Translations under genes and position numbers: made by a program | Notes under the pieces: model-generated | The model's database searches: none | The model's input: the letters and a program-made list of their open reading frames with translations, nothing else | Told to the model about the DNA's origin: nothing | Assembly (NCBI RefSeq): GCF_025602895.1 | Contig: NW_026516341.1 | Span: forward strand, 42,446 to 106,445 | Source of the DNA: Polychytrium aggregatum | Lineage: Eukaryota > Chytridiomycota > Chytridiomycetes > Polychytriales | DNA: 64,000 bases | Reading direction: 5' to 3' | Shown here: positions 1-64,000 of the stretch, piece after piece | Layout of the letters: every line of letters starts with the position of its first letter | Numbering within the stretch: the stretch's first letter is position 1

Positions 1-1
1 C

Positions 2-520
2 CAACAGGAGTTGACTGCGCGCTCCGAAGGCCGTCAGAAAGGCGATGTGCCTATCGACATGAGCATCTATAGGGAGAACTCACCCCTTCCTGGAGACGTT
101 TGCACCAAAGCCGAAGACCAGGACTCTGAATCGCGCGTTGCGATCAAGAAGGAGCCCGTGCAAAGCCTCGATGATAATCAGAGTCACATCATCGCATCGC
201 TGAACATAAAGATTCGAAGCCTTAAGGAAGCGAATGAAAAGGCAAATCGCGCAATCAACAAGCAACAGGTCGAGCTCGATGCCCTTCAAAAAGAAATGGA
301 GTCCACCCGTCATCAGCTCCATCACCTGCTCGCTGTCCGTGAACGGGACAATGAAGCCCTTCACGCTGAGTTTCGAACGGCACGAAATTTCGAGATCGAG
401 AAGTGGAACAATGAGCGGGCTGCACTCAAGTCCGAGATCGAGACGCTACGGGTCCAGCTCGCACACCAAGAGCATCATGGGCAAAAACCAAACCATCCAG
501 CTCATTACCGCCGCAGTTGA
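2..520 (+). CDS. 3' end of a coiled-coil protein gene (partial)
   Basis: The reading frame is open at the left edge (Q-Q-E-L in frame before the first possible start, a TTG), so this is the C-terminal part of a gene that begins outside the window. About 172 residues are visible. The first 60 are polar and probably disordered, with an acidic KAEDQDSESR stretch and a sumoylation-like IKKEP. Residues after that form a strong heptad-like coiled coil (ASLNIKIRSLKEANEKANRA, then ALKSEIETLRVQLAH). It ends in a short basic tail and a TGA. No family was recognised. The coiled coil suggests a scaffold or oligomerising role only in general terms. A further splice near the 3' end cannot be excluded. Confidence 0.5.
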   Translation, partial: QQELTARSEGRQKGDVPIDMSIYRENSPLPGDVCTKAEDQDSESRVAIKKEPVQSLDDNQSHIIASLNIKIRSLKEANEKANRAINKQQVELDALQKEMESTRHQLHHLLAVRERDNEALHAEFRTARNFEIEKWNNERAALKSEIETLRVQLAHQEHHGQKPNHPAHYRRS

Positions 521-844
521 ACTCGATCCTTCCGGTGGCCTGTCGACACGACGGGACAAATCATTTTACACAGAGAGTGCCAAAAACAAAGGACTCGCAC
601 GCTCTTTGCCACTCGGCTGTATTGCCCGTCCTGCAGCGACACCAGCAAGGATATAGGTGGACATTGAAAATGTAGCCTTTCATCCATGAATGAATTCACG
701 ATTCGAACATCGCCAGATTGCAGGGGGAGGGTCGCTGTGACTCTCCCCTTGCAAATGACCAATACATTTCGTTCGCAGCCTATGAGCTGTACAAACCCAG
801 CAACCAACCGAGACTAGACCTGTCCCTCGATTTGCGCGAACCAT
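521..844. other. Convergent intergenic spacer
   Basis: This spacer lies between the 3' ends of the coiled-coil gene (+) and the JmjC demethylase gene (-). Short open frames cross it on both strands but none shows recognisable protein sequence. No repeat or structured element was seen. Confidence 0.5.
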
Positions 845-3405
845 TTACAAACACTCAGGACGTTCTGGTTTGATATGAGCAGGGGTCGGGGTCTCCCCCT
901 CCGTTTTTTGACTTGTAGATGCGGTTAAAGGAGCTGGGCTGTCCTCTATCGGGGTCTTGCTGCTCGATTCGCCAACTGGCCATTCGTGCTGTACAGTGGT
1001 GGTGGTGGTGGTGGCGGCGGCGGACCAAATGTGACTCATATCTGCGGATGCTGCCGATGGCAGTGCGTCGCTTGTTGATTTGGATGTACTCTGTTCAGTC
1101 GACGCGGTAGCATTTCCGGAGGCGGAATTCGAACGGCTTGTATTACGCTTGGATTTCTTTCGAGGTGCAGAGGTCTTGAATTGGTCGGTTTGCGGCTGCT
1201 TTTCTTTCCGACTTGCCTTCCTCTTTTTTTCTTGGCTGGGAATGTACATGGTGTCGAGGTCACTATCGTCCGTAGGCGTGTCGATATCGCTATCGGTGTA
1301 CTGGGACTCTCCTTCGGAGCTGTCCAGGAACTCCATGTCGCTGGCATCCGACGACCACTCATCGTCCATACTGGGTGGCGGCGGCAGGCCCATGGATGCG
1401 GTGGTAACGTGGGCATGGAGCGCTTCCGTATGCTCACGTTGATCGAGGGGATCCCCTTGGTGCGGAAGCCGAGCCCCGGCTCTCTGATGCGCCAGATACT
1501 TTGACAGCGTTTGGAGAAGAAAGCGCACGTTTTTGATCTCGACGGGTATGCCTCGTTTGATCATTTGCCGGTCTTCGCGTGTGACGTTGTTAATGTCGAC
1601 TAATCTCTCCGCCAGAGACCATAAGTGACACAGGAGTTGCTCAACACCGTTGAGCTCCCGGTCGCTGAGGGCCAGATTGTCTGGAATCAAAGCGTGACGT
1701 CAGTATCTCTGTGAACAGCGGAGTTGCCTGGCTGGATGAGTGGTCTCATGGTACCGCCTCAAGGTTGTAGGGACCGCGTTCATGTACATACTCTTGAGGG
1801 CCTTCAGATAGCCTCTTGCCGCATACCACTGCATGGCTTCATAAAATGGATACCTGTCACAGAATAACTATACTTCAGATCCATCCTCAGCGTGTCAAGG
1901 CTCGATAAAGGGGTGGCCTATCGGATTTCCAGATGAAGCCGACTGCCTCCCTGTGATGATGCGATCCCGCAGATCCAAATGGCAGCCAGATTATGCCCAT
2001 ACCTAAATTTGTGCGGTACATTTGTCTCGATTTCTATTCGAGAGATCGAGAGCTGACGAGCTATGTCCAGGCCATGGAGAAAATTGCCTCCGATCACAAT
2101 GGCATCTTTGGGAGTATACACAGCGTGTATCTGGAAAGCGATTGCATCAGGAGATTTCAATGCACAACTGCGTGGTGCTTGAAAGACTACTACCTCGACA
2201 TTCCGGCTACATATGCCAGCCGTCCCCCTGCCGCCGATGCATCCACTTGGCTTATTTGTGGGGTTAAAGTGCGAGACCTACCCAGCCGGCCGGAATCATC
2301 ATCGTGTTTCCAGCACGCAAATGAACCCTGACGCACTCGTCGACCTGGTCCCCAAGAAAAACGTCCGACTGGTCCGACGATGTCGACCATGCAGAGTATT
2401 TTTCGAGATTTTCGGGCGTGGGCTCGATAAAATAGAACACCTTTTCGCCAGAAAGCAGGTGATAGAACACGCTGGTGCCTCCAAAGTCGATGTGGAAATC
2501 GGTATAGCTATCCTTGACGCCCATCAGGCAGTACAACTGGACCTTGGGGTACTCGCCCGCTGCACGCCTCGAAGCCGGCCAAAATCGATCAAGCCAGTCC
2601 AGATCACCAACTATTCGAGGTCGCTTGACCAACTTGGCCAGTGGTGTATCGCTGAACTCGAGGCTGATGACCTGTTTCCAACATGCGCAACAACACGGTT
2701 GTTAGCTCGACGGCCGGCTGAAGTTTGGGGGAAAACAGCCGGCAACCAGCATCATGTCATTGTGGGACCCAAGGCACAGACAGATCAACCACATCCAGCA
2801 AATGAATCTCCGATAGACAGACGCCCCGGAGGAGGGAATTCAAGCCGAGAGTCACAACATACGTTCAGAATCTGACGACGCTGCCTGGGGGGTTGCTCAA
2901 AGTAGGCTGCCCATTTGTCAAGGGTCATCGTGCGTGTTGACTGTGTCGCTACCTCGATGACTTCGACAATCCGTGTGAGCCCGCACACGTTTGCAATTTC
3001 GCGGACCTGGTTTGTCAAGGCCGATTGAGTTGCATAATCGCTTCTGCTTCAAGGGCGATGCGGATCACATCACTGGCGATGAAAATGGGCGTGGGTCTTT
3101 GCGTTTCGCTCACCGACCGTTATACTAGCGGATGGCATCGTCATCCCAAGCCCCTCTGGCGTGGGTATGATCACTGGATAGCGCAGCCCGTTGGTACAGC
3201 ACCAGTCGGCCGTCAGATCACGACCCTTGATCTTTTGGAATTTCGATTCGACAAACACGCGAGATTCAAGCACTTTGGTGAACTTGAGCTGGTCATTTGG
3301 AACCGAGGGCAGATCGGAATACGAGTAGTTCACATCCGATCTTGCACGGGTGGATTTGCGAATAACTAGCAACGTATCGATAACGAATATGATCGAGAGA
3401 AGCAT
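845..3405 (-). CDS. JmjC histone lysine demethylase, KDM2/JHD1 type
   Basis: Nuclear Fe(II)/2-oxoglutarate dioxygenase; the KDM2/JHD1 family removes methyl groups from histone H3 lysine 36. Read right to left, the exons give an N-terminal block (about 3380-3107) with KFTKVLESRVFVESKFQ and GLRYPVIIPTPEGLGMTMP. Next is a block at 3018-2870 (MTLDKWAAYFE). The JmjC core at 2632-2270 contains KVQLYCLMGVKDSYTDFHID, GGTSVFYHLLSGEKVFYFIE and PAGW. Then come IHAVYTP and GGNFLHGLDIARQL (2140-2000), a short exon near 1855-1745 (YPFYEAMQWYA), and a 280-residue tail (1690-845). The iron ligands H-x-D (HID) and the distal H (IHAVY) are present. The tail starts with a helical segment as in KDM2 and becomes Ser/Asp/Glu-rich and then basic. 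I found no PHD or CXXC zinc finger. The true start, upstream of 3405, and some splice phases are unresolved. Confidence 0.88.
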
Positions 3406-4681
3406 GAAATTAGCACGGAGGGCCCTTTATCCCCACCGGACGACCTGGATAGCCGAATCGCACAAGCGCACCAGAGACGCAACGATATGCCAGCGAACTC
3501 GGCTGCGACAACGCCAAGCGATTCCTGATCAGTCCAGCCACATACCTCGCTCGGGTGTGGCAGCTCGCTGCGTGGCCGCGACTATCTGCATGCAAACAAG
3601 ACACATCGACAAAAGCCAACGTCAGTGTGTCGCATTGGCACGCTCCCCAGACGACAAAGCTGCTCAGGAGTTTGACCCATCTTGACAGCCACGCGCAAGG
3701 GCCTGCACGGGCTCCGAGGGCAACGAGCCAGAAAGGCGAGCGTCAAGGCAGTCCGCAAGCAGGATCAATTTTGGCATCGACTTGCATTGTCGCGGCCGTC
3801 ATGGATATTCGGTTGGGATGCCGATGTATCTGCGGGTCCAGACATGGGTGTTGATGGTTGCTGGTGTCGTGCTTGCCTCCTCGATCCGCGGTGGGTGCTT
3901 GGGCTCGAAGGTTGGTGCGACGCACTGTGCGCAGCGCTTCATATAACCGCATATGGATATGTAGATACTTTTTTCTTTGCGGGCGCCGGTTTTGGTTGGG
4001 CCGGTTGCGCTGCCGAGCCGTCGACAGACAACACCCAAGACGACCAGTGCTGCAGCGCCGTGCCATCCCGATCGCACTCTGACCGACACAGGCACAGGCA
4101 CAGACACTCGAGTCTCGATTCGCCATGGGACGACGACGGGCACGGTTCAACGAGCGAGCCCGTTCATCTTCGCACACAACGAAATATGCTCTCCCACACC
4201 CGAGTGCCCGAGACAAGTCCGCCGAGGCACCAGAAAGGACAAAAGCTGCTGCTCATCTGGCTTCAGCCGATGCAGCTCATCCTCAGCCCGCAAGCGAAGC
4301 CATTCAGATCGACTCGGCGCTCCAGTCTTCCGATGGCTACGTCGCGTATGGTTTGTCGCAGCATTGCCCAATCGACTGCATCTTGCTTGGAAGCTGCGTG
4401 GTGTGCGCAAGCGCTTGGATTTCCAAGCAAGCGATCTTGACCTGAAGGCAAGGCAATTGATCAGCGCCTCCTCCTGATGTAGCACGGACTCGGCAAACCC
4501 ATTGATTCTGCCGGCCTCCAAGTCAACAGAAAGCGGCACCGCACACGGCACTCTCGCTGCCCTGCCCGAGGTTTGTGGATTCTCCCTGAGATTCTGGGGT
4601 GCTGTTGCCCTTGGTTCGCAGCCCCAACCGTCGTTTGACAATGCTCAACTGCTCGGCTGACCCTAGGCACCGACTGGAAAA
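3406..4681. other. Divergent upstream region between KDM2-like and DHX37-like genes
   Basis: About 1.3 kb separates the first recognised exon of the demethylase (-) from the start codon of the helicase (+). It probably holds both promoters and an unrecognised 5' exon of the demethylase. Open frames of up to 252 codons on + and 157 codons on - run through it. Their translations are Cys/Arg/His/Ser-rich with no domain resemblance, so I do not call them genes. Confidence 0.4.
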
Positions 4682-7600
4682 ATGACATCAAAGAAGCGGA
4701 AGCGACTGGAGAAATACATTGTAAGATTCAGCGTCTCTTGCACACAGCTGCGGCTGTCGTTTGTCCGTGGCCCGGTATCTGCCATGCGATATTCAGCTTC
4801 GTCTGCGACAGACGAAAGGGCGCCAATACACACAGGCATTAACAAGACTGGCCTGTCCGTGCGTTGGTCGTTCCCTACTGCTTTCGGTGGATGCGGATGC
4901 TGACTTGCTCTGCCCCACTCGCCGACTTGAATCCCGCAGGAGAAGCATCTCAAGAAAGAAGAGCGAGCCAAGCTTTTGGAGAAGCTCCGCAATCAAACCT
5001 TCAGCTCCAGCTTGCTCAAGTCGAGTGCCAACATTGGAAACATGGTGCGTCTTTGAGGCGGTGTTGATCTTGCTGACCACCGTGGCGACCACAGCGCCCC
5101 AGGCCGAAAGCGCAGAGGCGGCAAAGCGGCCTCCAGACTAGCCCGCCCAAAGCTGATGTATGCTCATCCCCATCGTCTGCTCTAGAAACTCACCGCACGC
5201 CAACAGTTGCGGATGGCCCTGGACGCGGAGCGAGCCGGAATAACGCTCGACCCAACAGAGTACGGCTCACGGCTCTATGTCGAGCACGAGATTGCCGAAT
5301 CGGACGAGCAGTCATCCAACATGACAACTGGACCAAAGCGAGCCAAAACAGATCAAACCACGGACTCAGAATCAGATGGCGATCAAGATTCGGATGCAGA
5401 AATGGCGCTGGATTTTACGCCTCGGCCAGACAACTCGGAGCGAGGCGTCCAGGTGGTCGAGGCACAAGGCTATGCCGGAAGCGCGCCGAAAGACTTGCTT
5501 GTCAAGACCGATGCGGCATTAAAGCCTGCATTTGGTGGCGCCTTGAAGCGACCCTTGGTCTTCAAGCCACTGCCGACGACACAGCGCTCGAAAGCTGTCT
5601 CGCAAAAGCCTGGGGTCAAACGCACGGCCCTGAACGGAGCCGACAGTGGCAGCGACAGCGACAGCGACGGTCATGTCGAGCCCAATTCCTCCACTGTGGA
5701 GAATGGGAACAAAACAGCAACGTCTCACAAAGGCCAAGGCGTCACTGCATCCAATCTATCATCTCTACCTGTCGTGCCTGAACAGGTCGCCAAAGCGATC
5801 CGTGCAGCATCGACTCTTGAAAAATCCTACCCGGCCCCCTCGAAATCTGTAAAATCCTCTCGGCCGAGCTTCTTTGTGTCCATCGATCGTCCCGAGGCTG
5901 TGCAGATTGCCCGTGTCAGTCTCCCGGTCGTCGGAGAAGAACAAGCTATCATGGAGTCCATCTACGAGAACGACGTAACTATCCTCTGCGGCGAGACAGG
6001 TTCAGGAAAAACAACACAAGTTCCACAGTTCCTATATGAGGCCGGCTTCGGAGATCCCAAGCATCCCAAGTTCAAGGGTATGATCGGCATAACCCAGCCG
6101 CGACGTGTTGCTGCCGTATCGATGGCCAGCCGTGTTGGCGAAGAAATGTCGCTCACCGGCGGCCAGGTTGCATATCAGATCCGTTACGACTCAACCACTG
6201 TCAAGCCTTCAACGAGAATCAAGTTCATGACGGACGGCGTTTTGCTGCGCGAGCTGAGCGGGGCCCTGGGCATCCACAGTGAAGGCTCAAGTGCCTCGGA
6301 GCGCGGACCCTCCGGTGACTTGCTGCTGAAGAAGTACTCATGCATCATTATCGACGAAGCTCACGAGCGAACCGTTGGAACAGACGTCTTGATTGGATGG
6401 CTTACCCGAATTGTGTCCATCCGGAATTCGGGCAAGATCAAGGGAGTGGACCCGCTCAAGCTCGTGATTATGAGTGCCACGCTGCGTGTCGAAGATTTTA
6501 CCGAAAATAAGGGTCTATTCCCTGGCCCTTCCAAACCCCCGGTCATCAAGGTCGACGGACGGCAGTACAAGGTAACTGTGCACTACAACAAGAAGACTCC
6601 AGAGCTGGACTATGTCAGCGAAGCGTACAAGAAGGTATGCAAGATCCACACGAAGCTCCCAAAGGGCGGTGTGCTCGTCTTTCTAACCGGCCAGCGAGAA
6701 GTCATGTCGCTGGTGACGAAATTGCGCGACCGCTTCCCTCAGAAAGATTTGCGGACGGACTCGGCCCTTGAAGGGACCAAGATGTCTGAAAAGGGGGAGG
6801 GCAGCGGAAACGGAATGATGGACGAAGTCGAGGAAGCCGATCTCGATGCAACCGATCTCGCCAACGATGACTTTGTCTACGACAGCGACGATGGAAGCGA
6901 CGATGAAGAAAGCGATGTCGAGGTTCTCCCCGGCGAAGACGGCGAAGACGACGCAGACGACGCAGCTAATGATGCTAGAGACGAAAAAGGTCTGTCTTAT
7001 GCAGACTTTGTCAGAAATACGCCGTACTAATGCACGAGCGAGCTCTGCAGTGGAGGAGCTTGATGATCCTATAGCCACGCTATATATCGGCTGCGACGTA
7101 TCGCGGGCCTGGAGAATCTGATCACTTCCCGCGCTCACATGTTGCTCTCCACGTCGCTGCAGTCGAGGCGCCCCTCCATGTGCTGCCGCTATATTCGCTG
7201 CTCTCCACCAAGGCACAGATGATGGTGTTTGAGCCGCCTCCAGAAGGTGCACGGCTGGTTGTGGTTGCCACAAACGTTGCGGAAACATCGCTTACTATTC
7301 CGAACATGCGATATGTCGTTGACTGCGGCAAGGTCAAAGAAGTAGGCGTCACTATCTCTCGCCTGTGATGATAGCGCTGGTGACCCAGCACCTTGTAGCG
7401 TTGCTCTGTTAGCGCCGCACACAGCCATGCAGCCATCGACTCTGACATTTCACTTGGTCATTCCTCATGATTTGCGATGCAGAGACGATACGATATACAT
7501 ACTGGTGTTCAAACGTTCCAGATTCACTGGACCTCACAGGCCTCGGCTGACCAGCGTGCTGGTCGTGCTGGCCGTGTAGGTCCTGGTCACTGCTACAGAC

Positions 7601-10002
7601 TCTTCAGCTCCGCCGTGTTTGCCAACTACTTTGAGAAGTTTACCAAGCCGGAAATCTTGAGGATACCAATTGAAGATGTGATCTTGCAGATGAAGGCCAT
7701 GGGCATCCAAAACGTCGTCAACTTTCCTTTCCCGACAATACCGTCGCGCGACCAGCTCAAACGCAGCGAAAATGTAGGGCAGCCGCATTCTGTTTTCCCA
7801 AACAAGCAAAGACTCTCGGGCATTGTCGTCGGTGTGATGACTCGACCCTGCCCCACTGTTGGACTGGAATTTGCAGTGCATTTGTCTCGCGTCTAGATAA
7901 GGAGAGCAAAGGGGGTGCCGCATATATGGCTCGCGCGCGATAAATAACTCCATCGTTACTCTGAAGCTTTTGACGCATCTGGGCATACTGGAAGTATCGG
8001 GGGCCGTCTCTAGGATCACCGAACTTGGTAAGGTCGCGTCTCGGTTCCCTGTTTCGCCAAGATATGCAAAAATGTAAGATGGCTCGCTGTGATGGCCTGC
8101 GACTGGTATACTCGTGCGACAAGCGCGAGCGCCGATCGAGTTGCTGTTGATATTGCATACGAATGCCAATCTCCGCCTCAAGACGGCGTTTTCTCACCAT
8201 GCTATTTTCGGGAACTTGCAGGATTGTTGTGGCTGCACAACAGAAAGACCCGGCGATTCTTGGATTTGTTATCGCTATCGTGTCGGGCCTTTCTGTTGGC
8301 GATCCATTCGTAATGGATGACGAGATCCTGAAAGAAATCGAAGACGCCGCCGATACCGACGAAGGAGACGAAAAGTCGCGCAAGTCATCAAAGCGAGCCG
8401 AGTGGTTCCGGGCCAGACACATGTTTGAGGGGGCCGCTCCGACGTCAGATATACTTCGACTCCTCGCCGCCTTTGGCGCGTACTCGTGTGAGGCACGCAA
8501 GTCCCAGCATGCAGCGCACCAGTTTTGTCAAGACTACTTCCTTCGCCCCAAAGCCATGGAGGAAATGCTGAAACTGCAGTCGCAGCTCCGCAACATTGTC
8601 AAGGACACGCTTACGGAAGCCGAACTCTATCCTGCAGCCATAGCCATGGAGCGCCTTGGCAAATTGACGCCACCGACTGCAAAACAAGGAGTGCTTGTCC
8701 GACAAATCCTGTTGGTGGCATTCCCAGACCATGTTGCGCGCCTAGACGAGAGCTACCGCGGCCCCAAAGATGCCTCTCCTGTTTACCAGACAATGTGGGC
8801 GGAAAAGGATGAAATTTTTGTCATCCATCCAAGCAGCTGCCTGCACAACGAACGGCCTGCTCCAAAGTGGATCGTCTACGGCGAGATCGTCGGCAAAGAA
8901 GAGCGAGTCAGCGCCGATACCAGTGGCTTGGTTGGCGTACGAGGCGCGCTCAGCATGGATGGAACCAAGGTCGGAAACGACGGCAGTCTCGTCGCGCAGT
9001 TTGGAGCGGTGCCTTCTGGCTCGCGGAAGAAAATCTGGATCAAATCCGTCACGTCGGTTGCAGAGAACTGGATTGCAGGGATGATGCCCGCGTCGTTGTG
9101 CAGCACAGGGCGAATCCTTGATGATCCAGAGCCTAGATACAACCCCAAGAAGGATAGCATTGCCGGATTCGCCATTCCTACGCTTGGCCCGAAACTGTGG
9201 ATGCTGCCGACCCGGGAGATCGATTTGCCGGAAGGGATGCTGAAATATGCCTATTTTGCCAAAGCTTTACTCGAAGGGGTCCTTGACTTTGAGCGCAACT
9301 CCAGAGATTGCTTCAAAATTCTGGAGGTATGAATCGCGCACGGGGTTGCATCCTGCCACACTGGCCGCGACGCTCGTTCGCGCTTTCCAGAGACTTGGGT
9401 ATATGCGGCGGAGAGCAGACGGCAAAATGGGATCCCGGACGAATACACGCCCGAGGAACGCCATCAAGTCGGTATGGCAACTCTCGATAGCTGCAACATA
9501 AGCTGACTCGCGCCCACTATCTTAGCCGTTCCTGACGTCAAGGCCAGCAACGATCACCAAGTCATGGTCCAAATCGAGTGGCAAGGTTCGACAGCTCCTT
9601 GAGACGCTCGCAGGCTCCAAGGTTGTATCCAAAGCGACTTTGATTAGGAAATGGTAGGTTTGCGGACCGTCGCTGTGACGATCACTGCAATCCCGGCATG
9701 GCTCTCAAAGGGCGCAGTCAAAGCAGAGCAGCGGAGGAGTTCTCGATGCTGACGGCGTTGTTGCTTTTAGGAAAACCACCCCAAAGTTCATGCTCGATTC
9801 ATTCCTGTTGTGGACGCCAGCGGATGCCCACAACCTGCTCAGATCCGAGTGGCCACCTGTTAGGTTTGTGGGCGACACTTGCAAGGTCAACCAAGTGCTT
9901 GGAACCAAACTCGGCTCGCTCCTGGCCGGAGGGCTGTCCAGAGCCGGCGGCACCACTACTGCCACCACCAACCCAGGCAGCGACTACGACAGCGATTACT
10001 GA
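4682..10002 (+). CDS. ECM16: DEAH-box RNA helicase DHX37/Ecm16 (Dhr1)
   Basis: Nucleolar ATP-dependent helicase that, in yeast and animals, releases U3 snoRNA from pre-ribosomes during 18S rRNA maturation. The start is ATG at 4682. Exons 4682-4720, 4940-5044 and one from 5186 join in phase, giving a basic N-terminus ([13 protein letters not shown], then [15 protein letters not shown]). The large exon carries motif [15 protein letters not shown] (5990-6030), [14 protein letters not shown], motif II DEAH (6353-6364), SATLRVEDF (motif III) and LVFLTGQ. It ends in a long acidic insert (6800-6990). Later exons carry [55 protein letters not shown] (motif VI), then the helicase-associated region up to about 9260. 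The C-terminal helical domain continues at 9525-9653 (TITKSW, RQLLETL) and 9771-10002 ([11 protein letters not shown], ending SDYDSDY). The join between about 9265 and 9525 is unclear, because family-like residues appear in a shifted frame. Orthology is clear from insert position and C-terminus. Confidence 0.93.
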
Positions 10003-10317
10003 GTCCACGGCATTTACGGATCAGATCGCGGCGTACCGACCATCGTCACAAGTCGCTACAATCTGGATCTTGAATACACAGGTGTTCAGCCAGTTCATCC
10101 GTCACAGGCTACAATCGCCTTTGTCCACTGACCTCTGCACATGGGGCGCTTCAGCAGATTCATCACCACCCGAAGCAACAATTCCCTTCATCTCAGAGCA
10201 GAGGCGTGGGCGTCTGTGGGTCACCATCCATGATGGCAGCAATGATGAGGCAATGGCGAGGCGCCGCTTTGGCTACCCAGGACCCTGGTCTTTTGTTATT
10301 CAGTAATTCTTGCGAGC
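10003..10317. other. Convergent intergenic spacer
   Basis: Spacer between the stop codons of the DHX37-like gene (+) and the EPG5-like gene (-). It presumably holds both 3' UTRs. No recognisable coding or repeat element was seen. Confidence 0.5.
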
Positions 10318-13300
10318 TTAGATGCGAGAGTACACGACCAAACCATAGCTCGGGAAAAGACCGCTCATCCTTGTCACAAACGCCGAAAGGGTGCCCAGGC
10401 GATTTTGCGGATCCAGCAGGAAATCGGTCGTGGGCTTGATCCATCCATGCACACGCTCGTATTCTCGGTTCTTGGAGAGCGCATCGAACGTCTCGATCAT
10501 CCGAAGTTGCGGTTCACTAAAGGTCTCTACAGAGTCGCCGTCATCGTGGCGGAAGAGTCGCGTGGCAATGAATGTGGAGAGAGCCTTTGAGAAGAAACGG
10601 AACTCGATCGACAATCTGGATTTGGGACCGAAGCCGAGCGTTGCCCACAAGCCTTGGCTGGCGCGATCTTCACTCCAGCCAAGCATCACATCGGCAACAC
10701 TGACGAGCTGCGACCGCAGCCGGGAGTGGTTCTCCGGTACAGTCATGGACGAAAGCTCCAGCGTCAGGATGTCGACAAATAGCTGAACGACAAGCAGCAT
10801 CTTTCCGTCAGCTGCCGGATCGTCGACCGCCTCCATTTTGATCGCCGCAATCCAGTTGCCGATTTGCTCGCCAATGATGATCTTGAGGTCGATGTTGTCA
10901 CCACACTGCTTGAGCTTCTGAAGGGCGTATGCATAGAGCGTGAGCACAAGCGCATGGCTCAGGCAGTACCGCACAAACAGATCCTCGTCAATCTCTGGGA
11001 CGACCAGTGCGGCCATAATTGTGTCCCACTCGTGGGAGCTACCGTAGAGCGATAAGTGGCGTTCGATACTTGATTCCACGAAGAGCGACAGGTGCTCGGC
11101 CGAGGCAAGATGGTGGCATGAAACAGAAATCATGATGTTTGCATGGTAGGTTTGCTTGCCGGCCATGATAAATCCCTTCCAGACCTGCATGAACGCACTG
11201 CTGCCACGGTGGGTGTCGTTGAGCAAGCGACAAACCGCTGCCGTGAAGTGACTAACGGCAAAGCCTTGCGCTTCAGAGCCACAGAGAATGTGACCATCCT
11301 CGATGAGGACAGCGAGTTCCACAATGATCGCGGCGATTTGCGTGTCCGAAAAGTTTGCAATCCGGACTTCTTGCGCCTCACTCTGTATCTGCCGAGTCAG
11401 AAGCCCCATGACATATTCGACATAGAGGCAGAGTCGCTCGTGACTGTCGGTAAAAGTGTCGGTATCGTTCGTGCGAGCTCTCCATCCGGCCATGTATCGC
11501 AGCACCAAGAGGGTCATCGACAGCGCGGAAGCAGTCGTGGAGGTGGAGCTTTCGAGGGCACAGCCCCAGCTTGGTGACAGCAGCGCGATGACTTGGCCCA
11601 TTTTGAGGGCGTCGAAGCCGGTCCGCCAGTCGAAATCTTCGAGGAATCGTGCTTTCATGGTGCTGTAAAACTGCTCGCGGTCGCTGGTGCAGACATAGAC
11701 ATCCTCGCTATCCTTGATTAGACTGAGAGCAAGCGGGACGAAGTGCGGCAGATGGTTTGGTTCGGGTCCAACTTGGCTCATTTGCTCGCCCATGATCCAG
11801 ATGCTTTCCTGCATCATCTTCGAGACTAGACGCTGGATTTCAACGGTGAGCTTGCCAGAGGCGCTCCAGCGGCTGGCTTGCATCACGACACTATCGTCGA
11901 AGTGGAATCGCGTCCAAGCTCGCCGCAATAGTTGTTCAACAAACTCGTGTGTGAGAATCGCGGGCACACTGGACTCGATCAGGGCCCCGAAAAATCTCCA
12001 CAAATAGACGTCAGCCGGAAAATGGAGCTTCCCCCGGCGACAAATGCTCTCTGTCGTCGCGATCCAGAAGGAAATGACCCTCTGGACAACCGCAGCTTCT
12101 TGGTGTGGCGGCGGCTCTGGTTGATAGATAAGCCCCTTCTCCCGGGTCGAGCACAAGCCTATCCACGGAAGGAGCATTGCCTCAACGGCATCCAGGAGCT
12201 GTTCAAGGTCGGTATTGGAAGCCTGAGCAAACAATAGATCCGACGACAGCAGGGCGCCGATAAACTCCAATATCGGCTCGACCGTGTCCAGGGTGAGATT
12301 TGCGAGGCATTCTCGTTGGCTCACAAACTCTTCCTCGAGACATCTGAGGAAGTTGAGGAGCCAAGCACCGGAGAGCTGCACTCGCATGCCCGGAGGTGTT
12401 TTCGGTGCAGATTTTTTTTGACCTTTGGCCTCTTGTACAATGTCCTTGAGAACATCGAGGACCTCGGTGCTCAAGTTGGATTTGATAATGTGGTGGAGGG
12501 CCAGGACGATTGCGTCGCTTGCACTGACGTCGAATTCGCTGACCAGCAGATCTTTGAGCAGCTGCGTGTGTTGTCGATGCAGCTCCGAGTTTTTGATGTG
12601 TCCGGCAGTACTGATTTGATTCGGCGGTATCTGGACAGATGGATGTGTGAGTCCAGGAGCGGTTGACATAGAGCCGATGTATCGTTGGAGAAGGTTGACA
12701 GCAAAAGTTGGCACGATTTGAGCAGGCATGGCAGACTCGGCTGGCGGGGGGACCTGATGCGTCGCTGTCCCTTGAATCGTTGTTCGCTGAGGAGGATTTG
12801 CGGGATACTCCAGCCGGAGTGACTCAACCAGCGACTGAAGGAAGCGCCCGATATCCTCGGCGGACGGTGGAGGCTCAAGCGCCAGCCAGTCCTTGATCAC
12901 AAAGCGAGCGAGTACTGCGCGGTTTGGAGAACTTTGGCCTGGGGCTTCCTCGTGTGCCATCAAAGCGGCATACATTTCGACAAACTTGGCAGCCGAAATG
13001 GCTGGGTTAAAGATCGAGGCAAGCAACTCGACGTTTGTTCCTCCGAGAATGATGGCAAATAGATGTTCGGTCTCCTCGGCGGAGTTCCTGATGTACCTCT
13101 GGCCGAGCGACGCAACAGCTATTTCAAGAATGCGACGAGCCGGAGGATAGATCTGTGCCATCTCTTGATCCAAGAGCTCCAGGACCGCGTAGAAGATCGC
13201 AATCGCAGCAGAATGGACTCGTGTTTCTGCTGACTTGTCACCGGCACGATTGAGCCAATCGACTGCGCGGAGGACTTTGAGACACATGACACAAAGCGCT

Positions 13301-16300
13301 GGGTCGATGAACGGTTCGACATTGACGAAGCTTTCCGAGTGTGCTCGGTTTTCTTTGAGGAAACGGCGTACGTCGGCGATCAAACGGACTTCTTGGTACC
13401 TGTACTCGAATGTAATCGCGCGGCTGCACTTGGGACTGCACTTCTTCTCGACGCGGCCGGATTTTGTTTCGTTGATGTACAGCCTGGGAAGCTGCGACAT
13501 ATAATCCCTATGGAAATGAACCACGACACAAATCAGTACTGTTGATTGCCCCAGGCCCAGCGATAAGATTCTTTGAAATGGTGCAACAACGTGGAGGCTC
13601 GCGAATATTGCAGTGTTTGCCAGCCATTCGAGACCGGGGCCGTACGTGTCGTAGACAACGCACGACCGCACCAGTATCGATTTGCTCAACCTCGAGCATC
13701 CACGGACCTGTCAACCTGGGCATGGCTTTCGACGAACACGTGGAAGGCCCTTGCCTTGGCAGTCAGGGTCTTGGTGTCGACCCGGAAGATCGTCTCGATA
13801 GCTGGAATGTCGAGCTTGCTGAGGGTGGGGACGAGCGGGGGTCGTGAGACATATACTGGCGACGGCTGGGGCTGGCTCTGAACAGCCCGGGCCTCGTCGT
13901 CCGGCGCAGATTGGGACCGCTCCCTGATGGATTCGAATGAGGTGACACGGTGGGTGACCCTGGGAGAGAAGAGTCTGGACTGAACCAAGGCCTTGAGGTG
14001 GGATTGCAAGTGCCCTGTGGGAACCAAGTCGGACCATAGATATTGGTCGGACTGCAAGGCGTTGCCTTCCAGAACGTCGTTGAGTCTTTCGGGAAAGTAC
14101 CGATCAGAGAGATGCTCCAGCGCAATGCTAACAGTCACCAGCCGACTGTCGCGTATCCACAGACACATGGCGTTGTAGAGCTTCGATAATAGCGTTGAGT
14201 AGTAGTCCAGACCGTCTCGGTCGTCAAGGGCTCCGGCGGGCTCACGCTTGATGATCTTGTCGGAGTGATACTGGGAGCACCTTGCCAGCCTCGTCTCCGC
14301 TCGATCGAGCAGATCTTTGCGGTCAACAAGAAACCTAAATCCGAATCTTGTGCCATAAACCAGAGCATCGACAATCAAGACCAGGTCCCACATCTGTCCA
14401 AGCTGACTCAAGCGACCCGAACAAAGGGCGGGCTTGGATCTGGACCGCAGCGCAGATATTCAACGGAGCCTATCTTACCGTGCATTCATCTGATTTGTGG
14501 GCGCCGTGCTCTTTTGGAAGTACAGTGAAAAGAAAACCTGGAAGAAAGTGCCATGTGAATCACTAATACGTCTGCTGCTGCGGCCAGCGACTCGGTATGC
14601 CGATAGCACACGCCACGCTGCATGGCATGCTTACCTGCCAATAGAGCGGAGTGAGCGGATGCTCCATAGGGGCCTCCAGGGCCGAATCGATCCACTTGAA
14701 GATCAAGAAGCCTGAGAGTGGCCTCTTGAGGGCAAGATTGCTGATGGCGCTCGAAATAGGGATCTGGATATCGCGGGACAAGAGTTGTCCAAGCTGCTCA
14801 CGCGCGGGAGCTTCATGCAGCGTTTCGACCATGAGAGCCTGGAAAGAGAGCCACATGCAGTCACGGTCGATACCGCTGGGGCTACCAGTCAAGCTCCATC
14901 CGCTCTTGTCAGAAAGCAAACTTGGATACGAAGCGTAGAGCGACTCGACTGCAGCCGAGGCAAAATTGTATGCCGACCCGACGGGATTGGCAAACGAGGC
15001 CGCCGTGCTGCTGCTTTTGAGCTGAAGATGTTGCTTGACCACCCGGCCGTACTCCTCAGCTAGCATAGGCCGTACAATGCTGTCGTACCGATATGCGAAG
15101 GCTACTTCGCAGATCATGTCCAGGAAGCGGCACGAGCTGCGACTGGTATACCACTCTTGATCAGCAAAGACCGCCATGACCCAGACGTAAACACATCGAA
15201 GAGTTGTTTCGGCATCTCCAAAAAAGCTATCGACCCCTGGAGGAATCAAGATCCCGAAATGTTGGGTAAGCAGCTTGTAGACGTCGGCATCAAAGTCGGT
15301 CAGTGCCTCAGCAGGTATCAGCGGATACCGCGTCGTTTCTCGTGGGGCTTTGAGTTCTAAGCGCTGACGGAAGAAGCCCTGGGTACGGCTGGTGCCACCA
15401 AAGAACCGAATAAAGGATTCGTCTGTCGTGATACTGGGCCCGTGGGTGGAATAAAACGTATCGAACAGACAATTCACCACATCAACAACAGCTTCGGGGC
15501 GGCCGTGTTCGACAACGAGGTCGAGTAAGGGCCATCCTTCTCGCCGAAACTCGTCGTAGTGATGCCCAAGCTCGGAGATCATGAGGACGATGTAAGCGGC
15601 AAGCGAGTTGGTTTTCATGGCGCCGCGAAGAGTTGCTAACGAGGGCGAGTTGAGAGGCTCAAATGGCCGCTCGCCTGGTGCCACAGACTCCAGAGCATAT
15701 GTGCTGTGCGATATGGGCTTCTGGTAGATCTTGAGCCTTTGAATCGTTTCCCTGCATCCAGGCGGAAATCACAGGAAATGGAAACGTGAGTTACGAACAG
15801 TGGTATCAAAAGCAGCTTGGTAAATGAAAATAGGAATGGTATGGATGGAGCTGCGAGTGGGCTTGCGTTTTCGTGCCACAATTCTGCTCGTAATGGACCG
15901 TATGGTTCATAAAATAGGGGCTACGATGCGGTATCACCGAGGACAACGTCCAAAGGAACGAGCAATGCAGCTTCCATGGGCTTGAATACCAAGGGATTGC
16001 GTTTGATAAGCTGTGGCCCGAAGCTCCTCACAACCCTAACGACTCACCAGCACCATGCCACAAAGTCGATCGCACGTCCAGGAATCAGTTGTGCCAGTGC
16101 GGACGGAATAGGCGCAAAGGTGCTGACGGTGGATGCGACCGTTGTCGCCACCACAGTCGTGGCCGAAATCAGCCCACTCTTCGAAGCTTTCATACTCTCA
16201 TGGTCGAGGCATAGGTTTCCTATCGCCAAAGCAACATGCCGGTGGCAGGATCGAGGGATAGCAAGCTGCACATCGGCAGGGGATCCTCGAGACTCTTCCC

Positions 16301-19284
16301 AGTCTAGGTGGTCGAGGCAGTGCCGAGCTATATCGAACTTGATACCTCCGACTGGGTCCTTGAGCATCTCGCAGAGAATTTCGACTTCAAGGAGTGAGGG
16401 CTTCCAGAGATGCACTGGTAGCCGCCGGAATAGAACCAAACTGTCGCAGCCGAGTTCCATGGGATCGCTCCGAGTCCACTGCAGGATGGCGGATATATGG
16501 ACCGGGAATACAGTGCATATTCGTGCCAATAAATCCAGCGAATATTCCACTAGGTCATCAGGAAAGTGACTCTGGCAGAGCAGGCGATATATCAAAAAGA
16601 CGGCAACGCTGGACAGCTCTCGGAAGGACACCTCGAGTCCAGGCACAGCTGCCAAGGACCGCTCCTCTGTCGAGCTCAAGGGTGTCAAGACAATGTTGGT
16701 TATGACAGCCAGGAGGGAGCAAGCTTCGTTGATGTTGTCGAGGATTTTGGAGCTGATGGCAAGGCTATCGATGTCGGTATCTCTAAGGATCGCGAAGAGA
16801 TCCTCTTTGGATTTGTGAGTGAGCTTGCCCCCCGAGAACAACGTCCCATCGACAATTCCAGAGATCAGAACCCACTTGGCTTGAGCAGAAACGTAGTCAA
16901 ATGACAGGCTCGACAAATTTTGCCAGACTCCTGTTCCGGCAGCGCTGAGCAAATGGCAAGCAGCGCGGGAAAAGAACCCATCGACTTCCGACTGGACGCT
17001 GGACACATATTCGGGGCCGACCAGGCTGAGCGTGTGAAGGAATGGGGCCGCGTTGAGGGCTTTCTCCGAGGAACAAAATGTGTCGGAAATGGCCTTGCCG
17101 AGAATGTGGGTTGACTGTGCGATGATTTGACCGAGCGTCTGGACCATCTTCGGAAACCGCCGGTATGGAAAGATCTGAAACCCGCGGGTGAGGATGATCA
17201 TGTAGCGATTCGAGACAGCAAAGAGACGCATCAGGTGAGAGCTCGCCGAGGGCAAGTTCGCATCGACATCGGAGAGATAGCGGCCGAGACAGGTCTGCAC
17301 AAAAACCGAATAGAACTCGCAAATCTTGAACTGATGGAGGAGCGAGAGATAGTCGTCTTCGGAGAGATTGGTGACAAGAAACCGCGGAGCATCCGGGTCG
17401 TATTCACTCTGGATGACTACTACCCAGTCGGATTCTTCGAGTTTCTTGAGTTTCTGGATAAACTGGAACTCCTCCAATTCGTGTGTCTGCCGCTGCTCCT
17501 CGAGCTCCTCCACGGGGCCCAGGAACCCATAGAGCGTTGCAAGGTAGTTATCCCAATAATCGTCGATCCAGGGGGTGGGAATGTGCCATTGGATGAAGCC
17601 GGCGCCCCACTGCCCAACGCCCTTGCAGCGGAGGGCGTGAAGCAGCAGGAATCGGTGATCGATCGGGCGGGCGACCCGTAGCAACGCACCGACAATGTGG
17701 GTGATCCATCCGCGCACGTCTTTCAGAAACGTGGAGTAATTGGCACGAGATTCGTCGTCGGGCTGTGGACTGGCGAGGGCAGTGGGGACATGCTTGTTGG
17801 CAGCATGACTGCCAAGATGCGCAGCGTGCATTCGCACTTCAAAATCAAAGAGGACGTCGAGGTAGTGCTTCAAAGTGCCTACTTGCTCGTCGAATGCTTC
17901 TGTTGACACGTCACCCAGACCTCCTCGAGATCCCTTGTCCAGATTCGAGTCCATCGACGCTGTCGCTGACGAGCCATCGCCAACAAGCGAAAACAGCGGG
18001 CTTTCGGTCAGAAATTCGTCAATGAAATTCTGGATCCAGAGGCGAGACAATTTGGCATCAAAGCACACGCGTATACAGTTGCTGTGGATTTCCTGCCGGA
18101 GGCTGTCAAGTGTGTCCTGGAGCTGGGTGGCGGCAGTGTCGCTGAAGATAGCAACCTCGGAGGTGAAGTTGTGCATGAGCTTGACGCCGTCGACGCAAAC
18201 TCGCTCGATGCCCTCCGAATGCTTCTTGAGGCTCCAGATGCGTGAGCTAGTGCTGTTTGCTGTGTCATTCAGTGCCTTGATCTGGATCATGCTCTTCTGT
18301 GACTCTACAGAAGCTCGCTCGTACTGACACAAATGTTCGTAAAACTCATCCGCGGGGAGGTTTGCCCGTTGAGCGCGGAAGTGGTCCACCAGCGCTTGGT
18401 GCTGTCGGAGTGGCTCGTTAATATAGAGTTTGTTGAGTACATCTTCAGCAACAGGCTCGAGGTAGTCTTTGAAGATATCTGCATTTTCGAGGCTGACTCG
18501 CTCGCGATGCGTCTGGCTGTACTGTGCAAAGTCGACCTCATAGTCGTCTTCAAAGAGCTGCGGGGCCGAAGGATACTGATGGGCCGAGACAAAGACATTG
18601 TCGTGTGCAAAGGGAGCGTCATCCACGATGGCCCAGGCGGAGTGGTCGTTCTCGGTATCTCCGTCACAGACTATGAAATCAAGCGGGATAGACGATGGCA
18701 CACGGCTCGTGGTGATGAGCAACATCAAATTTTGTCTTGCACAGCAAGGAGGCCACCTATCGCTCTACATTCTCATTCAAATAGAGCGTCATTGGGGGGG
18801 GGTTGAGAGATGGGCAAGGATTGATCTTACCGGCACGCAGGTTCAGTTGCTCGATTTCGGGCAAAGTCGAAAGGGGGTAGCTTTGAAGAACATACGGACT
18901 GGACTCCAGTTGCGGGGCTGACGGTGCGGATGGAGCTGTGGACTCATGGAACTGTTCGGGAAGCCCGCCGGCCACTGCTTCACCGAGAGCAGGATACAGC
19001 TGTGGCTCGGGACGGCCGGGCTCCATGCGGGGGATATGAGAGGGCCCAGCCAGCTCACGCAGCGACGAAAAGTCGACATGCATCTCGGGAGACTGCAAAA
19101 GAATGCTCTGGGTGGTTGTCTGGGGGTGCTGCTTGCCATCCGAGGACGAGGCAAAGTCATCGAGCGTTGGACTGGGCAGAACTTGGATGGGGCTGGAGGT
19201 CGACGCATCGTCGGGTCGAGAATGGCGAGGCAGAGGTCGTGATTTTTTCTTGGGCTTCTTGTGGCGAACCAGCTGCTCTTCCAT
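10318..19284 (-). CDS. EPG5: EPG5 homologue (autophagosome-lysosome tethering factor)
   Basis: EPG5 is a very large Rab7 effector that tethers autophagosomes to late endosomes/lysosomes and promotes SNARE-driven fusion in animals. Six exons (19284-18831, 18670-16048, 15751-14635, 14537-14479, 14439-13708, 13507-10318) have canonical GT...AG introns and phases that all fit, giving 2724 residues; human EPG5 has about 2580. Conserved blocks occur in order: SRIWSLKK...VCVDGVKLM, DHRFLLLHALRC, RRLPVHLWKPS, GLISATT, WETIQRLKIY, HPLTPLYWQ, a KKCSPKC segment matching the animal GKKCQG region, and WATLGFGPKSRLSIEFRFF near the C-terminus. The N-terminus (about 150 residues) is basic then disordered with a YPAL motif, as in animals. 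The rest is predicted all-helical. Start ATG at 19284 gives MEEQLVRHKKPKKK; an upstream in-frame CLLCLLCL run is encoded by a 9-bp repeat and is not taken as coding. The assignment rests on remembered human sequence and length. Confidence 0.9.
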
Positions 19285-19776
19285 GATGGACAAACAATAG
19301 AGGACGCAGCGAACTTGATGGACGGGCGAGCGGAGGCAGAGGAGGCAGAGGAGGCAGAGGAGGCAGAGGCACAAGGGCCTCGGCCAATGGCAGGCATGCC
19401 GTGGCGGGGTTCGGACATCCCGTCATGTGAGAGCGAGCGACCCTGCGCCACAGGCGTCCAGCCTCCTGGGCAGTGCGACAGTGCGACGGTGTAAAAATGT
19501 GGCCTGACGCCCCAAGCCCGCTGTCGCTTGGACCGATCAATACATGCGCCGGCCGGCCGGCACAAAACTCGTCGCAAACATAGGTGGACCCGTTTAGTTT
19601 GGATGAGTTTGTATTTGCACACAGGGAGTCGGGGGCAAGTCACAATGCAATACAAGCCACAATGCAGTGCGAGCCGCGGTAGCCGAGCAGGGGAATTCTG
19701 AGCAGCCGCGAGGGGCCGGAAAAAATTGATAGTGATATCCAGCGAGTCCCCACGAATCAGCGCTGTGCTTTCTCGC
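19285..19776. other. Upstream region of EPG5-like gene with 9-bp repeat
   Basis: About 490 bases lie between the EPG5-like start codon and the CPA2 stop codon; both genes are on the minus strand. It should contain the CPA2 3' UTR and the EPG5 promoter. A GAGGCAGAG tandem repeat lies at 19332-19370. No convincing gene was seen. Confidence 0.5.
19332..19370. repeat. 9-bp tandem repeat (GAGGCAGAG)
   Basis: About four copies of GGAGGCAGA in a row, immediately upstream of the EPG5-like start codon. On the minus strand it reads as Leu/Cys codons in frame with that gene, which could mislead an automatic start prediction. Confidence 0.85.
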
Positions 19777-22700
19777 TCAAGCAGACATCCATTCGTCCCA
19801 GCTCTTAACGCCTTGGGGCTTGGTCTTGGTGCCGCTCTTGACATAATCATCCAGAGCCTGTACCAAGACGACAGCGCCCTTGGTTTCGTTGACGAGGGCG
19901 ACGCCAAAGTCAACAGCGCTCCGGCGTACCAGGTAATCAATGTCATCGACGTGCTCGGGTCGCTTGGCGGCCAGCGAGATCACCAACTGAATGTCGCGCT
20001 CCACAAACAGGGCCTTTGACGCTCGTCGGTCGCCAAAGACCTTGACCAAGGCGCTCTCAGGGCCGGCCACAAACGGCTCGCTAGCAATGTCCTGGGTCTT
20101 GAGCAGATCCGTGGTGGATTCTTTGTCGGTGTAGATCCGGTAGCCCATTCCAGAGAGCTTTTGGGCGACATAGTACAGCTCAGTGAGGTTGGTCAGCGCA
20201 TCGATTCCAATGAGCACGCCGCTCTCGGCCTTCATCGGCAGGAGCTTGAAGTTGTTATGGTTGCTGAAGAGGCCGGTGAAGAGCGCCTCCTTGACGTCGC
20301 GGCCAAAGCAAGCCACCTCGCCGGTAGAAGCCATTTCGACACCAAGCATGGGGTCGGCTCCCGCCAACCGGGTCCATGAAAACACAGGGACCTTGACGGC
20401 CTTGTAGTTGCGCTCGACCGTCATCAGATCTTGTTTAGGGACGACACTCGAGAGCGAGGCGTCGTTGACGATGGCGCGGGTGGCAATGTCGATAAAGTTG
20501 GTGTCAAAGACCTTGGAGACGAACGGGAACGAGCGAGAGGCGCGCAGGTTGCACTCAATGACCTTGAGGGCGTGCTTGCCTGTGGCGTCGTCGCGTTGGA
20601 GAATAATTTGCATGTTGAACGGGCCTGAGATCTTGAAGGCCGCGGCGACCTTCTCGGTAATGGCCTTGCAGTCCGCCACGATCTCAGGGGTGATTCCTCG
20701 GAGGCCGATGCCGTTGTAGTCCTTGTTTTCGTGCTCGTACGTAGGAGGAAGCACCAGGGTGGCATCGCCAGAGTGCACACCGGCGTTCTCGATATGCTGC
20801 GAGACGGCGTAGACTTGCAGACTGCCACCATGGGCCACGGCATCGACGTCGAGCTCCTGGGCGCCTTGGATGAACTTTGTAATCACAACAGGATGCTCTG
20901 GGCTCACGTCCGAGGCCAGCGAAAGGTAGTGCAGCAGGGCTTGGCGGTCGTGAGCCACATTCATGGCGGCACCCGAGAGGACGTACGACGGCCGGATGAG
21001 CACCGGGAATCCAACCTTATCGGCAAAGCCGACGGCATCGTCGAGCGAGGAGAGCTCCTTCCATTCGGGCTGGTCAACACCAATGGCGTCGAGCATCTGC
21101 GAAAACTTTTGGCGATCCTCTGCTCGGTCAACGTTGACGGGAGAGGTGCCGAGGACCTTGACGCCGTTATTCCAGAGCTTGAGGGCAATGTTTTGCGGAA
21201 GCTGACCGCCGACACTCACAACCACACCGGAGGAGTGCTCGCGCTCATAGATATCCATGACGCGCTCGAAACTAAGCTCCTCAAAGTAGAGGCGGTCGCA
21301 CTCATCAAAGTCGGTCGAGACCGTCTCGGGATTGTAGTTGACCATGACGGTGCGATGGCCAAGCTGGCGCAGGGAGCGGATGCAGCTGACGCCACACCAA
21401 TCAAATTCAACTGACGAGCCGATGCGATAGACGCCCGAACCCAGGACCATGATACCCTTGTCATTGAACTCGACATCATCCGAGGTGGCGTTGTAGGTCG
21501 TGTAAAGGTAGTTGGTGGAAGCCGGGAACTCAGCAGCAAGCGTGTCAATGCGCTTGACGTACGGGATGATGCCGTGCGACTTGCGGAGGGAGCGCACGGC
21601 CAACTCGGTCGAGCCTGTGTACTTGGCGATTTGCTTATCCGAGAAGCCACTCTTCTTGGCGAGCTCGAGCAGAGGCACTGGGACGGTGGAGGTGTGATGC
21701 TTGTAGTCTGTGGTAGGGACAGGCGCGGTAATCTCGGGGCCCTCGGCGCCGACAGCAAAGGTCTCGGGACCAGGGACGGGGCCTTGGTATTTGCCGAGCT
21801 CGTTGCGGATATTGACCAGGTTCTCGAGCTTGTACAAGAACCACTTATCGACCTTGGTTAGCTCATGCACCTGGTCGACGGTGTAGCCGCAGTTGATCAT
21901 GGCGTGTCCAATGGCAAAGAGACGCCGGTCCGTGGGGTTGCGCAGCATCTCGTCCAAGTTCTCAAAGGGCAGGCCCTGGAAGCCTTCGAAAGAGGGATCC
22001 ACCTGGCGGATCGCTTTCTGCAGACTCTCCTCAAAGGTGCGGCCAATGGCCATGACCTCGCCGACCGACTTCATCGACGAGCCAATGTCGCGAGCCACGT
22101 GCTGGAACTTGCTGAGATCCCAGCGCGGAATCTTGGTGACAATGTAGTCGAGGGACGGCTCAAAGTTGGCGGTGGTGGTGCGCGTGACGCTGTTGCGCAA
22201 ATCAGGGAGCGAGGCACCAAGTGCGATCTTTGCCGCAACAAAGGCCAGCGGATAGCCGGTGGCCTTGGAAGCCAGGGCACTGCTGCGAGACAAACGGGCG
22301 TTCACCTCGATGACGGCATACTCGAGGCTGTTGGGGTTCAGGGCATACTGAACATTGCACTCGCCCACCACGCCGAGGTGGCGGATGATCTTGATGGCGG
22401 CTGTGCGGAGCATGTGGTACTCCTCATCGGTGAGCGTCTGACTGGGGGCGACGACGATGGAATCGCCCGTGTGGATGCCGAGGGGGTCAAAGTTCTCCAT
22501 GTTGCAGACCGTGATGCAGTTGTTTTCGGCATCGCGCACAACCTCGTACTCGACCTCCTTCCAGCCCTTCATCGATCGCTCGACGAGGATCTGGGGTGCC
22601 AGCGACAGAGACTTGGTCGCCAGCTGGCGCAGCTCGTGCTCGTCGTTGGCAAAGCCAGAGCCGAGACCACCGAGAGAGAAGGCCGAGCGGACAATCACAG

Positions 22701-23592
22701 GATACCCAATCTCCTGGGCAGCATCCAGGGCAGCATCGACGGTCTCGACTGCGGTTGAGCGCGCCACCGGGATGCCGATTTCTGGGCGGGGTGTCGAAAG
22801 AGAACCGAGAGATAAACAGCATCAGCGCGGTGTGCAACTCCGACGATACAGAAGGGCTACTGCGGTCAAGAAGCGATATGAGACCCGCGACACGGACATA
22901 CCCATCAAGGCTTTCGCAAACAGATCGCGATCCTCGCTGAGCTCAAGGGTGCGGATGGGGGTGCCGAGAACCTTGACGTTATGTCGCTTGAGGGCGCCGT
23001 TGTGCTCCAGAGCAACACCGCAGTTGAGGGCCGTTTGACCGCCAAAGGTGAGGAGGATGCCGTCTGGCTTCTCCTTCTCCAAGACGTACTCAATGTACTC
23101 GGGGTTGACGGGAAGGAAGTAGACGGTATCGGCCAAGTCCTTGCCGGTCTGGACCGTGGCAATGTTGGGATTGATGAGGATGGTTTGGACACCCTCCTCC
23201 TTCAGAGCCTTGATCGCTTGGGATCCAGAGTAATCAAACTCTCCGGCTTGGCCAATCGACAGGCCGCCGGAACCGACAATCAAGACTCGCTTGGCAGCCG
23301 GCTCGGACTTGAGAGACGAGTGCATGAGCACAGTGTCTGCAGCCGCATGGTTGCGACGGAAAGGCTGCGCCTGGGCGTTTATGGAGCCGGTAAAGATTCC
23401 GAGGACATACTTGCGGAAGGCTTCGGGGCCCTCAAAGTGGCTGGCAGGGAGGATCTGCGAGCCAGCAGCGGCTGCAGGGAAGGCAGCCGTGGCAGTTTGG
23501 GAGGCGTGATAGCCGCGAGAAAGAACCAGAGTTCGAGGAGCAGGGCGGAAAAGGGAGCCGATGCTCTTGAGAGCCGAGGCGCGGTAAAGCAT
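19777..23592 (-). CDS. CPA2: Carbamoyl-phosphate synthase large chain, arginine-specific, mitochondrial
   Basis: Makes carbamoyl phosphate from bicarbonate, ammonia (from the small-chain glutaminase) and two ATP for arginine biosynthesis. Two exons, 23592-22902 and 22781-19777, split by a 120-nt GT...AG intron, encode 1231 residues. The N-terminus ([20 protein letters not shown]...) is rich in Arg, Ala and Ser with no acidic residues, a typical mitochondrial presequence. Both ATP-grasp halves are present: [31 protein letters not shown] and [12 protein letters not shown] in the first, [33 protein letters not shown] and [13 protein letters not shown] in the second. The C-terminus has the MGS-like domain. 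There is no glutaminase and no aspartate transcarbamylase domain, which excludes the CAD-type pyrimidine enzyme. Together with the presequence, this supports the arginine-specific form. Confidence 0.96.
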
Positions 23593-24882
23593 TGGGGGAG
23601 CAGGAGGATCAAAGGGGTTGGAGAGGAAGAAGTCTGGGAGAAGGCCGCGGAATTACGGGATACAGGAACAAGGGGGGGGGCTGATGGGAATGTCGATGTT
23701 ATAGGCGATTCGCAGAGAGAGTGACTTAGGCAGAAAGGCTCTTGTAGACCTGGTCGGAAATGTAATCGTTGGAAACCTGGGAGAGCGGGAAAGCGCAGGC
23801 CGAATGAGCACCAGGTCAGAGAAAGACGCAGGGTATCGACAAAGCAATCGATCGACAGCAGATGGCAAGGATACATGAGGCAGACGGGAGGATCCAAGGC
23901 GTGCGCAGAGGGCGGTGCCCCGAGGGGAAGTGGCCAGGAGGACGGCAAGGGCAGATCCGGCCAGAAGCCCGACCAACCCGAAAGCGCGGCATGGACAGCG
24001 GGTTCTGGGAGCGAGCCCGGCGGGGCGATCGGTGCGTACCTTTTCGCTGATGTGATGGTACATGTAAAGTGCGCAATCGACAGGTTCCAGAGGCACTTGT
24101 CGACGAAGCAGCAGGAGGGAGTCGTGGAGAGAGAGCGAGAGCAGTTGCGCCGGCAGCAGAGGGGAGCAGAGCAGATCGGGACGGGGAGCAGGGCGGCGGG
24201 CTGGCGATCGGCAGCCGGATTTATGGGGCCGAAAAGCGAAAACGCGACCGCTATCAGCTAAGCCACACGCAGCAACGCCACAGCATCGGGCGAGTCATCG
24301 GGCGCCCGCCAATGGGGTGATGCCGCCCGTGAGGTGATCCCACATGACGGGAGGGCGAGTCGTGGCAGGCGATCGAGCGACACGGCGATGCCCAGGGATG
24401 TGCCAGGCACGCGAACAGCAGGTCGATGCCCTGGGAGCGATGCCCTGGGAGCGATGCCCTGGGAGCAATGCCCTGAACAATGCTCGCAGGCGACCGGGCG
24501 CAGCACTTCCTGATCACAGCACAACCGCGAACTCTGTCCCTCTGAGCCGTAGATTTCGCGGGCTCGGCGTCGCGGATTCATACACTCTGTTCAGTGGGAA
24601 ATGGGACACCTGCCCACAACCCATTTATCAGCGTGGTATGCGATGGCATGCGTCTAACTATGCCATAAGAAATAGAACAGATCACTTTGGCAGCCTCCGA
24701 GTGAAGACCACCGGTCGCAGTGCAGCGATGCGGAAATCGAGGGTGCTGTGCTTGGCCATGATTGCAATGAGCGGGTGGGTGTATTCAGGTTCCAGAAAAA
24801 AACCACTGCCATGGCTCAAAACGGGGTGTCCCATTTCATTTTGGAACGCTGTATTCAAGCACGCTCGTATCGGAGCGCTTGC
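23593..24882. other. Intergenic region upstream of CPA2
   Basis: About 1.3 kb lies between the CPA2 start and the 3' end of the proteasome beta-6 gene. Small frames occur on both strands, but their translations are Arg/Ser/Pro-rich and unlike any family. The stretch holds the CPA2 promoter/5' UTR and a short 14-bp tandem repeat at 24425-24476. Confidence 0.5.
24425..24476. repeat. 14-bp tandem repeat
   Basis: Three exact copies of GATGCCCTGGGAGC followed by a degenerate fourth, in the CPA2-PRE7 intergenic region. It lies outside any called gene. Confidence 0.85.
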
Positions 24883-26200
24883 TCAGTCCCTCTTCAAATC
24901 GTGGATCTGGGTCTCGATTCCGTCCTTTCGCACAATCACGATTTGCAGGAAGTCACCCGTGTGGATATCGCGCTCCGTCGCTGATGTGAAGGCATCCTTG
25001 ACCAGCCGAATAACTTCCTCAATGGCCAGGAATCGCTTGGTGGCATTGACCTGGTTTTTGAAGTCAACCTGACTGTCAAGGAACGGCTGGATAAGCTCCG
25101 AGGCCGACCCGACACAGGCACAGTTTACTCGCTCATAATTGCCGACGGGATCGTAGTCATACAGGGCGCCTTTGCCTGAAAACGACAGAGAGGGCGACGA
25201 AGCCAGCGTGTTAGCGTGCTGCAGGCGACGCAGACCATGGCGGATCAGGGCAGCCCTTCCGTCTGAACCCAGGCTCAAGAGCTGCTGTGAAACACGGAGG
25301 CGGGTCCGTGCCGCAAGCATACCTTCTGCGTCGATACCGCCCAGAATGTTCCAGGTGTAATAAGGGAAGAAGCGCTTGCCGTAGAGGATGACTTGCAGAA
25401 GCTGCGCCAAGGCCGAGACGCTCATGGACTTGTCGTGCTGGTGACGGTACCACTGGACACGCAGATGTAACAATCCCAGTTCAGTAGAGTTGCATAGGCG
25501 AGCAGCGCTCGCTCTGCATCAGCAAGTTGCCCAGTCGCGATCGCTGCGTATTCGACGGCGAACACGCCGAAACCATTTGGCTGCTGTCTTGCAATGCCAA
25601 AGTGCCTGCGGCAAGCACTGCTGGCAAGTGGCAGGCAGCCGTCTCACAACAGGACAACAGCTCGACACTTGATTCAAGAACCGAGACTTGATCCAGGCCC
25701 TACCTCCAACTGCTGGCCGAGGCGTTTCAGCAGGGCAATCGAATCAGCCTGCATACCGCCAATGGCCAGGACACTTTGATTCGACCTGCAGGGTAGAAGA
25801 TGAAGAACGGACCGTCAGCACGCACTCACACGATAAATGCGCGGACAAGATGAATGTGCAATACACCCAGATATCCCTCCATACGTACAGAGCATGCACC
25901 TTGGGCGAGAAGCGGGTGTTGATCGAGTATCCCTCGCTGTTTCTCGTGTCGCCGGCCAAAACAACAAAATCCTCGCCAGCAATGCCGAGAGTTGTGCTGC
26001 AAGAAGAGCCAATGTCAGAATATCACTAAGCCTCAGCCGACTCCCTGGTCCTAACAGACACCAAGCCGACATGGCCGCCAAGCGGCTTGATGCACCACCG
26101 ACTGCCGGTGCGTAAAGCTCTGGCTCGGTGAGCGGAGCACCGCTGCCGAAGCGCTGCAATCCGCGGTCGTCGATCTGCCGGAGACTTGCGTTGCCGCCAT
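24883..26200 (-). CDS. PRE7: 20S proteasome subunit beta type-1 (beta-6)
   Basis: Non-catalytic beta subunit of the 20S proteasome core ring. Well-phased exons are 25996-25889 ([20 protein letters not shown] and [16 protein letters not shown]), 25785-25704 ([20 protein letters not shown]), 25452-25323 ([30 protein letters not shown]) and 25175-24883 ([35 protein letters not shown], ending HDLKRD). The mature N-terminal region lacks the catalytic Thr/Lys arrangement, as expected for beta-6. The first exon is uncertain. ATG at 26200 opens a frame ([10 protein letters not shown]) but I could not find a donor that joins in phase to 25996, so the first 30-40 residues are unresolved. The gene is divergent from the beta-5 gene. 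Confidence 0.92.
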
Positions 26201-26736
26201 TTACCCTCCGTTATCCGTGTATGGGGAGAATCGGTGCTCCACTGGTGCCTTGACGGGGCAGTTTGTTGCGTATTCCATCGCTTGCATGGTTCTGGTTTGC
26301 CTGGACACCGGGACGGACGGATCGGCACACCGGCTGTTAGAGCAGAGGCCGTAATATCGCGCGGCAAAACACCGCCTGTCGCCCCCAGTGGCCCGATCCT
26401 ACGCCTCGTCCGGGCTGCCGCAGCCCCACACCGCCCGCAGACTATCGGCTTACCGAGATCGAGACAGGTGTTGCGCAGCGGGACGGAGATGAGCGCCGCC
26501 CAAGACAACCAGGCCGCCCACCCTGGCGTCACATGGGCTCATGTGTGGCAGTGCGCAGCAGCCTGGCGCCAGGGTCGGCTCTGGCCTGCCGCCAGCGCCC
26601 GATGGCAATGGGCCCTCGCCAGCGACCATCTCGCCAACCACCACCACCACCCCCCCGCTCCATCGACTCTGCTGCCTCCGATCCGTCCAGCCGGGCCGCC
26701 CTCGCAAAGACTATTCTACCTCGAAGCACTTTCCCG
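26201..26736. promoter_or_regulatory. Shared divergent promoter region of two proteasome genes (inferred)
   Basis: About 540 bases separate the likely start of the beta-6 gene (-) from the beta-5 start codon (+). Its position makes it the probable common promoter. I saw no exact copy of the yeast Rpn4 proteasome element (GGTGGCAAA). The nearest is CGCGGCAAA near 26360, two mismatches away, which is weak. The region is GC-rich and contains no recognisable gene. Confidence 0.4.
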
Positions 26737-28344
26737 ATGTTCAAGCTCGATTTCCTGTCCAACGACCGGAGCCAGCCGCTCCAGAACGACCTCGAGACGT
26801 GCGAGGATGACGGCATCGTCCAGCACGACTCCCTGTCGTTCGACATCCCCAACGTCTCCAACGTATGGACAGCATGAGGATCAGCAAGAGTGACGTGCGG
26901 CAACGGGCTGTGTGTCGAGCTTGAGCACTGCGATCGGCGCAAATATCACTGCGCAAGCAATGCCGATGAGCCGAAGAACCGCTGACCGACGTGTCCATCC
27001 GCCTGTTCTCAAACCAGCCGATCGAGTGGTTGAAGTTCCAGACAAGCAACGCCGCGGAGAACGCTATCAAGCTCGCAAAAGGAACCACCACCCTGGCCTT
27101 CAAATTCAACGGCGGAATCATCGTTGCTGTTGACTCGAGAGCAACTGGCGGCCAGTACATCGGTCGGTACACGTAAATCCAATCCTCGCCGAAACGACAG
27201 TCGGGCCTGAGGGGTGACGGCGGGCAAACAGCAGCTGTCGCAGGCGGACGGCCCATGATTGCATGCTTGAGCAGCTCGGCGCTATATTTCTAAGATGGAC
27301 TGCTCTATGATCACGCTCTCTCCACCCCCACAGCCTCTGGAACGGTCAAGAAGGTCATTGAAATCAATCCCTACCTTCTGGGAACGATGGCTGGCGGTGC
27401 TGCCGACTGCTCGTACTGGGAGAGAGAGCTGGGCCGCCGTGCAAGGTAGGCATGGTAGTTTTTTTTTTTTTGATAATTGAATCCAGCTCAGAGCCCTCCG
27501 CTCGCTGTGTCGCCAGGGTACTCATCCCAATGCACATTCGCGACAGACTTTACGAGCTCCGAAACAAGGAGCGAATCTCCGTAGCGGCTGCCTCGAAGCT
27601 GCTCGCCAACATGGTCTATAGTTACAAAGGAATGGGCCTGTCGATGGGAACGATGATTGCCGGCTGGGATAAGAAGGTACCCGAGAGAACAATTGGCATC
27701 AACCAAGATATGGCTCTGCATTCACTGATAGCCATCACCGCTGGATACTCTTACTGAGCACTCTCGTTGAGCACTCTCGCTGAGCACACATATTTCCCTG
27801 CCGATTTTACTCTGCGCTCCGTCAGGGCCCTGGTCTCTACTATGTCGACTCCGATGGCCAACGACTGGCCGGAAATCTCTTCTCTGTTGGATCGGGCTCG
27901 ACCTATGCCTATGGTGTCCTGGATGCCGGATATCGACCCGATCTGACAGCCGAGGAGGCCATTGATCTGGGAAGACGGGCCATCTACCACGCCACCTTCC
28001 GTGATGCTTACTCCGGCGGCCGCATCAATGGTAAGTTGGCACGTTCATCGAAGCTCCCACAAGTGTTTGCACCCGTTGTTGGTGTCGCGATCGCCGACTT
28101 GCGACTGATTTATTAACTGACCCCAATCCCGATCCCTCACTCTGCCGCAGTCTACCATGTCAAGGAAACGGGATGGGAGTTCATCAGCCAAACAGACTGC
28201 ACAGAGTTGCATTACCAGGTATGGACAGAGGCTCAACCAGAAGCGATCGCTGACTGCTGGTGTCCGTCGAGCCCACACAACACACAACGCCATGGCGATG
28301 GCATAGAACAGAGCTCGATTGCTGTGATTAGCCAAGAACCCTAA
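26737..28344 (+). CDS. PRE2: 20S proteasome subunit beta type-5 (chymotrypsin-like)
   Basis: Catalytic beta-5 subunit of the 20S proteasome. Exons: 26737-26862 (propeptide, [16 protein letters not shown]), one ending at 27162, 27334-27445, 27547-27676, 27826-28030 and one starting at 28151. The mature enzyme should start at the Thr of [13 protein letters not shown]. Asp17 (AVDSRAT) and Lys33 ([20 protein letters not shown]) are present, so the Thr-Asp-Lys active site is complete. Later blocks are [56 protein letters not shown] and [19 protein letters not shown]. The exon 1-2 junction could not be phased with a canonical acceptor. The C-terminus either ends in a 40-residue read-through to TAA at 28342 or is spliced again at GTATGG (28219). 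Confidence 0.93.
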
Positions 28345-28615
28345 TCCCTGCCATCTTCTTGCTCCTGCTTGGCGATTCCCGGCCATTCACTTGCTACCAT
28401 CAACGATAACCGCCTGCCCGCCCCTCGCGTTACTTGGGCAGTATGCTGCCGAGCCCCGACCTCGCCTGGTCTAAAGCTATGTGGCAGACTAGCGAATGTG
28501 CTGGGTGGGCTGGAGACATGCCGAGAGGAGATACATTCCGTAAAGGACGTTGTCATAATCCACGACTTGATCCAGGACACTCTGTGCCGTACGCGATGCT
28601 GTATAGCATCGACAT

Positions 28616-30082
28616 CTACTCGTCGTCGCTGTCTCCGTATGCACCCAGAAGAGCACTCAGTCCCGGCTTTGGACCAGCCGATGCTGGCTGTGCCGAGGAT
28701 ATCGTTTCGGCGCGACCGGGCTTGGATATGGGGGATGCTATCGGCCGAGCTCCTGTCGCCGAGGTCGGTGGGATCGGAGACTCTTGCAGTCGTTCTCTCT
28801 TGGGTGCCGTAGCCGAGCTGCCGTCGGGCTCCTCTGACTGAAGGGACTTGCGCTTCTTGACCTGGATGCCCGAAAGCAGTCCTTTTTGAAAGTCCTTTGC
28901 TCTCACAGCCGGAGTCACTGGAGTTGAGCTCTTGCCGAGGGCCAGAACAGGAGCCGCAGCAGGCGTAGGTTGATCCAGAACAGCCTTGCGAAACTCCTCC
29001 AGCTCTTTCCTTTCGATGGACAGGATTTCGCTCCGCTTCATGGCCTCTTCCTCGTGCTGGTTCATCAGAAACTCAAACTCGTCTGGGAGAGCGTTCGCAG
29101 AAGCGATGCCGAACAGTCAGTACCATGCCAAGTGGATCCGAGGTTGGATGCGGTGGAACCTCCCCTCCTCCATGACCTGCGGTCTGCATCCATTCACCTT
29201 CATCGATTTTCTTGATCAAATTGCCTGAGCAAAGAGAACCCCCAATGTCAGTGCGTTTCCTAATCTGCCGCAAGCTTGAACGAATGACGGCTGTATGCTG
29301 AAGCGCCTTCGATTCTGGAGCGATTTCGATCCAGCGCCATTCGTCCATGGTCGACGAAGGATCTGTGCGCTCTGCTTACCAAACTTCATCTTCTCTGCAA
29401 AAGCTGCACGGGCACCGTTCGATGGATTCCATATTTCAGTGTGGTATCAAAACGGCGAGTGCGTCTCTTTGCGGGGCAGCGCAGAGCGGCGCTGTTCAGC
29501 CTACCTTCCTCCTCACGTTGCTTGCGCTCTTTCAGTTGCCCCACCGATAGAAAGAGCAATCAGTACCGGCAACGTATACCGCAATCCTTGAAATAGCTGC
29601 AGCCGTGGCCTGGTCCAAGAGTCGGCCGGCCATTGAGGTCGAAGGACCATCACAGCGCGAGGCTGGGTGGCCGATCGAAGCCGGAGCTGGCATACCGCAC
29701 GCCTGAGAGCGATCGAAACACCATACCTTGCAGACGCTCATAGAGCGGTCGAGAGTCATATGGCGCCGAGTCCTCTTGTGCAGGCACTGTGATCAGCTCC
29801 CTGGTTAGCTAATGCGGCCAAGGAACAGGCCAGTGTCGGCAATAGCATGTCTCTCGAGCGCATGCCGACAGCAGTGAAGCGACCGGACTCTCCACACATA
29901 TATCCAGCAACCGGCCGATCCGAGAGGCAACGATCCCAACCTTGGTCCTCATCGTAGTTGAATCCGCCGGATGCACCGATGGGCTTTTCGGTTTGTTGCT
30001 CATCCAGGATCGCTTTGGAGACAAATTTGGACTTGATCTGCTGCTGCACCAGGTTGTCGGTGGAGCTGGTGCTGAAGCTCAT
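28616..30082 (-). CDS. NIP30/PIP30 (PSME3IP1/FAM192A) family protein
   Basis: Animal PIP30 binds the PA28-gamma proteasome activator in the nucleus and modulates its partner choice. The gene starts with ATG at 30082 (MSFSTSSTDNLVQQQIKSKF, then VSKAILDEQQ). Later pieces are PAQEDSAPYDSRPLYERLQ (about 29785-29730), QLKERKQREEE (about 29540), AEKMKFG (about 29395) and NLIKKIDE (about 29220). The last exon begins DEFEFLMNQHEEE near 29085. Together they reproduce the NIP30 signature (FVS...E, YD.R.LYERL, KFKN...LDEDE..FL). The last exon continues as a helix (ERKELEEFRKAVLDQ), a basic stretch (QVKKRKS) and the characteristic C-terminus LLGAYGDSDDE. It lies tail-to-tail with the beta-5 proteasome gene. 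Exon ends are approximate. Confidence 0.82.
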
Positions 30083-30346
30083 GGTGGATGCCTGGATGAC
30101 AAGCGATCATCAGTGTGAGCTGATGGGAACGAGCAAGTGCAGATCGAGCAGCATGAGTTCCGGGATGGCAGAGATGGAGGCGGAGAGGGGCTGGAAGATA
30201 CCTATATCTCGAACTGCGGGCTGATCAGTGTCTCGACGCAGACACACCCGAACGACCGAAGGGCGACCCAGGGTGGTGCTTTTGTCCCGCCACTTGGCTC
30301 TCCTCTCCCCCCCCCATGATCGTCCCAAGCGAGACCGTTCTGGCTC

Positions 30347-31741
30347 ATGCGAGTCTCTGCGCTGTCTCGCCATCGCACCAGTCCCGTCGTCTCGCTAGCG
30401 CATCTGTCCGACGTCCTTCCATGTCCCATGCATCCACAAATGGAATCTATTGCGGCCCTCTCGCCTCCTCATCGACCCATCCGACTTTCGCCCATGCCCC
30501 AGCCGAGTTTGCCAGCAGGATCACCATCACAGGTAGCTCGCCGCCCACCGTCGCCGTGCCGAAGCTACTCCCCCAATTCGCTTCCCAACGGCACGCTGCC
30601 GCCACTCTACCCGAGTCGCTCTGGGCCGGCAGAAGACCCCGGCGTATCTGCCGTGGGTACTGTTGGGATCGGTCTCTGGAAGCACAACAGTACTGCAGTC
30701 GATCTCCGACATCCTATCGCACTTGCCCGAATCACTCGAGAATCAGGATATACGTGCGAATCAAGCGATGCACTTGGGGCGGCTTCGCCTGCGGTCGTGC
30801 CCGTCGGGGACTCGAAAGTCTGCGTCGCTGGAGATCCCTTCATCGGCAAACACGCGCCGGATGCTCTCGAGATCCATACCACGCCCGTTCCCACGCAATC
30901 CCCACCACCGATGCCTCCTAACGCCAGTGTCGGCTCGGAAGCTGCATCAGCGGAGCCGCTCCCCCGGTCTGACTCGCCCGTAATTCCAGGCTCGGCCTCC
31001 AAGAAGAGAGCAAAGTGGTGGGGCATTGCTGATGCAGACACCAAGGAACAGCACATTCAGATGGTCAAGGATCTGATGCGATCCAATGCTCTGCCGCATG
31101 GCTTCGATATAAGTGACGAGGTGTTCCAGAAGGCCGCTCTCGAGTCCAATCGACGAACAGCCGCACATTCTTTGAGCGAGTCGCAAGGGTCGAGTGATCC
31201 CACAGCCAAGATTCGTTTCAGCGCGAAACGAGGGCCACCTGATGACAACAGCATGCCCAACGCTGCAACGCCAATGAATAGTGGCTCGGCATCTTCTCTT
31301 GCCGCTGACCCCACCGCAGACCAAGCGCTGGCATCAACGCCTATCACCGTGTCTGCCTCGGGTTCGAGGCAAGCGGGAGTTGCGCTCCCCATGCCAGCCG
31401 ATCTACAGAGGGCCGTGGCCAATGCCGGCGTTCACTTGCCAAAGATAAGCCCTCCTTCTGCTGGTCACAGTCGAATTCGTTTCGGGTCAGCGGAAGCTCG
31501 GGCAGTCTGCCCGCACTGCTCGGTGGATGGCTCGCGCAACCTGAAGCAGACGCAGCGGCTGGGCCAACTCGAACGCCGCATCCAGCAACTCGACGCAGTC
31601 AACCAAAGATACAAGAGCATTGCCGCGAATCTGCTCGACATCGATGTAGGTGGTTGCGCAAGTCGATGCGGACTGTGTCCAAAGCACTTCTTGTGTCTTG
31701 AGATGATTTCTATGATCAGAGTCCAGGGTAGTTCTTGTTAG
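30347..31741 (+). CDS. Disordered protein with Cys pair and coiled coil; possibly 5' part of the LisH/WD40 gene
   Basis: A 464-codon open frame from ATG at 30347 (a second ATG at 30428 gives MHPQMESIAALSPP). Residues 1-230 are Pro/Ser/Ala-rich and disordered. A short ordered block, KKRAKWWGIADADTKEQHIQ, is followed by more low-complexity sequence. Near residue 385 there is a CPHC knuckle, then a coiled coil (LGQLERRIQQLDAVNQRYKS). At 31646 a good donor (GTAGGT) occurs in phase 0. Splicing it to the acceptor ending at 31813 joins the frame in phase to the LisH segment of the next entry. Unspliced, it ends at TAG 31739-31741. No family was recognised. It could therefore be an independent gene or the N-terminal third of a larger protein. 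Confidence 0.55.
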   Translation: MRVSALSRHRTSPVVSLAHLSDVLPCPMHPQMESIAALSPPHRPIRLSPMPQPSLPAGSPSQVARRPPSPCRSYSPNSLPNGTLPPLYPSRSGPAEDPGVSAVGTVGIGLWKHNSTAVDLRHPIALARITRESGYTCESSDALGAASPAVVPVGDSKVCVAGDPFIGKHAPDALEIHTTPVPTQSPPPMPPNASVGSEAASAEPLPRSDSPVIPGSASKKRAKWWGIADADTKEQHIQMVKDLMRSNALPHGFDISDEVFQKAALESNRRTAAHSLSESQGSSDPTAKIRFSAKRGPPDDNSMPNAATPMNSGSASSLAADPTADQALASTPITVSASGSRQAGVALPMPADLQRAVANAGVHLPKISPPSAGHSRIRFGSAEARAVCPHCSVDGSRNLKQTQRLGQLERRIQQLDAVNQRYKSIAANLLDIDVGGCASRCGLCPKHFLCLEMISMIRVQGSSC

Positions 31742-31801
31742 AGCTTGGAGAGCCACATACCGCATCCCTCGTCGAACAGCCGGTGATCCACACTCACGAC
31801 C

Positions 31802-34800
31802 ATGTGCCCACAGAGATCCGAGCCTGATTTAGATCCGAAAGTGTCCGAGGAGAGGATATATCTTGCCATTGTCGCCTACCTGGCCAAGAAGGGACTGACT
31901 TCAAATGCCAGATCGCTTCTTGAGGAGACTCGCTTGAACTATGCCCCGCTATTTTCACACCGCTGTCGGAGACTGAAGGCTCTGATGGACCAGAAGCACT
32001 TTGAGGAGGCTCTGACCTTGATCAAGTACGTTTGCTATGGTGTTGAAACTGGGCTCGATGTTCTCCGCTTTCTGTTCTTCCATTGGTCTCCACTAACCTT
32101 GCCGACTTACTGCCGCCAAACAATCGCCACCAGCGAGACTGCAGCATATGTAGGAGTGATTCTGGAGCCACAAGCCCATCTCAAAATGGTTGCAGGTTAG
32201 CGATCCGCCCACCGATAGTGGCCCGTTGGCAACCAGTGCGGTCGGAGTGCTTTCGTTGAGCATACTATGGCTGACCCGATAACTTTCCGTACCTCGGTAG
32301 CCTTGGACGACCTCAAGTATATCATCAGCAAGTATCTCTTCGTCCGTTTGCTCGAGATTCGGTCGGAGCTCAACGATCCTGCTGCCGCTCTCCAGGATGT
32401 GCTTCATAACATGATTCTGCCTCACATCAACCGTGAGCTCGCCGAAGGGGGCAGTCGGGGCAAGTGGTTTGCGGAAGGTGAGGGGTACTTGCCAAGTGAT
32501 TCATTGGGTTGGATGTTCAGTTGGTGGCGCTGGGATCAATCCGCATCCATCGCTCACACATCGTTCCCCCCGTGTAATCCGCACTATACTGGCATGGCTG
32601 CGACAAGACCACCAACAGCTCAAGGACTATCTGGCCCACAAAGTCGATGGCATTACCATCGATCCGGCCAACTTGTACCTGAACTGGCAGTGGGAGCAGG
32701 AGCTGCGCTCTTTCTGGGCTGCTGCTGCCTCTCCATCTGCAAATGCCTCGTCAGCCCCCGGCCCTCGTGCCGCGCCGCTGTATACCCGGGCTATTCAGAC
32801 CTTCTTCCCTGAGCCAGACACGGCGCTTACGGAAGGATACGAAACCGATATAGTTGACCTGGGTCTGTACTTTTCAAACGTCTGTAAGCTCCAACGTCTC
32901 GGCGAGTCCATCAAGAAGCTCGCCGATATCCCAGCCGGCAACAAGCAAGTTGGACCGGATGCCGTGCGGTTTTCCACATCGGCAGTCCCCACGACATACG
33001 GCGCCGACGACGAGGCTGCACAGCCATATGAGATTGCTGCTGCAGCAGAAACCCAACCGCAGATTCAAATGCGCAAGCCCAAGAGCCGACAGGGAAGGCG
33101 AGAACTGGAGCACGTCCTCGACACACAGTCCCCGCCGCCACCGCCAAAAACACCATCAAAGCTGCTGAATCTCCCAGAGCGGAGCTACCCACGTCGTGCT
33201 GGTATGCAAGAATGCCAGTAAGCCTGGATGGAGATCATACGGGTCTGGCGCAAATGAGGCACCGACGCCACCTGACTTTTGAGCTGCCGATCTATCGTTA
33301 TCCGATGCTGACTTTTTGGGGCGGATTCAATCGCATGCTTTCTTTGGATCGCTCAATCGATGACTGGATGAACCGACCAATGACTGCGTTTACCAATCGA
33401 CAAATTGATGGATCCGACTCTCATCAAGCGAGTGCTGGAAGCAACATATCGCGACATGAGTTGGATGAGGCCGAGCAAAGCCCAGTCGCCATAAGCGACG
33501 CCAAGTTACGAAAAATGATGCCTCCGTCATCCGAACGACCCCTTGGCACTCAGTTTGTCTTCGAAGCAGAGTGCGGGAAAACTTTGTCGTGTGTCAAGGT
33601 GATGGACTGTTGCATTCAAACCGAAACCAACGAGTAAGCAGAGACGCAGGCTCGCTGGCATTCTTGGCTTTGTGTGTTCCCAAGACCACTTGCGACCCAG
33701 GTGTGGCTGGGCTTATCCAAGCCTTTGTCTCTCACTTGCAAACAGCATCATGGTGTGCACGGCCGGGACCGACGATCGAAGCGACCGCCGCATCACAATA
33801 TGGAACCTCACTCAGCAGCGGCTCGAAACTCAGTTGGACAACTTGGCCTCGAAGCAGATTGTGGCTCTTGCCTTTCATCCGAATGAGTGCTCTCTGCTGC
33901 TCAGCGCGGATCTTGAGTTTGATATCAAGCTCTGGGATTGGCGCCGCCGAACATGCCTCCTCCACTGGCGCAAAATGCACACACGTATCATCAACAAAAT
34001 ATCGTGGGTTCCGCGGCTGTCGCATCAGTAGGTATTGGGAGCAGAGTGTCATGTGTATTATCAGAAATGACCGCCGCCGGCTGACGATGGAATATTGCAT
34101 TACAGGGCAATTTCGTGTTCAAGCGACCAGACACTCAAGATCTTTGACACCCATCGCCGCGAAAAGAAAATATTGGGGAGCTTACATGCCAACGAGCCGT
34201 TTACGTCCTTTGCCATCTCTGACTCGAGCGAGAGCGAATCTTCGCAGATCCTTGTGGCGTCGCTCCCTTACAGCATTCGGATCTACTGTCTTCGGTCGCT
34301 TGGAATGCTCCGGCAAATCAGCATCGGCGAAATCAAACTCAGGTAGGTGCTGGGAATGCACTGCTTCTCACTTCACGGCCCAATACGGTCGCCATCTGTC
34401 TGGAGCGAGTCGCCCACCGCAGCGAGGAATCGGGGCATCGCAAATGTCGATCGACAGCTCAAGAGTTGTTCATGCTACCGTTCCCACCCATCAATCCAAC
34501 TCTCAGCAAAACACCCATCACTTCCCTTGCACTGCACCCGGAGTATCCTGATTTCGCCCTCCTGTCGTGCGGAAACCAGCTCAAGCTGTTCCACACTGCG
34601 ACGGGCATCCTGCTCAAAACATATTCGGCACGCGAAATCGGATCCGAGGTCAGTCGCAATCAGCCGGCTCGTGGGAAGCAATGGCTGGACGGCTCGACGC
34701 CTGGGATCGCAATGCTATCGCGTTTGCAACCAGGGAGTTGGGCTCCCTGCACTCGGGACAGCATTCAGGACAGCATTCGGAACAGTCGGTTTGATTTTCG

Positions 34801-35250
34801 TCACAATAACCGCCAATGTGCCACATTTCATCAGACTCGCATCGAGGGCCAATTTTCGCCGTGTGGGTCCATGATTTACAGCGGTACCGCCGACACACGA
34901 TCGGTTTCTAGTCAGCCAGCTGAAGCAACCCTGCACTCGGACTTGTCGATCGGCGTACTAGGATGGAAACTCGACTCTGGAAAATCCGAGCGACTTCAGG
35001 TTCTGAAAGCTCCAGCGATCGAGCAGTTGTTCAAGGTCACGGCTTGTAAATGGTAAGGATTGCGTTTTGGAATGGTATAGAGGCATTACCGGATTAACCT
35101 GACTTTTGATCTCTCCGTCCCTGTCTCTGGGGCGATGCCAGGATCCCGACCTCGAGCGGACTGGAAGATCGGACACCCTCGTCACTCCTTGTGACAGTTT
35201 CGATGGACAACATGATAAGACTGTACTCGACTGCAGTTGCAGTTGATTAG
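31802..35250 (+). CDS. LisH/CTLH-like WD40 repeat protein, orthology unresolved
   Basis: ATG at 31802 opens a LisH-like helical segment (RIYLAIVAYLAKKGLTSNAR, LLEETRLNY) and a CTLH-like region (KHFEEALTLIK, spliced to 32220-32420 KYIISKYLFVRLLEIRSELN). A linker follows (32600-33200) with LYLNWQWEQELRSFW and a Pro-rich stretch. WD40-type blades then occur over many short exons: RRITIWNLTQQRLETQLDNL and DIKLWDWRRRTCLLHW (33790-34030), CSSDQTLKIFDTHRREKKIL (34110-34180), IRIYCLRSLGMLRQI, LLSCGNQLKLFHTATGILLK (34560-34630), GQFSPCGSMIYSGTADT (34850), and a last blade SMDNMIRLYSTAVAVD ending at TAG 35248. LisH plus WD40 proteins are usually scaffolds of ubiquitin-ligase, transcription or microtubule complexes, but I cannot assign this one. 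Start uncertain: see the upstream entry. Confidence 0.72.
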
Positions 35251-36039
35251 CAGCCCAGACAGGATGAGACAACCTGCCCCGTTTGTCTCAGAATACATTG
35301 CATGGATCCGGTGATCTGTCGATGAACAGTCACAGACTCGCAGTGAACAGCCACAGGCTCGCAGTGAGCAGCCACAGACCCGTCACCACCATCGCCGTTC
35401 CCATCGATCCCTGCAGCAGGGACACACCCTGGCGGACCCATCCATGTCGTCGTTTCCCGGTGGCGAGGAGGCTGGTGGAAATGCCAGGGAAGCCTCGGAC
35501 CACGGTATTCGAGGCGCACTCCTGCTTTACATTCGGAATCGATATTGAGGAGCGTGGGAGGAATGCGGGTGTTTTACATCCGCAAAAGCGGAATATCGGT
35601 TATACAGTCAATCCAGAAAGAAACGGGACAGTCACTTTCCGGCATCGGAGCACAATCCTGCCGAACATCCATAAGCTCCAGTGGGCAAGCCATGCGATTG
35701 TTTTCCGTTCTGGTTGGCAATCTCTCTGTGTGGTGCATTCACCCGACTCTCTGGACTGCTCCATGGTGTATCGATATCAAGATACTCGGCCTTCTCGAGT
35801 CACTTGGCTTCCCTTCGCTGTGAGCACACCTGGAGATCGAGTCGCTTGAATCGCCGTCGCCGGGTCAGGCTGAAGCACGGCTGTTTATCCAGCATGTTTA
35901 TTGGATCGGCTATAAAACAAGTCTCTGTTTCACTTTGTTTGCGCTGGAGAATCGAGGGGACTGGGCTCTATCGCGCGGCGGATCGAGCTTGACCATGGCG
36001 CCAGGGCAGAATGCGTCACCGCAGCTACCATGCAGGTCG
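35251..36039. other. Convergent intergenic spacer with 21-bp repeat
   Basis: About 790 bases lie between the 3' ends of the LisH/WD40 gene (+) and the RBBP4-like gene (-). It contains three copies of a 21-bp unit at 35327-35388. Open frames of up to 188 codons cross it but do not resemble proteins. Confidence 0.5.
35327..35388. repeat. 21-bp tandem repeat, three copies
   Basis: Units resembling CAGCCACAGACTCGCAGTGA are repeated three times with a few substitutions, in the spacer between two convergent genes. Confidence 0.8.
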
Positions 36040-38951
<2,912 letters not shown>

Positions 38952-39261
38952 CTGGACGGCGTCACAGCAGCCCAGGGTAAAGGTGGGCCGATTAGCACGA
39001 GAGATGAGCGGTGATCGAGCGGATAGTCGCCAACTCGCAGCAACCGGACAAGGTACCAGATCGCCCCGGCATCATCATCTGCTCATCCAGACCGATCGAT
39101 CGCACTCGGACCCGGGTCTCCTCGGTAACAACATGGGCGTGGGGCAGACTGGCCTGCTCTGGGGCGATGCCCTACCTTGGGCCGCCATCCTGGCTTTGCT
39201 GGACTGGGGAGGCAAAAGGCAGATCGAGGACAGGAGCGGCTCGCGACCGGGGAAAACTTGG

Positions 39262-39327
39262 ATGCTCTCGGCATGCTCTCGACATGCTCTCGACATGCTC
39301 TCGGGGTGCTCTCGGGATGCTCTCGCC
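39262..39327. repeat. 11-bp tandem repeat upstream of farnesyltransferase gene
   Basis: Six copies of ATGCTCTCG followed by a variable dinucleotide (period 11). They lie between the divergent RBBP4-like (-) and farnesyltransferase beta (+) genes, about 150 bases before the latter's start codon. Confidence 0.88.
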
Positions 39328-39473
39328 GCCAGTGCCCTTTTTTGGACATATGGGCACTGCCACACGGCCGGACTGTGGCTGCATGCGGCCCTGGCTTGTT
39401 GTCGTGCAAAAGCCCAAGTCTCTTTGCTGTCGTCCCTGGTCTGATCCCAGGCACACCAACACCCTCTCCCTCG

Positions 39474-41803
39474 ATGAACACTGCCATAATCACACCGACG
39501 GTCGAGAGCCAGAGAGCAACGGAAGAGTCCGTGCTGGCTCTGCTCAACAGCTGCGCCGACGTCTCGACTGTCCTGCTGGGCCGGCCTCTTCATGCCAGTT
39601 ATCTGGCCAAGGGGCTGCGAGGCCTCAGCCGCGGGTACATCACACTCGATGCCTCCAAAAGCTGGCTGGTCTATTGGGTCGTCCACTCTCAAGCCCTCCT
39701 CGGACTCAAAATCACCCCTGAACTTGCAGAGCGGTATGCGCATATGCTCATCGAGCACATCGTTGCTGCACTGGTGCTTGATCGGCCCGGGCGGGCAATC
39801 GACTAGACTTGGCTTAGGCAGGCTTGCTTCTCGGCGCCTGTTCGTTGATGACCGGCAGTGCCGTGCGTCTTTTCTCACAAGCCCTCATCTATATACGTAC
39901 ATGGACCAATGTCGCCACGGTATCTTGATCATCTGTGTCTTTTTGCGATCTCCCCGATTCCAGCGTCATCGATACCCTGTCGCGGTGCCAGAATGAAACC
40001 GGTGGTTTTGGCGGCGGGCCCGGACAAATGTCGCATCTGGCAAGCACCTATGCCGCTGTAAACGCACTCGTGACTATCGGCACCAAGGAGGCGTATGAAG
40101 TCGTCAACAGGTTCGAGTGAGCTGGACTGACGGGCGCTGGGTATTGCGCTGCGGGCGTTTGGTGCGAGCCGTCAGTGAGCCAAAGGAATACACCAGCCTC
40201 CGTTTATTGACCCTCCGTGGCTCGTCGACGACAATGATATTGACAGGAGCACGCTCTATCGGTGGATGCTGAGCCTCAAGTGCAGCGATGGCTCGTTCAG
40301 AATGCACACCGAGGGCGAGATCGACGTTCGGTATGTCCATCGGTGCCGGTGTGCTGTTGTCCGCCAGGCCATAATACGATCGAAGCTGTCAGGCGCCTCT
40401 GTTCGTTATCCCCTTTCCTGCCTCTCCTCTCGCTCCTTCCTTGCTCTCTGCGACTGATCCATGCGCGGAATGCTAATGTGAATCGAACCGAACCCAAATG
40501 GCTCCAATAATGCTAATGCGTGTGCTGTTGGCACTTCAGTGGAAGTTACTGTGCCGTTGCGTGCGCCAAACTGCTCAACCTCCTTACGCCTGAATTAGCT
40601 GAGAATGTTGGAGAATTTGTCGCCAAGTGAGGATCAGCAGCCATCCCTATCGCTTTGGAATCGTTTGAGAGCATCGATGGCTGCAAACCACTGAACCCTA
40701 ACAATGCCGCAAACAGGTGTCAGTCATATGAAGGCGGGATCAGCTCCTTGCCAGGGCTCGAAGCCCATGGCGGTTACACATTTTGTGGTACGGCAGCTCT
40801 CGAGATCCTCAACAAATCGCATCTGCTGGATATTGAGCGCCTGATGGTAAGCAATGCCAAAAAAAAAAAAACAGTCAGGAAATGCCATCACTGTTCCCTC
40901 CGCATCAAGCCGGCGATGGTGGCACAGACATCGACTCACACAATCTGCATCGACCCACTATAGCGATGGATAACCTTCCGCCAGATGGACATCGAGGGCG
41001 GATTCTCTGGTCGCACGAACAAACTCGTCGATGGCTGCTATTCGACGTGGCAGGGGGCTGTCTTTCCGCTCCTGGAGGTGATCCACCAGCGGAAGCATCT
41101 CAGTCAAGGTTGGCACTGCTTCTCCATTGCACGCATCTTCATGCGAGCGATACCGGTGTCATTATTGATCACATCTGTTTCAACGCCGTGTCGACCCGAT
41201 GCTCCGCGGCTGCGAGCTGATGACACCACTCATTCCTTTTATGTGGCGCATCTCGTCCAGATGACAAAAACAAGATCGTTTCGTTGTTCAGTCGAGGTAG
41301 CCGTCGAGCTTTTGCTGGAATGTAAATCAGTCGTACACGCTGACCGATTTGCCTCCCCCCCACCTCAATTCGATCAGAGCGCCTCCAAGAGTATATTCTG
41401 ATTTGCTGTCAGGACGAGAGTGGCGGTCTCCGAGACAAACCTGAGAAAGGACCCGACTACTACCACACATGCTACTGCCTAAACGGCCTTAGCGCCGCAC
41501 AGCATCATTACCGCTGGAATACCGAGTTGAACGACTTTGAAGTCCACGAAACAGCGGTCTGCGTCGTCGGCGACCGGTCCAACTTGCTGGTTCGTTCGTG
41601 TCTGCTTGTCCTTGCTGGCAGAGAGTAGGATCCACCCCGAGAGCTACCAAGAAGCTTCCTTGTGGCAGCGATGGCGTTGTATATGCTTGTTTGACACAAT
41701 GCTCTTCTAGGAACCCACCCATCCTGTCTATGGCGTTCTTCTGGAGAATGTGGCCAAAGCCATTGATTACTTCAAAGACGCGCCCATCCCGACGATGAAC
41801 TAG
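39474..41803 (+). CDS. RAM1: Protein farnesyltransferase subunit beta
   Basis: Catalytic zinc subunit that, with the alpha subunit, attaches farnesyl to CaaX proteins such as Ras and mating pheromone. Eight exons fit in phase: 39474-39733, 39964-40110, 40247-40330, 40540-40626, 40717-40846, 40964-41108, 41378-41589 and 41711-41803, giving 385 residues. Family blocks appear in order: YLAKGLRGLSRGYITLDASK, TGGFGGGPGQMSHLASTYAA, WMLSLKCSDGSFRMHTEGE, CQSYEGGISSLPGLEAHGGY, GGFSGRTNKLVDGCYSTWQG, RLQEYILICCQ, YYHTCYCLNGLS and EPTHPVYGVLLENV. Zinc ligands Asp and Cys (DGCYS) and His (YYHTCY) are present. The start at MNTAIITPTVESQ is the only nearby ATG in frame. It is a beta subunit of farnesyltransferase rather than geranylgeranyltransferase I by overall similarity to FNTB. 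Confidence 0.96.
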
Positions 41804-42030
41804 CCCTCAATCCGCGAAAGCACGGTCGATTCCAGGATTGGCCGTTTCACCATGCACTATCAAAAAGCGGACGGAGTAACACGACAAATGTATTTCCACA
41901 ACCATGGCTTCGCACTGCGGTCGCAGTCTCTCCGCCAGACAAGCACACTTCTGAGGGCGGGTAGAGCACGATCGGATACGCTGGGCGGTGTACCGGTGCG
42001 CTTGGATCGGTAGAATGGGTGAGCTTGTCA

Positions 42031-45000
42031 TTAATATAGGTCGCCGTCGCGGTTCTGGAGATACGAAGTCAAGTCGAAGCTGATGGTGACCAAGCCGATG
42101 ATGATCTCGAAGGCTGGACCAGGATCCCGCCAGACAGGTCAAGCCGATGGATCGAGCAGATCAGAGAGGGTTAGAAACTGAACCATGGAGCTTGAGGCAC
42201 GAATGACACCATGCAAGCCGAGCAGCCGACCCGCATGCGCTGAGTTGGAGGGTCCAGACGCCGGTTTTCCATGGCTCGATGACCTCGCTGCACTTTTGTT
42301 CTCACCAATCAGCGTGATCACAATCCACTCGAGCTGTTCGCCGTGGAAGCTGTTGAGGTGCTCCTTCAGCATATCCAGAAGATCAGAGATCACAGCGACG
42401 CGCTGGTTGAGAAGATCGACTCTGCGAGAGGAATGAGCGAAATCAATAGTGCTGTCAGACGCACTTACGCCTTCCCGGCGCGCAACGTCGACGCCGTTCA
42501 AGGGCCGCGAGCGCATGACATCTCAATCGAAAAGCATACCTCTGGGAGATCTCGAGATAGCCGCGAATGGCAATGTAGAGGGGCTCGAGCGCCGGCTCGG
42601 ACCAGAAGATCTCGGGCGTGTCTGTAAAAGTGATGGCCAGTTGCTTGTTGAGCTCCGAGGGTTCTCGCTACGAAGCAGCGGCAAGAAATCTAAATCAGAG
42701 CCACAGGACGTCCGGGCAAACTTGGGCACCTACCAAGAACATTGGAGACCAAGTTGACTAGAGCGGGAAAAACACAGAAGAGACAAGGCACCGAATCAGC
42801 GAGGTTCCGAGACCGCACCATCACTGTGTTGAGATGCGGGGCGGCCGTGGCCGGGATGCTGTTTGTATCCTCGAGGTGACTTACCGTTGATTCTCATGAC
42901 AAAGAGCTTTGTTGATAACATACATGCATGTGAGGCGGGATGGTGAGGATTGCCGTTGATGACAGCATCAGTCGAGATGGTTCAGAGCGAACTCTACCTG
43001 TCCGATCTTTTGATTGATAGCTTTCCTGTTGAATGACAAATACGTGGTAGAGCGTTAGGGCGATGAAGTCGTGGTGTGGCTGGCGAAGTGGCCGAGCGCC
43101 TACCTCGACATGTGAATCTTGCCTGTCTCGGCCATGATTTGCGGGATCATCTTGGTGCCTGCGGACAAAATTGGGGAAGATAAGACTCTCGACCAAGTCA
43201 TAAGTTCCTCGTCCACATTGATCGCAGCAATGTGTCACCATCAGATAATGTGGCTGACCTTCGATTGTATTTTCGATCAGCTCCTCAAACAGAGCCATTT
43301 TGGCACTCTGTGCGATCGCGTGGGAGATTGTGAGCTTGACCATGGTCGACGGGGACTGGTTGTGTCCGCGACCATAATGAAGCCATGGTCAAAGAATCGA
43401 ATCGAATCGAATCGAATCGACGCGTGCCAAATGATATATTAGGTTAGTGGTTCAGTCGCGATTGAGCCATTTGGGAAGAGTTGGTAGCGATTGGAAGAGA
43501 GGCAAACCAGAGTCGATCAGCAACAACAAGATCGTGGCATGACGAGTTGCGCAAGCACGACGTCGTCAGTGGATTTGAACAATGGGATCAGCCTACCCTC
43601 AAGGTGATGATGTCATTGTAGATCCGAGGCAGATGCGAGGCTTCGAAATCAATACAACCATGTCGTCAGTGTCGCGTCGATTGTGATCGCGAGGATGTGA
43701 ACGAAACGGAAACGCAGCTTACGGTTGTAATGGAAGTGGAACTCTTCAGTCTCGACCTCCTGATCGACTGGCAATGCATGCAAACAAAAATAGATCAGCT
43801 GACAGATACAACCAGGCCATGTTGTCGAAACCGATAGGCGCTTATAAAAGTGCCGAGAGTCACCCGTACTCGACCAAGCAACGCCGAATGAAGTGCCGAC
43901 TCGGATCGGCCTTGAAGAGGATACGCCACATATCGGCGCGATGTTCTATCCGACCAAAGGGTGCTTACCCAGCTTGTCTTCCTCGAATGGCGATAGCTCT
44001 TGGAGCAGTCGCTTTTCTTCCTTCTCGGTCAATCCCCTGAAGCCCGAGCCGATGCCGAGAGCCAAATGGTGCGACGTGCGTGAGAATGCAGGCGAGCCCG
44101 AGCGAACGAACAGCGCAACCAATCCAGAGCGGCTAGAGCAGAGGAACTGGACCAGGGTGACTCGAGCAGAACAGCCAACCATACCAGAATACAACAACTC
44201 CATAGTCGAAGAAAAAGCACTCGCCAACAGGCGCGATTCGTTTGGCGAGCTTGCTTCGCGGGAGCGTCTGAGGAATGGCTCGGCCATTGACGTCCAGATT
44301 ATGCTCGAAGAATCCACCCAAGCTCTCGACAGGATCGGAGACAGGCCCGTGGATGCCGACAGTGTGGTCAATATCCAAGTCGTTGGATTCGTGGTCATGC
44401 TCAAGGTCAATGAGGGGCTCATCCGTCGGCCGCTGGAAGTAGTACGGTGTATATATGACTGTGCAATGAAGTCGTGGATGGAGAGCGAGTGCGCAAGTAC
44501 AAGAGAGCGAACCGAATCAATCATCAATGACGCATTCGCAATGCGACTGGCGTGCACATCAGTATGGACTTGCCGATGCATCAGCGACATCGGTGCGTGG
44601 GCGCCCAATCCGTGTTTCAAGTGCGATATGCCTACCTTCGTCGAAACGCTTTGGAGCCGTGCCGTTCTGGTGTTTGCATTTTAGAAGCAGCTCGTAGAGC
44701 CGATCCATATTGTATGAGCTGCGCGTGCCGCGGAATGGTATCGAGCAAAGGCAGTGTCAGCGAGAGTGATGGATGGGAGGACGCATTGCTGGCTGATACT
44801 CGGTCGTGGTGGAGAACCTACTTGGCAGTGCAATATGCCGTTACTGGAAGATCGTCCGTGGAGGATCATTCGTAACGAAATGGGCGCACGAGTCGATGGC
44901 GGCAAGACCAAGCGGCAAGACCAAGCGGCAAGACCAAGCGGCAAGAATCGGCGATGGAGAAGCGACGGGTGAGGAATTGCGACGGTTCGACTGCGACACG

Positions 45001-45516
45001 ACTCGATACTCCCATCAAGGATACACCAAGGACGTTCCTGACAGATAAGCAGGCGAAGGTGGCCCAGGCACCAGGACCTTGATGCGAGCCAGGAATAGAA
45101 CCAACACGAGTCGATGATCGATGGCTCGCTGGAATCGTGAGCAGGAGCGCCACGATATCGTCTCAAAGCTGCCCTTCTGGCCAGATCGATGGCCTTGACG
45201 GCGGGCTCGTACCTCTGGGGAGCCACTGCTTCTCCAGCTTGCTGAGCCATTGCTCCTTCCTGACTTTGGACGAGACGTGCGGCAACTGATCGTCCAGCTC
45301 GTCTTCCTGGAATTCATCGTCAGTGCGGTCATCGGCAGCCAGGGGGAAGACGGTGAGCTTCTGTGAAAGCTTTGTGGTTCTTCTGGGAACTCGCTGGGTG
45401 GGATGCGTGGGGTGGCCGGGAGCCATCTTGGGCGGCGATGGAGGCGGAGGCGATGAGACTTCGTCGGTGATGGGCAGCCGGATGAAGCCGCCCTTTGCGG
45501 CTTGACGGGATGCCAT
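42031..45516 (-). CDS. DUF155 family protein (Rmd1/Rmd8 type) with membrane C-terminus
   Basis: Family includes yeast Rmd1 and Rmd8 and mitochondrial RMND1; the molecular function of Rmd1/Rmd8 is not well known. Exon 1 (45516-45213) encodes MASRQAAKGGFIRLP, PRRTTKLSQKLTVFPL and KQWLPR. A 22-nt microexon (44843-44822) adds VTAYCTA. Next come SYNMDRLYELLLKC (44718-44636), VIYTPYYFQRPTDEPLIDLE to GECFFFDYGVVVFW (44458-44185), GLTEKEEKRLLQEL, EEFHFHYNR, PRIYNDIITLR, KLTISHAIAQSAKMALFEEL (43345-43255), IPQIMAETGKIHMSR, PLYIAIRGYLEISQR, RVAVISDLLDMLKEHLNSFH and EWIVITLI. A last exon, AFEIIIGLVTISF, ends at TAA 42031-42033. The final two pieces form the C-terminal transmembrane hairpin typical of the family. 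No mitochondrial presequence is evident, which favours Rmd1/Rmd8 over RMND1. Confidence 0.9.
43394..43420. repeat. Pentanucleotide microsatellite (GAATC)n
   Basis: Five perfect copies of GAATC, in an intron of the DUF155 gene just upstream of the exon encoding its LTISHAIAQS block. Confidence 0.9.
44822..44843 (-). other. 22-nt microexon of the DUF155 gene
   Basis: Flanked by TTCCAG on its 5' side and GTAGGT on its 3' side. It joins exon 1 (phase 1, after WLPR) to the next exon (starting N/SYNMDRL) and supplies the family motif VTAYCTA. Both joins keep frame, and the assembled order WLPR-VTAYCTA-NSYNM matches the family. Confidence 0.85.
44901..44947. repeat. 13-bp tandem repeat in DUF155 intron 1
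   Basis: Three and a half copies of GGCAAGACCAAGC, in the intron between exon 1 and the 22-nt microexon of the DUF155 gene. Confidence 0.88.
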
Positions 45517-46435
45517 GGCAGGAGCAGGAAGCGAAGAACCGAGGGCGAGGGAGGACTTGGCTGCGTTGGCTGTGTGAGATGATCGGCCGGCCGAGGGCTG
45601 AGAGAGCCGGGAGATGAGACAATGCCGCAGAGTCAGCGCGAAGACGCCGTCCAGAAGCAGAGAGCAGGGCCAAAGCCGACGGGCGTGTGCTGGAGATGGC
45701 GATGGAGACGAACGTGGCCAGAGCCGACGCAGGTGGAGCACAGCGCCCGTGTGCGACCCGGTGCAACGGGCGCACAAGGAAAGTACTTTTGCCCTGGATC
45801 CACTCGCCGGATCCATCCACCGGATCGAGCCGGCTGGCCACACACACACACACTCGCTTGTCCCTTCGCCGTCTTTGGCCGTCGCCGCATCGGCCTGCCG
45901 CCATCGGTTTGCCATCATCGGTCCCCCTCCAGGCATCCGTCCAGGCGCCGTCCATCTTGCTTGTCGCCACCCATCGCCGGCGACACCCTGAGAATTCCAC
46001 AAGCAGTCTATCTCTTCCGCTCCTCCGCACGAACCCAGGTCGGTGGCTCTCCAAACGACGTCTTTCCGTCCAGGCGTCTCGATGCACCACCCCCTGCATC
46101 GTCCACGTCACCAACCCCGCGGTGCCTTCCTGCCGTCGTGGTCGTGGTCAATCGGCTCGATCGGAGCCAGACATGTCCCCATCTGCTGTCACTTTAGTCC
46201 AGTCGAGTTGGGCTTGCTCATTTCCTGCCGCCCCGATGTTGGTCGCCACTGGTTTTGGCTCCCCTCCCTAGCGCATCAGCAGCAGGAGTTGGTGTCATTG
46301 CAAGGCAGCGCCATCCAACACCCCAGCCAACCAGCCGCCCGTCCGATCCGCTGCCACTGACTACCTCTACTACTTCCCTTGGTTCATCTGCCATAGTCTC
46401 GTCGCACCTTGACTTGAAGCTGCTCTCCGGCTGCA
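45517..46435. other. Divergent promoter region (DUF155 gene / MATH-domain gene)
   Basis: About 920 GC-rich bases lie between two divergent start codons. Several long open frames on both strands cross it (up to 279 codons). They are Arg/Pro/Ser/His-rich mirror frames of one another, which is expected from composition, and none resembles a protein. A short (CA)n run lies near 45841-45851. Confidence 0.5.
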
Positions 46436-49400
46436 ATGTCCTCGCCATTCCAGCCCTCGCCGCTCCCCTATCGTGCTCCGCCTCCTGGAGCGGCCCTGTC
46501 GGGTCTGCCTCGGCCACAGCCCCATCAGGACCGCAAGCCGTACCCTCCCGGCTCCATCTCCACCCAAAATCCAACCGGCTATTCGCCCACCGTCTCCTTC
46601 TATGATGGCTCGCCGCAGCCGGAGGCCAACACCCTTCCGGCCCTCATCACCGCCACAGTCACCTCCGTCAATGGCTTCAGCCCCTTTCAGAGCTCCAACT
46701 TCCCCAGCGCCCTTGGCCAGCTCTACACCACCCCGGTGACCACCAAGCTCATCGCATCATTCAACTGGGCCATCGTCGACTTTGACCCTTCTATGGAGAA
46801 GATCGTCTCTCCTCCCTTTGGCCCAGTCGATTGGCGGTGGCAAATCGTGATCTATCCAAACGGCGTCGCCGCTGGTCACGGAAGCTTTGTCAGTGCCTTC
46901 ATTCGGCCGCTGCCCAACGACCAGGAGCTGGCCGATGCCGAGAACTGGAGCCGCCCTGTCAAGTACTTTACCATCCGCGTCCGCTCCGCCTCATCCGACG
47001 CCCCGGGCATCTGGGACGACTTTGTCGTCTCGAGCACCTCTCTCGAGAGCTTTACCGGCTTCAATGCCTCTGTCCCCGGATGGGGGTTCCCGAGCCTCCT
47101 TGAGATCCCCCGTCTCTCGGAAGCCATCAACCTCGAGGGCACCATCAACATCGAAGCCGAGGTCACGGGCGAGGTTGTCGTTCCTTGGTCGAGCTTTGCA
47201 TACACCTGGACGATCGACGGCTATGACGATCAGGCCGATGCCGAGCTCGAGTCTGCTCCGTTTGGCACGGACGAGTGTCTGTGGAAGATCCACTGGTTCA
47301 AGTTTGGCGAGCCCGGCTCGGCCGGCACCCACATCGCCGCGTACATCGCCCCGGTGCTCTCCCAGCGCGAGCAGTCCCTGGGCGATGGGTGGTGCAGACC
47401 CATCAGCTCCTTTACTCTCAAGGTTCTGCGCGGACAAGGCGGCGCCCTGCTCTGCACAAAGACCTTTACCGGCGGCTATATCTTCAATGCCAAGAAGCTC
47501 AGAAAGGGCTGGCCCGACCTGCTGAGCCTGAGCTTGATCCCCGAAGCTGTGGATTGGTCTGGCAAGGTGGTCGTCGAGGCCGAGATTACCTGGGATCCCA
47601 AGTTTGGCCTGCCCGAGACACCGCTCGGCCAACTGCAGATGTCCCTTGCTGAGCGCACGCTCCAGCTTGCCGAGGCTCAGGCGGCTCCGGCCCTCAGCGA
47701 CGATGCTGTCGCCGAGCACGAAGACATGCAGCAGCGCCTCGCTTTGGCAGAAGCGCGCGCCAGCCAAGCTGATATAGACCTGTCGCACCTCTATCAAGAA
47801 GTCGAGCAGCTCAAGGGCGAACGCGCTGCGCTGGCAACTGAACTTGAGACCGTTCGCGAAGACTGCCAAGCCGATCAGCGAGTGATTGCCAATCTGCGAC
47901 ATGACCTAGACATCGCCAAGCAGGTCGCCGAGGAGCAGGAAGTGCTCAAGGAGCGCATCAACGAACTCAAATCCGAGCTCCGAGACTCGCGCTCGGCCTC
48001 CAGCGACTATGCCGTCGTCAGGAGTCGCCTCTCCCAATGCAAGTCCAGTCTAACGGATCTCTATGCCCGCATGGACGAGCCTGACTACGCCGTCCCTACT
48101 ACCAGGACCGAGCGCATCTCCAAGCGACGATTGGTCCGTCGCACCATCGTTTCCACGGATGGCGCAGCTCTGCCTGCCACCTCTGAGGCTGCTTCGCCGG
48201 AACAAGAAGAAGAAAATGGCTGGATTGTTGACAAGGAACTCGAGGGCCTCCTGAACGAGGCTGAACCCGCAACGGAGGTTCAGGTCATCGAGGACTGGGA
48301 AGAGAAAATCGAAGTCACCAAGGAAACCCAGCTCGGACCGTTGACCAAACTCGACCTCGACGAACTCGTGCGGCTCAGGAGCGAAAATGCCCGCCTCAAG
48401 GCTGATGTTGCCGCCGCGCGCGCCTCTGTCGTTGAGTCGCAGTCCCAGCTTCAGCTGAAGCTCAACCAGGCCGCTGAGCTTCGCGACAGCAGCGAACAGC
48501 TCGGGGTCGAGATCCAGGATTTGCCGACCGCAGTTCAGTCCCTTCAGGAGGAGATTTCTGTTGCCGAGATCGCCCTCGCCGATGCACAGAAGACACCGAT
48601 TCCTATCCTCCCAGAGACGGAAGCGGAACGCATTGCTCGCAGCGCCGAGTTGGCCATGATCCAGGCTGAGCTTGAGGTCGGCAGGGCCGCCGTCCTTGAT
48701 GCTACCCAGCGCACGCCTGAGGAGCAGCTGAGTGCGGAGGATGGTCCTGGCGCATACCTGCCGAGCATCCAAGCGCACGTCGCCAACCTGCAGTATCAGC
48801 TCACTGTTGTGCGCGCCGGCCTTGATCCTCAACTAAGCAGCTACATCTATACGGCACCGGCCGCATATTACCCTCCGAATGATGGCGCCTATGCCCAAGA
48901 CGGCGCCTATGCCCAAGATGGCACCTATGCTCAGGATGGCACCTATGCTCAAGATGGCACCTATGCTCAAGATCCAGCCTATCTCCAAGACGATGTTTAT
49001 GTCCAAGATGAGGGGTACGCTGGAGCAGCCATTCCTCCGCCAGAGCTGCAAGTCTCTGCTGCCGAGGCCACCAATCTTGGTGATTCATTTGAGATCCTCA
49101 ACGATATCCCCGTTGCTACCAAAGAAGCCACGAGTGCATCTGCTCTTCCTCCTCCTCCGATTGCCGTACCGCAGCGCGTCGAGGAGCCCACCTCCCAGTC
49201 GTCTCTGGCGAATAACGAGCTGGTCGAGGAGCTTGAGCGTGTTCGTGCTGAGCTGGCCTGTCTTAAGGCTGGCCCTCTTGTTTCCCATGGCGATAATGAC
49301 CTATTCAATCCCGAGCCCTGGACTCCTGCCGAGCCAGCGCTGAGCTCTCTGGAATCCGCATCTACTAAGGGCGGTCTGAGCCAAGCTGATACGGAGGTAA

Positions 49401-50688
49401 GCCATCTGTGCGAGCGAAAACGCCTGTGGCATCCGTGCGCACGAATGCTGCATCTAGCCGTCCAGATCACGACGCTTTCTGTAACCAATTTATCTTTGTC
49501 GGGCATTGCTCGCGGCAATCCTCAGCGTCTCAAGAGCAAGCTCGCCAAGGAAGCGAAGCGACAGGGGTCGTTCTTTACCACTCTGCTTGTCCTGGGGCTC
49601 TCCGGTGCCCTCGCCTACACGACACTCTACGTCGCCTGCTCACCAGAGGTCCAGCAACAGCGCGCCCACCCCCAAATCAACGAGATCTGCAATCAGCAGA
49701 TCACGCCTGCCATGGACCTGGTTCGGAGCACTGCAAGCTCCCTCTCGCAATCGTTCACCGGTCAGGTTCTTCCCAGAGTTATTGAAGCGTACAGCCAATT
49801 CGAAAGCGCCCTCTTATCGATACAGATTGGCTCTGCCCACAGTAGTGCTGACGCCGATCGTGCTGAGTTTGAACGATTGATGAATGGCGATGAAGCTCTG
49901 TCCCCTACTGACTCTCGGGTCCCGGTCAGCCAGCCCTCGGAGCCGGTCCACAGCTCCGCCCAGCAGACCCAACAAGACCAGCCCGCGTCTGATCGTATTG
50001 AATCTGCCACCGAGTCCATCATCAAATACGAGGAGCCCTCCCCTGTCGTCGTAGCCATTCCAACCAGTGCTCCAGAGCCCCAGCCACCAAGCGAGCCGGC
50101 TTTCACAAATGAAGAACTCGCGGTCGAGGATATCTATGCAAACATAGTCATTGGTGAGCTGCACGCCGCGGTTGCCAACAACACCCTCGTGCAGCCTTCG
50201 GATGACACTGAAGGCTCTGTGGCGACATTGGTCGATCCAACCAAAGTCTCTCAGCCCACCGAGTCTGTTGAAGCCATTTACTCTGTCGAAACTATCGCGA
50301 CTGCTCCAGAAGCCAGCTCTCATCCACCGCCCGAGTTTGTTGCCTATGCGCCCATTCCGACGCACGCCGCCGAGACAGCAGCGTCGGCCACCTCAGCGGA
50401 CCCGGAAGCACCTGTTGCGTCTCGACAAGCCGATCTCACCGCTCCGACTTCAGCCGAGCTTGAATCGGAGGTTACCGCAGCGCCTGAGCCTGTGTCGATC
50501 ACAAACCAGGCACCAGCTCCAACAACCACACAAAACGAAGCTCCGGTCGCAACCTCAGAAGCCACCACGACCAAGATTGAATCCACTACTGTGGCTGTAC
50601 CTGAGCAGCCCATTGCTACTGAAGATGACGGATCGCTCCAACAGCAACAGCAGCAACAGCAGCAACAGCAGCAACAGCAGCAACAGCA

Positions 50689-50736
<48 letters not shown>

Positions 50737-51310
50737 AACCGTTGCTGATATCGCCGAGGATAATATCCAGCTGATAGTCGATGAGCCCAAGCCCGACGAT
50801 GCTGATGAGATCAGCTCAGCCGAGACAGCTGCTGCAGCCAGCCCTACGGATGTGCCTGCGACGGGGGCCAGTGTCCAAGTCGCTGCCGGATCGCTCCAGG
50901 AGCCCGCAAGCGACTCTGTTTCCTCACAGTCTGCCGTGAATGTTTCCCAAGACGACGACGCAACGGGTACCGCCGCTTTAGCCGCTCCAACAGCAGACAC
51001 GTCTGCCGCTGACGCGGATGCAGTCCTGCAGGATGGCGATGCGCAGCTTGCGGATGAACAGACGATCGAAATCGTAGTGCCCGAGGATGACGTGTTCATC
51101 AAGACCGAGGACTATCCCGAGGAGCCCATTGAAGGCGACGACGCTGACCAGCCCGACGCGGACAGCAACGAAAACCACGAGTTTGTCTTTCCTGAGGATG
51201 GTATTGTCATCATGAACTCCACTATTCCTGCGGCTGTTGATGGCTCGGTGGATGGCTCTGCAGACGGCTCGGTGGATGGCACGGTGGATGACAGTTTCGA
51301 TTCGGAATAG
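46436..51310 (+). CDS. Large MATH-domain / coiled-coil / transmembrane / polyQ protein, function unknown
   Basis: Open frame of 1624 codons from ATG 46436. Residues 1-60 are Pro/Ser-rich. Two tandem MATH (TRAF-C-like) domains follow: about 75-215 (IASFNWAIVDFD, WRWQIVIYPNG, GSFVSAFIRPL) and about 235-385 (FAYTWTIDGYDDQ, CLWKIHWFKFGE, HIAAYIAPV, WCRPISSFTLKVL). Coiled coils cover about 400-560 and 640-790. A tandem YAQDGT/A repeat lies at 48878-48980, another short coil near 49210-49260, and a hydrophobic, probably membrane-spanning segment (SFFTTLLVLGLSGALAYTTL) near 49570-49640. The rest is an acidic, low-complexity C-terminal half with a 33-Gln run (50639-50737), ending in VDGS-type repeats. 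A GTAAGC...CTCAG interval (49397-49525, 129 nt) is a likely intron that keeps frame. MATH domains bind peptides, often in receptor or ubiquitin pathways. I know of no characterised protein with this whole layout. Confidence 0.85.
48878..48980 (+). repeat. Coding tandem repeat (18 bp, YAQDGT/A)
   Basis: Five near-identical 18-bp units encode AYAQDG, AYAQDG, TYAQDG, TYAQDG and TYAQDG, then degenerate into YLQDD and YVQDE. The array lies inside the MATH-domain gene between its coiled-coil region and membrane segment. Confidence 0.9.
50639..50737 (+). repeat. Polyglutamine tract, 33 codons
   Basis: Thirty-three consecutive Gln codons in frame in the MATH-domain gene. The 5' two-thirds is CAA-interrupted, mostly as CAG-CAG-CAA triplets; the 3' part is an uninterrupted CAG run ending in two CAA. 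Confidence 0.97.
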
Positions 51311-52080
51311 AGGCCGTGTGGCCGCTGGTCTGAGAAAGCCGCTCATCGACAAAGCTGAACACGACCAAAGACGAATCCGCCTGGCCCTCCTGCTCTCCAC
51401 AACCCGCACCCGACGTCGCTCTGACATGCTTGTAGCCGAATCCACCCACCACGCGGTCTTGCGTCTGCTCTAGAATCTTCTTTGCTACCGGGCACTCTTT
51501 GCTGCACTGTCCGCCTCTCTTGCATACTCGCTGCTCTCTGTCCAAATTCAAAATGACTAGATCTCAGTCACTAGACTCCATCTCCACCACGTGCCACATG
51601 GAAATTGCTCCCTCCATATACTTTCTTTCTACTTTCCTGCCTTTGCCTTTCTCGTTCTCTGCATCGTCGTGCCGATTGAGGAGGATCTCGCTCGCCGGCT
51701 CAGCCATGGGGAAGAAGAGATGCATAGAAACACAGATGCCTGATATTAGACGCCCACCTCATCTCATCGCACCCAATGAATCAGGCACGTCCGCCCCCTC
51801 CCCCCAAAAAAAAACATTACGAAACAGATCCGTTTGGTCCTGGGCTCGCCGACTCGCTGGATCCAGTCCCCGCCACACATGTCCATGGTCCGTGTCAATC
51901 ACGTGGAGCCAGCCGGCCAATCAGCGATCGTGCGGTCCGCCTTTCTGTTTCTGGACTGAGGCCAATCGATCTGTTCAATCCGCTCGATCTGCTCGATCTG
52001 CTCGATCTGCTCGCCCTCCCCCGAACCGACCGCAATCGACAGCGACCCACCGCCTCCTCCGTTTCCTTGCGGCCTTTCAG
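51311..52080. other. Intergenic region upstream of TYW1
   Basis: About 770 bases lie between the MATH-gene stop and the chosen TYW1 start. The TYW1 frame stays open upstream to 51499, but that extension is Ser/Pro/Arg-rich and interrupted by low-complexity sequence, so I treat it as 5' UTR/promoter. A 9-bp repeat (CTCGATCTG, three copies) lies at 51983-52013. Confidence 0.5.
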
Positions 52081-55000
52081 ATGCCTGTCCCAAGCCTGCC
52101 CGTCTCCGGGTCCTCGCAGAGCCAACTCATCAAACTTGCGCTGCTGGTGCCGCTGATTGCGGTACCGCTTGTTCTGCTCTGGCGGTCCAAGCAGACGCCC
52201 GACCCATCCGCTCGGGATCTCAAGGCAGAGCCGTCGCCTCAAGATGGATGCTGTGGAGAGGGCTGCTGTCGTCAGAGTTCCGAGGCCTCGTGTGGAACTC
52301 CTGCCCCCAGACGAGATGGCAAGCGCAAGCCCAAGACCTTCACACAAACCTCGAGCACCAAAGTGAGCGTTTCGGGCCCCAGGGAAGCCGGGCCCCCGAT
52401 CAAGATCATCTACGTGACCGAGAGTGGAACGGCTAGAAACATGGCTCAGAAGCTGTGTGCCCAGCTGGCTGCTGAGTACAGTTCGGCCCAGCTCCTGGAC
52501 ATGGCCCACTTTGATCCCGACACCCTGATGGCCACCAAGCAGCCGGTCACTTTGCTGTTCGTGCTGTCGACTTACACCGAAGGAGCGATCCCATCGCATG
52601 GCAAGTGGTTCTACGGCCTGCTGCGAGAGTGGTTCCACGACCATCGAGTCGAACGCAACGAGTTCGAACACATCAGCTTTGGCGTCTTTGGTCTCGGCGA
52701 CTCTGTCTACGGACAGGAGCACTTTTGTACCTGTGCTAAGGAGGTTGATCTCTGGATGAGCAGCCTCGGTGCAAAGCGGATCGTCGGACTCGCCTGCGGG
52801 GACACGGGCTTGTATCGAGAGACCAAAACCGAGGCTGAGCCGCTCTTTGAGGTCTGGAGTCAGCAGTGCGCTCACTCCCTCAAGACCGGCACTGTTGTCG
52901 CTGCTTCCACCGATGGTCTCGGCCCCTCGCTTGAAGACGAGCTGAGCGACAGCGACACGGCCAGCGACGACTACGACCTTCTCGAGTCCGAAGATGAGAT
53001 GCTTGATGTCGAGGACCTGGGCGCCGTCGCCGCCAGACTGAAGAAGGCCAAAGCCGAGTCACATTCTGATACAGAGCCCAAGGACATGGTGTCCAAAGGT
53101 CTGCGCGAACGCCTCACAAAGGAGAGATACACGATCGTCGGTACCCACTCGGCGGTCAAGCTGTGCCGGTATGTTTAGCGAGGTGATCGAGCAGTGGGGC
53201 AGGAGTACGGTTACTGGTGGATTCCTGGGACTGGTCGAATGCTCTCCGACACTGGACACCTCCTGCGCGACTAATCAGGCTCCCACTGCTCTAATTCTAC
53301 TTGGCAGATGGACCATGTCCATGGTCCGTGGTCGGGGTGGATGCTACAAGCACACGTTTTTCGGAATCGCATCACACCGCTGCATGGAAACCACCCCTTC
53401 GCTGGCGTGCGCCAACAAATGGTATGACCATGAGTGGGTCCATGTTTGCCACGATGAATGCGCACGCTCTATGGTGCTGCGATGCGGCGCACACAAGCGG
53501 CTGCATGTGAAATGGGTACCATGACCCGCAGCTGATCGAATGGCAATCCTCGCGCAGCGTCTTTTGCTGGAGAAAGCAGTCCAACCCCGTTGGCAAAGAG
53601 TGGAAGTGGAAGGTGGATCCGCCCGAGCTGATCTTCAAGGGGGTCCTTGAGGGTCACCGCCAGAAAATCAAGCAGTTGAAGGGCATCGCCGGTGCCATCC
53701 CAGAACGGTTCCAGGAAGCTATGGAGCCTCGCCACTGTGGTGAGTCCGGCAAAAGAATCGAGTCCACATTCCTGTGGATCGGGGGCCATTTGGAATTCCC
53801 AGAGCGGCTCTCTGCATCCCTCTGTTGCATGGACAAAACCACAAACCGATGACCCGGCCACCCCCTGATTGTAACCATTTCTGAATCTAAATCTCGGCAC
53901 CAGCCCTCTCCTTGGTCGGGGAGCCCATCTGGTACGAGCACATCAATGAGCTCCTGGACATGCTCCATCAAAGCCACATCTCCTCGTTTCTTGTAACGAA
54001 CGGTCAATTCCCAGAGGCTATCAAGAAACTCCAGCCTGTGACCCAGTTGTATCTGAGCATCGACGCCAGTACCAAGGAGTCTCTGAAGCGCATTGACCGA
54101 CCGCTCTTTTCGGACTTTTGGGAGCGCTATATGGCATCTATCGACTACCTGCGCGAAAAGAAGCAGAGAACCGTATTCCGCCTGACCCTTGTTAAGGTAT
54201 GGTTCTGGTTGCTGGCAGTCTACTGGTCGAGCCTCTGCAGAGCTGTTTGCTCGGCCAATCGCTGAAGCGACGACAAGGGCAGCTACTTGCTGGCAACCGC
54301 TGCACGAGGATCATTTGTCGGTGAAGCGACCCACAAGAGCCCCGAGCCAAAGGCTTATTGTCTGCTAACTACTGGCATCTGCCAACACATTTTCCGCTTG
54401 GCAATCATCCAGGACATGAACACCAATGACATCAACCAGTACTCCCAGCTTGTTAAACGCGGCATGCCAGAGTTCATTGAGATCAAGGGCGTGACGTATT
54501 GCGGCGACAAGAATCCCAACTCTACTAGCAAGGATAAAATCACGATGAAAAAGGTGCCCTACTATGTCGAGGTTCTCAAGTTTGCCGAGGACCTGGTCAA
54601 GACCCTTCCCGAGGGCCAGTACGCACTGGCATGCGAGCACGAGCACTCCATCTCGGTGCTCATCGCCCACACCAAGTTCCTGATCAACAACGAGTGGCAT
54701 ACCTGGATTGACTATGACCGATTCTTTGATCTGGTGCAATCGGGGCACGAGTTCACGAGTCTGGACTATGCGGCCAAGACGCCGGAGTGGGTAAGTCGCG
54801 GGGTTGGTGACTGTAGGACTTGGTCCGAAATCGATGACCAGCGAACAATCAGCATGGCTTTGCTCATCAACGTTGGCTGCCCCTCGTAGTCTGTATGCCA
54901 CCAGCGAGCTCCATCCACCTGGCTCGGCTACCACGGAACCCACCTCCATGGCACTAACACCCCTGTCTGCACAGGCTGTCTACGGCAATGAGCGCAGAGG

Positions 55001-55115
55001 GTTTGATCCGCTTGAGGAGCGCACTCAAGGAAAGGGCGGCAAGAAAAACAAAGGCAGTGCTGCCATCTACAAGGAAAGTCTCGAAAAGGAGTCGGCCTCT
55101 ATCGAGGCCGACTGA
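52081..55115 (+). CDS. TYW1: tRNA wybutosine synthase TYW1 (flavodoxin + radical SAM)
   Basis: Forms the tricyclic 4-demethylwyosine base at position 37 of tRNA-Phe from m1G and pyruvate. Six exons fit in phase: 52081-53168, 53308-53421, 53558-53739, 53904-54196, 54413-54790 and 54975-55115, giving 731 residues, almost the human length. The N-terminus has a hydrophobic anchor (KLALLVPLIAVPLVLLW), as in human TYW1, then a Cys-rich linker (CCGEGCC). The flavodoxin domain has VTESGTARNMAQKL, LSTYTEGAIPSHGKWFYGLL and FGVFGLGDSVYG. An acidic linker follows. The radical SAM domain has RGRGGCYKHTFFGIASHRCM and the CxxxCxxC cluster formed across the 53421/53558 splice (CANKCVFCW), then HCALSLVGEPI, QLYLSIDASTKESLKRIDRP, FIEIKGVTYCG, ACEHEHS and WTWIDYDRFFDL. 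Start chosen at MPVPSLPVSG because upstream sequence is not protein-like. Confidence 0.96.
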
Positions 55116-55481
55116 ATAGCAGAGGCACAGCAAGGATCCAGGAGTGGTAAATGCCAGCTGACTGAGTGTTGCAGCGAGACAAGACCAAAACCACTCCCAG
55201 CTAGAACATAATACGAAACGAGTGCATACAACGACTGATCGCCACCCAACAAGCCGAGACCACGCGGCCTACGGTGCGATTGGGGCTGCGGGCCTGACTG
55301 TATATTATTACAGGGAATGGCGGCGCAATGCAATGACCCAGGCGAGCCTGTCCCAATACACACTCGGGATGCAAACGAACATAACGACGGTGCATCATCT
55401 GCCGTGGACGTCACGACCACAAGCGATGACTATGGCTTCGGGAACAGCATGTCTACCGCTCTGGATAGGGGGCCAAGATCA
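55116..55481. other. Convergent intergenic spacer
   Basis: Spacer between the TYW1 stop (+) and the phosphatase inhibitor 2 stop (-). It presumably holds 3' UTRs; no other feature was seen. Confidence 0.5.
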
Positions 55482-57020
55482 TCACGAGAGATCCATCTTG
55501 TCGTCGCCAAGCGACCCTGTTGACATTCGGATCTCGGCGTGCTTCGTCTCGGAATGCAGACTGTGGCTACTGGACTTGAGCGCCGACTTCAAGGGGAATT
55601 TAACTGCGTTGGGCTGATGCAGTTGGATCGGCGGATTCTGACGAACGATGCCCTTGCCAGCTGGCCCTGATCTGGAAGGATTGGTCTCGCCTGCGTCTTC
55701 GTTACCGTCATCGGCCTCGTCAGCGTCGTCTTCATCACTGTCGTCCTCCTGGGCATCCTTGCCGTCGTTGTATTTTTCGCTTTTCTGGCTGTCGGAGCGG
55801 GCACCTTGGTTGCCATCGTCTTCCTCATCATCCTCGTCTTGATGATGGGTGAGTGCAGCCTTCATGTTGTAGTGCTGGGCTCTCAGTCGGACGAACCGTT
55901 GGTGTCGCTCTCGCTCTGCTCAAGGCAAAGCAGGGTACAGGAATAATTAAGCATAATGACTGGGGCTGTGCAGGTCCGGACGAAGGCTCATGCCCCATTC
56001 TTGTTCGGACGAGACAAGAAGGATGCGCCGGCTATGTTTCAGTCGGCAGGCACAGCGGCGGCGCTATCGACTTGGTTCAGGTTGGCAGCGGCGATTTGAG
56101 CAGCAGCAAAGGCGCCCGATATCGAGAGACACAGGGGTTGCCTCGAAGCGAGCACAGCGCACACATACCTTCAGCAGTCATATGCAGATGCTCTTCGTCT
56201 TCAGAAGACGAGTCCCACTCGCCCCTTGACATTCGTCTCTCGGACGACGACGACGACGACGATGTGATCGAGGATCTCGAGCTGTATCCGCCTGACTCCT
56301 TTGCCATCTGAATCGCGTTTGTCAGTTCAATCGGAGGAATGTCACCTAGGATGGCAGCGACTCTCTTAGCACAACGAAGCAAAAGCACTGGTGGCTGGCG
56401 AAACCGAAAGCATGGCGGGGGGGGGAGTAGAAGCCAACCATGAATGGAACAGACGCTGCGCGGGATCAAGGCAGCCGTGGGATTCCCAGTCGCCACATCG
56501 ATGCACGCTCGGAGAAGCTGACTCGGAGCCCTACCAGTGTTGCCCAGGATGAGATCCCGCTCGTGGTCGTAGTGAATGAATGGGGTCTTGGGCTCGGTGA
56601 TCTTCATTGTGTTTCCGCGTTGCGCCTCGGTCAGCATGATGTTGTCTTCGTCCCATGTCAGCCTGTCGATGGCCAGGAGGACATTGACCAGATACGGCAT
56701 CGTGCAGGGGAAGTTTCAGCAGTGCGTTAGTGCACATACGGCAGAAGGCGATCCGAGAACAACCTGCCGAATAGAACGTCCGGCGGAGCGGCAGAGTCCA
56801 CAACGGGATGGATGTGGGAGGGCCCGAGCAGGCTCAAGCAGTGTCGGTTCGGCCAAAGCCCAAGTCCCGAATACAAGAGTCACATCTCTCAAGGTCACTA
56901 CGGTGTCCATCGGGCCCGTCAGACCCATCAGACTCGTCGAGCGGATCGAGCCTACTTTGAGTGCGATGTAGTCGGGCGCGAGGAAGCATTGCGCTTCAAG
57001 ATGCCTTTGGGATGATCCAT
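55482..57020 (-). CDS. GLC8: Protein phosphatase 1 inhibitor 2 (Glc8/IPP-2)
   Basis: Regulatory subunit of protein phosphatase 1. Four exons fit in phase: 57020-56956, 56662-56535, 56345-56169 and 55915-55482, giving 267 residues. All family signatures are present: KGILKRN (PP1-binding, residues 5-11), KLTWDEDNIMLTEAQRG and MKITEPKTPFIHYD (the conserved K-x-PxTP region; the Thr of EPKTP matches the GSK-3 site PSTPY in animals), and RFVRLRAQHYNMKAA (the HYN motif that docks at the PP1 active site). The middle contains a Ser-rich/acidic patch (SSSEDEEH). The C-terminus has a long Asp/Glu tract (55860-55690) and a short basic end. It is longer than the human protein (about 205 aa), mainly in that acidic tail. 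Confidence 0.94.
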
Positions 57021-57794
57021 GCCGGGCGGATGCGCTGGGAAGACTCGGGCGGAGGCTGGGAAGCCGCTGGGAACAAGAAGGTGGCTCTGGAGCTCGGGTT
57101 ACTGGTCCGGGGTGGTGGTGGTGGCTCTGTGCACCCTCGCTGATGGATATGGCGGTCGGCTCGCACGTCGTTGATGCTCTGTCGATGGGCTGTCGATGGG
57201 GATTTGGCAAGAGAAGACCAAGGCCCAGCAGCCTTCTTTGGCTGGCGCGAATGCGGTTCGAGCCTGGATCGGCGGCAGACACGTGATGCGGCGTGGGAAC
57301 TCGGGCAGTGGCAGTGCCGGCGCAGGCACAGACACCCGCCCCTGAGTGTCCATGTTCCGAATCAAGCCGCACGGCGCCTTTGTCCTCCTGGGGACACGGG
57401 CGGCTGGTGGCCCAGCAGGGGGATTGCCGGGCCGATGAGGTCATGCTGCCAATCAGGCTGCCCGTTCGCCCAGGCATTCACTCGCCCTCGCCCTCGCCCT
57501 CGCCCTCGCCCTCAAATCTCTCCGGCTGCGTCGGCGAGCCCATCGCCCTCCTCTCCCCTATCGTGCAATCCCAAGGGCCCTCCATTCACTGCAGAATCAC
57601 ACTAACCCTCCCCCCGCGCGATACTGCCACGGCTTGACCCTGCTCTTCCTGTCTCGCGCATCATCGATCCAGAGCTCGGCCATCGCACACGCTGTTCGAG
57701 CAGGCCCTTACACACTTCCCGTCTCATTGCGCCATTGCTGCTTGACACACGACTCTGGCTCCCGAAGCCGTAGTCCTTGCGTGTTCCCGTCTCC
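57021..57794. promoter_or_regulatory. Divergent promoter region (phosphatase inhibitor 2 / dynein heavy chain), inferred
   Basis: About 775 bases lie between two divergent start codons, so both promoters must lie here. A (CTCGCC)n microsatellite of about five copies sits at 57481-57513. No recognisable gene was seen; the open frames are Arg/Pro/Ser-rich. Confidence 0.45.
57481..57513. repeat. Hexanucleotide microsatellite (CTCGCC)n
   Basis: Five head-to-tail copies of CTCGCC plus a partial copy, in the divergent promoter region upstream of the dynein gene. Confidence 0.9.
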
Positions 57795-60700
57795 ATGTCT
57801 GACAAGAAAGACGAGTCCGCCGAGAAGGCAACCACCCCCAAGGGAAAGAAAGATAAAGACGGAGAGGATGATGCAGGAGTCGTCGTCGTCGACCCTCGGC
57901 TGGCCTTCTTTGAAGAGAAGGTATGCAATGCCCTGAAAATCAAGAACGACAAGTGGAAGAAAATGATCTCGGTCCAAGAAAACATGTAAGTCGAGCGCGT
58001 GCTTCACCTTGCCATCACCCTCATCGCCGTCTCTGCTTGTGTGTCGCATTTTCGCGCATGGCCAGCAGCGACCCATACCCCGTGGCAGCGACGTGGCTCG
58101 CCACAAGCCAGCTCTCTTTCTTTCGTTGAGCCATGGAGCCGCTCTGATGGCCCACGCTGAGACCCACTTTGACGCGGCCACGCGCCGGCTGACATTGACG
58201 TACCCATCAGTACAACTGTGGTTCAGTTTCTGGATCAAGAGCACAACACTCTGCTCTTCTATATCACCCAGCGCGAGGACTTGCTGCCTGCAATTGTATT
58301 CCCGCCCATGCTCAAGAAAAAGTCCATCTACTTCCTCAAGAAGAGCCTCAATGTCCCTGTCACCGAAAAACTCGACACAGAGCTCGTCATGGGCGACATT
58401 CCCGCAAACCCCCTCGACTTTCTGAGCACCATCCTCGAGGAAGTGTATCTCCCGCTGCTGACAAACCCAAAGAATCTCGAGAGCTGGCCAGAAGTCGTCG
58501 CCAGCGATGTGCTCCGCCATTTTCATGCCCTCAACGGTGCCGTGTGTGTCATATCAGGCAAAACTAAGGTAGGTGCAGCAGCACCTGTGAGAGGCGATGA
58601 AGCGGCATGTCGATAAACAACGAGAATGGTGATATCGTCTGTCGCATCTGGTGATGTGGTTGCCATCACCGACCGAGGCGGTATCAGCCACTGGCCAGGC
58701 TAATAATCATGACTGGATGCAACTCACAAATTATCAGGGGAAAACCATGCTGCATCTCCCTCACGGCGCCAAACAAGGGGCCGAAGTCGATAAATCGATA
58801 CTGCACACTCTTGAGAGCGCCGTCATTGACTGGACGCACCAAATCAAGGAGGTTATCAAGTCGTCTTCGGCTGCCCCACTCGACGAGGGACTCAACCCGG
58901 GTCCGATGGTCGAAATCGACTTTTGGGCCGCCAAGGCTGCTAATCTCAAGTCGATCCACCAGCAACTGACTGACGAGAAGATTCAAAAAATTGGAAGGAC
59001 CCTGGAGAGCAACAAGAGCACGTACTACCCTGCATTCAAGGCCATCATGGAGGAAGTTGTCTTTGGTAAGCCGGCGCGCCTGGTTGCGGGTGTTTGATTG
59101 AATGGAAACTCGGAATCCGCCACAGACACTCAGCCGAAATAACACATGGCTATGCATTCCACATCCACGTCCGCACCTCCGTCCAGCCCTGGACGAGGCG
59201 AGCGATATTACAATGTACCTCAAAACCCTGCAGCCGAGCGTCGAGCGCCTCACTTCCACGGGAGACTTTGCCGAGCTGGCGCAGGTCTTCCCCGGGATGA
59301 TGAAGCTTCTCTCTCTGATCTGGACATTCTCCAAGTACTACAACACGCCAAATCGAATCACCGTCGTCCTGCGAGAGATCTGCAACGACATTATTGAGCA
59401 GGCGCGAAGCTTTATCCAGCCCACGGAACTCTTCACGGGTGAGTCCGAAGAGGCTGCCGAACGGCTCAAGCTTGTGCTGAGAATATGCGATGCCTTCAAG
59501 GCCAGCTACTACGAAACCAAGGCAGAGACCGAAGAGACCGACAACCCGTGGGGCTTTGATTCGAAGCACATTTTTGATCGGCTCGATGCCTTCCTGACTC
59601 GCGTGCGGCAACTCCGAGATTTATTTGACATCATCATCGAGTTCAATCGCCTCGAGAAGATTGAGATCGGAGGCACCAAGGTAGAGAGAAGATCGCAGAT
59701 ACAGCTGTGCTTGTGTCTGTGGCTGAGCCGGTGGTCGAGCCGGTGGTCGAGCCCATTGTTGATCCAGTGGTTGAGTCGGTGGTCGAGCCCATGGTTGAGT
59801 CGGTGGCTGAGCCTTGCCGCCCCTGACACACTGCGCTTACCCTCTGGATCGTTATCCCGCACAGGGCAAGATTCTCAGCTCACAGGTGATCGAGATATTC
59901 AACGAATTCACCGTCGCACTCAGTGCCTTTGCCCGAATCAAGTACGATGTGCTGGACCTCAGCATCAAGCAATTCGACACTGACCTCGGAATCTTCCACA
60001 CCAAAATTACTGACCTTGACAGGCGCATCGGGTGTGTAGCTTAGTCTGCTATTCTGTTGGACATCGCATCCGTCACTTGCCACAGCACAGTCCGGATTGT
60101 TGGTCAGAGAGTATGATCATTGACATTGACATGGCTCACGGCTGTGGCTACTCCCCGCTCGAATCCTTCGAAATCACTCAATCGGCCAACAGAACCATTT
60201 TGTGCCAGGGTTTCGATGATTGCGCCGGACTCTATTCGTGCTTCCGGCTTCTAGAGTCTTTCTCTGGTCTCTTGTCTCGGCCCAATATCCAGCGCGACTT
60301 TGAGGGGAAATACTTTCTTCTTCTGCAGATGTACTCGCAGGACCTCGACGATGTCAGCGTTATCCTCCAGACCTTCAAGGATTGCCCGCCAATTCATTAC
60401 AACATGGCACCTATCACCGGCGGCGTGGCGTGGGCGCATGAACTCAAAGATCGCATTTCCAAGGCTATGGATAAGCTCAAGAGCGTAAGTGCTGCTCATG
60501 TGTGTCTAAGTCCCCGAGAATATCGGTCCCAGTGCTTTGGATGTCAAGGATCTGCATAGACTGAGCCAACCCCACCGTCATCAGCTCAACCACAGCATCA
60601 TGAACACCGAGGAGGCCAACATCCTCAAGGCCAAATACACTGAGCTCTACGAGGCGCTCGACAGCTTCGAAAGCAATCTCTTCAATCAATGGGCCGGCCA

Positions 60701-63700
60701 GATTGTGGATGAAAGCGAGCAGAACCTCAATAATCCTCTTCTCATTCGCAACGAGGACAGGCTGCTCCAAGTCAACTTTGACCCCAAGGTCGTTGCCCTG
60801 TTGCGCGAAGTGAGATACTTTGAGGCCTTGGCAGTGAAGGCCCCGCAGACGGCTGCTAGAGTCTACTCCAAAGCAGAAGTCTTCCGAAAGTACATTTTTG
60901 CGCTCGACCATGTATCCAGCATGTACAATGGAATCCGCACTGGTGTCCTTGGCGTCGAGAAGCCTCTGATTCAAAATAAGATCGATGAGATTGATTTGCA
61001 AATCGAGCGCGCGCTCACGACCTTGAACTGGAACTCGGATGGCATCGATGAGTACATCAATCAGATCACCGAAACCGTCGGTAGCCTCAACAGCATCCTG
61101 CAAGTCACCAAGAACAATGTCAATCAGATCCAGAAGATCATGAAGGCGTGGTATGCGAACCCGATTATCGAGCGCAAAGACGGCAAGAAGCTGCTCAATC
61201 TCGAGGAACGTGATACCAAGGTCACCACGTTTTACGAAAGCGTGCGCAAGGACGGCCAGACCATCCACGACCTGGTCTTGCAAACAAGGACGCTTCTCGA
61301 GGTGGACGAAACAACCGACATGTGGCGTGACTATTTGGAGTACATTGACGATTTGGTGCGCGAGGGCTTCTGGATCAGCATCAAGAACAATCTCGAGTAT
61401 CTCACAAGCAACATGGATGCTGAGAAGCTCAAAGTAGCCGAACTCGGACCGCTGCTCGAGTCGAAGCTGGAGCTCGACAACGAGATGCTGGTCTTTACGC
61501 CGGGCATGGAAGAGGGTACGTTCTTGCATGTCGCACGCACTCATACAGCCTTCCCCCACGCCGCTCCTTGCTGCGATGACTTTGTTTGCTTTGCCATCCT
61601 GATTTATCGCCCTGTTTTGCCATCCTGATCCATCGCTTCGCTTCATCGTTTTGTTGCGTCGGCTCATCCTCTGTGGCCACGCACACCGGATGTGGTGGTC
61701 GTGCCTCTCCTTTCAGGATCGGAGCAATCACTGATGTGGATCATCGAAGATCTTCTGGAAGATATCTACAGCGTTGCATCGCTGATGCCACGCGTCGCTC
61801 CGCCGTCAGAGGAAGATATTGAAGCAGTGATGCCGCAGCGGTCGTCCGTCGCAACCGCGCGTGCTGATGGAGAGCAAAGCGTCGCTGGTGGAGCTGCATC
61901 GGGCGATGAGCCTCCGCACACCCCAGGTGGAGACGACGGCGACGATGGTTATGACGAAGCCGCTCACCTCGGCCGCATGGAGCAAATCCGTGTCGAAAAC
62001 CGAACTTACCTTGGCGAAATGAGGCGCGATGATGATCTTCTGACCCTACGGGAGGATATTATCAACCGTGTCCAAGTCATCACCGAAGACTGCCAGAACT
62101 ATCGCGACAGCTACGAGCAGTTCTCGTACCTATGGACGGTAGGCACTATCCGCAGTGAATGTGATCGAGCATTGGTCACTTGATGGGTGGGGAGCAGTTC
62201 GTACCGGATGGATACAGCTGCTCCGCAGCCAGGAACCAGTCCAGAGCCAGCGAGCAGCAGCGATGCGAGCTCATGCTGTGCGAACACTCGCTATTTCTGT
62301 CCACAGGAAAACCGTCAAGAGTACATGAAGAACTTCCTGGCTGCAGGGGCCGAAAAGGACGAAGAAGGCAACACCATCCAGCAGTCTGCCGAGGATGCCC
62401 AGTATCAGCCCATCCAGCTCGAGCGATTCGAAGCTGAGATCCGCAAGTTCGAAGGCATCCACAAGACCATCATGGCCATCGACCCCGAGATCATATTCCA
62501 GTCTTGGTTCAAGGTCGATGCCCGCCCGATGAAGCAGTCCCTGAACGTGGTTGTCAAAAAATGGAGCTACACGCTGACCAAGCATCTGTCTGACGACTGC
62601 GTCTCGACCCTCAACGAGCTCAACAAGTTCATCAAGTTCAACAAAAAGGGTCTTCAGGGCAAGATTGAGGAGGGCGACTATGACGCACTGGTCAATGCCA
62701 TGGGACTGCTGCATGCGGTCAAACACCGCACAAATAACATCGACAAAGTGTTTGAGCCTCTCCGGAAAACCATCAACCTGCTGCGCCAGTTCGGGGTCGA
62801 GATGCCGGACGAGATTCACAAGCTGCTGAACGATCTCCCGGAAGAGTGGGCCGAGGTCAAGAAATTGTCGGTGTCGATCAAGGACCAGGTGGCTCCTCTC
62901 CAGGCCAAGGAAGTTGATGTGCTGCAACAAAAGTGCAACCGATTCGAGGCCCGCAACCATGAGTTCCGAGAAGAGTTCCGAGCCAAGGCACCCTTCAAGT
63001 TCTCGATTGGACCAGACACGGCCTATGAAATGATCGATCTCAACCACATTGAGGTGGCTGCGATGGAGAGCGACGCAGCGGCCATCAAGACATCGTGCGA
63101 GCTCTTTGAGCTCAATCTGCCCAACTATCGACAGCTGACCGACTGTCGGCGCGACATTGGGATGCTCAAGAGCGTCTGGGACGTCGTGGCTCTGGTCACG
63201 TACATGTTCTCCGAGTGGCGCACGACACTGTGGACAGAGATCGACACCGACTCCATGGAAAACCACTGTCGCGATCTCGCCAAGGAGCTGCGCCGCATGG
63301 ATAAGGAAATCAAGGGCTGGGATGTGTACTCGGGGCTAGATCAGATGGTCAAGGATATGATCACGTCCCTGCGAGCAGTGGGCGAGCTTCGCAGCAGCGC
63401 TATCCGCGACCGCCACTGGAAGCAGCTCATGAAGACCACAGGAGTCACCTTCGTGCTGACAAAGGACATGAAGTTCCAGGACTTGCTGAGCTTACAGCTC
63501 CACAAGTATGAAGACGACGTCAAGGTGATCGTTGATCGCGCTACAAAGGAGCTGGCGATGGAGAAGGTCCTCAACGACCTCACAAAAACCTGGAGCGTTC
63601 TCGAGTTCACATACGAAATCCACGAGTCCACCAAGACCCCGCTGCTCAAGAGTTCGGGAGGAGCTGATCGAGACTCTCGAAGACAATCAAGTTATGCTGC

Positions 63701-64000
63701 AGAACATGATGACATCCAAATACGTGGCCCACTTGAGACCCAGATCAACAATGGCAAAACACCCTCTCCACGGTCGACTCGGTGACGACGCTGTGGCTGG
63801 AGGTCCAGCAGACCTGTCCCACCTCGAAAACATCTTCATGGGCTCGGAAGACATCCGAGCGCAGCTCCCGGAGGACTCCAAGAGATTCGATGGGCATCGA
63901 CTCGGACTACAAGGCCCTGATGAAGGAGGCCTCCAAGACCCCAAACGCCGTCGAGGCGTGCACGAGAGAAGGACTCTACGAGACCCTGGAGGGACTCCAG
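57795..64000 (+). CDS. Axonemal outer-arm dynein heavy chain, beta type (DNAH9/11/17, ODA4-like), 5' part
   Basis: Motor subunit of the flagellar outer dynein arm. The start is ATG 57795 (MSDKKDESAEKATTPKGKK). At least ten exons give the N-terminal tail (DHC_N1). Blocks include FLDQEHNTLLFYITQRE, ESAVIDWTHQIKEV, FWAAKAANLKSIHQQL, SLIWTFSKYYNTPNRITVVL, FNRLEKIEIGGTKGKILSSQ, QGFDDCAGLYSCFRLLESFS and LEERDTKVTTFYESVRKDGQ. An acidic, Gly/Pro-rich insert lies at 61800-61970. The linker domain begins around 62190: HKTIMAIDPEIIFQSWFKVD, MGLLHAVKHRTNNIDKVFEP, WDVVALVTYMFSEWRTTLW, RDRHWKQLMKTTGVTFVL and LLSLQLHKYEDDVK. The AAA motor lies beyond the window. Similarity is to the beta heavy chain rather than gamma/DNAH5. 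From about 63656 the frame is broken by several apparent single-base indels. The first intron-exon ends are approximate. Confidence 0.92.
59719..59814. repeat. 12-bp minisatellite in a dynein intron
   Basis: Eight 12-bp units related to GTGGTCGAGCCG fill over half of the 184-nt intron at 59681-59864. Because the unit is a multiple of three, an open frame runs through it, but the flanking GTAGAG donor and CACAG acceptor restore the dynein motif (GGTK joined to GKILSSQ). Confidence 0.9.

Follow-up and report, generated by a model that had tools for sequence, protein, structure and literature searches.

EPG5 is introduced as a metazoan-specific protein in PMC7935953 and PMC5471274, and is reported in PMC12005284 to be absent from yeast. 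Its first-found member, EPG-5 of C. elegans, is described as a tether that binds LGG-1 (PMC7935953, PMC12005284, PMC7615515). A preliminary description of a 64,000-nucleotide stretch of DNA (hereafter the window; positions 42446-106445 of contig C45 in an assembly of 64.7 Mb and 418 contigs) had nevertheless placed a full-length EPG5 homologue at 10318..19284, in what was taken to be a flagellated fungus. This raises the question of whether the locus holds an intact gene of the EPG5 family, whether that gene belongs to the fungus and what its product would do there.

Gene model of the locus

The gene occupies positions 19284..10318 on the minus strand, where six exons join into a single open reading frame of 2713 residues whose sole stop codon stands at its very end. 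From the start codon at 19284, exon 1 (18831..19284) is followed by intron 1 (18671..18830, 160 bases), exon 2 (16048..18670), intron 2 (15752..16047, 296 bases), exon 3 (14635..15751), intron 3 (14538..14634, 97 bases), a 59-base exon 4 (14479..14537), intron 4 (14407..14478, 72 bases), exon 5 (13708..14406), intron 5 (13508..13707, 200 bases) and exon 6 (10318..13507), which includes the stop codon. The five introns all begin with GT and end with AG, and retention of any of them brings in two in-frame stops. With every junction of the GT-AG type and the frame open up to one terminal stop, the six exons and five introns initially proposed are borne out.

An open frame is by itself insufficient to fix the junctions, since each intron has between 30 and 121 alternative splice choices that leave the reading frame uninterrupted. 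Introns 2, 3 and 5 lie in regions where the alignment with human EPG5 runs on without a break (WCW/ETIQRLK, YWQ/VFF and VDR/DYMSQLP, respectively, the stroke marking the junction), and the same alignment gives no homology support across the junctions of introns 1 and 4. The acceptor of intron 4 is uncertain, as is the 5' edge of exon 5: an acceptor at 14439 is one of the choices that also leave the frame open, and it yields 2724 residues. We prefer the 72-base intron because the acceptor at 14439 would leave an intron of only 39 bases. The open six-exon protein of the preliminary description thus stands, whereas its length of 2724 residues is replaced by 2713, the longer value fitting another intron-4 acceptor such as the one at 14439.

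Other coding regions were also recognized in the window. The gene upstream of the locus (19780-23652, minus strand) encodes a carbamoyl-phosphate synthase large subunit according to Pfam, and in the PDB it matches mitochondrial CPS as well as large subunits that are separate proteins. Two open frames at 5186-9329 (plus strand) with DEAD/DEAH-box helicase, HA2 and OB domains are probably exons of one helicase gene, and a 1630-residue open frame at 46418-51307 (plus strand) contains two MATH-domain stretches (Pfam).

Similarity of the encoded protein to EPG5

As a reference for human EPG5 we used a sequence of 2579 residues that is not a database record. This sequence agrees in identity and position with the published residues at 39 of the 39 positions checked (26/26 residues given in passages of PMC7935953 and PMC12577676, and 13/13 in passages of PMC5471274). 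The two LIR peptides presented in PMC7935953 comprise 23 residues, of which 22 agree with it, the mismatch being residue 549. Because of such accurate agreement with published residues, we considered it usable as a reference.

A tblastn search of the raw window with this sequence, which is independent of the gene model, returned four significant pieces that are colinear, all on the minus strand and all within the locus. One lies in exon 2 (human residues 289-901, E 3.5e-31), one in exon 3 (972-1313, E 3.3e-12) and two in exon 6 (1564-1792, E 5.1e-9; 2235-2570, E 2.5e-15). For the remaining eight of the 12 pieces listed, E is at best 1.9; the top one (14315-14028), the weak piece of exon 5, has this value and keeps to the colinear order within the locus. 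Exon 1 has no significant homology piece in this search, and the short exon 4 contributes VFFSLYFQK, aligned with human KFFLLYLHR. Compared with the spliced protein by blastp, human EPG5 gave 254 bits over 1703 columns (E 4.6e-71) and a second match of 76 bits (E 7e-17) at the C-terminus, whereas the best of 1000 shuffled versions of the protein reached 30.4 bits. Of the 2404 residues paired in a global alignment, 566 are identical; identity is 24% over the full length and is spread along the whole protein (16 to 32% per 200 human residues); 24 of the 42 tryptophans of human EPG5 are kept. The fungal protein shares the very large size of EPG5, with 2713 residues against the 2579 of the human reference, the human protein being given as ~292 kDa in PMC7935953. 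A six-frame search of the 64.7 Mb genome with human EPG5 listed 10 matches at E <= 1 (seven candidates scored), and all 10 fall either in this gene or in a second copy of it on contig C1. The colinear tblastn pieces, the margin of the blastp score over the shuffled controls and the genome search uphold the full-length EPG5 homologue first proposed, and at the level of sequence comparison we regard EPG5 homology in a flagellated fungus as well supported.

Profile and structure searches were less informative. A Pfam scan of the spliced protein gave no family above the cut-off, a null result that says little because neither of the two EPG5 accessions looked for is in the Pfam copy used; DUF5601 (E 0.086), below the cut-off, was taken as chance. 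Searching the PDB with the spliced protein revealed no relative among solved structures, the only matches being PCNA chains (best E 0.026), likewise attributed to chance. A two-sequence EPG5 alignment used as query retrieved 130 pattern matches in IMG/VR and 39 in the GTDB genomes, with no relative among either set.

We then considered individual landmarks of the family. Near the C-terminus, GFGPKSRLSIEFR of the fungal protein matches human GFGRKSPLSNRFR at the same place in the alignment with human EPG5, forming the GFGxKSxLSxxFR block (residues 2609-2621; 10597..10635, minus strand). At the other end, a YPAL is present at residue 97 and is not aligned with human YPQL/YPEL, the human YPQL pairing instead with YPSA at residue 184. 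Among the landmarks said to follow one another in the animal order, the C-terminal block is therefore retained, and the N-terminal YPxL is weaker, being present but not aligned.

Human EPG5 is described as binding Atg8 proteins through W550-TLV553 (LIR1) and W567-ILL570 (LIR2), with LIR1 dominant in the full-length protein and LIR2 binding more tightly as a peptide (PMC7935953). In the fungal protein, W567-VVV570 (17415..17426, minus strand) is aligned with human LIR1 by both blastp and MAFFT, and is a candidate LIR as judged from its sequence. It is preceded by an acidic EESD, and 20 residues further on, the same spacing as for human LIR1, a conserved leucine begins an LxEDD block. The strict xLIR pattern fits this site and five other places in the fungal protein, a result that carries little weight because the pattern misses both proven human LIRs; the kept tryptophan is by itself unremarkable, given the proportion of human tryptophans kept overall. 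Conservation does not extend to human LIR2, whose tryptophan is aligned with fungal V584. Of the two human LIRs, one is thus retained at its position: the W-x-x-V of LIR1, which constitutes a putative Atg8-binding site. We treat LIR2 as a trait of the animal EPG5 proteins studied so far and not as a criterion of descent.

Among eight human missense sites that were checked, only V464 is identical in the fungal protein. At the sites of V1238A and T1994A, where the local alignment is not strong, the fungal residues (1331 and 2122) are those of the patients, showing how far the protein has diverged from human EPG5.

Putative role and partner proteins

In animals, EPG5 is described as being recruited by Rab7, capturing Atg8 and helping the SNARE complex (PMC7935953, PMC12005284). 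By analogy, we consider it likely that the fungal orthologue acts as an autophagosome tether. It would be a long rod with the shepherd's-staff shape of animal EPG5, which a Rab7-type GTPase would recruit to the late endosome or the vacuole, and it would bind Atg8 on the autophagosome with a single LIR. By promoting SNARE assembly, it would then direct the fusion of autophagosomes to the vacuole instead of to other endosomes.

EPG5 stabilizes the STX17-SNAP29-VAMP8 complex, and the genome was searched for two partners of such a tether. ATG8 gave five matches at two loci. STX17 was not detected in the genome with one human query, a kind of query that may miss a short, intron-split gene. The only match to this query (E 0.02, two copies, one internal stop) appeared by eye to be a syntaxin whose single membrane anchor is of the ordinary kind, and was set aside. 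In a survey of fungal SNAREs, syntaxin 17 is counted among the duplicates of endosomal syntaxins that occur in animals (PMC2639358), which would be in keeping with another Qa-SNARE as the partner in fungi. Since no STX17 was detected, we infer that the partner of the fungal protein may be another endosomal Qa-SNARE.

The same observations could be read differently, the protein being an EPG5 orthologue by descent that serves another endosomal route rather than autophagosome tethering. The lack of a conserved LIR2 and the failure of the single human STX17 query to detect its target would agree with this, and a role in retrograde endocytic traffic has been reported for C. elegans EPG-5 (PMC12363523). 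However, LIR1 is kept at its 20-residue distance from the LxEDD block and the genome does contain ATG8 matches, and we regard such a role as unlikely. Tethering of autophagosomes remains the role that we propose for the fungal protein.

Host genome, origin and age of the gene

The right end of the window (62184-63782, plus strand) encodes part of an outer-arm axonemal dynein heavy chain (Pfam), whose best PDB matches are DNAH9 (417 bits) and DNAH17 (415 bits), followed by a flagellar outer-arm beta chain (222 bits). Elsewhere in the genome, the axonemal dynein light chain family has four matches and the radial spoke family eight. A tektin profile search of the whole genome returned no match, which speaks against a flagellum, yet this is outweighed by the dynein and radial-spoke matches. 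Zn_clus and Chitin_synth_1N are fungal families, and the genome contains at least 27 matches to the former and at least 13 to the latter; neither family has a match in the 14 control genomes of the profile search, one of which is known by name, a bacterium. One Chitin_synth_1N match is on contig C1 (1,620,700 bases), ~130 kb from the second EPG5 copy. The identification of the host as a flagellated fungus is thus supported. Codon usage was also tried as a sign of native origin and proved uninformative, an out-of-frame reading of this same gene correlating almost as strongly (r 0.83) as three other ORFs do (r 0.85-0.91).

The second copy on C1 corresponds to window positions 1-29807 and is colinear with them; the comparison covers 29.8 kb, at 99.82% identity. 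The coding sequences of the two EPG5 copies show 10 differences, eight synonymous and two non-synonymous, and no indel. As 7.3 of 10 changes would be expected to be non-synonymous for these base changes (P of two or fewer, 0.0005), the data support constraint on the protein between the two copies. A 9-base length difference between the copies is located at window positions 19332-19340, in a CTCTGCCTC-type repeat ~50 bases upstream of the start codon. Many matches of the Zn_clus and Chitin_synth_1N searches are also paired on different contigs, and for this reason the assembly probably holds both haplotypes. The EPG5 orthologue gene is single in the search made, its two near-identical copies probably being haplotypes.

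A native gene could still have entered the lineage by horizontal transfer from an animal or another eukaryote into a fungal ancestor, in which case EPG5 would not be shown to predate animals. The comparison made here is with human EPG5 alone, and the absence from yeast reported in PMC12005284 is also what a patchy, transferred gene would produce. Against such a transfer stands the 24% full-length identity to human EPG5, a value so low that any passage from an animal to a fungus would have to be ancient, and also, as weak evidence, the presence of five introns; we consider it improbable. Contamination of the assembly by a host or companion organism is scarcely credible, for even though the fungal identity of the genome is read in this analysis from family content alone, the gene is present on two closely matching contigs, the 1.62 Mb C1 carries both the second EPG5 copy and a Chitin_synth_1N match, and Zn_clus matches are numerous in the assembly. 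We thus conclude that the locus is very probably an intact nuclear gene of a flagellated fungus, encoding a native EPG5 orthologue of about 2713 residues, and that an EPG5 family member is found in an unexpected lineage, a fungus.

In the open literature, no fungal EPG5 was found among the top-ranked titles and abstract beginnings, a weak negative as many of these were off-topic. Non-animal EPG5 homologues may already sit in automatic annotation, which limits the surprise. EPG5 is probably older than animals and, if descent was vertical, its origin moves back to at least the common ancestor of animals and fungi. A more detailed scenario, which we put forward only tentatively, is that EPG5 arose as an ancestral opisthokont (or older) tether with one LIR and a Qa-SNARE partner other than STX17, that animals added LIR2 and the partnership with STX17, and that yeasts lost EPG5. 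If this scenario were true, flagellated fungi would display the ancestral form of the pathway.

The fungal protein offers a distant sequence with which to locate the constrained parts of a human disease protein, and simple flagellated organisms are possible systems for testing the EPG5 tether. Compared with human EPG5, the Vici syndrome protein, it has no conserved LIR2, its N-terminal YPxL is not aligned, it exceeds the human reference by 134 residues and its host is a fungus. In contrast, the two proteins are alike in their colinear homology over the full length, in the W-x-x-V of LIR1, which is in place, and in the GFGxKSxLSxxFR block near the C-terminus.
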